DNA of 64,000 bases from Aquincola tertiaricarbonis. Lineage in GTDB: Bacteria > Pseudomonadota > Gammaproteobacteria > Burkholderiales > Burkholderiaceae_C. The stretch is from positions 2,542,001-2,606,000 of the forward strand of contig NZ_CP097635.1 of assembly GCF_023573145.1 (NCBI RefSeq). Reading direction: 5' to 3'. This document shows, in pieces, positions 1-64,000 of this stretch; within the stretch, counting starts at the first letter, position 1, and each line of letters opens with the position of its first letter. Below the pieces are notes generated by a model. The model had not been told where the DNA came from and made no database searches. It saw only the letters and a list, made by a program, of their open reading frames with translations. Both the position numbers and the translations under genes were made by a program.

Positions 1-473
1 GCAATCTCGGCCGTGGGGTCGGGCGTGATGCGCAGCCAGCCCACCGCCTGCCCGCTGAAGAACACCGGCCGCGACACCTGCGCCGCCGCCTCGTTGGCGC
101 CCAGCAAGCGCTCGAACCAGGCCGGTGCCCGCTCGGGTGGTGCCTCGTCGGCGCGGCGGTTGCTGTCGATCAGCCGGCCCTGCGGATCGACGAACTCGAT
201 GCGCAGGTGCCGCAGGTTGCCCAGGTTGTGCAGGTTGAAGACCGAGCGGCGTGCATGCCGCTCCACCCGCAGCGGGGCGTAGTGGTCGCGGTAGTAGGCC
301 AGCTCGGCATCGATCATGTGCAGGGCCAGGCTGGCGGCCGAGGCCACCTCGGCCTGCACGTCACTGCGGGCGTTGTGCACCGTGATCAGCGCACTGGTGC
401 CCAGCACGCCGGTCAGCAGGGCCGAGATCAGCAGGCTGAGCCGCAGTTGCAGGCTCAGGCGCGACAGCCACAC
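1..473 (-). CDS. Sensor histidine kinase, N-terminal part (3' end outside window)
   Basis: Partial gene: only the first 157 or so residues are inside the window and the reading frame is still open at base 1. After a short start the protein has one hydrophobic segment (LSLLISALLTGVLGTSALIT), then a periplasmic-looking stretch (ARSDVQAEVASAASLALHMI, later HNLGNLRHLRIEFVDPQGRL and VGWLRITPDPTAEIA). That pattern matches the LapD/MoxY N-terminal sensor region found in many betaproteobacterial histidine kinases and diguanylate-signalling proteins. Catalytic domains are not visible, so kinase is inferred from the family. An in-frame stop lies about 10 codons upstream and no ATG is near, so the start is the GTG at 471-473; its ribosome site is weak. 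The next gene upstream is the zinc-ribbon gene on the same strand. Confidence 0.6.
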   Translation of the reverse strand, partial: MWLSRLSLQLRLSLLISALLTGVLGTSALITVHNARSDVQAEVASAASLALHMIDAELAYYRDHYAPLRVERHARRSVFNLHNLGNLRHLRIEFVDPQGRLIDSNRRADEAPPERAPAWFERLLGANEAAAQVSRPVFFSGQAVGWLRITPDPTAEI

Positions 474-536
474 CGCCGCACCTGGCAGGAAGAAAAGTCA
501 CGGTGGCCGCATGGGCGGCGGCCACCGTGGAAAGTG

Positions 537-797
537 TCAGTGCAGCCATGGCGCACAGACATCGATGAACCGGAAGGCACCTGGGGTGCGCTGCGATGGG
601 GGATCGCCATGGCCCATGCTGGCAGGTTGGGCGGCACTTGCACACGGAATATTTCCCGGCGTGAAAGTGATCCGCCCACCCCCGGCCTGCCGGCCGCCTC
701 GCACGGGCAGCCGCGGCAGCGGACTGCCGCAGCTGGGGCAGTGGTCGACCAATGAACTGACGACCTGGGTGCAGTGATGGCAACGGCGCAGTCCCAT
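537..797 (-). CDS. Small zinc-ribbon protein (CxxC...CxxC), paralog of 62442-62627
   Basis: 86 residues. The first 30 carry two Cys pairs (CHHC at 6-9 and CPSC at 20-23, separated by TQVVSSLVDH), a treble-clef or zinc-ribbon signature. The remaining 55 residues are Pro/Gly-rich and low in information. An AGGAG box lies 7 bases before the ATG at 795-797, which supports the start. The N-terminal half is clearly homologous to the 61-residue protein near the other end of the window ([20 protein letters not shown]), while the tails differ. Function is unknown; proteins of this size usually bind Zn and may act as adaptors. The long tail could contain a frame slip or be simply unconserved. The family is not one I can name. 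Confidence 0.6.
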   Translation of the reverse strand: MGLRRCHHCTQVVSSLVDHCPSCGSPLPRLPVRGGRQAGGGRITFTPGNIPCASAAQPASMGHGDPPSQRTPGAFRFIDVCAPWLH

Positions 798-829
798 GAC
801 AGCTCTCCTGACGGGGTTTGTTCATGCTC

Positions 830-2863
830 TCAGGGGCCGAACGGCGCGATGAAGCCGCCGGCCAGGCCCACGGTGCGGTCCGCCGGCAGGCCGGCGGTGC
901 CCTGTTCGCGCAGCGTGGTGGCGCTGAACTGCACCGTGCGTTCACCATTGGCATCGGGCATGCCCACCGTGATGCCGCTGCAGGCGCTGCCGCTGCAGGC
1001 GTAGCGCGGGCCGTTGAAGGCATCGAAAAAGGCATAGGCCACCGTGCCACCGGGCGTCAGCGCCACCACCACGCTGTTGCCGCTGGCGAACGAGCCGGCG
1101 CCATCGCTCAGCAGGCCGGCGGCGCTGAACACCAGGTTGCCGTCGGCATCCAGCGAAGTGGAGCGCAGCTGGAAGCCCTGCGCATCGTCAGGGTCGCACA
1201 CCGTCACCGGCGTGGCCGATTCGCTGGTGGTGGCCGTGGTCACCGGGGCGCCGGCGGCACAGGCCACCGGCAGCAGCGGCAGCGCCGAAGGGTCGCTGAC
1301 GTGGTAGCCGGTGAAGCTGCCATCCACGGTGATGGACGCGGTGGTCGACAGGCTGCCGTCGGCCAGCACCGCCGGCAGCACCGCCCGCTCCAGGCGGATG
1401 GGCCGCAGCACCACCGGCACGCCCAGGCTGGTGTCGGTGGTGGCCGGGCCCACGGTGATGCGGCTGCAGCCGCCGTCACGGCATTGGTAGCGGGCCACCG
1501 GCAGGCCGGTGTCCGGGTCGGTGGTGTAGACCAGCGCGCGCAGCACCGTGTCGCCCTGCAGCACCAGCTCAATCGAGGGACCGCCCGCGCCGTCGCTGAA
1601 GGTATAGGTGCGCCGGGTGCTGCCGCTGGCCTGGCTGAAGCCCGAGGCGCCAAGGCCGAACTCGTCGGGCGAGGTGCACCAGCCGGCCGCGGTGAGCGCG
1701 GCTTCGTCGATCAGGTAGAAGCGGTTGGTGGTGCAGGCCAGCGCCGGCAGCTCGATGCCGGGGATGGCGGTGCGCAGGCTGCCGCTGAGCGTGAGCGTGC
1801 CGCTGCCGGCGCTGAGCACGGTGCCGGCCAGGCCGATGTCCTGCGTTCGGTCGCCGGCCGGCGTGCCCACGGTGACGCCGTTGCACGCGCTGCCGCTGCA
1901 ACGGGCCACGCTGCCTTCGGCCGTGGCCAGCTGCAGGTCCACCACCACGGCGCCGCGCAGCCGCAGCGTCAGTACGTCGCCATGGCGGTTGGTGAAGCCC
2001 AGTGCCCGCACGCCGGCATCGTCGGCATCGGCCGCGTTCACCTTGGTGAGCGGGCAGAACTCGTCTTCCACGCTGCCGCTGCGCACCAGCACACGCTCGC
2101 CGCGGCAGCGCGCGGCCTCCTGCGCCAGCGCGCTGACGACCGCCGCCACGCTGCCCTGCGTGCCGATGCGGGCCACCAGGGCCTGCAGCGTATCGAACAT
2201 CGGATCGCCCGCCGTGCGGTTGAAGGGCGTGGTGATGAAGTCGCCCAGCGTGGCCGGCAGCTCGAAGCCGTATTCGCGCTGCAGCCATCGCCGCACCCGC
2301 TGCTGGGCGGTGGCCACGCTGGCCGCATCGGCCGCCTCGAAGCCGCCGCGGCTGCCCAGCGCCGCGAAATAGGGCTGCGGCTCGGTGGCCAGCAGCTGCG
2401 CCACCACCAGCGTGGTGAGCGGCGTGAGGTTGGCGGTGCCCGCGGCCAGGGCCACCGAGTACAGGCCGCCCGGCTCGGAAGAGGCCGCGCTGTCGCTCAG
2501 CAGGTAAGGGCCGCTGAGCTGGTCCAGGCTGGCCAGGTAGTCGCTGCCATCCACCGGGGCCAGCCGGCCTTCGGCAGTGCGCGCGGTGCCCACCCGGCCC
2601 TTGACCGTGATCTGCAGGCTGCCCACCGCGGTGGGCGTGGCGCCGTTGCTCACCCGGCCCTGCAGGCTGGGCAATGCCGCCGCGGGCGGGGGCGCCTCGG
2701 CATCGCCTTCACTGCCACCGCCGCAGGCCTGCAGCCCGGCCAGCAGCAGTGCGCAGGCGCCGGCGGCCAGCCGGTGTCGCCAGAGGCGCTGGGGCCGTGC
2801 GGGGGCTCGTGGCGCGGTGGGTGGCACGGTGGTGCAGGGTTCGACAGGGCGGGCAGGGGTCAT
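830..2863 (-). CDS. Exported lipoprotein with Cys-pair beta repeats, unknown function
   Basis: 677 residues, last gene of the TonB-receptor operon. The N-terminus has a positively charged stretch, a hydrophobic core (AAGACALLLAGLQAC) and a lipobox-type Cys followed by GGGSEGD, so the mature protein is probably a lipoprotein. The body is rich in Gly, Ser, Thr and Val and looks all-beta. Three copies of a module built round C-x4-C-x-(G/R)-(I/V)-TVG are visible: CSGSACNGVTVGTP, CRDGGCSRITVGP and CSGSACSGITVGMP, each followed by hydrophobic strands of the type LxGxL. An alpha-helical segment around residues 160-300 (QQRVRRWLQREYGFELP) separates an N-terminal carboxypeptidase-regulatory-like part (LQGRVSNGA...ITVKGRVG) from the repeats. 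No enzyme motif is seen. It may be a surface receptor or cargo of the neighbouring TonB-dependent system. The start at 2863 has a weak ribosome site. Confidence 0.65.
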   Translation of the reverse strand: MTPARPVEPCTTVPPTAPRAPARPQRLWRHRLAAGACALLLAGLQACGGGSEGDAEAPPPAAALPSLQGRVSNGATPTAVGSLQITVKGRVGTARTAEGRLAPVDGSDYLASLDQLSGPYLLSDSAASSEPGGLYSVALAAGTANLTPLTTLVVAQLLATEPQPYFAALGSRGGFEAADAASVATAQQRVRRWLQREYGFELPATLGDFITTPFNRTAGDPMFDTLQALVARIGTQGSVAAVVSALAQEAARCRGERVLVRSGSVEDEFCPLTKVNAADADDAGVRALGFTNRHGDVLTLRLRGAVVVDLQLATAEGSVARCSGSACNGVTVGTPAGDRTQDIGLAGTVLSAGSGTLTLSGSLRTAIPGIELPALACTTNRFYLIDEAALTAAGWCTSPDEFGLGASGFSQASGSTRRTYTFSDGAGGPSIELVLQGDTVLRALVYTTDPDTGLPVARYQCRDGGCSRITVGPATTDTSLGVPVVLRPIRLERAVLPAVLADGSLSTTASITVDGSFTGYHVSDPSALPLLPVACAAGAPVTTATTSESATPVTVCDPDDAQGFQLRSTSLDADGNLVFSAAGLLSDGAGSFASGNSVVVALTPGGTVAYAFFDAFNGPRYACSGSACSGITVGMPDANGERTVQFSATTLREQGTAGLPADRTVGLAGGFIAPFGP

Positions 2864-2909
2864 GGCGCGGTGGGTCCAGGTCTGTTCGGAAGGGGCTGCA
2901 CGGCGGGCC

Positions 2910-3914
2910 TCACTGCGCCGGCATGTGCAGGCTGCCGTCCAGCACCAGCGTGGCCTGGCCGTCGGCGCCGGCCAGCACGGTGCGGCCGAAGAAGAAGCTG
3001 CGTTCGGCCAGCGGGTCGGGCGTCGTGTCGGGGCTGCTGGTGCTCGTGGGGGTGCTGACGGAGACGCCGCTGCAGGCGCTGCCGCGGCAGGCGGCGCCGG
3101 GCCACTCCACCGCCACCACGCGCTGCGCGGTGTCCACGCTCACGCGCAGCGTGCGGCCTTCGTGGTCGTGGAAGCGGTAGTGCCAGGTGCCGTCGTCGGC
3201 GATTTCCACGCCCGCGCCGCCCTGGCCGCAGAAGCGGCGCTGCGTGCCGTCGGCACTGCCGAGGGTGAGCGCCGGGCCGCTGCAGCCCAGGCCGGGCAGC
3301 TGGTCGTCGGCCGGCAGCCGCAGCTGCCCGTGCAGCAGCACCGGGCCGCCGGGGCCGGCCAGCCGCAGGCCTTGCAGCTCCAGCGTGCCGGCACCACCGG
3401 TGGGCCGGCTGCGCAACTGCACCTGCCCGCCGCAATCGTCGGCCTGGCAGCCCAGCTGGCGGCCGTCGCGCGCTTGCAGCAGCACCTGGTGCAGCGCACG
3501 CTCCACCGTGTCCACCCGCAGCTGCCAGCCCTGGCTGTCACCGGCGCGCACCAGGTAGCTGCGCACGCTGCCGTTCTGCTGCACGGCGGTGGCGTCCATG
3601 CACACGGTGCGCGGCGCAGCGCCGGGCTCGGTGATGCGCAGCGACTGCAGCGGGCAGGCTGCCGCTGCGGCCAGCTGCGTGGGCGCCGGCATGGCAGGGT
3701 TCACCGGCTGCGGCAGCGCCGGTGTGGCAGGCGCTGCGGCAGGTGGCCGGGGCGGTGCCACCATGGGCGGGCTGGCCGGCGGCGCCGCACCGGTGACCGG
3801 CGGCGCCGGCCACGCCCACCAGCCCAGTGCGGCGGCCAACGCCAGCGCGCCGGCCACGGCCCAGGCCCACCGGCCCGGGCGGGCCGGCTGCATGCGCACG
3901 ATGCGGGCCTGCAT
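2910..3914 (-). CDS. Membrane-anchored protein with Cys-pair repeats, unknown function
   Basis: 334 residues. One hydrophobic segment near the N-terminus (residues 15-36, AWAVAGALALAAALGWWAW) is followed by a Pro/Ala-rich linker (about 37-75), so the rest is held outside the inner membrane or is exported. The C-terminal 240 residues are beta-rich with paired Cys: CPLQSLRI, LGCQADDCGGQVQL, and ACRGSACSGVSV, the last being the same C-x4-C-x-G motif as in the lipoprotein just downstream. The gene sits 14 bases after the 288-residue exported protein and 46 bases before the lipoprotein, so it is cotranscribed. Alternative starts lie a few codons in (MQPARPGR). A GGAG box precedes the chosen ATG. 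No known family is recognised. Confidence 0.6.
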   Translation of the reverse strand: MQARIVRMQPARPGRWAWAVAGALALAAALGWWAWPAPPVTGAAPPASPPMVAPPRPPAAAPATPALPQPVNPAMPAPTQLAAAAACPLQSLRITEPGAAPRTVCMDATAVQQNGSVRSYLVRAGDSQGWQLRVDTVERALHQVLLQARDGRQLGCQADDCGGQVQLRSRPTGGAGTLELQGLRLAGPGGPVLLHGQLRLPADDQLPGLGCSGPALTLGSADGTQRRFCGQGGAGVEIADDGTWHYRFHDHEGRTLRVSVDTAQRVVAVEWPGAACRGSACSGVSVSTPTSTSSPDTTPDPLAERSFFFGRTVLAGADGQATLVLDGSLHMPAQ

Positions 3915-3928
3915 CCGCCGCTCCGCCT

Positions 3929-4795
3929 TCAGTTGCAGACGTAGGCCGAGGTGAGGATGGCCTGCGGCGCCTGGCCTTCTTCACCGCCTTGCCACAGCCG
4001 TGCCTTCAGCGCCTGCGGCGTGGCGTTGTAGCCGCTGGGGCACACCTGCCGCACCACCAGCCAGGGCGACCATTCGCTGTTGTACGAGTACGGGATGGCC
4101 ACGTCCGGGTCGTTCTTGTTCACATCCACCCGGAAATCGATCCACGCGTTGTTGGTGGTCTTGGCCGCGTACTGGGCCGAGCCCGAAGGCTCGAACAGGC
4201 CTTGCAGGGTGCGGCCCACCACTTCCAGGTCCTTGTAGGAGGAGGCGGTCTCCACGTTGGTGCCCGGTGCCGGCTGCGTGGCCGGGAAGGGCGCCGCGGT
4301 GGGCAGCGGGTTGGCCGAGCCGCGGTAGTAGGCCACGTCGGCGGCCACCGCCGCGCGGATGGCGCGGAAGATGTCGTTCAGCTCGAAGCTCTGGCCCGAA
4401 GGGTTCCAGGCCGCGGTGTTGAGCTGCACCCGCAGACCCAGCGTGTAGCTGTTGGTGGCATTGCAGGTGCTGCCGCTGCCGGCGCACCACACGCGGTCGT
4501 GCAGCGTGCCCACGGTCACGCCGTTGATCACGATGGGCGCGGTGCGGCTGGCCTTGAGGATGGTGCCGGCCGGCAGCGCCGAGGCGATGTCGGCGCCGGT
4601 GAGGGTGCCCAGCGTGTTGGCGCGGTCCTGGGTCTCGGTGGGCGTGTCGAGGTTGATCTTCGGGTTGATGGAGACCAGCGGCTGCGTGCCGGCGGCCTGC
4701 ACCGGCACGGTGACGAAGCCGCCGTGCGCGCTCAGGTGCAGCAGGGTGGCGGCCAGCGCGGCGCCGGCCAGCGGGAGCTTGCGGTTCAGGGTCAT
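3929..4795 (-). CDS. Exported protein, paralog of the upstream gene, unknown family
   Basis: 288 residues with a signal peptide (PLAGAALAATLLHLSAHG). It is clearly related to the product of 4821-5636: both contain a G-x-LxDRVW segment, a stretch ending in NDxFRxxRxAV with AYYxGSA, GRTLQGL(F/N)E, NNxWxDFRxDxN, and SPWL(V/L)VRxxxPxGY. Two Cys (CAGSGSTC) lie after DRVW, and a third pair is near the C-terminus (CPSGY, YVCN). A strong AGGAG box stands 8 bases upstream of the ATG. The gene is 25 bases after its paralog and 14 bases before the next gene. The family is unknown to me; the operon with a TonB-dependent receptor suggests a periplasmic or surface protein that works with that receptor. Confidence 0.7.
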   Translation of the reverse strand: MTLNRKLPLAGAALAATLLHLSAHGGFVTVPVQAAGTQPLVSINPKINLDTPTETQDRANTLGTLTGADIASALPAGTILKASRTAPIVINGVTVGTLHDRVWCAGSGSTCNATNSYTLGLRVQLNTAAWNPSGQSFELNDIFRAIRAAVAADVAYYRGSANPLPTAAPFPATQPAPGTNVETASSYKDLEVVGRTLQGLFEPSGSAQYAAKTTNNAWIDFRVDVNKNDPDVAIPYSYNSEWSPWLVVRQVCPSGYNATPQALKARLWQGGEEGQAPQAILTSAYVCN

Positions 4796-4820
4796 GGTCG
4801 TTCTCCTGGTGGTGGCTGCG

Positions 4821-5636
4821 TCAGTCGGGCTGGTAGCCGCTCAGGTACAGCTCGGTGAACTGGGAAGAGTCCGGAAAGTCGGAGCTCAGCAGCCGGATGG
4901 CGAAGGGCTGGACCGAATAGCCCGCCGGTGCCTTGGTGCGCACCAGCAGCCAGGGCGAATGCGCGCTGCTGGGGCCCTGCGGTTCGGCCGCGTTGGCATC
5001 GATGCGGAAGTCCACCCAGCCGTTGTTGCGCAGCGGCCGGCGCGGGCCGGTGTAGTCGATGGGCTCGTTGCCGGCATCGGCCGCGGCATCCACCGCGGCC
5101 ACGCCGGCGGCCTGTTCGTCAGCGTCATCGTCATCGTCGTCCACCGGCGGCACTTCGTTCAGGCCTTGCAGCGTGCGGCCGGCTTTTTTGAGCGCCTTGA
5201 GCGCGCTGCCGGGGTAGTAGGCGATGGCCACCGCCTTGTCCTCGCGCACCTGGCGGAACACGTCGTTGGCGTTGAAGGACAGCCCCGTCAGGTCGTAGGC
5301 GTTGGCATTGAGCTGCAGCTGCAGGCCGAAGATGTGGCTGCCGTCGCTGCTGCGCTTCCACACCCGGTCCAGCAGCTGGCCGATGACCACGTCGTTCTTC
5401 ACCACCGCGCTGCTGCGCGAGGCCACCAGGGTGTAGCCCGCTTCGCCCGGCAGGCTGGCCACGCGGCAGCGTTGCTGCGCGGCCAGGTTGCGCGGGTTGC
5501 AGCGGGTCATCACGCGCTCGCCATCGGCGCTCAGCGTGACGAAGCCGGGCGAGGCGGCCCACGGGGTGCCGGCCGTGGCCGCCAGGGCCAGCGCCACGGC
5601 CAGCCGTGCCGGCAGCCTGGGTTTGCGAAGGTTCAT
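4821..5636 (-). CDS. Exported protein, paralog of the downstream gene, unknown family
   Basis: 271 residues with a signal peptide ending around TPWAASPG. It shares with the next protein the blocks LLDRVWK, GLQLQLNANAYDL, SFNANDVFRQVREDKAVAIA, YYPGSALK, GRTLQGLNE, NNGWVDFRIDAN and SPWLLVRTKAPAGY. A run of six Asp (VDDDDDDADE, about residue 165) inserted between GRTLQGLNE and the NNGWVDF block is absent from the paralog and could bind cations. The start has an AGGAG box 8 bases upstream. It lies 51 bases after the receptor gene, in the same direction. The pair looks like a tandem duplication with divergence; no catalytic motif is recognisable. Confidence 0.7.
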   Translation of the reverse strand: MNLRKPRLPARLAVALALAATAGTPWAASPGFVTLSADGERVMTRCNPRNLAAQQRCRVASLPGEAGYTLVASRSSAVVKNDVVIGQLLDRVWKRSSDGSHIFGLQLQLNANAYDLTGLSFNANDVFRQVREDKAVAIAYYPGSALKALKKAGRTLQGLNEVPPVDDDDDDADEQAAGVAAVDAAADAGNEPIDYTGPRRPLRNNGWVDFRIDANAAEPQGPSSAHSPWLLVRTKAPAGYSVQPFAIRLLSSDFPDSSQFTELYLSGYQPD

Positions 5637-5687
5637 GCGGGGTACTCCTGGAAGATGGGCGCTGCCGAGGCGCCCGGGGCAGGACCG

Positions 5688-8507
5688 TCAGCGGTCCGCG
5701 GCGGGGGTGCCCAGATCCCAGCTGAAGCCCACGAACACGCCGCGCGGCGCGCCGGGCGCCACGAGCGAGGTGTTCTGCCATTCGCTGGAGTTGTAGTTCC
5801 AGCCGCTGGGCCCGTTGCTGCCGTTGGTGCCTGGCGTGAACGGGTTGACGCCCAGCCGCCCGGCGGTGAAGTACTTGCGGTCGAACAGGTTGGTCACCTG
5901 CACGAAGGCGGTGAAGCCGCGGCTCACTTCCACGCTGGCGTCGAAGTTGAAGACCGCGTAGCCCGGCACCTTGCCCGCGTTGCGGAAGCTGCGGCCGGTG
6001 CGCACCGGCAGCTGGCTGAAGCCGCTGAAGTCGCAGCCGCCGGCCTGGCTGCAGTAGTAGCGGCCGATCTCCTGGTCGGTGCCGGCGCCCTGGTGCAGGT
6101 TGTTCTCGTTGCCGCGCATGTAGGCCATCGACCGGGCCACCATGCCCAGGCCCAGCTTCCAGCCCGGCGCCACCCGCCAGCCCACGTGCAGGTTCAGCGC
6201 ATGGGCCGGGATGCCGGGCATGCGTGCGCCGGGGTCGATGCGGATCATGCGGTAAGTGCCGTAGCCGCGGTTGAGCGAGGCATTGGGCGTGGGCAGCACG
6301 TCCTGGCCGATGACCTGCGTATCGCCCACGTAGGCCGAGTTCTGGTTGAAGTCGGCGGTGCTGTTGTGCGGGCTCAGCGTGTAGAAGCGCGACTGGAAGG
6401 TGGCGTCGGTGAACGAGTAGTTCACCCGCAGGTCCAGCGGGCCCATGCGGCCGTTGAGGCCCAGCTCCAGGCCCTGGCGGCGCGTCTTGCCGATGGTGTC
6501 GAAGTAGCTGCGGCCATCGCCCACGCCGACGAAGTAGATGTCGTTGCGCAGGTCGGTGCGGAACACGCTGACGTTCCAGTCCCAGTCGGTGGTCAGCCGC
6601 TGGCGCAGCCCCAGCTCACCCGAGGTGGCGCGGATCTGCGGCAGGTAGGGATCGGCCGACAAGGCGGTGGGCAGGCTGCAGCCGGGGCCGGTGAGGCTGC
6701 GCGGCGCGGTGCCCAGGCTGGGCGTGCCGGGCACCCGTTCCACCGGCGTGGGGTCGAAGGCGCAGCCCAGCTCCACCACCGAGGGCGCGCGGGCGCCCCG
6801 GCTCAGGTTGCCGAAGAGGTTGAGGTCTTGCACGGGCCGCCAGTTGATGCCCAGCGAGGGATTGAACGAGCGGTAGGTGAAGCTTTCCTGCGTGCGCGTG
6901 CGGCGGAACACCTGGCCGTCGGTGTATTCCGGCGCGCGGAACTCGCGCAGCTCGTGCAGCGGCACCTGGCCGGCACTGCTGCGGGTGAGCAGCGTGTTGT
7001 CCACCTTGGTGTGGTTGTAGCGCGCGGCGGCGGTGAGCGTGACCTGCGGCACCGGCGTGAAGGTGTCCTGGAAGAACAGGCTGCGGGTGGTGGAGGTGCC
7101 GTCGAAGTTGTTGCCCGGCACGTCGAACTCGGCGGCGTAGTAGTCGGGGTCGATCTGGTCGGGCGCCGCAAACACCCGGTGCGCCGCATCGATCAGCCCC
7201 AGCCGCTGGAACATGTCGTAGCGGGTGCGGCTGCGGTCCAGCGAGGCGCCCAGCATCATCGCGTTGCGCTCCTCGTTCCAGTTGAACTGCAGCGACAGGC
7301 CGTTGCTGCGCTGTTCCAGGTCGGTGCGCGTGAGCAGGCCGATCGGCGTGCCCTCCACCACGCCGGGGCCGGTGAAGCCGCCGCCGCGGGTGGCGCCGTT
7401 GCGGGCCACGCCGTCCGGGCTGATGTCGCGGTCGCCGAAATCGTCGAAGCCGGCGTAGATGTCGCCATTGAGCCCGCGCCGGCGGCTGTCGCGGTGGTAC
7501 GCCATGGCGGTGATGTTGGCGCGCTCGCTGAGGTCGAACTGGCCACCCACCGAGAACTGCAGCACCCGGTTGCGCGCCTCGTCAGGCGAGGTGAAGACCG
7601 ACTCGGCCCGTTGTCTATACAAGTCGATGGGGATGAGACCATTGCCCACCAGCCGGTTGTCGGCATACAGCACGCTGGCATAGGCCGAGGCGGCTTCGCC
7701 GCGCCAGTCGCCACGGCCGAAGAGCTGGTTCACGCGCGAGGGTGAATCGTCGCGCCAGCCGTCTTCCTGGAAGCGGGTGAGCGCGAAGAAGCCGCCCAGC
7801 GTGCCGTCGTTGGCGCCGCCCGACAGCTGCAGCTGCCGCCGGCCCCAGGCGCCGGCCGTCAGCTGGCCCTGCAGCCCCGGTGCGCTGAAGCCCGTCTTGC
7901 TGCGCACCGAGATGGCGCCGCCCAGCGTGTTGAGGCCGAACAGCGGGTTGGAGCCCGGGAACAGGTCGAAGCGCTCGATCGCGTTGGTGGGGATCAGGTC
8001 CCAGTTGACGACGTCGCCGAAGGGCTCGTTGACGCGGATGCCGTCGAAGAACACCGACAGGCCCTGCGGCGTGCCCACCTGCGGGCTGGCGGTGAAGCCG
8101 CGATAGTTGACGTCCAGCTGGAAGGGGTTGCCCTGGTAGTCGTTGACGCTGACGCCCTGCAGCTCCTGGTTCATGTAGTCGCCCAGGTTCAGCGCCCGCG
8201 AGGCACGGATCTGCTGGCCCGTGGCCGTCTGCACATTGGCCGGTATCTGGTCGCGGGTGACCATCAGCCCCGGCATCGGCCCCACGTCGATGGGACGCCG
8301 GCCCGTCACCGTGACGCGCGGCAGCGGCACGCTGGAGGCGGCGGACTCTTGCGGCTGAAGGGGCTGCGGTGGCGCGGTGGCCGCCCCTGATTGCGCCTGC
8401 CCGGCCGTGGCCCAGGCCAGGCCGATGCCGACCGCCAATACCTTGCGCATGGCCGGTGCGCCACCTGCCATGCGCTCGCACGTCAACCGGGCCTGATTGC
8501 TTGCCAA
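5688..8507 (-). CDS. TonB-dependent outer-membrane receptor
   Basis: 939 residues, the normal size for a TonB-dependent receptor that imports a bulky ligand across the outer membrane with energy from TonB-ExbBD. After a signal peptide (VLAVGIGLAWATAGQAQ), a plug domain spans about residues 50-190 (LPRVTVTGRRPI, QLDVNYRGFTASPQ, LSVFFDGIRVNEPFG, NPLFGLNTLGGAISVRSK). A long beta-barrel follows, ending in typical aromatic-rich strands (QVTNLFDRKYFTAGRLG). The ligand cannot be read from sequence. The start is a TTG at 8505-8507: a perfect AGGAGG sits 6 bases before it, better than any box before the internal ATGs at codons 13 and 20. First gene of the five-gene block; the IclR gene upstream is on the same strand but is separated by a hairpin. 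Confidence 0.92.
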   Translation of the reverse strand: MASNQARLTCERMAGGAPAMRKVLAVGIGLAWATAGQAQSGAATAPPQPLQPQESAASSVPLPRVTVTGRRPIDVGPMPGLMVTRDQIPANVQTATGQQIRASRALNLGDYMNQELQGVSVNDYQGNPFQLDVNYRGFTASPQVGTPQGLSVFFDGIRVNEPFGDVVNWDLIPTNAIERFDLFPGSNPLFGLNTLGGAISVRSKTGFSAPGLQGQLTAGAWGRRQLQLSGGANDGTLGGFFALTRFQEDGWRDDSPSRVNQLFGRGDWRGEAASAYASVLYADNRLVGNGLIPIDLYRQRAESVFTSPDEARNRVLQFSVGGQFDLSERANITAMAYHRDSRRRGLNGDIYAGFDDFGDRDISPDGVARNGATRGGGFTGPGVVEGTPIGLLTRTDLEQRSNGLSLQFNWNEERNAMMLGASLDRSRTRYDMFQRLGLIDAAHRVFAAPDQIDPDYYAAEFDVPGNNFDGTSTTRSLFFQDTFTPVPQVTLTAAARYNHTKVDNTLLTRSSAGQVPLHELREFRAPEYTDGQVFRRTRTQESFTYRSFNPSLGINWRPVQDLNLFGNLSRGARAPSVVELGCAFDPTPVERVPGTPSLGTAPRSLTGPGCSLPTALSADPYLPQIRATSGELGLRQRLTTDWDWNVSVFRTDLRNDIYFVGVGDGRSYFDTIGKTRRQGLELGLNGRMGPLDLRVNYSFTDATFQSRFYTLSPHNSTADFNQNSAYVGDTQVIGQDVLPTPNASLNRGYGTYRMIRIDPGARMPGIPAHALNLHVGWRVAPGWKLGLGMVARSMAYMRGNENNLHQGAGTDQEIGRYYCSQAGGCDFSGFSQLPVRTGRSFRNAGKVPGYAVFNFDASVEVSRGFTAFVQVTNLFDRKYFTAGRLGVNPFTPGTNGSNGPSGWNYNSSEWQNTSLVAPGAPRGVFVGFSWDLGTPAADR

Positions 8508-8608
8508 CGGACGCCTCCTGCTGGACGACCGCTGACGGGCCGCCTCTGTGTATGAGGCGCACCTTATGCAGCCCGGGGCCCTGGGCTCTACGGAGAATCT
8601 CCCGGCCT

Positions 8609-8629
8609 GGCCTGGGACTAACCCAGGCC
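8609..8629 (-). terminator. Hairpin at the end of the IclR gene
   Basis: A perfect 8-bp inverted repeat (GGCCTGGG and CCCAGGCC) with a 5-base loop; the loop contains the IclR stop codon. No T-run follows on the minus strand, so it is a structural candidate rather than a clear intrinsic terminator. A second, weaker stem (CGCCTC at 8541-8546 and GAGGCG at 8554-8559) lies between it and the receptor gene. Confidence 0.4.
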
Positions 8630-9487
8630 GTCGCCCCGTTCGCCCGGCACGATGCGGGCCGCGCTGGCCGGCAGCTCGCCGGCGGCCAGGCTTTGCGCCG
8701 GCCGCCGCAGCGTGGCGTCGAAGGGGTGGATGCGGGGCGTCAGCGCCGCCGCCTCGCGCTTGAGCAGTTCCACCACCGTGGGCAGGCGTTCGGCGTTCAG
8801 GCGGTCGCTGAGCGTGCCCACGCTCAAGGCGGCCACCGCACGGCCTTCACGGTCGAGCACCGGAACCGCCACGCCGGCCATGCCTTCCAGCAGGCCGGTG
8901 TTGCGGCCGGCATAGCCCTGGGCGCGGGTGCGCTCCACCTCGGTGCGCAGGTACACCTCGTCGTACACGCCGTACTCCCGCACGCGCGAGAGGTTGAAGC
9001 GGATCACCTCCTCGCGCTCGGCCTCGGGCAGGAAGGCCAGGATGGCCAGCGCCCCCTGGCCCACGCCCAGCGCGATGCGGCCGCCCACGTCGCCGGTGAA
9101 GCTGCGGATGGGGAAGGGCCCTTCGGCGCGGTCCAGGCACACCGCGTCGAAGCCGCTGCGCGCCAGCAGGAAGATGGTGTCGCCCAGGCTGCCGCACAGC
9201 CGCAGCAGCGCCGGCCGGCACAGGCTGCGCAGGCCACCGGGGTTGCCGGCCTGCGCAGCCAGCGCGAAGAAGTCGAGGCTGAGCCGGTAGCGCTTGCTGC
9301 GCTCGTCCTGTTCCACCACGCCTTCGGCCACCAGCTGTGCCAGCAAGCGGTGCACGGTGGCCTGCGTCAGCCCCACGCTGCGCGCCAGTTTGGTGACGCG
9401 TCCGCCTTCGGCCTGCACCTCGGCCAGCGCGCGGATCAGCGCGAATACCCGAGCAACACCACCGGTGGCTGTTGACACGTCCGACAT
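8618..9487 (-). CDS. IclR-family transcription regulator
   Basis: 289 residues. The N-terminal winged helix-turn-helix is at about 10-70 (RVFALIRALAEV, KLARSVGLTQATVHRLLAQL, EGVVEQDERSKRYRL), followed by the IclR effector-binding GAF-like domain (LFLARSGFDAVCLDR-like segment, GQGALAILAFLPEAE, GYAGRNTGLLEGMAGVAVPV, ALSVGTLSDRL). The length is slightly above the family norm of 250-270 because of a 30-residue tail. An AGGAGG box lies 4 bases before the ATG. It is divergent from the ABC/dehydrogenase operon, and a palindrome typical of this family stands between the two, so it most likely controls that operon (and itself) in response to the transported substrate. Confidence 0.9.
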   Translation of the reverse strand: MSDVSTATGGVARVFALIRALAEVQAEGGRVTKLARSVGLTQATVHRLLAQLVAEGVVEQDERSKRYRLSLDFFALAAQAGNPGGLRSLCRPALLRLCGSLGDTIFLLARSGFDAVCLDRAEGPFPIRSFTGDVGGRIALGVGQGALAILAFLPEAEREEVIRFNLSRVREYGVYDEVYLRTEVERTRAQGYAGRNTGLLEGMAGVAVPVLDREGRAVAALSVGTLSDRLNAERLPTVVELLKREAAALTPRIHPFDATLRRPAQSLAAGELPASAARIVPGERGDGLG

Positions 9488-9530
9488 GCTTCCTCCTGGT
9501 GGAATCGAGTTCGGCTGCAGTATTTCATAG

Positions 9531-9547
9531 ATTCCGTTGAACGGAAT
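9531..9547. promoter_or_regulatory. Probable IclR operator (17-bp palindrome)
   Basis: ATTCCGTT-G-AACGGAAT is a perfect 8-1-8 inverted repeat in the 186-base gap between the IclR gene and the operon it faces. Operators of the IclR family commonly have a TTCCG...CGGAA core, which this matches. The surrounding AT-rich segment (9520-9575) is the only low-GC patch nearby and probably contains both divergent promoters. Confidence 0.6.
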
Positions 9548-9673
9548 AAATCAAAGAAATCTTCTGATTAGTGGAATACCTGGGGCGGTCTGGCCTGCAC
9601 GTTGCAATAGATTGCCCATGTGCAGCCCCCGGCCACCGCAGCCTGCGGCGGGGCGGGCTGCCGGAGATGGCTC

Positions 9674-10777
9674 ATGGCATTCCTCACGCTGTCGGACGTC
9701 AGCAAGTACTACGGCGCCACCTGCGCCGTGCAGGGCATGAACCTCGCGATCGAGCAGGGCGAGTTCGTGTCGCTGCTGGGCCCTTCGGGCTGCGGCAAGA
9801 CCACCACGCTGCAGATGGTGGCCGGCTTCGTGCCGGTGAGCAGTGGCCGCATCACGCTGGCCGGCCGCGACATCACGCACGCGGCGGCCAACACCCGCGG
9901 GCTGGGCATCGTGTTCCAGAGCTATGCGCTGTTTCCGCACATGACGGTGGAGGCCAACGTCGGCTTCGGCCTCGAGATGCGCAAGCTGCCCGCCGCCGAA
10001 CGTCAGCGCAAGGTCAAGCAGGCGCTCGAGCTGGTGCACCTGTCGGCCCATGCCACCCGCTACCCGCGGGAGTTGTCGGGCGGCCAGCGCCAGCGCGTGG
10101 CGCTGGCGCGGGCGCTGGTCATCGAGCCGCCGGTGCTGCTGCTCGACGAGCCGCTGAGCAACCTCGACGCCCAGCTGCGCGAAGAGATGCAGTACGAGCT
10201 GCGCCGCATCCAGCGCACGCTGGGCACCACCACGCTGATGGTCACGCACGACCAGGACGAGGCGCTGTCCATCAGCGACCGCGTGGTGGTGATGCGCGGC
10301 GGCTGCACCGAGCAGATCGGCCATCCGCATGCGGTGTATGAACGGCCGCAGTCGCGCTTCATCGCCGGCTTCGTGGGCAAGGCCAATCTGCTGCGTGGCA
10401 CGGTGCGCACGGCGGCGGCCGGCGCTGCCCGTGTGGCGTTGGACGGACTGGCCTTCGACCTGCAAGTGGGCGCGCTGGAAGGCGTGGCCGCAGGCCAGCC
10501 TGTCGCCCTGAGCCTGCGGCCCGAGAAGCTGCAGCTGCTGCCCGCCGGCCAGGGCCGGCTGGCCGGCACCGTGGCCGAGCGTTACTTCCTGGGCAGCCAG
10601 TGGTTCTATGCGCTGGCCACGCCGGCCGGCACCTGGATGGCGCTGGCCCCCAACGACGGCCGCGACGCGCTGGCCGAAGGCCAGGCCGTGGGCATCGACT
10701 GGCCCGATGGCGCACTGCGCCTGCTGGCCGAAGCGGCGCAACCGGCGCAAGCAGCGCAAGCTGCGGAACAGGCCTGA
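9674..10777 (+). CDS. ABC transporter ATPase (PotA-like)
   Basis: 367 residues. Walker A (GPSGCGKTT), Q-loop (FQSYALFPHMTV), signature (LSGGQRQRVALARAL), Walker B (VLLLDEPLSNLD) and H-loop (VTHDQDEA) are all present, and a TOBE domain follows (about 280-350). This is the arrangement of the spermidine/putrescine (PotA) and iron/thiamine type importers, which energise uptake of small amines, amino acids or opines. The chosen start, 18 codons inside the longest frame, gives the usual PotA N-terminus (AFLTLSDVSKYYG) and has a GGAG box 7 bases upstream. It is the first gene of an operon of seven genes joined by 4-base overlaps or gaps of a few bases. Confidence 0.92.
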   Translation: MAFLTLSDVSKYYGATCAVQGMNLAIEQGEFVSLLGPSGCGKTTTLQMVAGFVPVSSGRITLAGRDITHAAANTRGLGIVFQSYALFPHMTVEANVGFGLEMRKLPAAERQRKVKQALELVHLSAHATRYPRELSGGQRQRVALARALVIEPPVLLLDEPLSNLDAQLREEMQYELRRIQRTLGTTTLMVTHDQDEALSISDRVVVMRGGCTEQIGHPHAVYERPQSRFIAGFVGKANLLRGTVRTAAAGAARVALDGLAFDLQVGALEGVAAGQPVALSLRPEKLQLLPAGQGRLAGTVAERYFLGSQWFYALATPAGTWMALAPNDGRDALAEGQAVGIDWPDGALRLLAEAAQPAQAAQAAEQA

Positions 10778-10781
10778 CGCG

Positions 10782-11648
10782 ATGGCGGCTTCTTCCCAAC
10801 CCTCGCGCAGCCTGCCCTGGCTGCTCAGCGGCCCGGCGCTGCTGCTGTTCACCGTGATGCTGCTGGTGCCGCTGGCCCTCACCGCGGTGCTGTCCTTCAA
10901 TGCCTACGACGTGGCCACCGGCGTCAAGCCGGGCGAGTTCACGCTGGCGCATTACGCCCAGGTGGCGGGCGACGACTACTACCGCGGCATCTTCTGGCGC
11001 ACCTTCTGGATCTCGGCCCTGGTGGCGCTGATCTGCGCCGTGGTGGGCACCGCCGAGGCGGTGGTGCTCAGCCGCATGAGCCAGCCCTGGCGCTCCATCC
11101 TGCTGCTGGTGGTGCTGGCGCCGCTGCTGGTCAGCGTGGTGGTGCGGGCCTTCGGCTGGAGCATGCTGCTGGGCCCCGAGGGCGTGGTCAACACGGCTTT
11201 GCAGGCGCTGGGCATCGGCCGTGTGCGGCTGCTGTACACCGAATGGGCGGTGGTCATCGCGCTGGTGCACGTGATGCTGCCCTTCATGGTCATCCCGGTG
11301 TGGACCTCGCTGCAGAAGCTCGATCCGCAGGTGGAAAGCGCCGCGCTGTCGCTGATGGCCTCGCCTTTCACGGTGCTGCGCCGGGTGGTGCTGCCACAGG
11401 TGGTGCCGGGCGTGCTGTCGGGCAGCCTCATCGTCTTCGGCCTGTCGGCCAGCAGCTTCGCCATCCCCGGCCTGCTGGGCGGCCGGCGGCTGAAGATGGT
11501 GGCCACCATCGTCTACGACGAATACCTGCATGAGCTGAACTGGCCGCTGGGCGCGGCCGTGGCCCTGGTGCTGCTGGTGGCCAACCTGCTGGTGCTGGTG
11601 AGCCTGAACCGCATGGTCGAAGGCCGCTACAAGCGGGCCCTGGGATGA
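10782..11648 (+). CDS. ABC transporter permease (PotB-like)
   Basis: 288 residues with about six membrane spans and the cytoplasmic EAA-type loop (ESAALSLMASPFTVLRRVVL, about 185-205) that contacts the ATPase. The start four bases after the ATPase stop gives a short cytoplasmic N-terminus before the first span (LLLFTVMLLVPLALTAVL). A longer frame extends back into the ATPase gene and is rejected because it would overlap by 170 bases. It forms the channel with the next gene. Confidence 0.9.
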   Translation: MAASSQPSRSLPWLLSGPALLLFTVMLLVPLALTAVLSFNAYDVATGVKPGEFTLAHYAQVAGDDYYRGIFWRTFWISALVALICAVVGTAEAVVLSRMSQPWRSILLLVVLAPLLVSVVVRAFGWSMLLGPEGVVNTALQALGIGRVRLLYTEWAVVIALVHVMLPFMVIPVWTSLQKLDPQVESAALSLMASPFTVLRRVVLPQVVPGVLSGSLIVFGLSASSFAIPGLLGGRRLKMVATIVYDEYLHELNWPLGAAVALVLLVANLLVLVSLNRMVEGRYKRALG

Positions 11649-12460
11649 GCGCGAACACCATGAACCCTCGTCGCAACGGGCCGCTGGCCCTGGCCTTCAA
11701 CGCGCTGGTCATCACCTTCATGCTGGCACCGCTGGTGGTGGTGTGCGCGGTGGCTTTCACGCCCGAAAACACGCTGAGCCTGCCCACCACGCGCTGGAGC
11801 CTGCGCTGGTTCGAGGCGGTGTTCCACCACCCTGACTTCGTGCAGAGCTTCTGGAACAGCCTGTCGCTGGCGCTGGCCTCGGCCACGCTGGCCACCGTGC
11901 TGGCGGTGCCGGCGGGCCTGGCCATCAGCCGCTACAGCTTCGCGGGGCGCGACCTGCTCAACGGCCTCTTCCTGTCGCCGCTGGTGGTGCCGCACCTGGT
12001 GCTGGGCGTGGCGCTGCTGCGCCTCTTCGGCCTGGTGGGCGGCGCCGGCAGCTTCGGCTGGCTGGTGCTGGCCCATGCGCTGGTCATCACGCCGTACGTA
12101 ATGCGGCTGGTGCTGGCCGCGCTGGTGGGCTTCGACCGCAGCGCCGAGCATGCGGCGCTGTCGCTGGGCGCCAGCCATGCCACGGTGTTCCGCCGCATCA
12201 CGCTGCCGATGATCCTGCCCGGCGTGTCCGGCGGCTGGCTGCTGGCCTTCATCAACAGCTTCGACGAGGTGACGATGAGCATCTTCGTCACCGCGCCCAG
12301 CACCGTGACGCTGCCGGTGCGCATGTACATGTACGCCACCGAATCGATCGACCCGCTGATGGCGGCCGTCTCCGCGCTGATGGTGGCGGTCACCGCGGCG
12401 GCCATGGTGCTGCTGGACCGGCTGTACGGCCTGGACCGCGTGCTGGTGGGCAAGGCATGA
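11645..12460 (+). CDS. ABC transporter permease (PotC-like)
   Basis: 271 residues with six predicted membrane spans and the EAA loop (AEHAALSLGASHATVFRRIT). It resembles the second permease of polyamine/opine importers. Its ATG overlaps the previous stop codon (ATGA), the usual sign of translational coupling, and its own stop overlaps the next ATG in the same manner. Confidence 0.9.
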   Translation: MSANTMNPRRNGPLALAFNALVITFMLAPLVVVCAVAFTPENTLSLPTTRWSLRWFEAVFHHPDFVQSFWNSLSLALASATLATVLAVPAGLAISRYSFAGRDLLNGLFLSPLVVPHLVLGVALLRLFGLVGGAGSFGWLVLAHALVITPYVMRLVLAALVGFDRSAEHAALSLGASHATVFRRITLPMILPGVSGGWLLAFINSFDEVTMSIFVTAPSTVTLPVRMYMYATESIDPLMAAVSALMVAVTAAAMVLLDRLYGLDRVLVGKA

Positions 12461-12756
12461 GCATGCCCAATACCTTGCTGCATCGCGTGGGTGAGCGCGA
12501 ACGCACCGTCATCCAGCTGCGCATCGACGGCCAGCCCGCGCAGGCGCTGCAGGGCGACACCGTGCTCACCGCCGTGCTCACGCAACGCGGCCGGCTGCGC
12601 GTGCATGAACGCAGCGGCGCGCCGCATGCCGGTTTCTGCCTGATGGGCGCCTGCCAGGACTGCTGGGTGCAACTGGCCGATGGCCGGCGCCTGCGCGCCT
12701 GCGCCACGCCGGTGCAACCCGGCATGGACGTGCGCACCGATGGAGGCTGGCGATGA
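12457..12756 (+). CDS. Small 2Fe-2S subunit of a FAD-dependent amino/opine dehydrogenase (HcnA/LhpF-like)
   Basis: 99 residues. A plant-ferredoxin-like cluster site is visible: C-x4-C-x2-C (CLMGACQDC) and a fourth Cys about 12 residues on (LRAC). The protein matches the gamma subunit of hydrogen cyanide synthase (HcnA), D-hydroxyproline dehydrogenase (LhpF) and opine/proline dehydrogenase complexes, where it passes electrons between the two FAD subunits. It overlaps both neighbours by 4 bases, and the next two genes supply the other two subunits. Confidence 0.85.
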   Translation: MSMPNTLLHRVGERERTVIQLRIDGQPAQALQGDTVLTAVLTQRGRLRVHERSGAPHAGFCLMGACQDCWVQLADGRRLRACATPVQPGMDVRTDGGWR

Positions 12757-14228
12757 GCGCGCCGCTGACCGACCCCAAGCTGCCGCCGGTGGTGGTGGGC
12801 GCCGGCCCGGCCGGTGTGCGCGCGGTGCAGGCCCTGGTGGCCCATGGCCTGCGGCCGGTGTGGGTGGACGAGGCCCCGCGTGGCGGCGGCCAGATCTACC
12901 GCCAGCCGCCGCCCGGCTTCACCCGGCCTGCCAAGGCCTTGTACGGCTTCGAGGCCGGCCGCGCCCAGGCGCTGCATGCCACGCTGGCCGCGCTGCTGCC
13001 GCAGGTGGACCACCGGCCCGACACCCTGGTGTGGCATGCGTTGCCGGCAGCGCCCGGCCAGCCGCAGGCCGGCACGCTGAGCCTGCTGCACGGCCCCGCC
13101 CAGCAGCAGCACAGCCTGCCCTTCGGCCAGCTGCTGCTGGCCACCGGCGCCACCGATCGGGTGCTGCCCATGCCCGGCTGGACGCTGCCCGGCGTGTTCA
13201 GCCTGGGCGGTGCGCAGGTGGCGCTGAAGTCGCAGGCCTGCGCCATCGGCCAGCGAGTGGTGTTCATCGGCACCGGGCCGCTGCTGTACCTGGTGGCCTG
13301 GCAGTACATGAAAGCCGGCGTGCAGGTGGCCGCGGTGCTGGACAACGCGCGCCTGGCCGACCAGGTGGCCGCGCTGCCCGACCTGGCGCTGCAGCCCGTG
13401 GTGCTGGCCAAGGGTGCTTGGTTCGTGGCCCAGCTGGCCGCCGCCGGCGTGCCGGTGCACCGCGGCGCCCGTGCGCTGCGGCTGCTGCCCGACGAAGCGG
13501 GCGAGCGCCTGCAGGCCGTGGTGTGGACCGACGGCGTGCGGGAGCACACCCTGGCCTGCGACGGTGCCGCACTGGGCCACGGCCTGCGCAGCGAAACCCA
13601 GCTGGCCGATTTGCTGGGCTGCGCCTTCGAGTGGCAGCCCTTGCACCGCGCCTGGCTGCCGCGCCGCGACGAAGCCGGCCGCGCCAGCGCCCGCGGCGTG
13701 TACCTGGCCGGTGACGGCGCCGGCATCCTGGGTGCCGATGCGGCCGAGTGGGCCGGTGAACGGGCCGCGCTGGCCATGCTGGCCGACCGCGGCATCGCGG
13801 TGGACGCGGGCCGGGTGCGGTGGCTGCAAGCCCGCCTGGCCCGCAGCACACGCTTTCGCCAGGGGCTGGAGCGCGCCTTCCCGTTGCCGCCCGACTGGGC
13901 CGCGCAGGTGCCCGACGAGACCGTCATCTGCCGCTGCGAGCACCTGACCGCCGGCGAGCTGCGCCGCGTGGCGCAGGACACCGGCGCGGCCGAGCTGAGC
14001 CGGCTCAAGGCCCTGTCGCGCCTGGGCATGGGCCGCTGCCAGGGCCGCATGTGCGGCGCCGCGGCCGCCGAGCTGCTGGCCCAGGCCACCCACCAGCCGG
14101 TGGAGCGGGTGGGGCGGCTACGGGCGCAGGCGCCGGTCAAACCGATTCCCTTGCTGGCCTTGCCGGTGGCAGCGGCCGAGAGCGGCCCGGCCGAAGCCCA
14201 CACCGCCGCGGCCGGAGGCCAGGCATGA
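12753..14228 (+). CDS. FAD/NAD(P)-binding subunit of a heterotrimeric dehydrogenase (HcnB/OoxA-like)
   Basis: 491 residues. A first dinucleotide-binding fold (VVGAGPAGVRAVQAL, residues 13-28) and a second (VFIGTGPLLYLVAW, about 170) are followed near the C-terminus (about 390-440) by a BFD-like iron-sulfur domain with Cys in CRC and CQGRMC. This is the alpha subunit seen in OoxA, HcnB and LhpE. It receives electrons from the catalytic subunit via the small 2Fe-2S protein; physiological substrates of the family include octopine, nopaline, glycine and D-hydroxyproline. A Pro/Ala-rich tail follows the Cys cluster. Substrate is not decided by sequence. Confidence 0.88.
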   Translation: MSAPLTDPKLPPVVVGAGPAGVRAVQALVAHGLRPVWVDEAPRGGGQIYRQPPPGFTRPAKALYGFEAGRAQALHATLAALLPQVDHRPDTLVWHALPAAPGQPQAGTLSLLHGPAQQQHSLPFGQLLLATGATDRVLPMPGWTLPGVFSLGGAQVALKSQACAIGQRVVFIGTGPLLYLVAWQYMKAGVQVAAVLDNARLADQVAALPDLALQPVVLAKGAWFVAQLAAAGVPVHRGARALRLLPDEAGERLQAVVWTDGVREHTLACDGAALGHGLRSETQLADLLGCAFEWQPLHRAWLPRRDEAGRASARGVYLAGDGAGILGADAAEWAGERAALAMLADRGIAVDAGRVRWLQARLARSTRFRQGLERAFPLPPDWAAQVPDETVICRCEHLTAGELRRVAQDTGAAELSRLKALSRLGMGRCQGRMCGAAAAELLAQATHQPVERVGRLRAQAPVKPIPLLALPVAAAESGPAEAHTAAAGGQA

Positions 14229-15409
14229 ACGCGCCTGCCCTGCAGACCCCCGCGCGGCGGCTGAAGACCGACGTGGCCATCATCGGCGGTGGCATCGTCG
14301 GCGCCTCGGCCGCGCTGGCGCTGCGCCAGCTGGGCCACCGGGTGGTGCTGCTGGAACGCGACCTGTGCGGCTCGCGCTCCAGCGGCGTCAACTACGGTGG
14401 CGTGCGCCGGCAGGGCCGCTTGCCGGTGCAGCTGCCGCTGGCGCAGCGCGCGCATCCCATCTGGGCCCGGCTGCCCGAACTCATCGGCACCGATGGCGAG
14501 TACCGCCGCAGCGGCCATTTCAAGATCGCGCGCAGCGAGTCCGACATGGCGGCGCTGGAGGCTTATGCCGACCTGAGCCGCGACTTCGACCTCGGCCTGC
14601 AGCTGCTCAGCGCCGACCAGGTGCGTGCGCAATGCGGTCCCTGGCTGGGCGGCGCGGCGGTGGGGGGCTCCTTGTGCCCGGAAGACGGGCAGGCCAATCC
14701 CCGGCTGGTGTCGCCCGCGTTTGCCCGCGCCGCCGCGCGTGCCGGCGCGCAGGTGCTGGAACGCCATGCGGTGCATGAGGTGGTGCACGACGGCGCGCTG
14801 TTCCACCTGCGCGCCGGCGATGGCCTGCAGGTGCAGGCGCCCGTGCTGCTGAATTGCGCCGGGGCCTGGGCCGGTGCGCTGGCCGCGCAGTTCGGCGAGC
14901 CGGTGCCGCTGGTCAGCAACCACCCGGCCATGGCCGTGACCGAGCCGCTGCCGGCCTTTTTGCCCTGGAGCCTGGGCGTGGAGGGTGGCGGCATCTACTG
15001 CCGGCAGGTGCCCAGCGGCCAGCTGGTGCTGGGCGGTGGCCAGGCCGAGCCGGTGAGCGCCGATGCGCTGCACACCCGCGTGGCCGCGCCCACGCTGGGC
15101 ACGCTGATGCAGCAGGCGATCGACCTGCTGCCCGAGCTGCGCCATGCGCAGCTCATCCGCACCTGGAGCGGCACCGAAGGTAACCTGCCCGACCGCCAGC
15201 CGGTGCTGGGCCCCAGCGCCACCACGCCGGGCCTGTTCCATGGCTTCGGCTTCTGCGGTGCGGGCTTCCAGATCGGCCCCGCCGTGGGCGAGGTGCTGGC
15301 CGAGCTGGTGCACAGCGGCCGCAGCAGCACACCGATCGAGGCTTTCGCCATCACCCGTTTCCCGTCCCCCGCCGCCGTTCAAACCCCTCTGCCAGGAGCA
15401 CACCGATGA
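14225..15409 (+). CDS. FAD-dependent amino acid dehydrogenase, catalytic subunit (HcnC/OoxB/LhpB-like, DAO family)
   Basis: 394 residues. The FAD fold starts at about residue 19 (VAIIGGGIVGASAALALRQLG), and the D-amino-acid-oxidase fold continues with SSGVNYGGVRRQG, LLNCAGAWAGALA, TWSGTEGNLPDRQPVLGP and GFCGAGFQIGPAVGEVLAEL. It oxidises the C-N bond of an amino acid or opine to an imine. The ATG overlaps the previous stop and the binding-protein ATG overlaps its own. The downstream aminoadipate genes make pipecolate (or a D-amino acid of lysine metabolism) an attractive substrate, but that is inference; opines or hydroxyproline are equally compatible with the family. Confidence 0.88.
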   Translation: MNAPALQTPARRLKTDVAIIGGGIVGASAALALRQLGHRVVLLERDLCGSRSSGVNYGGVRRQGRLPVQLPLAQRAHPIWARLPELIGTDGEYRRSGHFKIARSESDMAALEAYADLSRDFDLGLQLLSADQVRAQCGPWLGGAAVGGSLCPEDGQANPRLVSPAFARAAARAGAQVLERHAVHEVVHDGALFHLRAGDGLQVQAPVLLNCAGAWAGALAAQFGEPVPLVSNHPAMAVTEPLPAFLPWSLGVEGGGIYCRQVPSGQLVLGGGQAEPVSADALHTRVAAPTLGTLMQQAIDLLPELRHAQLIRTWSGTEGNLPDRQPVLGPSATTPGLFHGFGFCGAGFQIGPAVGEVLAELVHSGRSSTPIEAFAITRFPSPAAVQTPLPGAHR

Positions 15410-16458
15410 CACCGCGTCCCACCCTGATCGCCATGGCCGCCGCGGCCACCGCCTTGATGGCCGCCGCCGGCCCCGCCGCCGCGCAAAGCAAGACGCTGTA
15501 CGTGGGCATGAACGGCGGCACGATGGAGAAGGCGTACACCCAGTACGTGTTCCCTGCCTTCGAGAAGCTGCACAACGTGCGCGTGGTGGTGGTGCCCGGC
15601 ACCAGCAGCGACATCCTGGCCAAGGCGCAGGCCAACAAGGACAAGCCGCAGCTGCACATCATGTTCCTGGACGACGGCATCATGATGCGCGCCATCGGCA
15701 TGGGCCTGTGCCAGAAGCAGAAGCCCAGCGCTGCGCTGGCCGACCTGTACCCGGCCGCCCGCTTCAAGGACGACATGGCCAGCGGCGTGAGCCTGGGCAT
15801 GACCGGCCTGGCCTACAACAAGAAGCTGTTCGACGAGAAGAAGTGGGCGCCGCCCACCTCGCGGATGGACCTGGCCGACCCGAAGTTCAAGGGCAAGGTG
15901 GTGTTCCAGAGCCTGTCGTCGTCCACCTTCGGGCTGCATGGCTTTCTGATGTTCAACCGCATCCAGGGCGGCAACGACAAGAACGTGGAGCCGGGCTTCA
16001 AGGCCTGGGGCAGCACCATCGGCCCCAACGTGCTGGAGTACATCCCCAGCTCGGCCAAGATCAGCGAGATGGTGCAGACCGGCGAGGCCGCCTTGTTCCC
16101 GCTCACGCCCACCGGCGTGGCGGCGCTCAAGGCCAAGGGCATTCCGGTGGAGTACGCCCAGCCCAAGGAAGGCTCGGTGGTGCTGGTCACGGCCCAGTGC
16201 GTGCTGGCCAACAACTCCGAGCCCGACCTGGCCCAGAAGCTCAGCGAGTTCCTGCTCAGCCCGCAGGCGCAGGCCAACGTGCTGGAGTTCGGCTCGCAGA
16301 TCCCCACCAACCCCAAGGCGCCGGTGGTGGGCGACGGCATCGCGCAGACCGCCAACATCAACAAGTGGATGAAGAATGCGGTGACGGTGGACTGGGACAG
16401 CATCAACGCCAACCGGCCGGCGTGGAATGCGCGGTGGAACAAGACGGTGGAGCGCTAA
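15406..16458 (+). CDS. ABC transporter periplasmic substrate-binding protein (PotD/Bac_SBP family)
   Basis: 350 residues with a signal peptide (TALMAAAGPAAAQ). The mature protein has the type-II periplasmic binding fold of polyamine/iron/opine binding proteins (KTLYVGMNGGTMEKAY, KPQLHIMFLDDGIMM, MTGLAYNKKLF, DPKFKGKVVFQS). It delivers substrate to the permease pair encoded earlier in the operon. Unusually the binding protein is the last gene, behind the dehydrogenase subunits. The ATG overlaps the upstream stop by 4 bases, and the last 4 bases overlap the convergent LysR gene. Confidence 0.9.
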   Translation: MTPRPTLIAMAAAATALMAAAGPAAAQSKTLYVGMNGGTMEKAYTQYVFPAFEKLHNVRVVVVPGTSSDILAKAQANKDKPQLHIMFLDDGIMMRAIGMGLCQKQKPSAALADLYPAARFKDDMASGVSLGMTGLAYNKKLFDEKKWAPPTSRMDLADPKFKGKVVFQSLSSSTFGLHGFLMFNRIQGGNDKNVEPGFKAWGSTIGPNVLEYIPSSAKISEMVQTGEAALFPLTPTGVAALKAKGIPVEYAQPKEGSVVLVTAQCVLANNSEPDLAQKLSEFLLSPQAQANVLEFGSQIPTNPKAPVVGDGIAQTANINKWMKNAVTVDWDSINANRPAWNARWNKTVER

Positions 16459-17360
16459 GCCTCCGCCGCCGCCTGCGCCACCAGCCAGCGCCTGAAGGCC
16501 TGCAGCGGCGGGTGGTGTTCGCGGTCGATCGGCCAGGCCAGGTGGTAGGCGTCGGTGCTGGTCAGCGGGTGGTCGGCGGCCAGCACCAGGTCGCCGCGGG
16601 CCAGTTCGCTGTCGATGAGAAAGCGCGGCAGCAGCGCCACGCCCAGGCCGGCCACCGCGGCCTGGGCGGCCAGCGCGAACTGGTCCACCAGCATGCCGGG
16701 CAGCGGGCCGAAGGGCACCTGCGCGTCCTGCAGCCAGCGCTCCCAGGCATCGGGCCGGCTGGCCAGGTGCACCAGCGGCGCGCGCAGCAGGTCGGCGGGG
16801 CGCTTGAGCCGGTGCTGCCGGCGCAGTGCCGGGCTGCAGGCGGCCACCACGGTTTCGTGCATCAGCAGGTCGAGCCGCGCGCCAGGCCAGTCGGGCGGGC
16901 CGAAGTGGATGGCCGCGTCCAGCGGGTCGTTGCGGAAATCGAAAGGCGCCAGCCGCGTGTGCAGGTTGATGGTGATGCCCGGGTGCTCGGCCAGGAAGCC
17001 CGGCAGCCGCGGCGCCAGCCAGCGTGTGCCGAAGGTGGGCAGGATGGCCAGGTTCAGCGTGCCGCCCTGCGGGTTGGCGCGCACCGCCAGCGTGGCGGTG
17101 GCGATCTGCTGCAGCGCGCGCCGCACTTCCTGCGCATACAGCTCGCCCACCGGGCTCAGCCGCACGGTCTGCCGTTCACGCACGAAGAGCTCGGCGCCCA
17201 GCTGCTCTTCCAGCGCGCGGATCTGGCGGCTGACGGCGCTTTGCGTCAGGTGCAACTCGGCCGCCGCGGCGGTGAAGCTCTGCAGCCGGGCGGCGGCCTC
17301 CAGGGCGGCCAGGGCCGACATCGGTGGCAGGAAACGGCGGGGTGGGGCGGGTAGGGTCAT
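16455..17360 (-). CDS. LysR-family regulator (GcvA-like)
   Basis: 301 residues: N-terminal winged helix (RRFLPPMSALAALEAAARLQ, AAAELHLTQSAVSRQIRALE) and a C-terminal effector-binding domain with the GcvA-type flow (LNLAILPTFGTRWLAPRLPG, GPPDWPGARLDLLMHE, VAGLGVALLPRFLI). It is transcribed away from the hglS operon across a 101-base gap, the normal layout for a LysR regulator of its neighbour, and ends tail-to-tail with the binding-protein gene. The likely inducer is an intermediate of lysine/aminoadipate breakdown, by position only. Confidence 0.88.
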   Translation of the reverse strand: MTLPAPPRRFLPPMSALAALEAAARLQSFTAAAAELHLTQSAVSRQIRALEEQLGAELFVRERQTVRLSPVGELYAQEVRRALQQIATATLAVRANPQGGTLNLAILPTFGTRWLAPRLPGFLAEHPGITINLHTRLAPFDFRNDPLDAAIHFGPPDWPGARLDLLMHETVVAACSPALRRQHRLKRPADLLRAPLVHLASRPDAWERWLQDAQVPFGPLPGMLVDQFALAAQAAVAGLGVALLPRFLIDSELARGDLVLAADHPLTSTDAYHLAWPIDREHHPPLQAFRRWLVAQAAAEA

Positions 17361-17461
17361 GCTTGGGAGGAATGATATGGGTCCGGAAAGTCGTTTGTCA
17401 GCTGCTGGACCATCCCTTCAGAATCGACCAGGCTCGAACTCCTGCTTGATGCAGCCACCGC

Positions 17462-18850
17462 ATGAACCCCGCCGCCACCCCCTTGCCCACTGACCACGCC
17501 CCGCGCGGCCGCCACCTGCCCGCCGAGGCCATCCGCAGCCGCTTCTCGCAGGCCATGTCGCAGCTGTATCGGGCCGAGGTGCCGCAGTACGGCACGCTGC
17601 TGTCGCTGGTGGCCGCGGTCAATGCGCAGGTGCTGCGCGAGCAGCCCGATGTGCTGGCCGGCCCGGCCGAGGCCGCGCGGCTGGAGGTGGAGCGCCACGG
17701 CGCCATTCGCCTGGGCACCGCCGAAGAGCTGCACACGATGCGCCGCGTGTTCGCGGTGATGGGCATGCAGCCGGTGGGCTACTACGACCTGTCGGTGGCG
17801 GGCGTGCCGGTGCATTCCACTGCCTTCCGCCCGGTGGACCCGGCGGCGCTGGCGGCCAACCCGTTCCGGGTGTTCACCTCGCTGCTTCGGCTGGACCTGA
17901 TCGAGGACCCCGCGCTGCGCCAGCTGGCGCGCGACACGCTGGCCCGCCGCAGGATCTTCACGCCGCAGGCGCTGGCGCTGACCACACGCTGGGAGACCGC
18001 GGGCGGCCTGGACGAAGCCGAGGCCGAGGCCTTCGTGCAAGAGGTGCTGAACACCTTCCGCTGGCACCGCAGCGCCACCGTCACGCAGCCCGAGTACCAG
18101 CGCCTGAGCGCCGCCCACCGCCTGCTGGCCGACGTGGTGTGCTTCCCCGGCCCGCACATCAACCACCTGACGCCGCGCACGCTGGACATCGACGCCGCGC
18201 AGGCCGAGATGCAGCGCCGCGGCCTGCCGGCCAAGGAGGTGATCGAAGGCCCGCCGCGGCGCCAGGTGCCCATCCTGCTGCGGCAGACCAGCTTCAAGGC
18301 GCTGAACGAGCCGGTGCGCTTTGCTGGCGACAGCGGCGACGGCGCACACACCGCGCGCTTCGGCGAGATCGAGCAACGCGGCCTGGCGCTCACCCGCGCC
18401 GGCCGCGCGTTGTACGACACGCTGCTGCAGCGCGCCCGCCAAGCGGGGCCGGGGGCGCTGGCCCAGGTGTTCACCGAATTCCCCGACGACCTGGATGCAC
18501 TGCGCCGCGCCGGCCTGGGCTTCTTCCAGTACCGGTTGAAGCCGGGGCTGCCGTCCACGGCCTGGGCCGGCGTCAACCCGGACGCCGAGGTGCACACCCT
18601 GGTGGACCAGGGCCTGGTGCAGGCGCTGCCCATCACCTACGAAGACTTCCTGCCGGTCAGTGCCGCGGGCATCTTCCAGTCCAACCTGGCCGGCGACGCC
18701 GCGGTGCGCTACGACGCGCAGGCCGCGCAGGCCGAGTTCGAGCAGGCGCTGGGCTGCCCGGTGCACGACGAGTTTGCGCTGTACGAAGCCGAGCAGGCCG
18801 CCTCCATCGCCACGCTGCGCGAGCAGCTGCGCCGCGGGGCGGCGGCATGA
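17462..18850 (+). CDS. hglS: 2-oxoadipate dioxygenase/decarboxylase (HglS, DUF1338 VOC family)
   Basis: 462 residues, the size of the HglS/YdcJ family. The enzyme is known to convert 2-oxoadipate, oxygen-dependently with Fe(II), to D-2-hydroxyglutarate in bacterial lysine catabolism. Family hallmarks are the segment EVERHGAIRLGTAEE with the first metal His (about 79), GPHINHLTPRTLDID with the second His (about 235), and FGEIEQRG with the Glu ligand (about 302-304); the correspondence to the Pseudomonas ligands is by motif, not by alignment. The gene starts the operon with the aminotransferase and aldehyde dehydrogenase, overlapping the first by 4 bases. The ribosome site is weak. Confidence 0.9.
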   Translation: MNPAATPLPTDHAPRGRHLPAEAIRSRFSQAMSQLYRAEVPQYGTLLSLVAAVNAQVLREQPDVLAGPAEAARLEVERHGAIRLGTAEELHTMRRVFAVMGMQPVGYYDLSVAGVPVHSTAFRPVDPAALAANPFRVFTSLLRLDLIEDPALRQLARDTLARRRIFTPQALALTTRWETAGGLDEAEAEAFVQEVLNTFRWHRSATVTQPEYQRLSAAHRLLADVVCFPGPHINHLTPRTLDIDAAQAEMQRRGLPAKEVIEGPPRRQVPILLRQTSFKALNEPVRFAGDSGDGAHTARFGEIEQRGLALTRAGRALYDTLLQRARQAGPGALAQVFTEFPDDLDALRRAGLGFFQYRLKPGLPSTAWAGVNPDAEVHTLVDQGLVQALPITYEDFLPVSAAGIFQSNLAGDAAVRYDAQAAQAEFEQALGCPVHDEFALYEAEQAASIATLREQLRRGAAA

Positions 18851-20124
18851 CGGCGAGCAGGCCGGTGGGTTTGGAGGCGCTCTTCACGCCCGCCTTCGCG
18901 CAGCCGGCGGGCTCGCCGATCCGCGAGCTGTTTCCGTACCTCGGCCGGCCGGGGATGATCTCGTTCGCGGGCGGTTATCCCTCGCCCTCGCTGTTCGATG
19001 TGGCGGGCCTGCAGCAGGCGGCCGCGCAGGCGCTGGGCGATGCCGCCGCGGCGCTGCAATACGGCCCCACCGAAGGTCAGCCGCTGCTGCGCGAAGCCTT
19101 GCTGGAGCTGTGCACGCAGCGCGGCCTGGCCGCCCGGCCGGCCGAATTGCTGGTGACCACCGGCTCGCAACAGGCCTTCGACCTGCTGGTGCGGGTGCTG
19201 GTGCAGCCCGGCGATACGGTGCTGGTGGAAGCACCGGCCTACCCGGCGGCGCTGCAGGCATTGAGGCTGGCGGGCGCGCGCATCGCCGAGCTGCCGATGG
19301 ACGGCGACGGCCTGCGCACCGACACGCTGGCCGAGCGGCTGGCGCAATGGGCCACCGAGGGCCGGCGGCCCAAGCTGCTGTACACCGTGCCCAGCTTCTC
19401 CAACCCGCGCGGCAGCCTGCTGCCGCTGGAGCGCCGGCGCCAACTGGTGGCGCTGGCACAGGCGTATGGCTTTCTCGTCATCGAGGACGACCCCTACGGC
19501 GAGCTGCGCTTTTCCGACGAGGTGTTGCCCACGCTGCACCGCCTGGGCCACGACGCCTTCGGCGCTGACCACCCGGTGGTGTACCTGTCCAGCCTGTCCA
19601 AGACCGTCGCGCCCGCGCTGCGCGTGGGCTGGATGCTGGCGCCCGAGGCGCTGGTGCGCCGCTGCGCCATCGCCAAGCAGACGGTGGACCTGTGCACCTC
19701 GCCGCTGGCGCAGCTGGTGGCGGCGCACTACCTGCGTTCGGGCCGCTACCCGGCCACCGTGGCCGCCGCCCGCACCGAGTACCGCGCCCGCGCGCTGGCC
19801 ATGGCCGATGCGCTGTCGGCCCGGCTGGGCGACCGGCTGCAGTGGCAGCGGCCTGCCGGCGGCATGTTCCTGTGGCTGCAGGCCACGGCGGCGGTGGATG
19901 CGCAGCGCCTCTTTGCCGCCGCGGTGGCGCAGGGCGTGCTGTTCGTGCCCGGCGCCGCCTTCTTCCAGTCGCCGCCGGCGGACCTGGCCTTGCGCCTGTC
20001 CTTCGCGGCGCCCGACCTCGCGCAGATCCAGGAAGGCGTGGCGCGGCTCGCGCGCGCCTTCGAGCTGGCTGCTTCCGCTGAACCCCTTCCTGGCCCCACG
20101 GCCGTCACGGCCCCCGCAGCATGA
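18847..20124 (+). CDS. PLP-dependent aminotransferase, probably 2-aminoadipate aminotransferase (LysN-like)
   Basis: 425 residues, fold type I. The PLP lysine is in SSLSKTVAPALRVGW (about 253-267), the substrate-carboxylate arginine is near LRLSFAA, and the aspartate pair of the cofactor pocket is in VIEDDPYGELRF. Family members convert L-2-aminoadipate with 2-oxoglutarate to 2-oxoadipate; others act on aromatic or branched amino acids. The position directly after hglS, which consumes 2-oxoadipate, and before the aminoadipate-semialdehyde dehydrogenase, favours the 2-aminoadipate function. The start shares ATGA with the hglS stop. Confidence 0.85.
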   Translation: MTASRPVGLEALFTPAFAQPAGSPIRELFPYLGRPGMISFAGGYPSPSLFDVAGLQQAAAQALGDAAAALQYGPTEGQPLLREALLELCTQRGLAARPAELLVTTGSQQAFDLLVRVLVQPGDTVLVEAPAYPAALQALRLAGARIAELPMDGDGLRTDTLAERLAQWATEGRRPKLLYTVPSFSNPRGSLLPLERRRQLVALAQAYGFLVIEDDPYGELRFSDEVLPTLHRLGHDAFGADHPVVYLSSLSKTVAPALRVGWMLAPEALVRRCAIAKQTVDLCTSPLAQLVAAHYLRSGRYPATVAAARTEYRARALAMADALSARLGDRLQWQRPAGGMFLWLQATAAVDAQRLFAAAVAQGVLFVPGAAFFQSPPADLALRLSFAAPDLAQIQEGVARLARAFELAASAEPLPGPTAVTAPAA

Positions 20125-21629
20125 CCACCACTTCCATCGCCACCCGACTGCTCGACCACTTCGGCCTGGGCGCCGCCGCACAGACCGGCGACTGGCCGGT
20201 GCGCTCCCCCATCGACGGCGCCACGCTGGCGCAGGTGCGCACCCACGGCCTGGCCGATGCCGATGCCGCCATCACCCGCGCGCAGCAGGCCTTCGAGGCC
20301 TGGCGCAGCGTGCCCGCACCGCGGCGCGGCGAGCTGATCCGCCTGCTGGGCGAGGCGCTTCGCCAGGACAAGCAGGCGCTGGGCGAGCTGGTGTCGCTGG
20401 AGACCGGCAAGATCCTGTCCGAAGGCCTGGGCGAAGTGCAGGAGATGATCGACATCTGCGACTTCGCGGTGGGCCTGTCGCGCCAGCTGCACGGCCTGAC
20501 GATCGCCAGCGAGCGGCCCGGCCACCGCATGATGGAAACCTGGCATCCGCTGGGCGTGGTGGGCGTGATCAGCGCCTTCAACTTCCCGGCCGCGGTGTGG
20601 TCGTGGAACTTCGCGCTGGCCATCGTCTGCGGCAACCCGGTGGTGTGGAAGCCCAGCGAGAAGACGCCGCTGACCGCGTTGGCCTGCCAGGCCTTGTTCG
20701 AACGTGCGGCGCAGCGCTTCGGGGATGCGCCCCAAGACCTGTCGCAGCTGCTGGTGGGTGCGCGCGAGCTGGGTGAACGCCTGGTGGACGACCACCGCGT
20801 GGCGCTGGTCTCGGCCACCGGCAGCACGCGCATGGGCCGCGAGGTGGCGCCGCGGGTGGCGCAGCGCTTCGGCCGCAGCCTGCTGGAGCTGGGCGGCAAC
20901 AACGCGGTCATCGTCACGCCCAGCGCCGACCTCGACCTGGCGGTGCGCGGCATCGCCTTCGCGGCGGTGGGCACCTGCGGCCAACGCTGCACCACCACGC
21001 GCCGGTTGATCGTGCACGAAGGCGTGCGCGAGGCGCTGGTCGCCCGGCTGAAGAAGGCCTATGCCGGCCTGCCGGTGGGTCATCCGCTGGAGGCGGGCAC
21101 GCTGGTGGGCCCGTTGATCGACGGCGCCTCGTTCGAGGCGATGCAGGCGGCGCTGCGCTTGGCCGCGGCCGAAGGCGGCCGCGTGACCGGTGGCGAGCGG
21201 CTGCTGCAGGCCGAACATCCGCAGGCCTACTACGTGCGCCCCGCCATCGTGGAAATGCCGGCGCAGACCGACACCGTGCGGCGCGAGACCTTCGCGCCCA
21301 TCCTCTACGTGCTGGGCTACACCGACTTTGATGAAGCGCTGCGCCTGCAGAACGACGTGCCGCAGGGCCTGTCGTCGGCCGTGTTCACCAACGACCTGCG
21401 CGAGGCCGAGACCTTCCTGTCGGCCAGCGGCTCGGACTGCGGCATCGCCAACGTCAACATCGGCACCTCGGGCGCCGAGATCGGCGGCGCCTTCGGTGGC
21501 GAGAAGGAAACCGGCGGCGGGCGCGAGAGCGGCAGCGACGCCTGGCGCAACTACATGCGCCGGGCGACCAACACCGTCAACTACTCACGCGCGCTGCCGC
21601 TGGCCCAGGGCGTCAGGTTCGACGTGTAG
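20121..21629 (+). CDS. amaB: Aminoadipate-semialdehyde dehydrogenase (ALDH7/AmaB-like)
   Basis: 502 residues, the ALDH7A1/AmaB size. The NAD-binding and catalytic motifs are present: FNFPAAVWSWNFALA, the general-base Glu in LLELGGNNAVIV, and the nucleophile Cys in GTCGQRCTTTRR (about 292-295). ALDH7 enzymes oxidise 2-aminoadipate-6-semialdehyde (in equilibrium with piperideine-6-carboxylate) to 2-aminoadipate. It completes the sequence semialdehyde, aminoadipate, oxoadipate, hydroxyglutarate with the two preceding genes. Its 3' end overlaps a convergent PEP-CTERM gene by 17 bases. The name is by family and context; substrate was not tested. Confidence 0.85.
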   Translation: MTTTSIATRLLDHFGLGAAAQTGDWPVRSPIDGATLAQVRTHGLADADAAITRAQQAFEAWRSVPAPRRGELIRLLGEALRQDKQALGELVSLETGKILSEGLGEVQEMIDICDFAVGLSRQLHGLTIASERPGHRMMETWHPLGVVGVISAFNFPAAVWSWNFALAIVCGNPVVWKPSEKTPLTALACQALFERAAQRFGDAPQDLSQLLVGARELGERLVDDHRVALVSATGSTRMGREVAPRVAQRFGRSLLELGGNNAVIVTPSADLDLAVRGIAFAAVGTCGQRCTTTRRLIVHEGVREALVARLKKAYAGLPVGHPLEAGTLVGPLIDGASFEAMQAALRLAAAEGGRVTGGERLLQAEHPQAYYVRPAIVEMPAQTDTVRRETFAPILYVLGYTDFDEALRLQNDVPQGLSSAVFTNDLREAETFLSASGSDCGIANVNIGTSGAEIGGAFGGEKETGGGRESGSDAWRNYMRRATNTVNYSRALPLAQGVRFDV

Positions 21630-22212
21630 CCGCCTCGCGCCGCCGCGACACCGCCACCAGGCCCACCAGGCCGGCGGCCATCAGGCCCAGCGTGGTGGGC
21701 TCGGGCACGGCGGTGACCGAGACGGCATCCAGCCACATGCTGCTGGTCGGATCGTTGAAGCTGAAGGACAGCGTCATCGTGTTGCCGGTGGTCAGGCCGC
21801 TGTACTGGTACAGCTGGTAGCCGCCGGCAGCCGGCGGGCTTTGCGACAGCAGCGTCTGCCCGCCGAACATCACGGTGAAGCTGCTGTCCGGGATGCCGTC
21901 GGCACGGAAGGCGAACGACAGGTTGTAGGTGAGGCCCGCGCCGCCCACGGCGATGGTTTGCGCAATGCTGCTGACCGGCGATGAGCCGAAGAATGCGCTG
22001 CAGCTGCCGGCGAAGATCTCGCCGCTGCCGGGTGCGCACAGCACCTCGTCGAACACCGGCTCACCGGTCGGCATCCAGCCATCGAAACTGCCCCGCTCGA
22101 AGCCGCCATTGACCACCAGCTCGGTGGCGGCCAGCGCCGGTGCCGAGGTCAGCGCCACCAGGCCGGCCGCAGCCGCCCCCATGATCCAGGAACCGCGAAT
22201 TGCCACGATCAT
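21613..22212 (-). CDS. PEP-CTERM sorting-domain protein with carbohydrate-binding-like body
   Basis: 199 residues. A signal peptide (AGLVALTSAPALA) is followed by a jelly-roll-type body that starts ELVVNGGFERGSFDGW, a common opening of small extracellular carbohydrate-binding-like domains. Near the C-terminus stand VPEP, a hydrophobic span (TLGLMAAGLVGLVAVS) and a basic tail (RRRE), the complete PEP-CTERM signal read by exosortase EpsH. One Cys pair (CAPGSGEIFAGSC) lies in the body. It is probably exported and sorted to the cell surface or matrix. No exosortase gene is in the window. Confidence 0.85.
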   Translation of the reverse strand: MIVAIRGSWIMGAAAAGLVALTSAPALAATELVVNGGFERGSFDGWMPTGEPVFDEVLCAPGSGEIFAGSCSAFFGSSPVSSIAQTIAVGGAGLTYNLSFAFRADGIPDSSFTVMFGGQTLLSQSPPAAGGYQLYQYSGLTTGNTMTLSFSFNDPTSSMWLDAVSVTAVPEPTTLGLMAAGLVGLVAVSRRREAATRRT

Positions 22213-22240
22213 TTCTCCCTTGGTTGTGTGTTAGGTTGGA

Positions 22241-24703
22241 TCAGGACGCCGTCAGCGTCACCTTGCCGCCCAGGTACGAGATGCGGTAGCTGCGACCGCC
22301 CGCCGCCACCACAGCGCCTTCGGGCATGCCGGCGAAGCTGCCCTGGATGCTGGTGGCCTGGATCAGCGTGTAGACGGTGCCCGCATTGGCGGCCGCCGCC
22401 ACGTCCAGCACCAGGTTGCCGCCCAGCGCCACCGGGCCGGTGGCCACCAGGCGCGAGGACTGGCCCGCCGCCTTGAGCGTGGCCTTGAAGCCGGCGCCCA
22501 GGCCCACCTTCACCGCGCTGGCGCGCAGCACGTCGCCGGTGGCGATGGTGACGTTGGGCACCACGCTGCTCACGCCCGCCGATTCGGCGGCGGTGACGCC
22601 CGGCGACAGCGTGCCGCCCTTGAGCACGTTGATGGTGCCGGCCACCGTGCCGGTGCCGCCCAGCGTGCCGCCGTTGGCCACCGTCACGCCCGAGCTGTTG
22701 CTGCCCACGATGGACAGCTTGCCGCCCGTCACCGTCGACACGCCGGCATAGGTGTTGGTGCCGGCCAGGATCAGCGTGCCGCTGCCGGCCTTGGTCAGCG
22801 AGGCGGTGTACTGGCCGCGGTCGATCTTGTCCTGGATGACGGCCGCGCGGGCGTCCATCCATTCCTTGCGCCACTTCACCGCGTCCGCGTAGGCGATCTT
22901 GTCGTAGGTCTCGGGGCGGCCGTTGGTGATGGCCTGCACCGCCGGGTCGTTCAGCAGCCCTTGCAGCACGAAGGCCTGCGGGCTCAGCGTGCCGTTGGGG
23001 TTGAGCACGTTGGGGCTGAACTCACCGGCCAGCGCGATGCCCTGCTGCCGGTAGCTGGCCAGCCATTGCAGGTCTTCGCGTTCGCGCTGCTTGATGGCCA
23101 CCTGGCCGATGTTGTTGGTCCACACGTCCAGCGGCGCCTTGGACATGTTGTAGACCATCGGGCTCAGAAACTGGCCGGGGCCGTACATGCCCTTGGCCAG
23201 GTCGGGAATGCCCCAGCCCCAGCGCTCGTCGGGCAGGCCGTCCGGCGCCGTCCAGGCGATGGACACGCCCGAAGGCGACACCTGCCCGGTGCCCAGGAAG
23301 CGCACCCCGTCGGTCATCTTGTTGTTGGCGGTGGTGAACATCACCTCACGCACCTGCTTGGCGTCCATGTTCGGGTAGCGCGACAGCAGCACGCCCATGG
23401 CCGCCGTGGCCACCGGCGTGGCCGGCGAAGTGCCGTTGGAATTGGAGTACACCGCGTCGCCCCCGCTGCTGGTGGTGCGCACCAGGTTCGACGGGGTGGA
23501 TACCGTCCACCATTTGGCCAGCCCGGCTTCGTTGTAGCCGAATTGCTTGGTGTATTCCGGATTGGCGTCGGTGGGCGGCTGCACGCCGCCGACGGCGACG
23601 AACTGGCTTTCCGCGGCCGGGTTGAACAGCGGATAGGCCGGGCGGAAATACGGATTGCTCCAGTCGTTGTTGCCGGCCGAGCGCACATTCACCGTGCCGG
23701 TCACCTTGATGGCGTCCCAGATCGCTTCCATGAATGAGCGGCCGGGGAATTGCGGGTTGTATTGGATGCCGGCCGGGGAATAGCTCTTCTTGGTGAAGAA
23801 GTACTGGTATTCCAGATCCTTGAAGGTTTCGTTGGGAATGGTGCTGGCCATGCCCACGGGATTGGTGCTGTCCTTGCCCTGCAATTGATAGCCATTGGCC
23901 AGATTGCCATTGGTGCCCAGGTCGTTGCCCGAGCCATCGAATTGCGTGCGATTCAGCGTCTGGACGAACGATCCCCAGCTGCTGTTGATCACCTGGGCGC
24001 CGGCATCCACCAGCGCCTTGTTGGCGGTGTACCAGTACACGTAGTCGTGGAAGGGGCCGTGCGATTGCGTGTCCGAGCCGCCGGTCTTGGCCACCACCAT
24101 CTTCGAGCCGAAGGCGATGCCGTGCTGGACCTTGCCGTCGCGGATGCCCGAGGTGACGCCCAGCATGCCGGTGCCGTGCGACCAGTCGCTGGTGCGCGCC
24201 TGGTCGCCGTCCACCACGAAGGCCTCGCCCTTGGTGAACGGGTTGCCCGGCGTCGGGGTGTTGCGGTAGCCGAAGCCCGAGCTGCCGTACACGCCCGAGG
24301 CGCGCACCGGCGCGATCAGCGAGGTGACGAAGCCTTCGTGGGTGGTGCGGTAGCCCGAATCCATCATGCCCAGGGTGACGCCCTGGCCGTAGTAGCCGAG
24401 CGCGTAGGCGGTGGAGGCATTGACCGCGACCAGCTGCCAGGGCGCGGTCACCGCGGTGTTGCCCGCCAGGATGCCGGTGAAGTTGCCGTACTCCGGCGTT
24501 TCCCAGCTGGCCTTGGCCGCCGGCAACTCCTGCGCGTTGCGGGCGACAAAGCCCGGGTCACCCGGGTAGGACCAGGCGTTGGCATGGGCCGGCACGCCCA
24601 TGGCCAGCAGCGACAGCGCCGCCAGCGGGGCCAGCAGAAAAGGCGCTGCCCGGCCCTGATGCCGCTTCGTCACCCTGCCGTCCGCGCGAATTGCTTGATT
24701 CAT
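22241..24703 (-). CDS. Subtilisin-like (S8) protease with autotransporter-type beta repeat, no barrel
   Basis: 820 residues. A signal peptide ends near AHANA. The S8 catalytic triad is readable: Asp115 in LGMMDSGYR, His176 in SDWSHGTGM, Ser426 in SNGTSPATPVA, with the oxyanion Asn in SAGNND (about 345). About residues 640-700 form an autotransporter-associated repeat (GSGTLILAGTNTYAGVSTV, GGTLGGTGTVAGTI, KGGTLSPGV). The protein ends soon after (GGKVTLTAS) with no room for the 280-residue translocating beta-barrel that such proteins usually have, so it is either secreted another way, or the barrel was lost. A GGAGG box precedes the ATG. The nearest neighbours do not explain its role. Confidence 0.88.
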   Translation of the reverse strand: MNQAIRADGRVTKRHQGRAAPFLLAPLAALSLLAMGVPAHANAWSYPGDPGFVARNAQELPAAKASWETPEYGNFTGILAGNTAVTAPWQLVAVNASTAYALGYYGQGVTLGMMDSGYRTTHEGFVTSLIAPVRASGVYGSSGFGYRNTPTPGNPFTKGEAFVVDGDQARTSDWSHGTGMLGVTSGIRDGKVQHGIAFGSKMVVAKTGGSDTQSHGPFHDYVYWYTANKALVDAGAQVINSSWGSFVQTLNRTQFDGSGNDLGTNGNLANGYQLQGKDSTNPVGMASTIPNETFKDLEYQYFFTKKSYSPAGIQYNPQFPGRSFMEAIWDAIKVTGTVNVRSAGNNDWSNPYFRPAYPLFNPAAESQFVAVGGVQPPTDANPEYTKQFGYNEAGLAKWWTVSTPSNLVRTTSSGGDAVYSNSNGTSPATPVATAAMGVLLSRYPNMDAKQVREVMFTTANNKMTDGVRFLGTGQVSPSGVSIAWTAPDGLPDERWGWGIPDLAKGMYGPGQFLSPMVYNMSKAPLDVWTNNIGQVAIKQREREDLQWLASYRQQGIALAGEFSPNVLNPNGTLSPQAFVLQGLLNDPAVQAITNGRPETYDKIAYADAVKWRKEWMDARAAVIQDKIDRGQYTASLTKAGSGTLILAGTNTYAGVSTVTGGKLSIVGSNSSGVTVANGGTLGGTGTVAGTINVLKGGTLSPGVTAAESAGVSSVVPNVTIATGDVLRASAVKVGLGAGFKATLKAAGQSSRLVATGPVALGGNLVLDVAAAANAGTVYTLIQATSIQGSFAGMPEGAVVAAGGRSYRISYLGGKVTLTAS

Positions 24704-25055
24704 CCTGACCTCCAGTTGATTTTCTGAAACTGCCCGCCGCCAAATTCATCAAAGCCCGCCCGCGGCTTTTGGCCCACCACGTTAACCCCTTGCTTGAGAA
24801 ACAGGGGCGGGTAGTGACTTTTCGCACGAAGCATGCCAGTGGCCCTGCGGTCTGGATACCCGCACTTTCCTCCCTCGCGGGGTTCTGGCCGCATGCCCAC
24901 AGGGGTCGGAAAACCGTCCATCCGGGGTCGCCCAACAATGGTTTTCCGTCCGGGCGAGGGGGCACCCTGGACCCCCGCCTTGCCGAATCGGGATGACCGC
25001 CTGGCATGGGTCCTGCCTACACTCGGTCTTCGGTCGGGAGCGAGGGCAGGGCGAC
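24704..25055. other. Intergenic region between protease and LuxR-type gene, with an inverted repeat
   Basis: 352 bases with no supported gene, holding the divergent promoters of the protease (minus) and the LuxR-type gene (plus). CGGAAAACC at 24907-24915 and GGTTTTCCG at 24940-24948 form a perfect 9-bp inverted repeat around 24 bases, a possible operator or attenuator. GTGACTTTT at 24814-24822 resembles the element upstream of the glycosyltransferase gene at 55081. Short open frames here lack ribosome sites. Confidence 0.4.
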
Positions 25056-26177
25056 ATGGCATCCGTGGGCATGGTTCTGGACGTCTACCGCTGCGTGGAG
25101 CAGCCGCAGCGCTGGCAGGGCTGGCTGGACAGCCTGTGCGAGCAGACCGGCGCCCACTCGGCGGTGCTGCAGCTGATCGAGCTGCAGGCCGATGCGGTGC
25201 ACATCGTGTGGCAGGCCGGCGATACCCGCACCAGCCGTCTGCAGCACCAGCGGGCGGGCCGGCTCACCGGCGTGGGCAACCCGCGGGTGGACCGCCGCCG
25301 CATCCTGCGCCATGCCAACCGGGTGGTGAGCGACGACGACCTGTTCGAGCGGGACGACCCCGGCCGCCAGGCGCTGCAGCAGGCGCTGGCACAGGCGGGG
25401 CTGGGGGCCTTCCTGGGCCATCTGGTGGCGCAGGAAGGTGAGCGCTACATCGGCATCGCGCTGCACCGGGAGGCGGGCACCGGCGACGGGTTCGACCACT
25501 CGGCGCCGGCCTGCCTGACGGCGCTGGCGCCGCACGTGGGCCAGGCCGCCGGCCTGGGCCAGCGCTGGCAGCACGCGCAGTCGCAGGCCCGGCAGCTGCA
25601 GGCCCACCTCGACCTGCTGCGCTGCGCCGCCGTGGTGTGCGACGAGGCGGGCGCGGTGCAGTGGACGAATCGCAGCGCCCGCCAGCTGCTGCAGGCCGGC
25701 AGCCCGCTGGGTGTGCAGGCAGGCCTGCTGCGCGGCGCCCAGCCGGCGCAGACGGCGCAGCTGCGCCAGGAGATCGCGGCCGCCGCGCGCGCGGCCGGCA
25801 TCGCGGACAGCGCGCCGCGCTGGCTGGCGCTGGAGCGCGACGGCCGGTCGCTGCACATCGCGCTGCAGGGCCAGCCCGCTGACGACGGGCCGGCCCGGGT
25901 GCTGCTGATGATCACCGACAGCCGCAGCCTGGTGGACACGCCCGCCGACACCTGGTGCCAGCTGCTGGGCGTGACGCCCGCCGAAGCCCGGCTGGTGGCC
26001 GCGCTGGCCCAGGGCCGCACGCTGGAAGCCCATGCCGCCCAGCGCGGCGTCTCGCTGGGCACGGTGCGCAACCAGCTCAAGCAGGTGCTGGCCAAGACCG
26101 GCACCACGCGCCAGGCCGAGCTGGTGCGGCTGGCGCTGGGTTCGGCCGCCGCCCAGTGGCAGGCGGCGGGCGGCTAG
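25056..26177 (+). CDS. LuxR-type transcription regulator
   Basis: 373 residues from the ATG at 25056; a longer frame adds 21 residues of low-quality sequence and its ATG has no ribosome site, whereas GAGGGCAGGG precedes 25056. The N-terminal 290 residues look like a sensory region with a PAS-like segment (AAVVCDEAGAVQWTNRSARQ). The C-terminal LuxR helix-turn-helix is at about 300-365 (LGVTPAEARLVAALAQGRTL, VSLGTVRNQLKQVLAKTGTT). Such proteins often control secreted products; the divergent protease gene is the obvious candidate target. The last 4 bases overlap the convergent outer-membrane protein gene. Confidence 0.8.
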   Translation: MASVGMVLDVYRCVEQPQRWQGWLDSLCEQTGAHSAVLQLIELQADAVHIVWQAGDTRTSRLQHQRAGRLTGVGNPRVDRRRILRHANRVVSDDDLFERDDPGRQALQQALAQAGLGAFLGHLVAQEGERYIGIALHREAGTGDGFDHSAPACLTALAPHVGQAAGLGQRWQHAQSQARQLQAHLDLLRCAAVVCDEAGAVQWTNRSARQLLQAGSPLGVQAGLLRGAQPAQTAQLRQEIAAAARAAGIADSAPRWLALERDGRSLHIALQGQPADDGPARVLLMITDSRSLVDTPADTWCQLLGVTPAEARLVAALAQGRTLEAHAAQRGVSLGTVRNQLKQVLAKTGTTRQAELVRLALGSAAAQWQAAGG

Positions 26178-27103
26178 AACACCCAGGCGCTGCGCAGCAC
26201 CAGCTGCGCGCCCTGCGAGCGGTTGCGCGCATCGAACTCCTTGTACAGGTGCAGCCAGAGCGCCGGCAGGCCGCTGCCCGGCGCAAAGTAGGCCAGCGCC
26301 GGCCCCAGCGCACGCACCCGCGAGCGGTTGCCCGTGGTCAGGCCCGGGCCGCGGTCGTCGCTGACCTGCTGGTACAGGTAGCCACCCAGGCCCAGCGTCC
26401 ACGGCCCCACATGCTGACCCAGCGCAAACTCCTGCTGGTACTCCACGCCCGACCGGTAGTCGGTGTCGCGGTTGCGGCTGTGCATGCTCAGCTGCACGTT
26501 GGTGGACAGCTCGAACCCGCTGGCGGTGATGGCGGTGAAGCCCACGCTGGGCGCCAGCGTCCAGTGGTTGGCGCCGGTGTTGATCAACCGGTCCTTGTCG
26601 TAGGCGCCGGTGGGCGCCTGCACCCCGAGCTGGAAGTTGCTGAACACGCCGGGTGCCGGCGCCCACTGCAGCAGCAGCGGCATCAGGAACACGTCGCCCA
26701 CCGTGCGCTTGCGGCCCGACAGGCCCTGCGGCCCGGCCGGCGTGGGCACCTCGATGTCCAGCGACGCATCGAGCACCGGCAGCACCGCGCCGTAGCCGAA
26801 GCGCGCGCCGGCCAGCGTGGTGTTGGTCATGCGGATGTAGGCCACCGAGACGCTGTCCACCGCCAGCTGCGGCGACACCGGTACGCGCTGGCCGCGGTCG
26901 TCGCGCAGCTGGGTGGCGCGGGTGACGGACATGCGCAGGCCCACGGTGCCGCCTTCGCTGGGCGGCGGCAGCATGCCGGCGCCGAAGTCGTAGACGCCGA
27001 TCGGCGTGATGGGCGCGCCGCCTTCCACCGCATGGGCGGTCGGCATGGTCAGTCCGGCGACCAGGCCGGCGGTGGCGGTTGCCAGGGTTCGGGTGATGCT
27101 CAT
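26174..27103 (-). CDS. Outer-membrane transporter of the phenol MetA-pathway/SphA type
   Basis: 309 residues with a signal peptide (GLVAGLTMPTAHA). Alternating beta strands and the phrases FGAGMLPPPSEGGTVGLRMS, GDVFLMPLLLQWAP and FQLGVQAPTGAYDKD are characteristic of the Phenol_MetA_deg (SphA-like) channel family, which sits in catabolic loci and is thought to pass hydrophobic or aromatic compounds across the outer membrane. An AAGGAGG box is 4 bases from the ATG. Its start overlaps the stop of the amidohydrolase gene by 4 bases, so the two form an operon. Confidence 0.75.
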   Translation of the reverse strand: MSITRTLATATAGLVAGLTMPTAHAVEGGAPITPIGVYDFGAGMLPPPSEGGTVGLRMSVTRATQLRDDRGQRVPVSPQLAVDSVSVAYIRMTNTTLAGARFGYGAVLPVLDASLDIEVPTPAGPQGLSGRKRTVGDVFLMPLLLQWAPAPGVFSNFQLGVQAPTGAYDKDRLINTGANHWTLAPSVGFTAITASGFELSTNVQLSMHSRNRDTDYRSGVEYQQEFALGQHVGPWTLGLGGYLYQQVSDDRGPGLTTGNRSRVRALGPALAYFAPGSGLPALWLHLYKEFDARNRSQGAQLVLRSAWVF

Positions 27104-28848
27104 GGGGCCTCCTTCGTTGGGGTGGGCTGCTGGTACACCAGCCGGCCCTGCAGCCAGGTGCTCAGCACCCGGGTGCGGTGGATGCGCTCCACCGGCACCT
27201 TGAACAAGTGCTGGTCCAGCACGATCAGGTCGGCCGAGCGGCCCAGCTCCACGCTGCCGCTCACGCCGCCCAGGCCCATGGCCTCGGCATTGCCGCGGGT
27301 GTAGAGGCGCAGCGCGTCTTCCAGGCTCAGCCGCTCGCCGGCGCCCAGCACGCCGGGCACCAGGCCCAGCGGGTGGCGGCGGGTGACCAGGCCTTCGATG
27401 CCCACCCAGGGGTCGGGCGTGGGCGTGCCGGCCGGCCAGTCCGAGCCGGCCGCCAGCGGTGCGCCCGCCTTCTGCAAGCTCGCCACCTGGCCGAGTCGGT
27501 CCACCCGCGCACGGCCCAGGAAGTGCTCCAGCACCGGCTTCATCGGCGTCGGAAACCACAGCATCGGCGACACCTCGGCGGTGACGTTCAAGGCCTTGAA
27601 GCGCGGCAGGTCGCTGCTGGCGATCCAGTTCACGTGCGCAATCTGGTGGCGTGGTCCCTGGTCGCCGTTGAGCCGCCGCACTTCGGCGATGGCATCCAGC
27701 GACAGGCGCACCGCGCCGTCACCCACCGCATGCAGCTTCACCGGAATGCCGCGCGCATCCAGCGGCGCGATGGCGGCCACCAGCTGCGGCAGGCTGAAAT
27801 GCGCCTGGCCGCGAAAGTCGTGGCCGTGCTCGTGGCTGGGCTGGTACGGGTCCAGCATCGCCGAGGTGTAGGCCATCGGCACCCCATCGACGAAGAACTT
27901 GACGAAGTCGGGGCGCAGCAGGTCGCTGCGCAGCGCGCGGGCATCGTCGTACAGCGCGGCGCCGCCGGGCTCGGCCTCGGTGCTGCCCTTGTTGCCGGCC
28001 AGCGAAGCCACCACCCGCAGCGGCAGGCCCTGCGGCGACTGCACTGCGCGGTGCCAGGTGTCCAGCAGCGTGCGGTCCACCCAGGCGTCCTGGATGCTGG
28101 TCAAGCCCATCGCGCTGAGCTGCGCGGCGGCCGTCTGCGCGGCCTGCAGCAGGCGGTCGGGCCGGCGCGGCGGCACCAGCTGCTGCACCTTGTCGAAGGC
28201 CGGGAACTCCTTGAGCAGGCCGGTGGGCTCGCCCTGGTCGAACACGTAGAGGCCGCCCGGTGGCGGCGTGGCGCCGGCCTGGATGCCGGCGCGCTTGAGC
28301 ACCTCGCTGTTGACCCAGCGGTTGTGGAAGGTGTCGTCGCGCAGCACCACCGGCTTGCCGCCGCTGGCGTCGTCCAGCAGGCGCAGCGCCTCGCGCTTTT
28401 CCAGGGCCGGGGCCATGCGGCTGGAGTAGGCCGCGCCCACGATCCAGTCGTCCGGCCCCGCACGCTGGGCGCAGGCCTTCACCGCGGCCAGCACTTCGGG
28501 CAGGCCGCCTTCGGGCGGCAGCGTGCAGCTGTACAAGGCCTCGTAGGCGCCGTCGATCGGGTGGATGTGCGCGTCGGCCAGGCCCGGCATGGCCATGCGG
28601 CCCTGCAGGTCCACCACCTGGGTGGCCGGGCCGATGTACGGCCGCACCTCGGCATCGGTGCCGATGGCCACGTAGCGGCCCGCGCGGATGGCCACCGCCT
28701 GGGCCCAGGCGCTGCCGCGTTCAGGCACGCGGTAGATGTGGCCGTGCCGCAGCACCAAGTCGGCCGGCTCGGCCGCGCGTGCGGGCGGCGCCAGCGTTGA
28801 AAACATGGCGGCCATGACCACGGCCACCCCACGACCGGCATGCAGCAT
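27100..28848 (-). CDS. Exported amidohydrolase, YtcJ family
   Basis: 582 residues. A signal peptide ends near AARAAEP. The amidohydrolase-3 fold has the metal site DAHIHP (about 92-97), a later Lys/Asp (KFFVDGVPM), His in KLHAVGDGA and HQIAHVNW, and the final Asp in AGSDWPAG. YtcJ-like enzymes hydrolyse amide or ester bonds of unknown aromatic or cyclic substrates, often in the periplasm. It is the first gene of the pair with the outer-membrane channel, which supports breakdown of a compound entering from outside. No regulator is clearly dedicated to the pair; a LysR gene lies upstream on the same strand. Confidence 0.85.
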   Translation of the reverse strand: MLHAGRGVAVVMAAMFSTLAPPARAAEPADLVLRHGHIYRVPERGSAWAQAVAIRAGRYVAIGTDAEVRPYIGPATQVVDLQGRMAMPGLADAHIHPIDGAYEALYSCTLPPEGGLPEVLAAVKACAQRAGPDDWIVGAAYSSRMAPALEKREALRLLDDASGGKPVVLRDDTFHNRWVNSEVLKRAGIQAGATPPPGGLYVFDQGEPTGLLKEFPAFDKVQQLVPPRRPDRLLQAAQTAAAQLSAMGLTSIQDAWVDRTLLDTWHRAVQSPQGLPLRVVASLAGNKGSTEAEPGGAALYDDARALRSDLLRPDFVKFFVDGVPMAYTSAMLDPYQPSHEHGHDFRGQAHFSLPQLVAAIAPLDARGIPVKLHAVGDGAVRLSLDAIAEVRRLNGDQGPRHQIAHVNWIASSDLPRFKALNVTAEVSPMLWFPTPMKPVLEHFLGRARVDRLGQVASLQKAGAPLAAGSDWPAGTPTPDPWVGIEGLVTRRHPLGLVPGVLGAGERLSLEDALRLYTRGNAEAMGLGGVSGSVELGRSADLIVLDQHLFKVPVERIHRTRVLSTWLQGRLVYQQPTPTKEAP

Positions 28849-28980
28849 CGACGATTCCCCCTCCGGCTGTTGGCGGCCAGGGCGTGTTGCCCAGGCCTGC
28901 CGCGACCTTAGGGAGCCGGTGCCGGAGGCGCATGTCCCAAATGGGATGGGCGAGGGAAAGTGCGCAGGCGGCTGGCTGCC

Positions 28981-29952
28981 TCAGGCCGTGGCGGCCTGCC
29001 GGTTTGCCAGCTGGCGGATCACGTCGATGAAGGCCTGGGCGGCGGTGCTCGGCGGCTCACCCTGCAGGGTGATGAGGCCGTAGTCGGGCATGCGGTCGGG
29101 CAGCTCGCCGGCAATGCGGGTCAGCAGCCCACGCCGCACGTACTTGTCGACCAGCGCGGCCGGCTGCAGCGACAGCATGTGGGTGCTCTGCATCAGCTCG
29201 AGCGCGAAGAGGAAGGACGGTGTCTCGACGATGCCGGAGGTGAGGGCCAGGCCGGTGCGGCTGAAGATGTCGTCCGACACCTTGCGCAGCGCCGTGGTGG
29301 TCGGGTACAGGATCCACGGCCAGTTGGACAGCTCGGTGAGGCTTGGCGCCTGCACGCCGCGCAGCGGGTGGTGCGTGCCGGCGGTGATCTGCAGGCGCTC
29401 GCCGGCCAGCCGCTCGTAGTGGAACTGGTCGCGCTGCGACTCGTCGGTGTAGCGGCCGATCATCAGGTCGATCTTGCGCTCGGCCAGCCACACGATCAGC
29501 TGGTCGCTGCTCTGTTCCAGCACCTTGAGCACCAGCAGCGGCCGCAGGCGCTGCAGCTCGGCCACGGCCGCGGTCAGCAGGTGCGCCGCCGACCCCGAGA
29601 TGGCGCCCACGGTCAGGTGGCCATGCCCCCCTTGCTTGAGCGTGCTGAACTCGTCGACGAACTTGCGGTGGCCGTCCAGCGCCGCATGTGCATAACGCAG
29701 CGTGAACAGGCCCAGCTCGTTGGGCCGCATGCCGCGCGGCAGCCGGTCGAAGAGGCGTGACTCCAGCATGTCCTCGATGTCCATCAGCACCTTGGTGGCC
29801 GCCGGCTGGGTCATGTGCATCTGCTCGGCGGTCAGCCGCAGGTTGCGCGTTTTGCCCAGGATGTCGAGGAACTGCAGGTGGCGGAAACGCAGCCGCGAGA
29901 CCTGCGCCAGGGCCAAGGGTTTACCTGCAGGCGGGTCTGAAGTCATCACCAT
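28981..29952 (-). CDS. LysR-family regulator of the xylonate/TRAP operon (inferred target)
   Basis: 323 residues: winged helix (RLRFRHLQFLDILGKTRNLR, AEQMHMTQPAATKVLMDIED) and an effector domain (HGHLTVGAISGSAAHLLTAA, SRTGLALTSGIVETPSF), the profile of regulators of carbon-source transport genes. It is divergent from the TRAP operon across 143 bases and is the only regulator facing it. The 5-3-5 repeat CCATT-TGG-AATGG at 29949-29961 overlaps the start codon and could be part of an autoregulatory site. Effector unknown; xylonate or a related sugar acid is likely by context. Confidence 0.88.
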   Translation of the reverse strand: MVMTSDPPAGKPLALAQVSRLRFRHLQFLDILGKTRNLRLTAEQMHMTQPAATKVLMDIEDMLESRLFDRLPRGMRPNELGLFTLRYAHAALDGHRKFVDEFSTLKQGGHGHLTVGAISGSAAHLLTAAVAELQRLRPLLVLKVLEQSSDQLIVWLAERKIDLMIGRYTDESQRDQFHYERLAGERLQITAGTHHPLRGVQAPSLTELSNWPWILYPTTTALRKVSDDIFSRTGLALTSGIVETPSFLFALELMQSTHMLSLQPAALVDKYVRRGLLTRIAGELPDRMPDYGLITLQGEPPSTAAQAFIDVIRQLANRQAATA

Positions 29953-29991
29953 TTGGAATGGATGCTAGCGAAAAAGTCAGTGGACCGGGCC

Positions 29992-30003
29992 GGGGTGCAC
30001 CCC
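29992..30003. promoter_or_regulatory. Perfect 12-bp palindrome in the divergent LysR/TRAP promoter region
   Basis: GGGGTGCACCCC lies about midway between the LysR gene and dctP, in the 143-base gap that must hold both promoters. It is a candidate operator; the weak TTGGAAT/AAAAAG stretch upstream (29953-29980) is the only AT-rich part of the gap. No recognised LysR T-N11-A box could be assigned with confidence. Confidence 0.3.
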
Positions 30004-30095
30004 TAGCCTTCAGGCCCACGAAGAACAGCCCCGCAGAGGGCCGGCACGTCGCGGCAATGCCGCCGCGCACCGCACATCACCATTCCGGAGACATC

Positions 30096-31115
30096 ATGCA
30101 ATTCAGATCACTCGCTCTGGCCGCGACCCTGCTGGCCGCCCTGGCCGTTCCCGCTGCCGCGCAGGTCAAGGAACACGTGTTCAAGATCGGCACCGGCCTC
30201 AGCGAGGACCATCCGCAGGCCCAGTCGCTCAAGTACTTCGCCGACCAGCTGGCGGCCAAGAGCGGCGGCAAGCTGCAGGCCAAGGTGTATGCCAGCGGTT
30301 CGCTGGGCAACGATGTCAGCATGACCTCGGCCCTGCGCGGCGGCACGCTGGAGATGACGATCCCCGACAGCTCCACGCTGGTGACCCTGGTCAAGCCCTT
30401 CGGCGTGCTGAACTTTCCGCTCACCTTCAACAACGAGCAGGAAGCCGACGCGGTGCTGGACGGCCCCTTCGGCCAGAAGCTGCTGGCCAAGCTGCCCGAG
30501 AAGGGCCTGATCGGCCTGGGCTTCTGGGAGAACGGCTTCCGCCACGTCACCAACTCGCGCCGCCCGGTCAACAAGGCCGATGACCTGAGCGGCCTGAAGC
30601 TGCGCGTCATCCAGAGCCCGCTGTTCCTGGACACCTTCACCGCGCTGGGCGCCAACGCCACGCCCATGCCCTTCACCGAGCTGTACACCGCGATGGAACA
30701 GGCCGCGGTGGACGGGCAGGAGAACCCGCCGGCCACCATCCTGGCCAGCAAGTTCTACGAGGTGCAGAAGCACCTGGTGCTGTCGCGCCACATGTACAGC
30801 GCCTGGGTGCTGCTGATGTCCAAGAAGACCTGGGACGGCCTGTCGGCGGACGAGCAGAAGATCGTGCAGGAAGCGGCGCGCGAAGCCACGCTGTACGAGC
30901 GCAAGACCATCCGCGCCTTCTCCGACCGCGCGCTGGCCGACCTGAAGAAGGCCGGCATGCAGATCACCGAGCTGCCGCCGGCCGAGCAGGCCAAGATGCG
31001 CAGCAAGCTGCAGCCGGTGCTGGCCAAGTTCAGCAAGGAGTTCGGCGAGGACACCACCGCCGAGATGAACGGCGAGCTGGTCAAGGTGCGCGGCGGCTCC
31101 GCGGCCGCCAAGTAA
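30096..31115 (+). CDS. TRAP transporter substrate-binding protein (DctP family)
   Basis: 339 residues with a signal peptide (ATLLAALAVPAAAQ). DctP-family hallmarks are FKIGTGLSEDHPQAQSLKYF, the conserved Arg that salt-bridges a substrate carboxylate (KLRVIQSPLFLDTFTALGAN), and YTAMEQAAVDGQENP. It captures an organic acid in the periplasm for the DctQM permease encoded four genes on. A CCGGAG box is 5 bases from the ATG. First gene of the operon that runs at least to dctM and probably to the xylanase. The substrate is likely a sugar acid such as xylonate, since xylD and xylX are inserted between dctP and dctQM. Confidence 0.92.
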   Translation: MQFRSLALAATLLAALAVPAAAQVKEHVFKIGTGLSEDHPQAQSLKYFADQLAAKSGGKLQAKVYASGSLGNDVSMTSALRGGTLEMTIPDSSTLVTLVKPFGVLNFPLTFNNEQEADAVLDGPFGQKLLAKLPEKGLIGLGFWENGFRHVTNSRRPVNKADDLSGLKLRVIQSPLFLDTFTALGANATPMPFTELYTAMEQAAVDGQENPPATILASKFYEVQKHLVLSRHMYSAWVLLMSKKTWDGLSADEQKIVQEAAREATLYERKTIRAFSDRALADLKKAGMQITELPPAEQAKMRSKLQPVLAKFSKEFGEDTTAEMNGELVKVRGGSAAAK

Positions 31116-31181
31116 GGCGCTTCGCCCGCAGGCGGCCGACGCCGCCTGCCTTTCCCTTCCACTTTGCAAGCGACCACAGCC

Positions 31182-32963
31182 ATGGACAAGCCGGCTGGTC
31201 GGCGCTTTCGCTCGCGCGATTGGTTTGCCGATCCCCATCGTTCCGACATGACGGCGCTCTACCTCGAGCGCTTCATGAACTACGGCCTGACGCCCGAGGA
31301 ATTGCGCTCGGGCCGGCCCATCATCGGCATCGCGCAGACGGGCAGCGACCTGTCGCCGTGCAACCGCATCCACCTGGAGCTGGCGCGGCGTGTGCGTGAT
31401 GGCATCCGCGACGCCGGCGGCATTCCGATGGAATTCCCGGTGCACCCCATCTTCGAGAACTGCCGCCGCCCCACCGCGGCGCTGGACCGCAACCTGGCCT
31501 ACCTGGGCCTGGTGGAGGTGCTGTACGGCTACCCCATCGATGCGGTGGTGCTGACCACCGGCTGCGACAAGACCACGCCGGCCGGCATCATGGCCGCGTG
31601 CACCGTCGACATCCCGGCCATCGTGCTGTCGGGCGGGCCGATGCTCGACGGCTGGCATGGCGGCGAGCTGGTGGGCTCGGGCACCGTGATCTGGCGCAGC
31701 CGCCGGCAGCTGGCGGCCGGCGAGATCGACGAGGACGAGTTCCTGCAGCGCGCCTGCAGCAGCGCCCCTTCGGCCGGCCACTGCAACACCATGGGCACGG
31801 CCTCGACGATGAACGCGGTGGCCGAGGCCCTGGGCCTGTCGCTGCCCGGCTGCGCGGCCATTCCGGCGCCTTACCGCGAACGCGGGCAGATGGCGTATGA
31901 GACCGGTCGGCGCATCGTGGGCATGGCGCATGAGGACCTGCGGCCCTCGCGCATCCTCACCCGCGAGAGCTTCCTCAACGCGCTGTCGGTGGTCAGCTGC
32001 GCCGGCGGCTCCAGCAATGCGCAGGTGCACATCATGGCCATGGCCCGCCATGCCGGGGTGGAGCTGCGGCCCGCCGACTGGACCGAGCAGGCCTACGACC
32101 TGCCGCTGCTGCTGGACATGCAGCCGGCCGGGCGCTTCCTGGGCGAGCGCTTCTTCCGCGCCGGCGGCGTGCCCGCGCTGATGTGGGAGCTGCAGCAGGC
32201 CGGCCGGCTCCATGGCGATTGCGCCAGCGTCACCGGCCGCACCGTGGCGCAGAACATCGAAGGCCGCCAGGCCACCGACCGCGAGGTGATCCGGCCCTTC
32301 GACCTGCCGTTGATGGAGAAGGCGGGCTTCCTGGTGCTGTCGGGCAACCTGTTCGACTTCGGCATCATGAAGACGTCGGTGATCTCGCCGAACTTCCGTG
32401 AGCGCTACCTGAGCCGGCCCGGCCACGAAGGCGTGTTCGAGGCGCGCGCCGTGGTGTTCGACGGTGCCGACGACTACCACGCCCGCATCAACGACCCGGC
32501 GCTGGAGATCGACGAGGGCTGCATCCTGGTGATGCGCGGCGCCGGCCCCATCGGCTGGCCCGGCTCGGCCGAGGTGGTGAACATGCAGCCGCCCGATGCG
32601 CTGATCCAGCGCGGCGTACGGACGCTGCCCACGCTGGGCGACGGCCGCCAGTCGGGCACGGCCGACAGCCCCTCCATCCTCAACGTGTCGCCCGAAAGCG
32701 CCGTCGGCGGCGGCCTCAGCTGGCTGCAGACGGGCGACCTGATCCGCATCGACCTCAACGCCGGCCGCTGCGATGCGCTGGTGCCGGCCGAAGAGATCGC
32801 ACGCCGCCAGCGCGAGCTGCCGCCGCCACCGGTGCCGGCCAGCCAGTCGCCGTGGGAGGAGATCTACCGCAGCCACACCGGCCAGCTGGTGGACGGCGCC
32901 ACGCTGGACATGGCCCTGAAGTACCGCCGCATTGCCGAACGCACGCCGCGCCACAACCACTGA
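31182..32963 (+). CDS. xylD: D-xylonate dehydratase (IlvD/EDD family)
   Basis: 593 residues from the ATG at 31182; six more codons with a TTG are possible and the ribosome site is weak either way. The protein follows Caulobacter-type XylD closely at motif level: RRFRSRDWF, DMTALYLERFMNYG, PIIGIAQTGSDLSPCNRI, the Cys ligands of the Fe-S cluster in TGCDKTTP, and SAPSAGHCNTMGTASTMN. The enzyme dehydrates D-xylonate to 2-keto-3-deoxy-D-xylonate, the first committed step of the Weimberg pathway. L-arabonate or other sugar-acid dehydratases are the alternative, but the paired XylX-like gene favours xylonate. It stands 66 bases after dctP and 21 bases before xylX. Confidence 0.9.
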   Translation: MDKPAGRRFRSRDWFADPHRSDMTALYLERFMNYGLTPEELRSGRPIIGIAQTGSDLSPCNRIHLELARRVRDGIRDAGGIPMEFPVHPIFENCRRPTAALDRNLAYLGLVEVLYGYPIDAVVLTTGCDKTTPAGIMAACTVDIPAIVLSGGPMLDGWHGGELVGSGTVIWRSRRQLAAGEIDEDEFLQRACSSAPSAGHCNTMGTASTMNAVAEALGLSLPGCAAIPAPYRERGQMAYETGRRIVGMAHEDLRPSRILTRESFLNALSVVSCAGGSSNAQVHIMAMARHAGVELRPADWTEQAYDLPLLLDMQPAGRFLGERFFRAGGVPALMWELQQAGRLHGDCASVTGRTVAQNIEGRQATDREVIRPFDLPLMEKAGFLVLSGNLFDFGIMKTSVISPNFRERYLSRPGHEGVFEARAVVFDGADDYHARINDPALEIDEGCILVMRGAGPIGWPGSAEVVNMQPPDALIQRGVRTLPTLGDGRQSGTADSPSILNVSPESAVGGGLSWLQTGDLIRIDLNAGRCDALVPAEEIARRQRELPPPPVPASQSPWEEIYRSHTGQLVDGATLDMALKYRRIAERTPRHNH

Positions 32964-32984
32964 CCGAGCACGAGGAAACCTTCC

Positions 32985-34198
32985 ATGACTGCAACAACGA
33001 TGGCCGTGCCGGCGCGCACCGATGGCCTGCATCCCGCGCTGCCGCAGGACGGACTGGCCGGCACCCTGGTGGGGCGCGTCTGGCGGCCCGGTGCCCCGGC
33101 CGGCCCGGCCGTGGTGGCGCTGCGCGCCGATGGCGTGTTCGACGTGAGTGCGCATTTCCCCACCATGAGCACGCTGCTGGAAGCCGCACAGCCGGCGCAG
33201 GCCGTGACCGCGGTGATCGGCGAGCGGCTGTGCAGCGTCGATGCGTTGCTGGACAACAGCCGCCCCGAAGGCCGGGACGAGGCCATGCCCTGGCTGCTGG
33301 CACCCTGCGACCTGCAGGTGGTCAAGGCGGCCGGCGTGACCTTCGCGGCCAGCATGATCGAGCGCGTGATCGAGGAACAGGCCGGCGGCGACGCCAGCCG
33401 CGCGCAGGGCCTGCGCAGCCAGGTGCAGGCCCTGATCGGCGACCGCCTGTCCGACATTCGCCCCGGCTCGCCGCAGGCGATGGCGCTCAAGCAGCTGCTG
33501 CAGGAGCGCAAGCTGTGGTCGCAGTACCTGGAGGTGGGCATCGGGCCCGATGCCGAGGTGTTCACCAAGTCGCCGGTGCTGGCCTCGGTGGGGCATGGCC
33601 AGGACATCGGCATCCGCGCCGACTCCGACTGGAACAATCCCGAACCCGAGGTGGTGCTGGCGGTCAACAGCCGCGGCGGCATCGTGGGCGCGGCGCTGGG
33701 CAACGACGTGAACCTGCGCGACATCGAAGGCCGCAGCGCGCTGCTGCTGGGCAAGGCCAAGGACAACAACGCCTCCTGTGCCATCGGCCCCTTCATCCGC
33801 TGTTCGACGGCAGCTTCGGCCTCGAGCAGCTGCGCAGCGAGACGGTGCACCTGGAGGTGGCCGGCGACGACGGCTTCACCCTGCGCGGCATCAACACCAT
33901 GGCCAGCATCAGCCGCGACCCGACCGAGCTGGTGGCGCAGACCCTGGCCTGCCACCAGTACCCCGACGGCTTCATGCTGTTCCTGGGCACGCTCTTCGCG
34001 CCCACCGAAGACCGCGACCAGCCCGGCGGCGGCTTCACCCACAAGCTGGGCGACGTGGTCACCATCCACAGCCACTGGCTGGGCAGCCTGCGCAACCGGG
34101 TGACGCATTGCGAATCGGCCCCGCCCTGGCGCTTCGGGCTGCGCGCCTTCATCGGCAACCTGGCCGCCCGCGGGCTGCTGCAGGGGGTGCGGCTGTGA
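32985..34198 (+). pseudogene. xylX: 2-keto-3-deoxy-D-xylonate dehydratase (XylX, FAH superfamily), frameshifted
   Basis: The protein follows the XylX pattern up to codon 272 (VGIGPDAEVFTKSP, NNPEPEVVLAVNSRGG, GNDVNLRDIEGRSALLLGK, NNASCAIGPFIR). The frame then shifts: the expected continuation LFDGSFGLEQL, ISRDPTELVAQT, HQYPDGFMLFLGTLFAP, GGGFTHKLGD is in another frame, ending at 34198. At 33798-33801 CGC is followed by TGTTC where one more C would restore Arg-Leu-Phe. Unrepaired, translation would stop at 34103 with a wrong 100-residue tail; repaired, it gives 404 residues. The restored stop overlaps the DctQ start (GTGA), so the restored frame is the ancestral one. The metal-binding fold would dehydrate KDX to 2-oxoglutarate semialdehyde. 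Real mutation or sequencing error cannot be separated here. Confidence 0.88.
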
Positions 34199-34797
34199 GC
34201 CTGCTCGATGCTGCGATCGACCGCTTCTGCCGTGCCATCGACGTGCTGATCGCCGCCGCGCTGGCCGTGATGGTGGTGCTGGTGTTCGGCAACGTGGTGC
34301 TGCGCTATGCCTTCAATTCCGGCATCGCCGCCAGCGAGGAGCTGTCGCGCTGGCTGTTCGTGTGGCTGTGCTTCATGGGCGCGGTGGCCGCGCTGAAGGA
34401 CGGCGGGCACCTGGGCACCGACATGCTGGTGGCGCGGCTGCCGGTGGCCGGCAAGAAGCTGTGCCTGGTGCTGGGCCATCTGCTGATGCTGTACGTCACC
34501 TGGCTGTTCCTGGACGGCAGCTGGCAGCAGGCCCGCATCAACATGGACGTGGAAGCGCCGGTGACCGGCGCGCCGGTGGCCATCTTCTATGCCACGGGCG
34601 TCTTCTTCTCGCTGTGCGCCGGTGTGCTGCTGCTGTTGCAGCTGGTGCGCGTGCTCACCGGCCGGGTGGCCGATGACGCGCTGGTGATGGTCAAGGAATC
34701 GGAAGAGCAGGCCGAGCTGGAAAGCCTGCAGGCCGAGCTGGCCCGCGCCGAAGCACCGTCCGACGACACCCGCCCACCTTCCGCGATCGGCCGCTGA
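34195..34797 (+). CDS. TRAP transporter small membrane subunit (DctQ)
   Basis: 200 residues from a GTG at 34195 that overlaps the restored xylX stop. Four membrane spans are visible: LIAAALAVMVVLVFGNVVLR, SRWLFVWLCFMGAVAAL, LCLVLGHLLMLYVTWLF, and GVFFSLCAGVLLLLQLV. The family signature YAFNSGIAASEELSRWLFVW is present. The long hydrophilic tail (ESEEQAELESLQAELARAEA) is longer than usual and could form a coiled coil. It pairs with DctM to move the substrate held by DctP. Confidence 0.9.
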   Translation: MSLLDAAIDRFCRAIDVLIAAALAVMVVLVFGNVVLRYAFNSGIAASEELSRWLFVWLCFMGAVAALKDGGHLGTDMLVARLPVAGKKLCLVLGHLLMLYVTWLFLDGSWQQARINMDVEAPVTGAPVAIFYATGVFFSLCAGVLLLLQLVRVLTGRVADDALVMVKESEEQAELESLQAELARAEAPSDDTRPPSAIGR

Positions 34798-34799
34798 CC

Positions 34800-36077
34800 A
34801 TGACCGTCTTCATCTTTCTCGGCAGCCTCGTCGGTGCGATGGCGCTGGGCATTCCCATCGCCTATGCGCTGCTGGCCAGCGGCGTGGCGCTGATGTGGCA
34901 CCTCGACCTCTTCGATGCGCAGATCCTGGCGCAGAACTTCATCAACGGCGCCGACAGCTTTCCGCTGCTGGCGGTGCCCTTCTTCATGCTGGCCGGCGAG
35001 ATCATGAACGTCGGCGGGCTGTCGCAGCGCATCGTCAACTTCGCGCTGGCGCTGGTGGGCCATGTGAAGGGCGGGCTGGGCTACGTGGTGGTGCTGGCGG
35101 GTTGCCTGCTGTCGGCGCTGTCGGGATCGGCCGTGGCCGATGCCGCGGCACTGACGGCGCTGCTGCTGCCCATGATGATCAAGGCCGGGCACAAGAAGGA
35201 AGTCTCGGGCGGGCTCATCGCGGCCTCCGGCGTCATCGGCCCCATCATCCCGCCCAGCATCGGCTTCGTCATCTTCGGCGTCACCGCCAACGTGTCCATC
35301 AGCAAGCTGTTCATCGCCGGCATCGTGCCCGGCGTGATGATCGGCGTGGGCCTGGCGCTCACCTGGTGGTGGGTGGGCCGCAAGGAGACGCTGGCGCTGC
35401 CGCCGCGCAAGACGGGCGCCGAGGTCTGGAAGGCCGCCCGCGAATCGGTCTGGGCGCTGATGCTGCCGGTGTTCATCCTGGTGGGCCTGCGCATGGGCGT
35501 GTTCACGCCCACCGAGGCGGCGGTGGTGGCGGCGGTGTATGCGCTCTTCGTGGCCCGCGTGGTGTACCGCGAACTCACGCTGCGTGCGCTGCTGCAGATC
35601 TTCGTCACGGCGGCCCGCACCACGGCGGTGGTGATGTTCCTGGTGGCCGCGGCCATGGTGTCGGCCTGGCTCATCACCGTGGCCAACCTGCCGGCCCAGG
35701 TGGTGGACCTGCTGCGCCCGCTGCTGGACAACCAGACGCTGCTGCTGATCGCCATCATGCTGCTGGTGATGCTGGTGGGCACGGCGATGGACATGACGCC
35801 CACCATCCTGATCATGACGCCGGTGCTGATGCCGCTGGTCAAGGCCGCCGGCATCGACCCCATCTACTTCGGCGTGCTGTTCATCGTCAACAACTCCATC
35901 GGTCTCATCACCCCGCCGGTGGGCACCATCCTCAACGTGGTGGCCGGCGTCGGCCGCATGAGGATGGACGAGGTCACCCGTGGCGTGCTGCCTTTCATGG
36001 CCGCCCAGTTCGTGGTGATGTTCATCATGGTTCTGTTCCCCCAGACCGTGCTGGCGCCCTTGCGCTGGTTCTATTGA
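34800..36077 (+). CDS. TRAP transporter large permease (DctM)
   Basis: 425 residues, the standard DctM length, with about 12 membrane segments. Typical segments include GALLGIPIAYALLASG-like first span (MALGIPIAYALLASGVALM), FPLLAVPFFMLAGEIMN, GSAVADAAALTALLLPMMIK, SGVIGPIIPPSIGFVIFG, GTAMDMTPTILIMTPVLMPL and NNSIGLITPPVGTILNVV. It is the Na+-coupled transport channel of the TRAP system. It starts 2 bases after dctQ and is followed 65 bases later by the cohesin gene on the same strand. Confidence 0.93.
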   Translation: MTVFIFLGSLVGAMALGIPIAYALLASGVALMWHLDLFDAQILAQNFINGADSFPLLAVPFFMLAGEIMNVGGLSQRIVNFALALVGHVKGGLGYVVVLAGCLLSALSGSAVADAAALTALLLPMMIKAGHKKEVSGGLIAASGVIGPIIPPSIGFVIFGVTANVSISKLFIAGIVPGVMIGVGLALTWWWVGRKETLALPPRKTGAEVWKAARESVWALMLPVFILVGLRMGVFTPTEAAVVAAVYALFVARVVYRELTLRALLQIFVTAARTTAVVMFLVAAAMVSAWLITVANLPAQVVDLLRPLLDNQTLLLIAIMLLVMLVGTAMDMTPTILIMTPVLMPLVKAAGIDPIYFGVLFIVNNSIGLITPPVGTILNVVAGVGRMRMDEVTRGVLPFMAAQFVVMFIMVLFPQTVLAPLRWFY

Positions 36078-36142
36078 GCACCGCCGGCATGGGTGCGCCC
36101 ATGTCGTTCAACCGGGCGCAAGCCCACCAGGAGGAGACAAAG

Positions 36143-36736
36143 ATGAAGAAATCTGCACCCATCGCGGCCCGTGCCGCGGGCGCCTGCGCGCTGGCGCTGT
36201 CGCTGCTGTCGACCGCGCACGCGGTGCCCGTGCTCGAGATGTCGGCGGCCAGCACGGCCACCGGCTTCGAGCTCACCGTGCAGGCCCGCGACGTGGTGGA
36301 CCTGTTCGCCTACGGCTTTTCGCTGAGCTTCGACCCGGCGCTGCTGAAGCTGACCGCCGGCACCGAAGGCGCCTTGCTGCGCCAGGGCGGCGACACCTTC
36401 TTCCGTGCCGGCGTCTTCGACAACGATGCCGGCAGCGTCACCTACACCCTGGGCACGCTGATCGGGCAGGTGCCCGGTGTCACCGGCAGCGGCCAGCTGG
36501 CCACCTTCTCGTTCGACGTCAAGCAGGCGGGCCTGGCCAACTTCAAGTTCACCGATGTGGCGCTGGTGGATGGCAGCGGCGCGGACATCAGCGTGGAGAC
36601 GCGCAACCTGGTCACCGCTGTGCCCGAGCCGGCCAGCATCGCGATGTTCGCGGTGGGCCTGCTGGCGCTGCCGCCGGCTGCAAGCCCGCGCGCGCTGAAG
36701 CCCCTTCCTCGTCACATGACCCCAAGGACCTCATGA
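36143..36736 (+). CDS. Cohesin-domain protein with PEP-CTERM motif
   Basis: 197 residues. A signal peptide (ALALSLLSTAHA) is followed by a single cohesin-like jelly-roll at about 28-155 (LFAYGFSLSFDPALLKLTAG, VTYTLGTLIGQVPGVTGSG, QLATFSFDVKQAGLANFKF, VALVDGSGADI). Cohesins bind dockerins in cellulosomes. The tail has VPEPASIAMFAVGLLAL, the PEP-CTERM motif and membrane span, but then reads PPAASPRALK instead of an Arg cluster; the +1 frame reads CRRLQARAR and stops at 36698, so the tail may be frameshifted. The read frame does overlap the xylanase ATG (ATGA), which argues it could be genuine. An AGGAGGAG box supports the start. The next gene is a dockerin-bearing xylanase, so this is its likely surface receptor. 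Confidence 0.85.
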   Translation: MKKSAPIAARAAGACALALSLLSTAHAVPVLEMSAASTATGFELTVQARDVVDLFAYGFSLSFDPALLKLTAGTEGALLRQGGDTFFRAGVFDNDAGSVTYTLGTLIGQVPGVTGSGQLATFSFDVKQAGLANFKFTDVALVDGSGADISVETRNLVTAVPEPASIAMFAVGLLALPPAASPRALKPLPRHMTPRTS

Positions 36737-39534
36737 TGTTCAGCAGTTTCGACATCAAGCGTGTGTGCCTGGCGATGCCCGCCCTGTTCGCGGCGGCCGG
36801 CGGTGCACTGGCGGCCGAGCGGCCCGCCAACCCGGCCGACTGGCCGGCGCTCAAGGACGTGTACAAGAACCACTTCTTCATCGGCAGCACCAACCTCAGC
36901 GCCTCCAACTTCGCGGCCGGCGTGGTGCCGGGCGAAAACTCGGTGGCGGCGATGACGCTCAAGCACTTCAACGCGGTGACACCCAGCAACGCGATGAAGC
37001 CCGACTTCTGGAACGGTGGCAGCAGCAACCCCAGCCCCAGCTTCCTCACCAACTTCAGCAACGGCATCAATGTCGACATCGCCGCCGCCAATGCCCGCGG
37101 CGTGAAGGTGACCGGCCACACGCTGCTGTGGCACAACCAGTCGGGCCAGTGGCCCGCGCCCAACGTGCTCACGCCCAATGGCGGCTGGGAAACCCCGTGG
37201 GACTACGCGATGGCGCGGTCGAACCTGGAGTACTACATCCGCACCGTGGCCGGCCACTTCGACAAGGAGCCGCAGAAGACCTACGCCTGGGACGTGGTGA
37301 ACGAGGCCTTCAAGGACAACCCCGACAACCCGCACGACTGGCGCAGCGCGCTGCGCTCGGGCTATAGCCCCGAGGAGCGGCCCTCGCGCTGGGCGCAGGC
37401 CTATGCCAAGGGCGGCAAGAGCTGGGACTACATGTATGACGCGTTCTTCTTCGCGCGGCAGAACACCACGGCCATCCTGAACTACAACGACTTCAACGAC
37501 AACGAGCGCGCCTCCAAGGCCACGGCCATCGCGTCCATGGTCAAGGAGTTCAACGAGCGTTACGCGGCCGACGTGGCCGCCGGCCGGGCGCGCCAGCTGC
37601 TGGATGCCAGGGGCCAGCCGCGCCCGCTGGTGGACGTGATCGGCACGCAGGGCCACTGGGACATGCGGCTGAACATGGACGCCTTCGAGCGCACCATCCG
37701 CACCTATCTGGAAACCGGCGCCAACGTCGACCTGACCGAGCTGGACCTGGCGCCGACGCTGGGCCTGGACAAGGGCCAGCGCATCCAGAACGGCCCCGAG
37801 ATGAACGAGCTGTTCCTGGAGCAGGGCGTGCAGTACGCCAAGCTCTTCAGCCTGCTCAAGGAATACGCGGCGGGTTCGGCCGGCCGCCACCCCGAGTTCA
37901 AGGGCGGCGTGCACCGTGTCACCTGGTGGGGCATGACCGATCCGGGCTACCACACCAACGGCTACCCCTGGTCGGCCGTCGGCCAGCCCAAGGAGGCCTT
38001 CTGGGCAGCCGCCAACCCCGAGCAGTACCTGGCCGATGCCGGCCTGCCCACCAACGGCGTGACGGCCAGCTTCCGGTACGGCGGCGAGACCTTCAAGGTC
38101 CGCACCTGGGGCGGCAGGAACGCGCAGGCGATGATCGACATCGCCGTGCCGGCCGGCACCAAGAACGTGAGCTTCAACGCCGACAACGTGGTGCTGCCGG
38201 CGGGCTTTGCGGTCGAGCGCATCCAGTACAGCCCGGCGGACTGCGCGGTGATTCCGGGCAAGCCCTGCCATGTGACGGTGACCGCGCGTGGGGCCGACCC
38301 GGCACCGGCCTACAAGGCCGTGGGTGTGGAGAACACGGCCACCTTCGTGCTGAGCTTCGGCCAGATGGCGGTCTCGTGGTTCCCGGAGGGCAACACCCTG
38401 GAGGCGCCGCTGTCGTATGCCGAGGTCCGCTTCAGCGATGGCGTGACCAGGTTCAAGCAGTACAAGACCTATTACGGCGGTGACGGCCTGGCCCGTGCCA
38501 CCGGTGCCACCGAACTGAAGGCAGTGCCCAGGCACGGCCGGCAGACGCTGGTGCTGAAGTCGCAGGATCCGATCACCGGACCGGCCGGCCTGCGCTTCGC
38601 GAAGGACGCCACCACCGAAAAGGCCTGGCGCGTGGTCAAGCGCATCGAGCCGGGGCGCACCTACATGGTGGTGTCGGCGGAGTCCAGTTTCCAGGACGGT
38701 GGCGAGAGCAAGGGCTTTGCGCTGACCAACCGCACCAAGCCGGCCACCACCGCGCCGGCCGTGCCGGAATCGCTGTCGCGCACGCCGGTGGTGCTGCGGG
38801 GCGACACGCTGTGGCCGCTGCGCAATGCCAACGCCCCCGAGACCGAGCCCGCGCTGGCGCAGGACAACCTGAAGTTCATGTTCGAGGCTGCCAGGAGCCC
38901 CGCCGCCGGCCCCTACGCCGCGCAAGAGGGCCATACGATGCTGGCCTACATCCACGGCACCAACGTGTACCCGCACGTGGTGTTCCGCGGCAACGGCGCC
39001 ACCGGCACCGTGGCGGGCGGGCAGCATTCGCTCATCACCCGGCAGACCAACGGGGCCGAGGGCTCGCAGATCGCCGAGCGCGCGCTGGACCAGGCGGTGT
39101 GGTTCCACACGCCCATCGACGCCGGCAGCGGCGAGATGAAGATGTTCCTGTTCTCGGGCCGGGGTGGCAGCAACCAGCACTACGCGCTGAAGGAAGTGGA
39201 CAGCGGCGTCACGCCCAACCGTGACGGCGGCAACGCGATCAGCCAGCGCCAGGGGGCGACGGGCGGCTTCGTTGCGCTGCAGGCCGCAGGTCCCGACGCG
39301 GGCACGCGCGTGAAGCTGTATGCCTACGACATGGCGGCCTATGTGTCCGGCGACGTCAACGGCGACTCGGTGCTCAACTGCGGCGACCTGAGCGCGGCCA
39401 CCGCTTCGGTGGGCAAGCGCAGCGGCCAGCCCGGCTTCGTGCCGGCCGCCGACTTCGACCAGAACGGCGTGGTCGACATCCGCGACATCGCCGCCATCTC
39501 GCGGCTGTTGCCGGTGGGCACCACCTGCCGTTGA
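36733..39534 (+). CDS. Secreted GH10 xylanase with C-terminal dockerin-like domain
   Basis: 933 residues. A signal peptide ends near GGALAAE. Residues about 35-440 are a GH10 barrel: [13 protein letters not shown], acid/base Glu191 in WDVVNEAF, nucleophile Glu335 in DLTELDLAP, and [10 protein letters not shown] near the end. About 440-865 is a beta-rich region of unknown family. Residues about 870-933 form a dockerin with two EF-hand-like loops: [12 protein letters not shown] and [12 protein letters not shown], with Asp/Asn at the metal positions. The enzyme hydrolyses beta-1,4-xylan. The ATG overlaps the cohesin stop and AAGGA precedes it, so the two are translated together. A second ATG follows one codon on. 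Its products would feed xylonate catabolism encoded upstream. Confidence 0.93.
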
Positions 39535-39556
39535 CGGCGGGCGGCTGGCGCAGGCC

Positions 39557-42500
39557 TCAATGCGCCAGCTGGCCCTGGCGGGCATGCGGGGCTAGCGGCA
39601 GCTCGAACCAGAAGCAGCTGCCCACGCCCAGGGTGCTGTCGAAGCCGATGCGCCCGCCCATCGCTTCGACGATGCCCTTGCACACCGCCAGGCCCATGCC
39701 GGAGCTGGCGCTGGCGGTGTGCGCGGCACCGCTGGTCGATTGGTAGAAGGCCTTGAAGATGTGCTGCTGCTCGTCGGCCGCGATGCCGGTGCCGGTGTCT
39801 GTGACGCTGAAGCGCACAGCATCGTGGCCGGTCGCGCCGCTGCGGCCGACATGCAAGCGGATGTGCCCCTGCCGCGTGAACTTGAAGGCGTTGCCGACCA
39901 GATTGGTCAACACCTGGCGCAGGCGCTGCCCATCGGTGTCCAGGCTGTCGGGTACCTGCTCGTCGATCTGCGCCCGCAGCTCGACCCGGCCCGATGAATG
40001 CTGCAGCTGGAACAGCTCCACCAGGGCCTGCACCAGGGGCTGCAGCGGCACCGGTGCGATGTGCAGCCGCAGCTGGCCGTGTTCCAGCTCGCCCAGGTCC
40101 ATGATGTCGTTGACCAGGCCCAGCAGCGATTCGGCCGAGGCCTTGGTGAGCATGGCCAGGCGGCGCTGGCGCTCGTTCAGGTTGGAGGCCAGCAGCATGG
40201 CCGTGAGCCCCATCACGCCGCCCAGCGGCGTGCGCATGTCGTGGCTCACGCGGGCCAGGTCGATGGTGCGGCCAGTGGGTTTGCCGTTGCTCGGCGGTGC
40301 CGGCTCAAGGGCGGCCATGCGTTGGGCATGGCGGGCCAGCAGCCGTTCCACCACCGCCAGCGCGCCCCAGCGCAGGCCGCTGGCCCAGGCCAGGCTGAAC
40401 CAGTGCTGGGTCGCATCGCGCTGGCCGGTGTCCAGCAAGGCTTCGCTGCAGGCCTGCTCGATCAGCACCTGGTCGCGCAGGAAGCCGCCGGCCTGCGCGC
40501 CCTCGCGCGCGCTGTCGAACAGCGCCAGCGCCTCCGTCATGCGGCCACCGCGGGCCGCCAGCACCGCGTCCACCAGCTGCAGCTTGTGCGCCACGTTGGC
40601 CGGCGCCGCCCGGGCCCAGGTGGCCAGTTGATCGCGGTGGGCCTGGCCGGCACCGGCCGGCGCGCTCAGGCTGGCCAGCACCAGCAGGTCGATGGACAAC
40701 ACCGTGGCGGTGCCGTTGGCCGCCAGCGGCAGCGCCTGCTGGCAGGCCTGCCAGCAGGCCTCGCCATCGCCCCGGTGCCAGGCCAGCAGCGCCCGCAGCG
40801 TGTGCGCGGTGAACAGCGAGAAGGCGTTCTGCGCCTGCGCCAGCCGGGCCAGCTCTTCCTCTTCCTGGAAGGCGGGGCCGTCCAGGCGCAAGGGCTGGGC
40901 CTCGGGGTCGCCGCGCAGCGCGCGCAGGCCCTGCAGCCACACGCGGCAATGGTGGTGCGAGAAGTCGTGGCCGAACTGCTGCACGGTGCGGGTGCGCAGG
41001 CCATGGCCGGCCAGCAGCTCGTCCAGCGGCGCCATGCCGAAGGCCTTGTCGCAGTAGAGGAAGGCGGCATAGCCCAGGTACTCCTGGTCGCCGGCCACCT
41101 GGCAGTCTTCATAGGCCTGCAGCAGCGGCTGCAGCTGTTGCTGCAGCGGCAGCCGCCAGTGCCGCAGAAAGCCCAGGCACAGCACCCGCACCTTGCAGGC
41201 CAGCGGCGGATGCTGCAGGCGACCCAGCATCGACAGCGCCAGCTCGCCGGCGTCGAAGGCCGCGGGCGGCTGCCCCATGCCGCACAGCGTCAGGCCGTAG
41301 TTGGTCCAGGCCAGCGCCGTCCAGTCGGAGGCCGGCCACTGCATCGCCAGCCCGATCATCGTGCGGATGACGCGGGCATACATCTCGAACGAGGTGATGA
41401 AGGCGCAGGGCGTCAGCGCCACCAGCACGCGGTGGGCGCAGTCCACGCGCGGGTGGCTGCCCGGGGTGCCGGCGGCGGGCGCCTGGTGCGGCACCGGTGG
41501 CCAGGGCGTGTCGTCGCCCAGCGTCATCAGCGGCACGCCCAGCGCGTCCAGCGTCTGTTGGCCCAACTGCAGGGCCTCGGCCAGGCGGTTGCGCGCCAGC
41601 AGCGTCAGCAGCCGCAGCTCGTCCAGCCGGGCCGATTCCAGCGCATCGGGCCGGCATGCCGCGGCCTGGTCGATCAACTCGTCGGCCACGTCGAAGCGGG
41701 CCGCGGCGCAGGCCGCCTCGGCCGCGCGCCGGTACAAGGCCTGCCTGTGTTCGCTGGTGGCTTCGCCCAGGTGCATGCGGCTGGCCTGCACCGCCCGCAG
41801 GAAGTATTTCAGCGCCTCGTCGGTGGCGCCCTTGGCGCTGGCCAGCTGACCGGCCCGCTCGTTGAGCCGGGTGGCGGTGGCCGCGTCCAGGCCGCCCGCC
41901 GGTGTCTGCTGCACGTCGTTGAACTGCTGGACGATGGTGAACAGGTACTGGTTCAAGCGGCCTTCATCCACCGCATGCTGCAGCAGGCCGGTGCCCAGCC
42001 GCACCCGCAAAGCGTCGCGTCGGCCCTGGTCCACGCGTTCGTAGGCGGCCTGCTGCACCGCGTCGTGCAGGAAGCGGATGGTCAGCGTCTCGTCGCAGGC
42101 CGGCTCGTCATCGGTGGGCAGCAGCAGGCCGGCGGCCAGGGCGGGTGCCAGGTCGCGGCACACCTGCAGCACCGAGCCGCCGCGACCGGCGGCCAGGCTG
42201 TCCACCGACCAGGCCGCGCCCAGGTGGGCCGCATCGCTGAGTGTGGCCTGCGTGGCCTCGGGCAGACCCTGCAGCCGCGCCTGCACCAGGTCGGCCGGTG
42301 TGCGGTGGGCCGACAAGGCCTGCAGCCGCGCCAGGTCGATGCGCCAGCCGCCGTCTTCGGCATCGGGTGTGATGGCGCGGAACTGCTCGGCCGCGCGCAG
42401 CAGCTGCAGCGTCATGAAGGGGTTGCCCTCGCCCTGCTGCAGCAGCAGCCCGGCAGCGCTGTCGATCGGCTGGTCCGGGCCCACCTCGGCCGTGGCCAGC

Positions 42501-43984
42501 AGCCGCGCGATGTCCGCCGCCGACCAGGGCTGTATCTGCAGCCGCCGCAGGTCGATGCCCGGCTGCTGCGACAGCCGGTGCAGCCAGCGGTGCAGCGCAT
42601 GACCTTCGTCGATGGCCTCGCTGCGAAAGGCGCCCAGCACCAGCAAGCGGCCCATGCGCGGCTCGCTCAGCAGGCCGTCGAGCAGGGCCAGCGAGCGCGG
42701 GTCGGCCCATTGCAGGTCGTCGATGAACAGCACCAGTGGCTCGGCACCGGCAGACAACGCCACCACCAGCCGGCGCAAGGCCAGCTCGAAGCGGATGCGG
42801 CTGGCATCACCGCCCAGCTCGGGCGCGGGTGGCTGCGGGCCGATCAGCTGCGCCAGCCAGGGCAGCGCAGGGCTGAGCACGCCCGCCATGGCGCCCAGCT
42901 CGGCCTCGATGGCGGTGGCCACCGCGGCCCTGGCCGAGCTGGCCAGCCGGCCGCAGTCGGCCAGGGCCGCGTCCAGCGCTTCCAGCAGCGGTGCCAGCGG
43001 TGACTGGCTGCCGTACTGGTTGAATTTGCCCGCGGCCACACGGGCGCCCAGGTCCTGCATCGTGTGGCAAGCGGCCTGCGTCACCGCCGTCTTGCCGATG
43101 CCTGACCGGCCTTCGACGATGGCCAGCAGCGGCGGGCCGGCGCTGCCGGCGGCCTGGCCGCCTGGGCGTTCCACCGCGGCGAAGGCCTGCAGCATCTGCT
43201 CGACCTCGTGCGTGCGGCCGATGCGCTCCTGCGGCAGGTGCCAGCAAGGCGGCCGGCCCAGCGCCGCCGGCGACGTGCGCGGTGCGCCCTGCACCAGTGC
43301 TTCGCACAAGGCCTGGGCGCTGCGGTAGCCGCCCGGACCGCCGGCGCGCCACAGCGCCAGCAGCACCTGCCGCAGCAAGGGGTCGGGCGCCAGTTCGATC
43401 AGCGGCGCCAGCTGCGCAGCGCTGGCGGGCCGGCCGTCTTGTTGCAACCAGTGGCGCTGCCCGCTGAGCCGCCAGCTCAGCAGGGCGCCCAGGGCCACCA
43501 GGTCGGTGGTGGCACGCAGCCGGCCCTGTGCAGATTCCTGCACCCGCAGAAAGCCGCCGCGGTCGAAATCGGTGAGCCAGGCCTGGCCGCTCAGCGGCTG
43601 CCACAGCACCGTCTCAGGCGCCAGGCGGCCATGCACGATGCCGCTGCGCTCCAGCCCGTGCAGCACGCGGCCGATGGCCAGCGCCAGGGTCAGCAGTTCA
43701 TCGCGGGGCGCCGGCCGATCGGTCCGGGCCTGGGCCTGCAGCGTGGCCGGCCAGTGGTCCAGGTGCAGCGATTCGCGGTAGTGCAGGCCGCCCGCATCGG
43801 CCTGCAGGGCGGTGGGCCGCGGTGCGCCAGCGCCGTCGACGGCGGCGCTGAGCAGTGCATGCCGGCGCAGCCGCTGGCGCTGCCCCCGTTCGGCGGACGA
43901 CCAGCCCACGTCGCAGGCGCGTACCACCGTCGATCCTTCATGCAGCAGGCGCCAGTTCAACGACGGCATTCGCCATGGGTCCAT
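39557..43984 (-). CDS. Giant signalling protein: pseudokinase, AAA ATPase, helical repeats, histidine kinase
   Basis: 1475 residues. The first 250 resemble a Ser/Thr kinase but have HGRLAPETV where the catalytic HRD loop should be and DFDRG for DFG, so it is probably inactive. An AAA/NB-ARC-like ATPase follows with a P-loop ([12 protein letters not shown], about 290) and Walker B-like [12 protein letters not shown]. About 600-1220 is helical, TPR/MalT-like. The C-terminus has HisKA ([17 protein letters not shown], about 1245) and HATPase boxes ([28 protein letters not shown]). No receiver domain. The layout matches multidomain sensors that bind a ligand through the repeats. A motif in its promoter recurs upstream of the exopolysaccharide operon, so it probably regulates that cluster. 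Start chosen at the first ATG; ribosome site weak. Confidence 0.85.
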
Positions 43985-44112
43985 GGTCGTGACATTCCTG
44001 CGGGGCCCGCGGGTGGCGGGCGCGAAGGATCAACGGGGGCGCGTCACGCCTGGCGTCGAGGACCGCTCAGCGGGGTGTTCGCCGTATTCGCAACCAACAG
44101 CCTTGCTTGCTG

Positions 44113-44148
44113 GTCACTTTAGTCTTGGTCGACTAATTCCCGGCAAAA
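44113..44148 (-). promoter_or_regulatory. Promoter-like element upstream of the giant kinase
   Basis: Read on the minus strand, CCGGGAATTAGTC (44143 to 44131) is followed 6 bases on by GACTAAAGTGAC (44124 to 44113). The same arrangement stands upstream of the glycosyltransferase gene. TTGCCG and GACTAA, 16 bases apart, could be -35 and -10 boxes. The region lies 129-164 bases before the kinase ATG and inside a local AT-rich patch. Confidence 0.4.
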
Positions 44149-44165
44149 CCCCGCTGGCGTCCGGG

Positions 44166-46400
44166 TCACAGCGGGTAGGTCAGGAACTTCAGCGTGGTGC
44201 CGCCTTCACCGGTGACGATCCAATTGTCGCTGTCCCAGCTGACGGTGCCCAGGCCATAGATCACCAGCGGCAGGGTGTAGCGCTTCTTGGGCAGCAGCCA
44301 GGTCACGTCGGCCAACCCCTTGGGGTTGGTGGCGGTGATGGTGCTCAGCGCGCCGAAGGACGAGGTGCTCCAGCTGGTCTGCAGGCGGCGCTGCGAGAAG
44401 TCGGCCACCTGCGTCATGGTGTACCAGCGGAAGCGGTTGGCCGCCTGCAGGCCGTCGGCGCGGTTGAGCAGCGCGTTGATCGGCTTCAGGTGGCCGGCCG
44501 CGCCGGGCGGATGGTTGTAGAACATCCGGTTGGTGCGGTGGTTCACCACGAAGCTCTGCAGGTCGATCAGCCACTGGCCCGACTGCTGGTCGCTGATGCC
44601 GAACTCGTCGAACTCCTCGAAGGTGGCGTACTTGCCGTTGGGCGTGACCGGGATGGCCCACAGGTTCTGGGTCAGCCGCGCGCCATCGCGCCAGGGCCGC
44701 ACGGCCGAGGCGCCGCCGTCGCCCACGGTGTAGAAGGCCACCACGCCGCGCTGCTCCAGCCAGCGCACCGCCCAGGCCGGGTTGTTGCCGGTGGGGGCCG
44801 AGTACTCGCGGATCTTGCGGCCGGTGACCCTCTCGATGGCGTCGAAGTTCTTCGACAGCAGCGAGGTGAGGTCGGGCGTGTTGGACTCGTTGGCGAAGGT
44901 GCCCCAGTAGTCGTGGATCCAGCCGCCGTGCGAGCCGATCTCGTGGTTCACCGGCAGCGAATAGGCATAGCGGCCCACGTTGCCCACGCGGCGCAGCAGG
45001 TCCTGCGACTGCGCATTGGCATCCAGATTCATGCCGTTGCCGTCGCCGAAGTTGATGACGTCCGGGCCGGCGGTGAGGTGGATGCTGAAGGGGCCGCGGC
45101 GCAGCACGCGGGTGCTGTCCAGCAGGCCCTTGGTGTCCACCAGCAGGTCGTCGCCGTCGTCGATGTGCCAGTTGTAGATCAGGCCGCCGCGGCCGCGCGG
45201 CTGCGCCGACAGCGTGGCGATGCCCACTTCCTCGCGCGCGAACTGGCTGAGGAAGCCGTGCAGCGGCGCGCTGTCGGTGCCCAGGGCCTTGAAGTAGCCC
45301 AGCGGGATGTTGACGAACAGCACCTGGCCGCTGCCGTAGGCGCGTTTGCCGGCCACCACGCCGTGGTCGGGCGACGAGAGGTAGACGGTGCCCGGGAACT
45401 GGCCGGTGGTCACGTAGTGGAAGTAGCCCAGCGGGCCGTAGCCGTAGCCGCTGATGGCCTGCAGCGAGGTGTCGGTGGCGGTGCTGCCCACGCTGCGTTC
45501 GATGGCCACGGTGCCGTCGGCGCTCAGCACTGCGTCCACGTCGTCGTTGCCGCGGAACCAGCGGTCCAGGCTCAGGGAGGCGGTGGCGGCGGTGGCCTGG
45601 GCGCGGCGGGTGCCCAGGCGGGTGGCGGCCGACGATTCGGTGCCGATGCCCAGCACGTCGCGCAGCGCACGCAGCCGCTGCCGGCGCACGTTGGCCGAGC
45701 CGTCGTCGATGGCGCGGCTGCGGCGGCGCACCGTCTCGCGCATGGCCTGGGTGGCGCCCGGGTCGGCGACGGTGGTGGGCACGAAGGTGGCGGTGGCCAC
45801 GCCGGCCACGCTGGTGACGGGCGCATAAGGCGTGTACTTGCCTGGCGGGATGGACAGCGCGTCCAGCCGTGCCTTGGTGCCGACGACGGGACCGAAGCCC
45901 ACCATGGTGGTGGCACCGGCGCCGTTGTCCCAGTTGACGTAGTTCACGCCCACCATGTCGGAAAAGCGCGAGGGGCCCGACAGCGGATAGAAGCCGGCTT
46001 CGGTCTGCGCGCCGGCGTCGTACACCAGCATCAGCTTGCCGCCCAGGTAGGCGTACTGCTTGACGGCGGCCACCACCGCATCGCTGGCGCGGATGTGGGC
46101 GCTGTCGGGCACGATCAGGCCGCCGATGCTGGCGGCGCTGTTGCGGCCCAGGGCCAGGAAGGCCGAGTCGGTGATCACGTCCAGCCGGATGCCTTCTTCG
46201 GCGGCCGAGTCGGTCCACACCTGCACCTGCCAGCTGCTGAGGCTGGCGCCATCGGGCACCAGCAGCGTCAGGCGGTCGCGCGGCGGGGCGGCCAGCGCGG
46301 CGCTGCAGGCGGTGGCCAGCAGCGTGGGCGCCAGCAGGCGGGCCAGGCCGCGTTGAAGCCGTGCCAGGCGGCCGCGGCGGATGGGTTGTGGTTGTTGCAT
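44166..46400 (-). CDS. Polysaccharide deacetylase-like exported protein (active-site motif intact)
   Basis: 744 residues with a signal peptide (LLATACSAALAA). The N-terminal half is alpha/beta and includes LTLLVPDG, LIVPDSAHI and GKLMLVYDAGA, suggesting a Rossmann-like sugar-binding part. The second half has polysaccharide-deacetylase-like motifs: NWHIDDGDD (about 408-416, matching the two Asp of the NodB DDG), NHEIGSHGGWIHDYWG (about 485-500, the metal His pair) and IREYSAPTGNNPAW. It is the last gene of the exopolysaccharide cluster. An AGGAGG box is 4 bases before the ATG. It is a paralog of 50545-52440. It probably removes acetyl groups from the exported polymer; specificity is unknown. 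Confidence 0.75.
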   Translation of the reverse strand: MQQPQPIRRGRLARLQRGLARLLAPTLLATACSAALAAPPRDRLTLLVPDGASLSSWQVQVWTDSAAEEGIRLDVITDSAFLALGRNSAASIGGLIVPDSAHIRASDAVVAAVKQYAYLGGKLMLVYDAGAQTEAGFYPLSGPSRFSDMVGVNYVNWDNGAGATTMVGFGPVVGTKARLDALSIPPGKYTPYAPVTSVAGVATATFVPTTVADPGATQAMRETVRRRSRAIDDGSANVRRQRLRALRDVLGIGTESSAATRLGTRRAQATAATASLSLDRWFRGNDDVDAVLSADGTVAIERSVGSTATDTSLQAISGYGYGPLGYFHYVTTGQFPGTVYLSSPDHGVVAGKRAYGSGQVLFVNIPLGYFKALGTDSAPLHGFLSQFAREEVGIATLSAQPRGRGGLIYNWHIDDGDDLLVDTKGLLDSTRVLRRGPFSIHLTAGPDVINFGDGNGMNLDANAQSQDLLRRVGNVGRYAYSLPVNHEIGSHGGWIHDYWGTFANESNTPDLTSLLSKNFDAIERVTGRKIREYSAPTGNNPAWAVRWLEQRGVVAFYTVGDGGASAVRPWRDGARLTQNLWAIPVTPNGKYATFEEFDEFGISDQQSGQWLIDLQSFVVNHRTNRMFYNHPPGAAGHLKPINALLNRADGLQAANRFRWYTMTQVADFSQRRLQTSWSTSSFGALSTITATNPKGLADVTWLLPKKRYTLPLVIYGLGTVSWDSDNWIVTGEGGTTLKFLTYPL

Positions 46401-46424
46401 GGTTCCTCCTTCTCGGGTGTGTTG

Positions 46425-47654
46425 TCAGGGTGGGGTGAGGGGGGTGGTCACCGGCTCGGCCAGCCACAGCAGCCACAGCAGGTCGCCGATGTGGAAGGGC
46501 GGCGCGAAGCCCGCCGGCCCCAGCCAGGCGCTGCGGGCGCGGGCCAACCACGCGCGGGCGCGGGCCTCGTCGCCGGTGCAGCGGGCAGCCACCGCCGCTG
46601 CCGGCCACCAGAAGCCGTCGGGGTCGACGCTGCGGGCGCTCCAGTCGGGCGGGGACTGCTGCCAGGCGTCGATGGCGCGGCGCCAGGCCTCGGTGTTGCG
46701 CGCGGCATCGCCCACGCCCCACAGCAGCGGCCAGGCCTGGGCCATGGTGTCGGGGTACCAGCGCGGCGGCCGCGGCCTGGCCGGCGTGCCCAGGCTCACG
46801 CGCCACCAGCCGGTGTCGGCCTGCCACAGCCGGTCCTGCATCGCGCTGGCCAGGCGCGCGGCCATCTCTTCCTGGCGGCGCTGGCCGGCTTCGTCGCCCC
46901 ACAGCGCGCGCAGCAGCCGGCCCCAGGCGCGGCGCGCGGCCAGCACCTCCACCTGGTCCATGGTGTAGACCACCCGGTGCAGCGGGCGCGCCAGCGTCAG
47001 CGCGTCGCCCAGCGTCAGCCGCTCGATGGCGGCGGCGGCCTGCGCCATCGCATTGCGCACCGGCGCTTCGGCCAGCACCGGGTGGCCGCCCTGGCGCAGC
47101 ACCGCATCGGCCACCAGCAGCAGCGAAGCGGCGGTGCTGTCGTCGGCGTCCACGTGCTGGCACAGCCCGCGGGCCAGGTCGGGCGGGCAGGTGGTGGCGG
47201 TGGAAAGGTCGTCGCGCACCCAGTGGTCGAACACGATGCCGGCGCCACTGCCGCTGGTGGCCGCATGGCGTGCCTGCCAGCGCAACCAGTCGGCCGCCAG
47301 CGGCAGCGTGGCCGCCGGCGCCACCGCCAGCGCACCCAGCACCGCCAGGTTGGCCTGGTAGGCCGAGACCTGCTGCCATGCGCGGCCGGCGCCGTCCACA
47401 TGGCCGGCGGCCAGGCTGTTGCGCAGCGCGCCGTGCTTGGGCTGGCCGGGCGCCTGCACTGCCAGCCGCTGCAGCGCCTGCAGCGCGGCATCGCGCAGCG
47501 CCGGCTCCACCAGCGGCGTGGTGGCGCAGCCGCCTTCCACCGGCACGGCGGCCAGTGCGGTGGCGGCAGCGGCCAGCCAGGCCACCAGGCCGGCGGCCAG
47601 CGCGCGCAGCCGCGCCGGGTGGCGCGGCTGCACGGAGCGGCGGCGCTGTGTCAT
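46425..47654 (-). CDS. Exported alpha-toroid (six-hairpin) glycosidase-like protein
   Basis: 409 residues. A signal peptide-like segment (AAGLVAWLAAAATALAA) opens the protein, with a Cys pair early on (CATT) and in LCQHVDADD. The body consists of repeated helices, with HVDADDSTAASLLL and a downstream ALWGDEAGQ, PRWYPDTMAQAWPLLWGV, AARCTGDEARARAWLARA arrangement typical of the alpha/alpha toroid glycosidases (BcsZ/GH8-like, PelA-linked). In synthase-dependent polymer systems such a hydrolase trims or releases the chain. Family assignment is by fold-like features only. Its ATG overlaps the stop of the upstream membrane-protein gene (ATGA). Confidence 0.5.
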   Translation of the reverse strand: MTQRRRSVQPRHPARLRALAAGLVAWLAAAATALAAVPVEGGCATTPLVEPALRDAALQALQRLAVQAPGQPKHGALRNSLAAGHVDGAGRAWQQVSAYQANLAVLGALAVAPAATLPLAADWLRWQARHAATSGSGAGIVFDHWVRDDLSTATTCPPDLARGLCQHVDADDSTAASLLLVADAVLRQGGHPVLAEAPVRNAMAQAAAAIERLTLGDALTLARPLHRVVYTMDQVEVLAARRAWGRLLRALWGDEAGQRRQEEMAARLASAMQDRLWQADTGWWRVSLGTPARPRPPRWYPDTMAQAWPLLWGVGDAARNTEAWRRAIDAWQQSPPDWSARSVDPDGFWWPAAAVAARCTGDEARARAWLARARSAWLGPAGFAPPFHIGDLLWLLWLAEPVTTPLTPP

Positions 47655-48454
47655 GCGAGGTCCATGGCCGGGCGCCGCCAGCTCATGCCCCAGCCGTACA
47701 GCGCCACGAAGCCCAGGATGGGCAGCATCACGCCGCCCAGCAGGTGCAGCACCGGCATGGCCACCAGGCCCAGCAGGTGTACCAGCGCCGCATGGCAGGC
47801 GTACTGCAGCGGCGTGAGCACCAGCACGAAAAGCAGCGTCACCAGCGTGAGCGCCACACGGTGCCACCAGGCCACCGGGAAGATGTAGAAGGTGGCCAGG
47901 TGCAGCCAGGGCGTCAGCAGCATCAGCATCCAGGCCTGGCGCAGGCCGCTGCCCACGTGGCTGCGCACCGAGTGCGGGAAGCTGGCCGGCCACAGCACGA
48001 AATACAGCAGCGCGGCGCCGTGCGTCAGCGCCACGAAGCGCAGCAGGAAGGTGGCCGGCCGCGCCGCATCGGGCAGCCGCCCCGGCAGCCACCACAGCAG
48101 CACCAGCGCCACCGCATGGGCCAGCACGGCCAGGCCGCCCATGCCGCGCAGCCGCACTTCCAGCGCGGGTACGGCCAGCGTGGCCAGCTCGCCGCCGCCC
48201 ACGGCCGGGGTGAACTCACCGGGCAGGGCCAGACCGCGCATCCACCACAGCAGCACCTGGCTCCAGGTCTGGGCCACCCAGGGTTGCAGCTTCAACAGCG
48301 CCAGCGTGAAGGCCACGGCCAGCGCCGCACCCGCCAGCACCCGTCCCGGCGGCAGGCGCAGGCTGCGGATGGAACGGTGCGGCAGGATGGTGCCGCCGCG
48401 GTGGCCACGGCGATGCAGGTCAGTCGCTGAAGCGTTGGACAGGGGGTTCACCAT
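47651..48454 (-). CDS. Integral membrane protein of the exopolysaccharide cluster, unknown function
   Basis: 267 residues with five or six hydrophobic spans: VLAGAALAVAFTLALL, GLAVLAHAVALVLLWWL, FVALTHGAALLYFVLW, WLHLATFYIFPVAWW, LTLVTLLFVLVLTP and GGVMLPILGFVALYG. The N-terminal 35 residues are basic and cytoplasmic-looking. No family signature was recognised. The gene overlaps the YaiO-like gene by 7 bases and the glycosidase-like gene by 4, so translation is coupled. Candidates are a transport or assembly partner of the glycosyltransferase. Confidence 0.65.
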   Translation of the reverse strand: MVNPLSNASATDLHRRGHRGGTILPHRSIRSLRLPPGRVLAGAALAVAFTLALLKLQPWVAQTWSQVLLWWMRGLALPGEFTPAVGGGELATLAVPALEVRLRGMGGLAVLAHAVALVLLWWLPGRLPDAARPATFLLRFVALTHGAALLYFVLWPASFPHSVRSHVGSGLRQAWMLMLLTPWLHLATFYIFPVAWWHRVALTLVTLLFVLVLTPLQYACHAALVHLLGLVAMPVLHLLGGVMLPILGFVALYGWGMSWRRPAMDLA

Positions 48455-49305
48455 TGGTAGAAGAGGCCCAGGCTCAGGGAGGTGCGGCGGTAACCGCCGG
48501 AGCTGCCGTTGACGTATTGCTCACCCATGGCCGTCATGCCCCACAAGGGCCCCAGCCACAGCCGCCCGGACAGGCTGACGGAGTGGCTCGGAAAGTTGGC
48601 GATCTGGCGTTCCGGGCCCACCGCCTGGTAGGCCTCGCGGCCGCGCGACCAGCGCAGGCTGAGGTAGTAGTCGCCTTCCGCGCCCTGGGTGGCCGCCAGG
48701 TAGGGCATGGCCGATCGCACGCGACCGGGCTGGCTGGTGTTGAGCACGGTGCCCAGCTCGACCGACCAGCCGCCGGGCAAGTAGGCCGCGCCCGAGACGC
48801 GCCAGCCGCCATCGCTGCGACCCCCTTCGTAGCGCGCGTCGTACCAGCCCAGCCGGGTGACCCAGGCCAGCCGCTCGCCCCACGCCCGGCCCACGTCCAG
48901 GTCGAGCCGGCGCTGCGCCCAGATGGGCCCGCCGTGGCCGGCCGCGAAGGCCGCCGAGACGTTCCAGCGGGGCGACAGCACATGGGTGTAGCCGAGGGCC
49001 ACCAGGCCGCCATGGGCGCCGAAGCGCCGCTCGTCCAGCAGCTCGCCGCGCAGCACATGGCCGCCCTGCAGCGCCCAGCTGCCGCGTACCTGCTCGGCCC
49101 GGCCGTCGGGATAGTGGCCGGTCAGTCGGTTGCTGGTGTGCGCCACCTCCAGCATGCGGCTGGCGCCGATTTCCGGCGCCGGCGGTCCGTCCTCCAGCGG
49201 CGGTTCCAGCGTCTGGGCGCAGGTGGGCAGCAGGCCGGCCAGCAGGGCGCAGGCGGCCAGCCCTCGGGCAGCCGCCTGCAGGCGCGGAAACGGGCCGGCG
49301 CTCAA
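48448..49305 (-). CDS. YaiO-family outer-membrane beta-barrel protein
   Basis: 285 residues from a TTG start three bases after the epimerase stop. A signal peptide (LAACALLAGLLPTCAQ) precedes barrel strands with alternating residues (SWALQGGHVLRGELLDERRF, GGLVALGYTHVLSPRWNVSA, LAWVTRLGWYDARYEG, YYLSLRWSRGREAY) that end in SLSLGLFYQW, a typical outer-membrane C-terminus with final Trp. YaiO-like barrels accompany bacterial polysaccharide synthase loci and may form the exit pore. The TTG has only a weak ribosome site, so a start inside the signal peptide region is possible. Confidence 0.75.
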   Translation of the reverse strand: MSAGPFPRLQAAARGLAACALLAGLLPTCAQTLEPPLEDGPPAPEIGASRMLEVAHTSNRLTGHYPDGRAEQVRGSWALQGGHVLRGELLDERRFGAHGGLVALGYTHVLSPRWNVSAAFAAGHGGPIWAQRRLDLDVGRAWGERLAWVTRLGWYDARYEGGRSDGGWRVSGAAYLPGGWSVELGTVLNTSQPGRVRSAMPYLAATQGAEGDYYLSLRWSRGREAYQAVGPERQIANFPSHSVSLSGRLWLGPLWGMTAMGEQYVNGSSGGYRRTSLSLGLFYQW

Positions 49306-49308
49306 TCT

Positions 49309-50496
49309 TCACGCCGCCACGGCCAGGTCCTGGCGCAGCACCTCGGCGATGCGGGCCGCGGTGCGGCCGTCGCCGAAGGGGTTGACCGCGTCGCGCATGC
49401 GCTGCAGCGCGGCGGGCTTGGCCAGCAGCTGGCCCACGCGGGCCACGATGCGGGCGGTGTCGGTGCCCACCAGTTCGCCGGCGCCGGCCTCGATCAGCTC
49501 GGGCCGCTCGGTGGTGTTGCGCAGCACCAGCACCGGGGTGGAGAGGGCGGCGCCTTCTTCCTGGATGCCGCCCGAATCGGTGAGCGCCAGCACGCTGTGC
49601 CGCAGGCACCACAGCAACGCGGGGTAGTCCAGCGGCGGGCACAGCGTCAGGCGGCTGGCCAGGGGCGGGGGCAGCTGGCCCAGCTCGCCGCGCACGGTGT
49701 CGGCCACCGCGGGATTGCCGTGCACCGGCCAAACCACCATCAGCTCGGGGTGCTGCGCCAGCAGCTGCGCCACCGCGCGTGCCACGTCGCGGATGCCGTC
49801 GCCCCAGTTCTCGCGGCGGTGGGCCGTCACCGTCACCAGCGGCCGGCCGCCCAGCTGGGTGCGCAGGCCGTCGATGTCGGGCGGCAGCACCGGCCGGCCT
49901 TGGTCCAGCAGCGCGCCCAGGCGATCGCAGCCGCCCAGTGCCGCGTCCACCGCGGTGTTGCCCACCATGTGGATCTGCGCCGTGGCGATGCCTTCGGCCC
50001 GCAGGTTGGCCGCGGCGCCGGGGGTGGGCGAGAAGTGCCAGTGCGCCAGGCGCGCGGTCAGCTCACGGTTCTTTTCTTCCGGGAAGGGCTCGCGCGCATT
50101 GAAGGTGCGCAGCCCGGCTTCCACATGGCCGATGGGCACGTCCAGGTAGAAGGCGGCCTGCGCCGAAGCCCAGGTGCTGGTGGTGTCGCCATGCACCAGC
50201 ACCGCCTGCGGCTGTGCGGACTCGAACACCTCGGTCAGCTGCTCCAGCAGCAGGCTGTTGAGGTGGGCCAGGCGGCCGTTGCGGCGCTCCAGCGTCACGC
50301 GGTAGGCGGGCGCGATGCCGAAGAACTCGTACAGCGTTTCGGCCATGTCGCCGTGCTGGCCGGTGTGCACCCAGGCCACCGGCAGGCCGGCGGCGCGCAA
50401 GGCGTCGTAGAGCGGGGCCATCTTGATGATCTCGGGGCGGGTGCCGACCGAGATGAGCACGGGGCGGGCGGCGTCGGGGCGGGTGGGCGCAAGCAT
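49309..50496 (-). CDS. wecB: UDP-N-acetylglucosamine 2-epimerase (non-hydrolysing)
   Basis: 395 residues, near the usual length. WecB hallmarks are VGTRPEIIKMAPL at the N-terminus, HTGQHGDM, LVHGDTTST, HVEAGLRTF, PFPEEKNRELT and, in the C-terminal half, VTAHRRENWGD and TDSGGIQEEGAALSTP. It interconverts UDP-GlcNAc and UDP-ManNAc. Placement within the cluster suggests the polymer contains N-acetylmannosamine or a derivative. It is 48 bases after the second deacetylase-like gene. No dehydrogenase for ManNAcA is in the window. Confidence 0.92.
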   Translation of the reverse strand: MLAPTRPDAARPVLISVGTRPEIIKMAPLYDALRAAGLPVAWVHTGQHGDMAETLYEFFGIAPAYRVTLERRNGRLAHLNSLLLEQLTEVFESAQPQAVLVHGDTTSTWASAQAAFYLDVPIGHVEAGLRTFNAREPFPEEKNRELTARLAHWHFSPTPGAAANLRAEGIATAQIHMVGNTAVDAALGGCDRLGALLDQGRPVLPPDIDGLRTQLGGRPLVTVTAHRRENWGDGIRDVARAVAQLLAQHPELMVVWPVHGNPAVADTVRGELGQLPPPLASRLTLCPPLDYPALLWCLRHSVLALTDSGGIQEEGAALSTPVLVLRNTTERPELIEAGAGELVGTDTARIVARVGQLLAKPAALQRMRDAVNPFGDGRTAARIAEVLRQDLAVAA

Positions 50497-50544
50497 GGGT
50501 ACGGCAGGGGGTACGGCAGAGGGAGGGCGGGGAGGGTCAGGGCC

Positions 50545-52440
50545 TCAGTGCGCGGCCGCCAGCAGGGGCAGCCGCAGTTCGAGTCGGGCGACGTCGCGGG
50601 CGGTGATGCGCCACTGCGCGCCTTCACGCACGATCTCGGCATCACCGGCCAGCAGCGCGGGCTGGCCATAGCGGCTGGCGGGCAGCAGCCAGCTCATGCT
50701 GCGCAGCGTGCGCGGGTGCTGCGCGGCCAGCCGCAGCGCGGCGCCAGCTTCAGGCTCCACCGACCAGTCCACCGCCAGCCGCTGGTTGGCGAACTCGGCA
50801 TGGGCGGCCATGGTGGTCCAGCGCAGCTGGCCGGTGTCCACCAGCCGGCGGGTGTGGCGCAGCCAGCGCGAGAAGGCATCGGGGAAGATCGCGATGCCCG
50901 GCGGGTGGAAGTACACCAGCCGCACGGTGCGCTGCTGCGCGCAGTAGTCGGCCACGTCCACCAGCCAGGCGGCCACGTCGTCCTGCGGAATGCCGGCGGC
51001 GCTGGCTTCCTCGAAGGCGGCATAGGGCCCGTAGCTCAGCACCGGAAAGGCCCACATGTCGGGCGGGCTGCGTTGGCCGTCCTGGTAGCTGCGGGTGGGC
51101 GGCATGCCGATGTCGCCGGTGAAGTAGTAGGCATGGATGCCTTGCTCGCGCAGCCACGGTGTCACCCACGCCGGGTGCGTGCCGGTGGGGGCCGAGTACT
51201 CACGCACAGTGCGGCCGCTGGCCTTTTGCACCACGGCCGAGTTGCGCTCGATCAGCTCGACCGAGGCCTGCACCGACTGCGTTTCCACCAGGCGGCCGAA
51301 GCCGTTGTGGATCCAGCCGCCATGGCTGCCCACCTCGTCGCCGCGCTCGATGAAGCGCTTGACCCAGGCCTGCATCGCCGGGTTGTGGGCCAGGTCGATG
51401 CCGCCGCCGTCGCCAGGCACGTCCACGTCGGGGCCGGCGGTCAGGTGCATCGAGTAGGGGCCCTGCTCGAAGGCGCCCAGTGCGCCCAGTTTTTCCATCG
51501 CAGGCTCGGCGCGGGCCGAGTCGATGTGCCAGTTCATCACCAGCGCGCCGCGGGCATCGGGCATGGCCGACAGCTGCGGCAGGCCCACCAGTTCCTGCGC
51601 GAAGTAGCGCAGGAAGCTGTGCATGAAGAAACCGTCGGTGCGCAGCTTCAGGTAGGTGAGCGGCAGGTTGACGAACAGCACCTGGCCGCGGCCCGCCTGG
51701 CGCACGCCGGCCAGCACGGTGCTGCCTTCGCCGTGCATCAGCCGCTGGCCGGCGAAGGCACCTTCGGTGACGAACACCGGGTAGCGCAGGCGGCCGTAGG
51801 CATAGCTGGAGACGGCCAGTTCCTCACCGTCGATGGGCGCGGTCTGGGCCGAGGTGAGCGGGCTCTTGAGTTCCTCGCGCATCAGCTTGCCGGGTGGCAG
51901 CCGCAGCAGCGGCACGGCCACGGTGTCCATCCAGGCTTCCTGCTCGCGCAGCATGTGCTCGCGCATCTGGCCATAAAGGCCGTAGCGCACGCCGGCCAGG
52001 GCCGACAGCCGCGACTGCACCGGGTGGTAGTGGCCGTCCAGATCGGCGATGCCGGCGTCGTGCACCAGCATCAGCGCGGCGCCGGCTTCCACCTGCGCCT
52101 GCAAGGCTTCCACCAGCGCATCGTTCATCTGGCGGTGCACCGAGTCGGGCACGATCACGGCCGCCGCCTGCTCGCCGGCCAGCGGTCGCAGCAGTGAAGA
52201 AGCCGGGCGCACCACCAGCGGAAAGCCGGTTTCTTCGGCCGCGTCGCGCCAGGCGCGCACCCGCACGTCGTCGTCCGACAGGCCATCCGGCACCAGCAGC
52301 GTGAGGTGGGTGGGCACGGTGGGCGCAGCGCGCCACCAGGCGGCCAGCGCGAAGGTGGCGGCGGCCGCGAGGGCGGCCAGCACCGCCAGCCCCAGCAGCC
52401 AGGGCAGGCGGCGTGTGCCGGGCAGGGCAGCGGTGGCCAT
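50545..52440 (-). CDS. Deacetylase-like membrane-anchored protein, metal Asp replaced
   Basis: 631 residues from the ATG at 52440, which shares one base with the upstream stop (TGATG). A membrane anchor (WLLGLAVLAALAAAATFALA) precedes the same domains as in the 744-residue paralog: LTLLVPDG, AVIVPDSVHRQ, ALMLVHDAGI, VLFVNLPLTYL, HLTAGPDVD, GDEVGSHGGWIHNGF and VREYSAPTGTHPAW. At the active-site position it reads NWHIDSARA instead of NWHIDDGDD, so the second Asp of the NodB-type DDG motif is missing. It may be a non-catalytic partner or a different hydrolase. Location downstream of the beta-helix gene suggests a role in polymer modification or export. Confidence 0.7.
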   Translation of the reverse strand: MATAALPGTRRLPWLLGLAVLAALAAAATFALAAWWRAAPTVPTHLTLLVPDGLSDDDVRVRAWRDAAEETGFPLVVRPASSLLRPLAGEQAAAVIVPDSVHRQMNDALVEALQAQVEAGAALMLVHDAGIADLDGHYHPVQSRLSALAGVRYGLYGQMREHMLREQEAWMDTVAVPLLRLPPGKLMREELKSPLTSAQTAPIDGEELAVSSYAYGRLRYPVFVTEGAFAGQRLMHGEGSTVLAGVRQAGRGQVLFVNLPLTYLKLRTDGFFMHSFLRYFAQELVGLPQLSAMPDARGALVMNWHIDSARAEPAMEKLGALGAFEQGPYSMHLTAGPDVDVPGDGGGIDLAHNPAMQAWVKRFIERGDEVGSHGGWIHNGFGRLVETQSVQASVELIERNSAVVQKASGRTVREYSAPTGTHPAWVTPWLREQGIHAYYFTGDIGMPPTRSYQDGQRSPPDMWAFPVLSYGPYAAFEEASAAGIPQDDVAAWLVDVADYCAQQRTVRLVYFHPPGIAIFPDAFSRWLRHTRRLVDTGQLRWTTMAAHAEFANQRLAVDWSVEPEAGAALRLAAQHPRTLRSMSWLLPASRYGQPALLAGDAEIVREGAQWRITARDVARLELRLPLLAAAH

Positions 52441-53597
52441 CAGGCGGCCGCCTTCAGGTCGGGCGGGAGGGTGGGCGACAGGGCGGGCTGGGGCGGCACC
52501 GGGTTCGCCGAGGCCACGCCAGGGCTGCCGCTCAGCGCCAGGCCTTGCTCGCCAGCCCACACGGTGCCGTGCACCACCACGCCCTCGGCCACCTCGATGT
52601 GCGGCGCGGTGACGGTGGCCGGCCGGCCCGGCAGGCCGATGCGGCAGCCGCGGCCCAGCCGCACCGCGGTCTCTGAGGCCACGACGCCTTGCACCAGGCA
52701 GCCTTCGCCCAGCTCGATCGCGCCTTCGGCGATCACATGCCCGTCGATGCGGGTGCCGGCGCCTGCGGTCAGCGTGCGACGGGCCTTCAGGCTGCCGCGG
52801 GCATGGCAGCCTTCGCCCAGCTGCACCTGCCCCATGCCCACCAGGTCGCCCTGCCAGCCATGGCGGGGCGGCATCCGCAGGTCGGCATGGGCCACGCCGC
52901 GGCCCGCGCCCGCATGCCATTCGATGGGCAGCGTGGCATCGGGCTGCGGCAGCACGGCCGGCACCTCCGGCTCGGGCGGCAGCGGCGCGCCGAACTGCAG
53001 CAGCGGCGCATGCAGCAGCTGGAAGCGGGCTTGCCCGAGCAGGGTCAGGCGCTGCTGCGCGGTGCAGCGGCCGTGGATGGCGGCGCCTTCAGCCACCACC
53101 ACGTCGTGGCCATGGGCCCAGCGCAGCACCTGGCTGCCTTCGGCCAGCCACAGCTGGCGCCCGGCCAGCAGCGCGCGGTAGGTGGCGCCTTTGGCGGAGC
53201 GCAGGTCGTCGTCGGCCGCCACCTCGGCATGGAAGGCGATGTGCGCCGGCAGCTGCACGCTGCCGGCCGCCGACCACAGGCGCTGGCTGCGGCCGCGGGC
53301 CTGCTCGTCGGCCGTCAGCGGCCAGGGGTGGCCGGCCGGCCCTGCGGTCTGCGCGGCCTCGGCCAGCCGCACCAGGGGCTGGTCGTTCAGGTGGTCGGCG
53401 CTCTCGCGCAGGGCCTGCGCCAGCCGGTCGGCGAAGCGCCGGGCCAGCAGGTCGGGGTCGAGCGCGTCCTGCGCATCGATGTGCAGCGGCGTGGCGTCAC
53501 GCGGGCGCCGCCACTCCCGCAGTGCGGGCAGCATCGGCAGCAACAGCACCAGGGCCGTCAGGCTGAACAGCGCCAGCCAGGTCATCGGCACCGTCAT
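52440..53597 (-). CDS. Membrane-anchored left-handed beta-helix (bactofilin-like) protein
   Basis: 385 residues. One N-terminal membrane span (WLALFSLTALVLLLPMLPAL) is followed by a helical part and, from about residue 240, repeats of the type GxxVxLGxGxxVxGxVxA (VQLGEGCHARGSLKARRTLT, GTRIDGHVIAEGAIELGEGC, VQGVVASETAVRLGRGCRIG). These fit a polymer-forming bactofilin or an acyltransferase-like beta-helix. Alternation of ARGSL, DGHVI, QGVVA is typical of bactofilin. The gene lies three bases after the glycosyltransferase and probably helps organise the synthesis complex. The fold call is by repeat pattern. Confidence 0.65.
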   Translation of the reverse strand: MTVPMTWLALFSLTALVLLLPMLPALREWRRPRDATPLHIDAQDALDPDLLARRFADRLAQALRESADHLNDQPLVRLAEAAQTAGPAGHPWPLTADEQARGRSQRLWSAAGSVQLPAHIAFHAEVAADDDLRSAKGATYRALLAGRQLWLAEGSQVLRWAHGHDVVVAEGAAIHGRCTAQQRLTLLGQARFQLLHAPLLQFGAPLPPEPEVPAVLPQPDATLPIEWHAGAGRGVAHADLRMPPRHGWQGDLVGMGQVQLGEGCHARGSLKARRTLTAGAGTRIDGHVIAEGAIELGEGCLVQGVVASETAVRLGRGCRIGLPGRPATVTAPHIEVAEGVVVHGTVWAGEQGLALSGSPGVASANPVPPQPALSPTLPPDLKAAA

Positions 53598-53600
53598 CGT

Positions 53601-54998
53601 TCAGGCCGGGGTCTGTCGTGAAGCAGGCGCGCGGTAGCGCACCGTCTTGTCCCACTGGAAGCCCTTGCCGGGCAGCCGGTCCAGCAGCACCTGCTCCAGC
53701 ACGCCGCGGAAGATGGCCACCGCGCTGACCAGGAAGCCCAGCCAGTTGAAGGCCAGCAGCCGCACCCGCTGGTGCGAGCGGTCCAGGTGTACCGCGGCCG
53801 CGATCTCGAAGAAGGCCGCGAAGTTGCCCAGCGCGCTGTGCCCCATGAAGGCCAGCAGCAGCAGCGCCGGCGTGGTGACCTGGGCGGTGACGGTGAAGTA
53901 CATCAGCAGGCTGATCACCCAGCCCAGCATCAGCAGCGGCGCCATCAGGTAGACGCCCAGCAGCAGCACGCCGTCCAGCCGCTCGGTGAGCGACAGGCCG
54001 CGGCAGCGCAGCAGGCCCAGGCTGTGGCGCACCATCGCCTGGTTGTGGCCCTTGGCCCAGCGCTTGATCTGCCGCACCCGCACCGCCCAGTTCTGCGGCA
54101 CTTCCTCGTAGCACTCGGCGCGGTTGTGATACACGGTGCGCCAGCCGCCCAGCAGCAGCCGGTAGGTCAGGTCGGTGTCCTCGGCCAGCACGTCGTCGTG
54201 CCAGCCGCCCACCGCGCGCAATGCCGACAGGCGGATGCCGCCCACCGTGCCGCCGTACTGCGGCACCAGGCCCAGGTTCATGCGCGCCTGCTGGTCCACC
54301 TGGTAGCCGCCGGAGCGTTCCAGGTCCAGCAGCCGCGTCAGCAGGTTGGCGCCCACGTTGTCGGGGATCACGCGGCCCATCACCGCGCCCACCTCGGGGT
54401 CGGTGAAGGGCGCCATCAGGCGGCGGATCAGCCCGCGGGAGGGCAGGTAGTCGGCATCGAAGACGATGATGAAGTCGGTGTCCACCGTCTCGGTGGCGTC
54501 CTTCAGCGCCGCGGCCTTGCCGGGCTTGCCGCCGGTGCGGTGGAAGGGGCGGATGCGGCCGGGATGCCGGGCCACGCACTCGTCGATGATCTCGCGGGTG
54601 CGGTCGCTGGAGCGGTCGTTCACCGGCACCACCAGCATGCGGTCGGGCGGATAGTCCACGCCCATCAGGTTCTCCAGGCAGCCGGCGATCACCGCCTCTT
54701 CGTTGTGGGCGGCCACGAAGATGGTCACGCGCGGCCAGTCGGCGCTGACGATGCTGGCGTACGGATGCCGCTGCGTGCCGAACAGCCGGTTGATGGAAAA
54801 CAGGTAGTGGCGCAGCGTGTAGACGGCCAGCAGGCCCAGCAGCAGCGTCATGCCGCCGGCCAGGCCCCAGGCCCAGGTGCTGCCCATGGGGCTGGCCAGG
54901 CGCACGCTGGCAGCCTCGGTCGCACCCCACGCCCTCCACGGCAGGCAGCCCAGCGCCGCGCCCATGAGACCAGCGGCGCGCTGCGAATGATTCCCCAT
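53601..54998 (-). CDS. Processive glycosyltransferase, family 2 (BcsA/PgaC-like)
   Basis: 465 residues from the ATG at 54998, which has a GGGGAAG box 4 bases before it; 12 extra codons upstream have none. A membrane span (GMTLLLGLLAVYTL) is followed by the GT-A core: VAAHNEEAVI, DADY (181-184), EDTD (273-276) and QIKRW (310-314), i.e. the D,D,D,Q(R/Q)xRW signature of hexosamine/cellulose synthases. Four further spans follow. It polymerises UDP-activated sugars and exports the chain through the inner membrane. It is the first gene of a nearly gapless eight-gene cluster. The epimerase suggests that UDP-ManNAc or GlcNAc is a substrate. No PilZ domain is visible. Confidence 0.9.
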   Translation of the reverse strand: MGNHSQRAAGLMGAALGCLPWRAWGATEAASVRLASPMGSTWAWGLAGGMTLLLGLLAVYTLRHYLFSINRLFGTQRHPYASIVSADWPRVTIFVAAHNEEAVIAGCLENLMGVDYPPDRMLVVPVNDRSSDRTREIIDECVARHPGRIRPFHRTGGKPGKAAALKDATETVDTDFIIVFDADYLPSRGLIRRLMAPFTDPEVGAVMGRVIPDNVGANLLTRLLDLERSGGYQVDQQARMNLGLVPQYGGTVGGIRLSALRAVGGWHDDVLAEDTDLTYRLLLGGWRTVYHNRAECYEEVPQNWAVRVRQIKRWAKGHNQAMVRHSLGLLRCRGLSLTERLDGVLLLGVYLMAPLLMLGWVISLLMYFTVTAQVTTPALLLLAFMGHSALGNFAAFFEIAAAVHLDRSHQRVRLLAFNWLGFLVSAVAIFRGVLEQVLLDRLPGKGFQWDKTVRYRAPASRQTPA

Positions 54999-55086
54999 AC
55001 AACTTCCCCAGGGGTCGCGGTCTGCCGGGCACAACGGAAAACGCCGGATGCGTTGGGCCGCGGTGCTGCGCTGGGCAGCCGTGACT

Positions 55087-55116
55087 TTTATGTCACTAAT
55101 TGCCCGGGAATGTAAA
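55087..55116 (-). promoter_or_regulatory. Putative sigma-70 promoter of the exopolysaccharide cluster
   Basis: On the minus strand TTTACA (-35, 55116 to 55111) and CATAAA (-10, 55092 to 55087) are 18 bases apart. The spacer contains CCCGGGCAATTAGTGA, a motif repeated upstream of the giant kinase (CCGGGAATTAGTC). It lies 89-118 bases before the glycosyltransferase ATG, leaving a leader of about 80 bases. This is the longest AT-rich patch in the region. Confidence 0.45.
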
Positions 55117-55163
55117 AGTTAATCTCCAACCTGCCCACCGGTCGAGGTAGGGGATGGTCAAGC

Positions 55164-55194
55164 GGCGCAATTGGTACTAGCCACGAGTTGCGCC
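55164..55194. terminator. Inverted repeat between the aldolase gene and the exopolysaccharide promoter
   Basis: GGCGCAA (55164-55170) and TTGCGCC (55188-55194) form a 7-bp stem with a 17-base loop, 28 bases beyond the aldolase stop. It may end aldolase transcription before the next operon. No T-run accompanies it, so the call is tentative; an operator is also possible. Confidence 0.3.
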
Positions 55195-55221
55195 GGGGGG
55201 CGCAGGCTCGGCCGGCCGACG

Positions 55222-56013
55222 TCAGTGGTCGAAGTTCACCCCGTCGCGGCGCAGCACCCGCATCACGCTGGCCAGGTGGGCGCGGGCGCTGGCGGGGTCG
55301 CCTTCGCGCATCTGCAGATGGGTGCGGCGGGCCACGTCGTCGGCGATGGGCTTCAGGGGACGGCCGCTGGACATGGCCTTGAGCTGCACCTCGGCCGCGC
55401 GCTCCAGGTAGTACAGGTCGTCCCAGGCCTCGGCGATGTTGGGGCCGGTGACCATCACGCCGTGGTTTTGCATGAACAGCACGTCCGCGTCGCCCATGGC
55501 CGCGGCCAGGCGGTCGCCCTCGGCGTTGTCGAGTGCCAGCCCGTTGTAGTGCTCGTCCACCGCGATGCGGCCATGGAACTTCAGCGCCGTCTGCCCCGCG
55601 AACTGCAGCGGCGGGTCCTGCAGCATGGCCAGCGCGGTGGCATGGGGCATGTGGGTGTGGAAGGCGGCGCGCAGCCGCGGCTGCGCCAGGTGCAGCCGGG
55701 CATGGATGTAGAACGCGGTGGCCTCGGGCTGGCCTTGCCCCGCCAGCACGTGGCCGTGCAGGTCGCACACCAGCAGGCGGCTGGCGGTGATCTCCTCGAA
55801 CGCCAGGCCGTAGGGGTTGACCAGGAACAGGTCGTCCCGACCCGGCAGCAGGGCCGAGAAGTGGTTGCAGATGCCTTCTGCCAGGCCCAGGCGCGCCGCA
55901 GCGCGGAAGCAGGCGGCCAGCTCCAGCCGGGCCTGGTGCACGGCGTCGGTGTCCAGATCGGGTGGGGCGGCGTGGGTGGGCAGCGGCGCGGCTGCGCTCA
56001 AGGTATGGGCCAT
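55222..56013 (-). CDS. Class II aldolase/adducin family protein
   Basis: 263 residues. The family metal site is visible as FHTHMPHATALAM (His-x-His) with a third His in MQNHGVMVTGPN, and the early Gly-Asn loop as GICNHFSALLPG. Members are fuculose- or rhamnulose-phosphate aldolases or related lyases; many in betaproteobacteria have unknown hydroxyacid substrates. The ATG at 56013 has AAGGAG 7 bases upstream; an 8-codon longer frame has none. It follows the Bug protein gene by 147 bases and probably belongs to the same catabolic unit. Confidence 0.85.
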   Translation of the reverse strand: MAHTLSAAAPLPTHAAPPDLDTDAVHQARLELAACFRAAARLGLAEGICNHFSALLPGRDDLFLVNPYGLAFEEITASRLLVCDLHGHVLAGQGQPEATAFYIHARLHLAQPRLRAAFHTHMPHATALAMLQDPPLQFAGQTALKFHGRIAVDEHYNGLALDNAEGDRLAAAMGDADVLFMQNHGVMVTGPNIAEAWDDLYYLERAAEVQLKAMSSGRPLKPIADDVARRTHLQMREGDPASARAHLASVMRVLRRDGVNFDH

Positions 56014-56160
56014 GGTCTTGCTCCTTCGCGGCGGCATGGACCTTACCAGCCCATCGTGCGATTACCTGGTGGCGGTCCTGGACAAGCCGGTCGCTCAACG
56101 CTAAAGGGCCTTCGCCTGGCCATCATCGTGTCGGCCGTGCTTCAGGCGCAGGGCATCGCC

Positions 56161-57144
56161 TCACTCCAGCTTCAGGCCCTGCCGTTCCACCACCTCGCGG
56201 TACACCGCCAGCTCGGCGCGGATCTGCGCTGCGAAGGCCTCGGGGGTGTTGAGGATGAGCTGCGAGCCGGTGGCTTCGATGCGCTTCTTCACCTCGGGCT
56301 GGTCGGCCGCCTTGTGCACGGCGGCGGCCACCTTGTCCACCACGGAGCGCGGCAGGCCCTTGGGGCCGACGATGCCGTAGTAGGCCATGCGGTTGACCGG
56401 CTCGAAGCCCACTTCCTTGAAGGTGGGCGCATCGGGCAGCTGCGCCAGCCGCTGCGGCGCCGCCACCACGATGGGCACCAGCTGGCCCGACTTGATGAAG
56501 GGCAGGGCCGAGGGCAGGTTGTCGAACACCATGGCCACCTGGCCGGCCACGGTGTCGTTGAGCGCCGGGCCCGAGCCCCGGTAGGGGATGTGGGTGACGA
56601 AGGCGCCCGACAGGCTCTTGTACAGCTCCATCTGCATGTGGCCGATGGAGGCGGTGCCCGCGCTGCTGAAGCTGTACTTGCCCGGGCTGCGCCGCAGCAG
56701 CTGCAGGAAGCTGGCATGGTCACGCGCCGGAAAGCCCGGATGCACCGCGATCACGTTGGGCGTGGCCGCAATGTTGATGATGGGCGTGAAGTCGGCCAGC
56801 GGGTCGTAGCCGATGCGCCGGTTGATGGCCCGGCCCGAGGCCGTGGTGTACACGGTGGCCATGCCCAGCACATGGCCGTCGGCCGGCTGGCGGACGAGCT
56901 CCTGCGTGCCCAGCGCGCCACCGGCGCCGCCCTTGTTGTCGACGATCACGGTCTGGCCCAGCGCCTCGCCCAGGCCCTGGGCCACCACGCGGGCGATGAT
57001 GTCGGTGGTGCCGCCGGCCGCAAAGGGCACGATCAGCCGCACCGGCTTGCTGGGCCAGGCCTGGGCCTGCGCTGCCGTGAGCCATAGGCCCGGTGCGCTG
57101 GCGGCCAGGGCCCAGCGCAGGCTGTCTCGGCGGGTGAGGTTCAT
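56161..57144 (-). CDS. Bug-family (TctC) periplasmic binding protein
   Basis: 327 residues. A Tat-like signal (RRDSLRWALAASAPGLWLTA) precedes the standard TctC fold: WPSKPVRLIVPFAAGGTTDI, VVDNKGGAGGALGTQELVR, GTASIGHMQMELYKS, VFDNLPSALPFIKSGQL. Bug proteins bind carboxylates; many have no adjacent TctAB permease, as here. The gene shares one base with the upstream dehydrogenase stop (TGATG), so the two are coupled. Ligand is likely the 2-hydroxyacid handled by that enzyme. Confidence 0.9.
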   Translation of the reverse strand: MNLTRRDSLRWALAASAPGLWLTAAQAQAWPSKPVRLIVPFAAGGTTDIIARVVAQGLGEALGQTVIVDNKGGAGGALGTQELVRQPADGHVLGMATVYTTASGRAINRRIGYDPLADFTPIINIAATPNVIAVHPGFPARDHASFLQLLRRSPGKYSFSSAGTASIGHMQMELYKSLSGAFVTHIPYRGSGPALNDTVAGQVAMVFDNLPSALPFIKSGQLVPIVVAAPQRLAQLPDAPTFKEVGFEPVNRMAYYGIVGPKGLPRSVVDKVAAAVHKAADQPEVKKRIEATGSQLILNTPEAFAAQIRAELAVYREVVERQGLKLE

Positions 57145-58427
57145 CAGGCGTCTCCTTGTGGTTGCGAACGGTGGGCGGCGGGTGTCGGGACCAGCGGCCA
57201 GGGCAGGCGCCGGTCCAGCAGGTGTTGCGGGCCCAGCTGGTCGCAGCCGGTCAGGCCCAGCATGGCCAGGTTGCGGTCCACCTCCGCGCGCAGCAGCTCG
57301 ATGGCTGCGGCCACGCCGGCCTGCCCGTCCACCGCCGCCGCATAGTTGAAGGGCCGGCCCACGAACACCGCCTGCGCGCCCAGCGCCAGGGCCTTGAGCA
57401 CGTCGGTGCCGCGGCGCACGCCGCCGTCCAGCATCACCGTCATCGCGCTGCCGGCGGCTTCGGCAATGGCGGGCAGCACCCGCAACGGCGCCACCGCGCC
57501 GTCGAGCTGGCGGCCACCGTGGTTGCTGACGATCAGGCCGTCCACGCCATGGCGGCGGGCCTGCGCCGCATCGGCCGGGCTGAGGATGCCCTTGACCACC
57601 AGCGTGCCCTGCCACTGGCGGCGGATGCGCGCCAGGTGGCTCCAGTCGAAGTGGTCGCGCTCGGAGAAATCGCGCTGCACGCGCGACGACAGGATGGGCG
57701 CGCCGCGCTCGGCGAACGAGTTCTCGAAGTGCGGCATGCCGCGCTTGATCAGCGTGCGCAGCATCGTGCCGCACAGCCAGCGCGGGCGCGCCAGGCCGTC
57801 CCAGACCAGCCGCAGGCTGGGCCGCAGCGGCGTTGAAAAGCCGGCGCGCAAGTTGTTCTCCCGGTTGCCGGCCACCGGGATGTCCACCGTGACCACCAGC
57901 GTGCGCACCCGCGCGGCGGCCACGCGCTGCAGCAGCGCGCTGATGCGCTCGGGCGTGCCCGGCAGGTAGGCCTGGAACCAGGTGTCGGGCGCGGCTTGCA
58001 TCACCTCTTCCAGCGGGGTGAGCGACGAGCCGCTGAGCACCGCCGGGATGCGGGCCTGCGCCGCCGCGCGGGCCAGTGCCACGTCGGCGCCATAGGCCGA
58101 CAGCGCCGCGATGCCCATGGGCGCGATGCCGAAGGGGCTGGCGTAGCGCTGGCCGAACAGCGTGACGCCTTGCTGGCGCTGCGCCACGTTGCACAGCACG
58201 CGGGGTACCAGCGCCAGCTCGTCGAAAGCCTGCCGGTTGTCGGCCAGCGCCCGGTTGTCTTCGGCCGCGCCGCAGACATAGCCGAAGATCGGCCGCGGCA
58301 GCACGCACCGGGCCGCCGCCTCGAAGTCGTCCAGCGACAGCAGCTGCCGCGTGCGGCCGCTACGGCGTGTGCCCTGGAAGGCGGCCCAGGCATCGGGCGT
58401 GGAAAGCAGTGGGGTGGCGTCGGTCAC
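57144..58427 (-). CDS. FMN-dependent 2-hydroxyacid dehydrogenase (LldD/glycolate oxidase family)
   Basis: 427 residues from the GTG at 58427; the ATG at 58478 adds 17 residues and is an alternative. FMN-binding and catalytic segments: LPRPIFGYVCGAAED, FGIAPMGIAALSAYG, SSLTPLEEVMQA, KGILSPADAAQA, the active-site His in SNHGGRQLDG, and DGGVRRGTDVLKALALGA. Members oxidise L-lactate, mandelate, glycolate or similar 2-hydroxyacids and feed electrons to quinone. The substrate cannot be chosen. It is divergent from a LysR gene that probably controls it and overlaps the Bug gene by one base. Confidence 0.85.
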   Translation of the reverse strand: MTDATPLLSTPDAWAAFQGTRRSGRTRQLLSLDDFEAAARCVLPRPIFGYVCGAAEDNRALADNRQAFDELALVPRVLCNVAQRQQGVTLFGQRYASPFGIAPMGIAALSAYGADVALARAAAQARIPAVLSGSSLTPLEEVMQAAPDTWFQAYLPGTPERISALLQRVAAARVRTLVVTVDIPVAGNRENNLRAGFSTPLRPSLRLVWDGLARPRWLCGTMLRTLIKRGMPHFENSFAERGAPILSSRVQRDFSERDHFDWSHLARIRRQWQGTLVVKGILSPADAAQARRHGVDGLIVSNHGGRQLDGAVAPLRVLPAIAEAAGSAMTVMLDGGVRRGTDVLKALALGAQAVFVGRPFNYAAAVDGQAGVAAAIELLRAEVDRNLAMLGLTGCDQLGPQHLLDRRLPWPLVPTPAAHRSQPQGDA

Positions 58428-58535
58428 GGCGGCGGCTTGCAAGGGTGGTGGTCGGGGCGCAGTGTGCGCAGCCCACATCGACCTGAAAAGCGAATTGATT
58501 CGACAATCTCCGTTCGCTTTTCCGAGAGTTTTCGA

Positions 58536-59435
58536 ATGACGCTCAAGCAACTCGAGGCCTTTTACTGGGCCGCCACCTGCAGCAGCTTCGCGATGGCGGC
58601 CGAGCGGGTGCACCTGTCGGTGTCGTCGCTGTCCAAGCGCATCGCCGAGCTGGAAGCCTCGCTGGGCCAGCCGCTGTTCGACCGCAGCGGACGCCAGGCC
58701 GTGCTCACCGAGACGGGCCAGCGGCTGCTGCCGCAGGCCGCCGCGCTGCTGCAGCAGGCCGATGCGCTGCGCCAGGACATCGTGGGCGCTCCGGGTCTGC
58801 GCGGGCCCTGCCGCCTCGGCGTGGGGGAGCTCACCGCGCTCACCTGGCTGCCGCAGTGGGTGGCCGCCATCGGCCAGCAGCATCCCGCGCTGGTGGTGAG
58901 CGTGCAGGTGGACATTGGCGAGGTGCTGGCCGATCGGCTGGACCGCGGCGAGCTGGACGTGGCCGTGATCGCCGGCCGCTCACGCCGCGGCCGCCTGCGC
59001 TGCACGCCGCTGGCGCAGGCCAGCTTTCGCTGGTGCGCGGCGCCCGCGCTGGCGCGCCGGCTGCGGCACATGGACGCGGCGGCCTTGCGTGCGCAGCCGC
59101 TGGTCACGCTGCCGGCGGGCTCCGGCATCACGCCCATCGTCGACGAGTGGCTGGAGCAGGCCCAGGCGCGGGCCGACCGCCGCATCGTCTGCAACCACTG
59201 GGGCGCCATCGTCGGCCTGCTGGCGCAAGGCCTGGGCGTGGGCCTGCTGCCCGATGGCTGGGCCACGGCGCTGCAGCAGCGGGGCGTGCTGCGCGCGCTG
59301 CGCAGCCCGGTGGCGCTGGGGTCGCTGGACTATGCCCTGCACAGCCGCCGTGACGACCTGCGGCCGCTGGTGCCTCAGCTGCGCGATGCAGCGCGGCAGG
59401 TCGCCGACTTCTCGGTGACGGGCGGCGCGTTCTGA
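58536..59435 (+). CDS. LysR-family regulator
   Basis: 299 residues: winged helix (LEAFYWAATCSSFAMAAERV, LSVSSLSKRIAELEASLGQP) and an effector domain (PCRLGVGELTALTWLPQW, GELDVAVIAGRSRRGRL, GLLAQGLGVGLLPDGWA). The ATG stands 108 bases (or 57, if the longer dehydrogenase start is used) from the divergent 2-hydroxyacid dehydrogenase gene, which it most likely regulates. The intergenic patch 58480-58535 is AT-rich (CGAATTGATTCG) and would hold the operator; ATCAATTCG-type half-sites are visible but not certain. Confidence 0.88.
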   Translation: MTLKQLEAFYWAATCSSFAMAAERVHLSVSSLSKRIAELEASLGQPLFDRSGRQAVLTETGQRLLPQAAALLQQADALRQDIVGAPGLRGPCRLGVGELTALTWLPQWVAAIGQQHPALVVSVQVDIGEVLADRLDRGELDVAVIAGRSRRGRLRCTPLAQASFRWCAAPALARRLRHMDAAALRAQPLVTLPAGSGITPIVDEWLEQAQARADRRIVCNHWGAIVGLLAQGLGVGLLPDGWATALQQRGVLRALRSPVALGSLDYALHSRRDDLRPLVPQLRDAARQVADFSVTGGAF

Positions 59436-59560
59436 GGCGCTTCAGCCCGCGCCTGTACCGCATTGATGAGCTGTACTCATAAGCCATATCGACCGGCAGC
59501 GGCTACTCAAGCGGGCCGCCACGCTTCACCATGCGGGCTGGCAACAGGAAGTAGACAGGC

Positions 59561-60130
59561 ATGGCCATCCGCGACACGGCAGCACTCCAGGCAGGCGATG
59601 CGCCATCGCCCGAACGTCGCCGCACCCTCCGCACGGTGGCCGCGCTGGCGGCAGCGCCGCTCACCGCCCTGTGGCCCGGGCGCGCCGCATGGGCCCACCA
59701 CGGCTGGTCCGGCTTTGACACCAGCCGCCTGACCTACATCGCCGGCCGGGTGTCGTCGGCAGGCACCTGGGGCAATCCGCATTCGCTGTTCGACCTGGCG
59801 CTGGATGCCGAGCTGCCGGCCCGCATGCCGGACCTGGCCATTCCCAAGGAGCTGCAGCACCCCGAGGACAGCAGCCGGGTGCGCGCCGCGCCGGCCTACC
59901 GGGGCCCGCACCGGGGGCTGCAGATCATCATCGCGCCGCCTGCATGGTCGGGCCCCTGGGGTCTTGCCCGTGCACTGAAGGTGGGTGAGCGCGTGCAGGC
60001 GGTGGGTTATGTGAACCGCAGCGACGACCACTTGTTCCGCCCGGTGGTGTTCTGGTGGGGCGATGAGGCGGTGCCCGTGAACCAGGTGCTGGGCAACACG
60101 CTGCCGGTGCGCGCGCCGCTGCCCCGGTAA
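59561..60130 (+). CDS. Exported DUF6152-like protein
   Basis: 189 residues. The N-terminus has paired Arg and a hydrophobic stretch (RRRTLRTVAALAAAPLTALW) ending at AAWAHHGW, a Tat-like signal. The mature part begins HHGWSGFDTSRLTYIAGRVS and continues AGTWGNPHSLFDLALDAE, as in small exported proteins of the DUF6152 family, whose role is unknown. Length fits. It stands 80 bases before the DUF6644-like gene on the same strand. The 125-base gap upstream contains no recognisable site. Confidence 0.7.
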   Translation: MAIRDTAALQAGDAPSPERRRTLRTVAALAAAPLTALWPGRAAWAHHGWSGFDTSRLTYIAGRVSSAGTWGNPHSLFDLALDAELPARMPDLAIPKELQHPEDSSRVRAAPAYRGPHRGLQIIIAPPAWSGPWGLARALKVGERVQAVGYVNRSDDHLFRPVVFWWGDEAVPVNQVLGNTLPVRAPLPR

Positions 60131-60210
60131 CCCGACCTGCGCCGCATTCCCCGCGGCGCGTGCGGCGCACGTCGCCGCCCCCGTCGCTGCCGCCTCACCC
60201 TGGATCGTTC

Positions 60211-60705
60211 ATGCCAGAACTGCTGACCGTGCTGCTGACGCAGCTGCAAGCCTCTTCGCTCGGCGCCGCGGTGCGTGGCACCGAGCACCTTTATCCCGTG
60301 CTGGAAACCTTGCACATCCTGGGCATCGCGCTGCTGGTGGGCCCGGCCTTCGCGTTCGATCTTCTGGTGCTGGGCGCCGGCCGGCGGCTGGTGCCGCTCA
60401 CGGCCGCCGGGCGCCTGCTGCTGCCGCTGGCGCGTGTGGGCTTTACGGTGGCCGTCGTCACCGGCATCGCCTTGCTCAGCGCGCAGGCCACCGTGGTGGC
60501 GGCCAGCGCCGCGGCGCCCTGGAAGCTGGGCCTGCTGGTGCTGGCCATGGCCAACGTGGGGGTGTTCCATGCCGGCGTCTATCGCCGGGTGCATGCCTGG
60601 ATGGATGCCGCCGCGGCCCCCGCGGCCGCCCGCGCCGGGGCGCTGGTGTCCATGCTCTTGTGGACGGGCGTCATCTTCGCCGGCCGCTTCCTCGCCTACC
60701 TCTGA
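60211..60705 (+). CDS. Small integral membrane protein (DUF6644-like)
   Basis: 164 residues with four membrane spans: VLETLHILGIALLVGPAFAF, LLPLARVGFTVAVVTGIALL, WKLGLLVLAMANVGVFHAG and GALVSMLLWTGVIFAGRFLA. The segment VRGTEHLYPVLETLHILGIA is characteristic of a small membrane family often next to DUF6152 genes in betaproteobacteria. Function unknown; a cytochrome-like His arrangement is not clear. It is 14 bases from the MFS gene. Confidence 0.65.
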   Translation: MPELLTVLLTQLQASSLGAAVRGTEHLYPVLETLHILGIALLVGPAFAFDLLVLGAGRRLVPLTAAGRLLLPLARVGFTVAVVTGIALLSAQATVVAASAAAPWKLGLLVLAMANVGVFHAGVYRRVHAWMDAAAAPAAARAGALVSMLLWTGVIFAGRFLAYL

Positions 60706-60719
60706 CAAAGACCTTCGAC

Positions 60720-61913
60720 ATGCTCGTTCAAGCCAGCCCGGCCACGGCCACGCGCGGCCCTGCGGCCTGGAGCGCCGTTCATGCGATGGCGCTGTGCGTG
60801 TTCGCCCTCATCGCCTCGGAGTTCATGCCGGTCAGCCTGCTGTCGCCGATGGCGGCGGACCTCGGCATCACCGAGGGCATGGCGGGCCAGGGCATTGCCA
60901 TCTCGGGGGCCTTCGCGGTGCTCACCAGCCTGTGCATCGCGCGACTGGCAGCGCGCATGAACCGCAAGACGCTGCTGCTGGCGCTCACTGCCTTGATGGC
61001 GGTGTCGGGCGCCGTGGTCGCGATGGCGGCCAACCACGCGGTCTACATGCTGGGCCGTGCCTTGATCGGCGTGGTGATCGGTGGCTTCTGGTCGCTGTCG
61101 GCGGCCACCGCCATGCGGCTGGTGCCCGCCGAGCAGGTGCCGCGCGCGCTGGCCATCTTCAATGGCGGCAACGCCTTGGCCACGGTGGTGGCCGCGCCGC
61201 TGGGCAGCTGGCTTGGCGCGGTGGTGGGTTGGCGGGGCGCCTTCCTGTGCCTGGTGCCGGTGGCGCTGGTGGCGCTGCTGTGGCAATGGATCAGCCTGCC
61301 CGACATGCCGGCCGATCGCCGCGCGTCTTCGCCTGGCGCCGTGTTCCGGGTGCTGGCCCGCCCGCCCGTGGCCTGGGGCATGGCGGCCTGCGGTGCATTC
61401 TTCCTGGGGCAGTTCGCGCTCTTCACCTATGTGCGCCCGTTCCTGGAGACGGTCACGCACATCGGGGTGGGCCAGCTGTCGGGGGTGCTGCTGGCCATGG
61501 GCGTGGCCGGCTTCGTCGGCACGCTGCTCATCGGCGGCGTGTTGAAGCGGGGCCTGTACCGCACGCTGGTGGCCATTCCGGTGCTGATGGCCCTGCTGGC
61601 CGTGGCGCTGGTGCCCGCGGGCCCCAGCGCAGGGGTGGTCGTGGCCTTGCTGGCGCTGTGGGGCCTGCTGGCCACGGCTGCCCCGGTGGGTTGGTGGAGC
61701 TGGGTGGCGCAGGCCATGCCGCAGGACGCAGAAGCCGGCGGGGGCTTGATGGTGGCGGTGATCCAGCTGTCCATCGCCGTGGGTTCCACGCTGGGCGGGC
61801 TCTTGTTCGACGGCAGCGGCTACCGCAGCACTTTCCTGGCCAGTGCCGCGGTGCTGCTGCTGGCGGCCGCCCTGGCCATGCAGACGGCGCGCGCGCGGGC
61901 ACGGCCTCTTTAA
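60720..61913 (+). CDS. Major facilitator superfamily exporter (NepI/AraJ-like DHA1 family)
   Basis: 397 residues with 12 membrane spans. Drug:H+ antiporter-1 hallmarks are visible: EFMPVSLLSPMAADLGITEG, the motif-A-like loop ARMNRKTLLLALTAL, and GRALIGVVIGGFWSLSAA. The closest named relatives by motif are purine-nucleoside efflux NepI and sugar exporter AraJ. Substrate unknown. It follows the DUF6644-like gene by 14 bases and may be cotranscribed. The start at 60720 gives the normal N-terminus. Confidence 0.85.
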   Translation: MLVQASPATATRGPAAWSAVHAMALCVFALIASEFMPVSLLSPMAADLGITEGMAGQGIAISGAFAVLTSLCIARLAARMNRKTLLLALTALMAVSGAVVAMAANHAVYMLGRALIGVVIGGFWSLSAATAMRLVPAEQVPRALAIFNGGNALATVVAAPLGSWLGAVVGWRGAFLCLVPVALVALLWQWISLPDMPADRRASSPGAVFRVLARPPVAWGMAACGAFFLGQFALFTYVRPFLETVTHIGVGQLSGVLLAMGVAGFVGTLLIGGVLKRGLYRTLVAIPVLMALLAVALVPAGPSAGVVVALLALWGLLATAAPVGWWSWVAQAMPQDAEAGGGLMVAVIQLSIAVGSTLGGLLFDGSGYRSTFLASAAVLLLAAALAMQTARARARPL

Positions 61914-61975
61914 GTGGCGGCGAGGGGCCTGATATGCAGGCCAGGTCCACTGCACCAGCCCTGCTGAAGTCCGCC

Positions 61976-62398
61976 ATGCTCCTCGTCTGCCCCCACTGCG
62001 GCACCCGCAACCGCGTACCGCCGGAACGCCTGGCCGAAGACCCCAGCTGCGGCCGTTGCGGCCAGCCGGTGGCGCCGCGCCATCCGGTGGCCCTGGGCGA
62101 TGCCGACCTGCCCCGCTACCTGCAAGGCACCGAGGCGCCGGTGGTGGTGGACTTCTGGGCTGCCTGGTGCGGCCCCTGCCGCTCTTACGCGCCGCACTTC
62201 GCGCAACTGGCCACGCAGCGGCCTGAACTGCGCTTCGTGAAGGTGGACAGCGATGCGGCGCCGCAAGCCAGCGCGGCGATGCAGATCCGCAGCATTCCCA
62301 CCACCTTGTTATTCGTCGGTGGCCGCGAAGTGGCCCGCCAGAGCGGTGCGATGACGGCCGCGCAGCTGGCGGCCTGGTTGGACGGCGCCCTGCGTTGA
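61976..62398 (+). CDS. trxC: Thioredoxin 2 (TrxC)
   Basis: 140 residues. An N-terminal zinc ribbon (CPHCG at 5-9 and CGRCG at 25-29) precedes the thioredoxin fold with active site WCGPC (64-68), the cis-Pro loop SIPTTLLF and FVKVDSD, the standard TrxC arrangement. It reduces protein disulfides and serves in oxidative stress. An upstream ATG at 61934 with GAGGGG gives 14 extra residues; the shorter start matches the family better. Confidence 0.9.
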   Translation: MLLVCPHCGTRNRVPPERLAEDPSCGRCGQPVAPRHPVALGDADLPRYLQGTEAPVVVDFWAAWCGPCRSYAPHFAQLATQRPELRFVKVDSDAAPQASAAMQIRSIPTTLLFVGGREVARQSGAMTAAQLAAWLDGALR

Positions 62399-62441
62399 GC
62401 GGCCCGCGCGGCCTGGTATTGCGAGAACCTGCAGCGCTTGA

Positions 62442-62627
62442 TCAACCGCGCGTGGGAAAGTGCGAGACCCGCGCCACGCTGGGCAGCAGCCGGCGCGGCG
62501 GCGTCGGCGCGCGGGGGCGTTGGTCGGCTTTGGCGGCCACGGGGCGCAGGTGGGCGCGGCAGCTGGGGCAGGCGTGCACCAGGGAGCTGACGACGTCGGT
62601 GCAGGCGGGGCAACGGATCAGGGCCAT
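62442..62627 (-). CDS. Small zinc-ribbon protein, paralog of 537-797
   Basis: 61 residues, starting at an internal ATG with GGAG 9 bases upstream. Two Cys pairs (CPAC at 6-9, CPSC at 20-23) and the segment VVSSLV between them match the paralog near the window start; about 18 of the first 30 residues agree. A longer frame upstream is rejected for lack of a ribosome site. It faces trxC tail-to-tail. Function unknown. Confidence 0.65.
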
Positions 62628-62699
62628 GGGGGTACTCCGGTCATTCGCTGGCCGCAGGATGGCAGCGGACGGTTGCTCCAGCCATCGCCCGAACGCAGG

Positions 62700-62714
62700 C
62701 CCCGCAAAGCGGGG
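62700..62714. terminator. Short hairpin upstream of the chemoreceptor gene
   Basis: CCCCGC-AAA-GCGGGG is a 6-bp stem with a three-base loop in the 206-base gap between the zinc-ribbon and chemoreceptor genes. It is followed by a T/G-rich stretch but no clean T-run. A terminator or regulatory hairpin is possible; nothing else in this gap is interpretable. Confidence 0.3.
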
Positions 62715-62833
62715 TGAGGGTTTGTGCGGGTGGCTCGGGTGCTGGCAGCCAGGCCGGTCGTGCCAATTTTTGCGTCTCAGGTTGTTCAAGGCACGGATCG
62801 ATAAACCCGGTCAGTAGTTCCGCAAGGGGTTGT

Positions 62834-64000
62834 ATGTCGTCGATCTCCCGCTGGCGCCTGCGTACGCGCCTCCTGGCCGGCTTTGCCGTGGTGTTGGTGC
62901 TTGGCCTGCTGGTGGCGGCGCTGCAGGCTTGGACGCTGCGCGCGGCGGTGGCTTCGCAGCGCACGATGTACGAAGACCGCACGCTGCCGCTGAACCACCT
63001 GGGCGAGATCCATTACCTGGTGGCCCGCATGCGGGTGCTGCTGTCCGACGCCTTGCTGGCGGCCGACCCCGCCAACACCACCCAGCGCCTGACCCAGTAC
63101 GCCAGCGCCCGCGGCAAGGCCGATGCGACCTGGCAGCGCTACCTGGGCGGCGCCCAGACGGCGGAGGAAAAGCAGCTGGCGGCCAAGGCGCTGCATCACT
63201 TCCGCACCTTGCTGGACGCCGGCTATGAGCCGGTGGCCCAGGCGCTGGCCAGGGGCGATGCGCCGGCCGCCCTGCAGTTGATGAAGTCGCAGGTCAGCCC
63301 CTTGTCGCCCCCGGTGGTGGACAGCGTCGAGCAGCTCATGGGTCTGCAGGCGCGGGTCGCCGCCGACGAGTACCAGGGCTCCCAGGCCCGGGCGCACACG
63401 ATGGGCTGGTACAGCGGCGTCGGCATCGGGCTGATGGTCCTGCTGAGCGTGGCCATTGCGCTGGTCATCACCCGCAGCGTGCTGCAGGCCCTGGGCGACG
63501 AGCCCGCGTCGCTGGCCGCGGCGGCCAGCCGCATCGCCGGGGGTGACCTGTCGCGCGACGACCGTGCCCCAGCGCGGCCGGGCAGTGTGCTGGCCTCGAT
63601 GCAGGCGATGCGTGAGGGCCTGGTGCAGGTGGTGCAGGCGGTGCGCAGCGGCGTGGAGGAGGTGGCCACCGCCAGCCACCAGATTGCGCAGGGCACGCAG
63701 GACTTGTCGAGCCGCACCGAGCAGCAGGCGGCCAGCTTGCAGGAGACGGCCGCCTCGATGGAGCAGCTGACGGGCGCGGTGCGCAACGGCGCCGACAACA
63801 CGCAGCAGGCATCGCAGCTGGCCGGCCAGGCCACCGACGTGGCGCGGCGAGGGGGTGGCGCGGTGCAGCAGGTGGTGAGCACGATGGCCGAGATCCGCCA
63901 GTCCAGTGGCCGCATCGGCGACATCACCAGCGTGATCGATGGCATTGCCTTCCAGACCAACATCCTGGCGCTCAACGCGGCGGTCGAAGCGGCCCGTGCG
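62834..64000 (+). CDS. Methyl-accepting chemotaxis protein (3' end outside window)
   Basis: 389 residues inside the window, open at the end. A first membrane span ([20 protein letters not shown]), a periplasmic ligand-binding four-helix region (about 33-195, with [15 protein letters not shown]), a second span ([20 protein letters not shown]) and a HAMP-like segment ([20 protein letters not shown]) precede the signalling domain. Typical methylation-helix phrases are present ([40 protein letters not shown]). It senses a soluble ligand and passes a signal to CheA. An AAGGGG box is 4 bases from the ATG. Confidence 0.92.

What the first reader, a model, noticed from the sequence alone, without database searches (positions are those of the whole stretch)
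36143..39534. Cohesin plus dockerin pair: a surface- or matrix-tethered xylanase in a Gram-negative bacterium
A cohesin-fold protein with a PEP-CTERM motif is directly followed, with overlapping start and stop, by a GH10 xylanase whose last 60 residues hold two dockerin EF-hand loops ([12 protein letters not shown] and [12 protein letters not shown]). Cohesin and dockerin bind each other in cellulosomes, and PEP-CTERM proteins go to the surface or matrix via exosortase. Together they suggest a two-protein, cellulosome-like tether. Cohesin and dockerin modules outside cellulosomes are known, but a translationally coupled pair with a xylonate pathway is, as far as I know, not described.
Basis: partly seen in the sequence, partly recalled or inferred. 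Interest (0 to 1): 0.88.

Follow-up and report, generated by a model that had tools for sequence, protein, structure and literature searches.

The report
Paired enzyme and surface docking proteins
Next to the gene of a xylan-cutting enzyme with a plug-like end, this bacterium has the gene of a matching socket protein with a sorting tag, and the same plug-and-socket pairing recurs beside many unrelated secreted enzymes in other bacteria, which suggests a way of fixing enzymes to the cell's surface or slime that still has to be tested at the bench.

Summary

The pair is no one-off. All three Pfam cohesins of this genome lie beside a dockerin-like gene; in 120 family genomes 10 of 11 small PEP-CTERM cohesins do. 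I assembled 35 pairs with 12 client groups. Three dockerin types coincide with three supported cohesin clades. The genome has exosortases A and B.

Best reading: a private, one-anchor-one-enzyme cohesin-dockerin tether delivered by exosortase; not a cellulosome, since each cohesin protein is single-module. Binding, Ca2+ dependence and location are inferred. Against: of 49 dockerin places in 319 genomes 20 have no such neighbour, among them GH10-dockerin genes (G119, G524) without cohesin. No paper in the open library searched holds both dockerin (or 'cohesin domain') and PEP-CTERM. New variant of a known kind.

The parts
36143..36736 (+). Cohesin protein with PEP-CTERM-like tail (197 aa as sequenced)
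36143..36223 (+). Signal-peptide-like N-terminus (MKK...STAHA)
   Evidence: Read from the sequence; no signal-peptide program was run
36245..36583 (+). Cohesin domain
   Evidence: Genome search place G000:C1:2578245-2578583
36617..36667 (+). PEP-CTERM motif and start of hydrophobic stretch; frame leaves the canonical tail behind GLLAL
   Evidence: PF07589 21.6 bits on the frame, 18.1 on the protein; P0003 has a canonical tail
36733..39534 (+). GH10 xylanase with C-terminal dockerin (933 aa), signal-peptide-like start
36850..38016 (+). GH10 catalytic domain (residues 40-428); E191 and E336 invariant among 9 aligned sequences; that these are the GH10 acid/base and nucleophile is recalled
   Evidence: PF00331 E 2e-45; alignment A5
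39349..39507 (+). Dockerin, type A of this report (two Ca2+-type loops, Cys in loop 1, C-terminal GTxC)
   Evidence: PF00404 24.3 bits; AF2 fold matches dockerins; relatives in A1 and A4
30096..36077 (+). Upstream genes for uptake and use of, probably, sugar acids: TRAP solute-binding protein (30096-31115), IlvD/EDD dehydratase (31248-32963), FAA-hydrolase-like gene (32985-34198, frame broken), TRAP small and large permease (34195-34797, 34800-36077)
   Evidence: NCBIfam and Pfam (FAA hydrolase from the G078 relative). Same permease neighbours in G078, and in G119 and G524, which lack the cohesin

Best explanation
The two genes encode a private docking pair. The xylanase goes to the periplasm by its signal peptide and carries a Ca2+-type dockerin at its end. 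The cohesin protein is exported too, is held by its C-terminal PEP-CTERM tail and is handed by exosortase (XrtA or XrtB) to the envelope, surface or exopolysaccharide. The single cohesin binds the dockerin and so fixes one enzyme per anchor; the products then enter the sugar-acid TRAP and dehydratase route encoded next door. The same plug-and-socket cassette is fitted to many other secreted enzymes, in at least three specificity classes. Shown here: both folds, gene pairing in many genomes, matching of cohesin clade and dockerin type, presence of exosortases. Inferred: binding, Ca2+ dependence, final location, benefit.
For: Folds. Pairing: 3 of 3 Pfam cohesins in the genome beside a dockerin-like gene (the dockerin of the MBL gene is not seen by Pfam but by the A4 profile). 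In 120 family genomes, of 19 Pfam cohesin places 11 are small PEP-CTERM proteins, 10 of them by a dockerin gene, and none of the other 8 was seen beside one. In 319 family genomes, 27 of the 28 best A3 places are small cohesins, all 27 by a dockerin gene (23 by profile hits within 3.9 kb; 4 by neighbour genes). In named genomes the 7 best of 80 dockerin loci have the partner. Co-segregation: 34 pairs, Mantel r 0.84, 0 of 10,000 permutations; 12 client-by-type units, r 0.743, 13 of 20,000; cohesin tree with types A 19, B 8, C 7 each one side of a branch, supports 99/97, 100/98, 99/96. Possible natural swap: MBL clients 39% identical over 383 aa have a type A dockerin in G000 and a type C one in G078, same genus; their cohesins are not sisters (p-AU 0.003) and fall with A and C. 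Export: exosortases A and B with associated genes; 93 PEP-CTERM places listed, 91 over cut-off.
Against: No binding or location data. Dockerins outnumber cohesins: of 49 A4 places in 319 genomes, 23 lie by a recognised cohesin, 6 by a PEP-CTERM or PEP-CTERM-like protein with only weak likeness to the cohesins, 20 by neither. Of the 19 strongest (E <= 5e-15), 5 have none: G053 (two), G552, and the GH10 genes of G119 and G524; G053 has no A3 match at all. One PEP-CTERM cohesin (G056) has no dockerin neighbour. Among the named loci L127, L128 and L130, next in rank or near it, showed no partner. In 22 of 35 pairs the dockerin end and the cohesin gene are neighbours on the DNA, so co-inheritance could give matching trees without binding; the GH10 pairs (about 2.6 kb) and the opposite-strand M12 pairs (about 3.8 kb) are less open to this. 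The swap is weakened by a long branch: holding the G078 MBL cohesin in clade A is not clearly rejected (p-AU 0.051). The window copy has an abnormal PEP-CTERM tail. A3 includes cohesins found through dockerins; only the Pfam-based count is free of that.
Confidence: 0.7

Rival explanations
1. Escort, not tether: cohesin and dockerin meet in the periplasm, and the PEP-CTERM protein serves to fold, protect or export the enzyme, after which the complex or enzyme is released.
For: Many clients are peptidase-like (M12 group 8, C25 group 8 of 35 pairs) and could profit from handling during export; single-module cohesins fit a chaperone as well as an anchor.
Against: Nothing here points to release. 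PMC12188702 (start of abstract in the listing) says exosortases bring PEP-CTERM proteins to the exterior; PMC1569441 (passages) proposes the exopolysaccharide layer but says that no location had been tested by 2006.
Confidence: 0.15
2. Linked but not binding: the dockerin-like end is a Ca2+-stabilised cap and the PEP-CTERM cohesin-fold protein is an adhesin or sugar binder; they sit together for functional or historical reasons.
For: Dockerins kept where no cohesin was found (G053, G119, G524, G552); 20 of 49 dockerin places without partner (and others); linkage can explain matching trees.
Against: Two families known chiefly for binding each other (recalled) occur together around 12 client groups; the type match also holds in opposite-strand and distant arrangements.
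Confidence: 0.12
3. A true cellulosome, with several enzymes on one multi-cohesin scaffold.
For: Same module families; giant frames with cohesin and dockerin hits occur in other genomes of the order (G310, G340).
Against: This genome has three Pfam cohesins, each alone in its frame of at most 682 codons, and two Pfam dockerin genes; paired cohesin proteins are 150-234 aa.
Confidence: 0.03

Closest known systems
Cellulosomal cohesin-dockerin systems (Clostridium thermocellum, Acetivibrio, Ruminococcus)
   Same: Cohesin and dockerin folds; dockerin at the C-terminus of a glycoside hydrolase
   Different: No multi-cohesin scaffoldin seen in this genome; the anchor is a PEP-CTERM tail rather than SLH or sortase (the latter recalled); each anchor gene sits next to its own client; clients mostly not cellulases
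Non-cellulosomal cohesins and dockerins of archaea (Archaeoglobus fulgidus 2xdh; ANME; Methanococcus)
   Same: Best Foldseek match of the cohesin is 2xdh. ANME genomes hold archaeosortases, exosortases, cohesins and dockerins (PMC5244752 passages). PMC9012536 passages say archaeal versions bind and suggest attachment of proteins to the outer layer. PMC11452385 passages suggest that Methanococcus cohesins anchor extracellular hydrogenases
   Different: Archaeal; in the passages seen no pairing of a PEP-CTERM cohesin with a neighbouring dockerin enzyme is described. The idea of enzyme anchoring by such cohesins is thus not new in itself
Clostridium perfringens glycosidase cohesin-dockerin complexes (NagJ/NagH, 2ozn)
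   Different: There the cohesin is part of an enzyme (recalled); here it is a stand-alone protein with a sorting tail
PEP-CTERM/exosortase sorting (Haft 2006, PMC1569441)
   Same: Tail, XrtA/XrtB and associated genes
   Different: That paper's main text has no 'cohesin' or 'dockerin' (term counts 0); none of my listings shows a docking role for a PEP-CTERM protein

Membership tests
Cohesin (PF00963) | Score over the curated cut-off | tested here: met
   29.1 against 24.1 bits
Cohesin (PF00963) | Cohesin beta-sandwich fold | tested here: met
Cohesin (PF00963) | Binds a dockerin | not testable with these tools
   Only indirect: pairing and co-segregation
Dockerin type I (PF00404) | Score over the curated cut-off, two Ca2+-type loops | tested here: met
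   24.3 against 22.9 bits; both loops present
Dockerin type I (PF00404) | Dockerin fold | tested here: met
Dockerin type I (PF00404) | Ca2+ binding | not testable with these tools
   Ligand pattern only
Cellulosome | Scaffoldin with several cohesins in one protein | tested here: not met
   Three Pfam cohesins in the genome, in three separate frames of 219, 682 and 263 codons
Cellulosome | Many dockerin enzymes | tested here: not met
   Two Pfam dockerin genes plus one degenerate
PEP-CTERM protein | PEP motif, hydrophobic stretch, basic end, over cut-off | tested here: inconclusive
   18.1 of 20.7 bits on the protein, 21.6 on the frame; the other five GH10-paired cohesins and P0003 have the normal tail
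PEP-CTERM protein | Exosortase in the genome | tested here: met
   XrtA 340 bits, XrtB 345 bits
GH10 xylanase | GH10 domain and the two catalytic Glu | tested here: met
   E 2e-45; E191, E336 invariant in A5; their roles recalled; activity not tested

The most novel reading that the evidence does not exclude
Exosortase-bearing bacteria of at least two phyla own a general enzyme-display system: a portable cassette of a single-module PEP-CTERM cohesin and a matching dockerin, in at least three (perhaps four) distinct specificity classes, that fixes one chosen enzyme (xylanase, pectinase-like, metallo- or cysteine peptidase, phosphoesterase and others) to the cell surface or exopolysaccharide, with type A dockerins carrying a conserved Cys in loop 1 and a Cys at the C-terminus that could clasp the module by a disulfide.
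Probability: 0.55. Interest if true: 0.85.

Novelty: new variant of a known kind. Interest (0 to 1): 0.74.

Why it matters
PMC1569441 (passages) found most PEP-CTERM proteins without recognisable homology, and the role of cohesins and dockerins outside cellulosomes has been called unknown or not clear (passages of PMC5244752 and PMC9012536). If the pairs bind, some PEP-CTERM proteins are sockets for defined enzymes, which gives each a testable job and a partner. It would also supply small, possibly orthogonal cohesin-dockerin pairs from Gram-negative bacteria and a way to follow exosortase export with an enzyme readout.

Tried and rejected
Cellulosome: rejected for this genome. Chance pair: rejected. 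Conserved translational coupling: rejected for the GH10 pairs. Sigma-54 motif before the cohesin gene (Haft 2006): a simple pattern scan of 35901-36150 found none. Spread on plasmids: no tblastn match of the cohesin in PLSDB at E 1e-5. Rfam: nothing at gathering score in 28000-48000. Solved relatives by sequence: phmmer with the cohesin gave two weak matches to a Ser-Asp-rich fibrinogen-binding protein (E 0.04, 0.09) and no cohesin. The test 'nearest cohesin from another client group has the same dockerin type' gave 25 of 34; the 8 type-B rows must fail it because type B has one client group, and the ninth miss is L077. Placement of the long-branched L084 cohesin: p-AU 0.051 for clade A, so not settled. 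A survey centred on the Acidobacteriota loci was not possible. The order and class surveys were followed up only for 11 loci (one of these, G509, is of the family). L008 was left out because its dockerin is not C-terminal; L121, L124 (duplicates), G082:C44, G174, G075 and the fragmentary G078:C49 were left out of the 35 pairs.

Full report

The tail and the overlap. The window's cohesin leaves the usual PEP-CTERM tail behind 'GLLAL'. It scores 18.1 of 20.7 bits as a protein and 21.6 on the frame. A metagenome protein with 98% identity over 89% of the query (P0003) has the canonical basic tail. The 4-nt overlap with the xylanase goes with the changed frame: the other five GH10 pairs have 38, 39, 39, 43 and 201 nt between the genes. 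Of 35 pairs three have a 4-nt overlap (the window, L008 in this same genome, L270) and L278 has 40 nt as called. The FAA-hydrolase-like gene of the window also breaks frame, so assembly errors are possible; so is a real deletion.

The pair recurs. In the window's own genome the three Pfam cohesins each neighbour a dockerin-like gene: the GH10 gene; an 831-aa protein with two dockerin stretches (L008); and an MBL-fold hydrolase with a degenerate dockerin end (L009), missed by Pfam but found by the A4 profile. In 120 genomes of the family, 19 Pfam cohesin places in 14 genomes fall into 11 small PEP-CTERM proteins, 4 in large frames beside prepilin-like genes (secretin-like by context, not tested) and 4 in giant frames. 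Ten of the 11 have a dockerin-bearing gene adjacent (or one small gene away), G056 has not, and none of the other 8 was seen with one in a neighbouring gene. This count is free of ascertainment through dockerins. In 319 family genomes, the 28 best places of the cohesin profile A3 (E <= 1.0e-12) are 27 small cohesins and one large frame (G509). Of the 27, 23 have a dockerin hit within 3.9 kb (which used the 49 A4 places and three PF00404 places), and the other four have a dockerin-bearing neighbour gene (Pfam 26.2, 37.6, 36.7 and, below cut-off, 17.1 bits). A3 includes seven cohesins found through dockerins, so this count leans towards pairs.

Named genomes. I looked at 10 of the 80: the seven best (E <= 2e-16), from Pseudoduganella, Pelomonas, Massilia, Pseudorhodoferax, Duganella and two Bryobacterales (Acidobacteriota), have an adjacent PEP-CTERM protein; L127, L128 and L130 (Stieleria, Poribacteria, Phycisphaerales) showed none. 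Outside the family, G174 (same order) has the same arrangement and tail type.

The counter-count. Dockerins are commoner than pairs. Of 49 A4 places in 319 genomes I looked at the surroundings of all by A3 hits or by reading the locus. 23 lie beside a recognised cohesin: 14 of the 19 with E <= 5e-15, and 9 of the other 30 (G075 by a 201-bit match to the type C profile). Six more (G077:C6, G475, G530, G426, G075, G387:C23) lie beside a PEP-CTERM or PEP-CTERM-like protein that Pfam does not call cohesin and that is only weakly like the others; hhalign of four of them against the three cohesin sets gives 98.9-99.4% probability, but signal and tail were part of the comparison. Twenty have neither: five in giant frames, two cut by contig ends, one in a broken frame, and twelve others, among them three of G053, one each of G552 and G421 (MBL genes), and the GH10 genes of G119 and G524, which sit behind the same TRAP genes with no cohesin between. 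G053 has no A3 match at all. The five strong unpaired dockerins score 61.6-69.8 bits, below 13 of the 14 paired ones (86-118; the MBL one has 57.9), but A4 was built from paired sequences.

Clients and architecture. I assembled 35 pairs, leaving out duplicates and a few late or fragmentary ones (named under Tried and rejected). All-against-all blastp of the client bodies gives 12 groups: GH10 6, M12 reprolysin-like 8, C25 8, a weakly beta-propeller-like group 4, MBL 2, and seven singles including a metallophosphoesterase, a VWA7-like protein and an M20-like protein (Pfam on members; the other members by blastp only). Order: client then cohesin 22, cohesin then client 8, opposite strands 5. The protein database adds a GH28 protein and a beta-helix protein with the same dockerin type (P0034, P0035).

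Matching types. By their C-terminal ends the dockerins fall into type A (19; Cys in loop 1, end GTxC or similar), B (8; PGPSA) and C (7; CTxPxC-like). Cohesin and dockerin distances over 34 pairs correlate with r 0.84, reached by 0 of 10,000 permutations, and by 2 of 5,000 when permuting only within client groups. Over 12 client-by-type units r is 0.743, reached by 13 of 20,000. In the cohesin tree each type is one side of a branch (99/97, 100/98, 99/96); two changes in all against 13.5 in shuffles. The MBL clients of G000 and G078, same genus, are 39% identical over 383 aa, but one has a type A dockerin and the other type C; their cohesins fall with A and C and are not sisters (p-AU 0.003). 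The G078 cohesin is a long branch, though, and holding it in clade A is only borderline rejected (p-AU 0.051). So the cohesin tends to follow the dockerin and not the enzyme. Linkage of neighbouring DNA can produce part of this; the GH10 pairs (modules about 2.6 kb apart) and the opposite-strand M12 pairs (about 3.8 kb) are less easily explained so.

Export. The genome has exosortase A in a cluster with the XrtA-associated ATPase, deacetylase, amidotransferase and outer-membrane protein, and exosortase B with its EpsI; 93 PEP-CTERM places are listed, 91 over cut-off.

How it most likely works. Enzyme and cohesin go to the periplasm; exosortase hands the cohesin to the envelope or exopolysaccharide; dockerin docks on cohesin, one enzyme per anchor. 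Shown: folds, pairing, type matching, exosortases. Inferred: binding, Ca2+, place, benefit. In canonical type I dockerins the residue pair before the last ligand of each loop recognises the cohesin (recalled); here type A has Cys-x and mostly Ile/Val-Arg there, which could explain separate specificity, and the second Cys at the end could clasp the module. This is speculation.

Literature. Full-text searches for cohesin + dockerin + PEP-CTERM (0 papers), dockerin + PEP-CTERM (0), 'cohesin domain' + PEP-CTERM (0), and cohesin + dockerin + exosortase (1, on ANME archaea) found no description. Searches were seen only as listings, some of them capped (25 of 119, 12 of 2,649). The library holds only open-licence papers; the survey of non-cellulosomal modules (Peer 2009) is not held, so I cannot say what it lists. 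The idea that archaeal cohesins anchor extracellular proteins is in print (PMC9012536, PMC11452385; passages). One public source already names a protein 'Cohesin domain/PEP-CTERM motif' (P0023), so the domain combination as such is in annotation.

Verdict. New variant of a known kind; high interest because each step is testable with small domains.

Noticed in passing
window 32985-34198 (+): FAA-hydrolase-like gene whose frame breaks near 33.8 kb; the G078 relative is one 399-aa frame (PF01557).
   Followed up: partly
L080 5791-8583 and L267 4461-7253 (G119, G524): GH10-dockerin genes behind the same TRAP genes but with no cohesin gene, and an altered dockerin tail: a possible natural loss of the partner.
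   Followed up: partly
L268 3211-4689, L269 2513-3802, L305 4640-6196: MBL-fold or similar genes with a dockerin-like tail but no cohesin gene beside them, unlike L009.
   Followed up: partly
L308 5133-8662, L310 5331-8479, L311 5110-8576, L312 5366-8624: A possible fourth type: phosphoesterase-like or uncharacterised clients with a degenerate dockerin ending CITQADYxxWY, each followed by a PEP-CTERM protein weakly like the cohesins.
   Followed up: partly
L057, L059, L061, L065, L252 and many places: Cohesin-domain hits in frames of about 750-950 codons; where I read the surroundings they sit beside prepilin-like genes, secretin-like by context. What the cohesin does there is unknown.
   Followed up: no
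G310:C1, G310:C64, G340:C26: Giant frames with cohesin and dockerin matches next to each other in one frame.
   Followed up: no
L301 (G642, same class): A dockerin-like frame with a type-C-like end followed by two small exported proteins, one of them with the cohesin match and tails only loosely like PEP-CTERM.
   Followed up: no
L008 about 10480-11178 (+): A gene behind the cohesin-dockerin pair with a weak cohesin match (14.9 bits, cut-off 24.1): perhaps a cohesin-dockerin-cohesin trio.
   Followed up: no
window 44166-46400 (-) and 46425-47654 (-): Two genes without any Pfam (E <= 1e-4) or NCBIfam (E <= 1e-5) match.
   Followed up: no
window 21640-21711 (-): Another PEP-CTERM motif in the window (32.0 bits).
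   Followed up: no
window 38020-39342 (+), residues 430-870 of the GH10 protein: About 440 residues between GH10 and dockerin without a Pfam match but well conserved in relatives.
   Followed up: no
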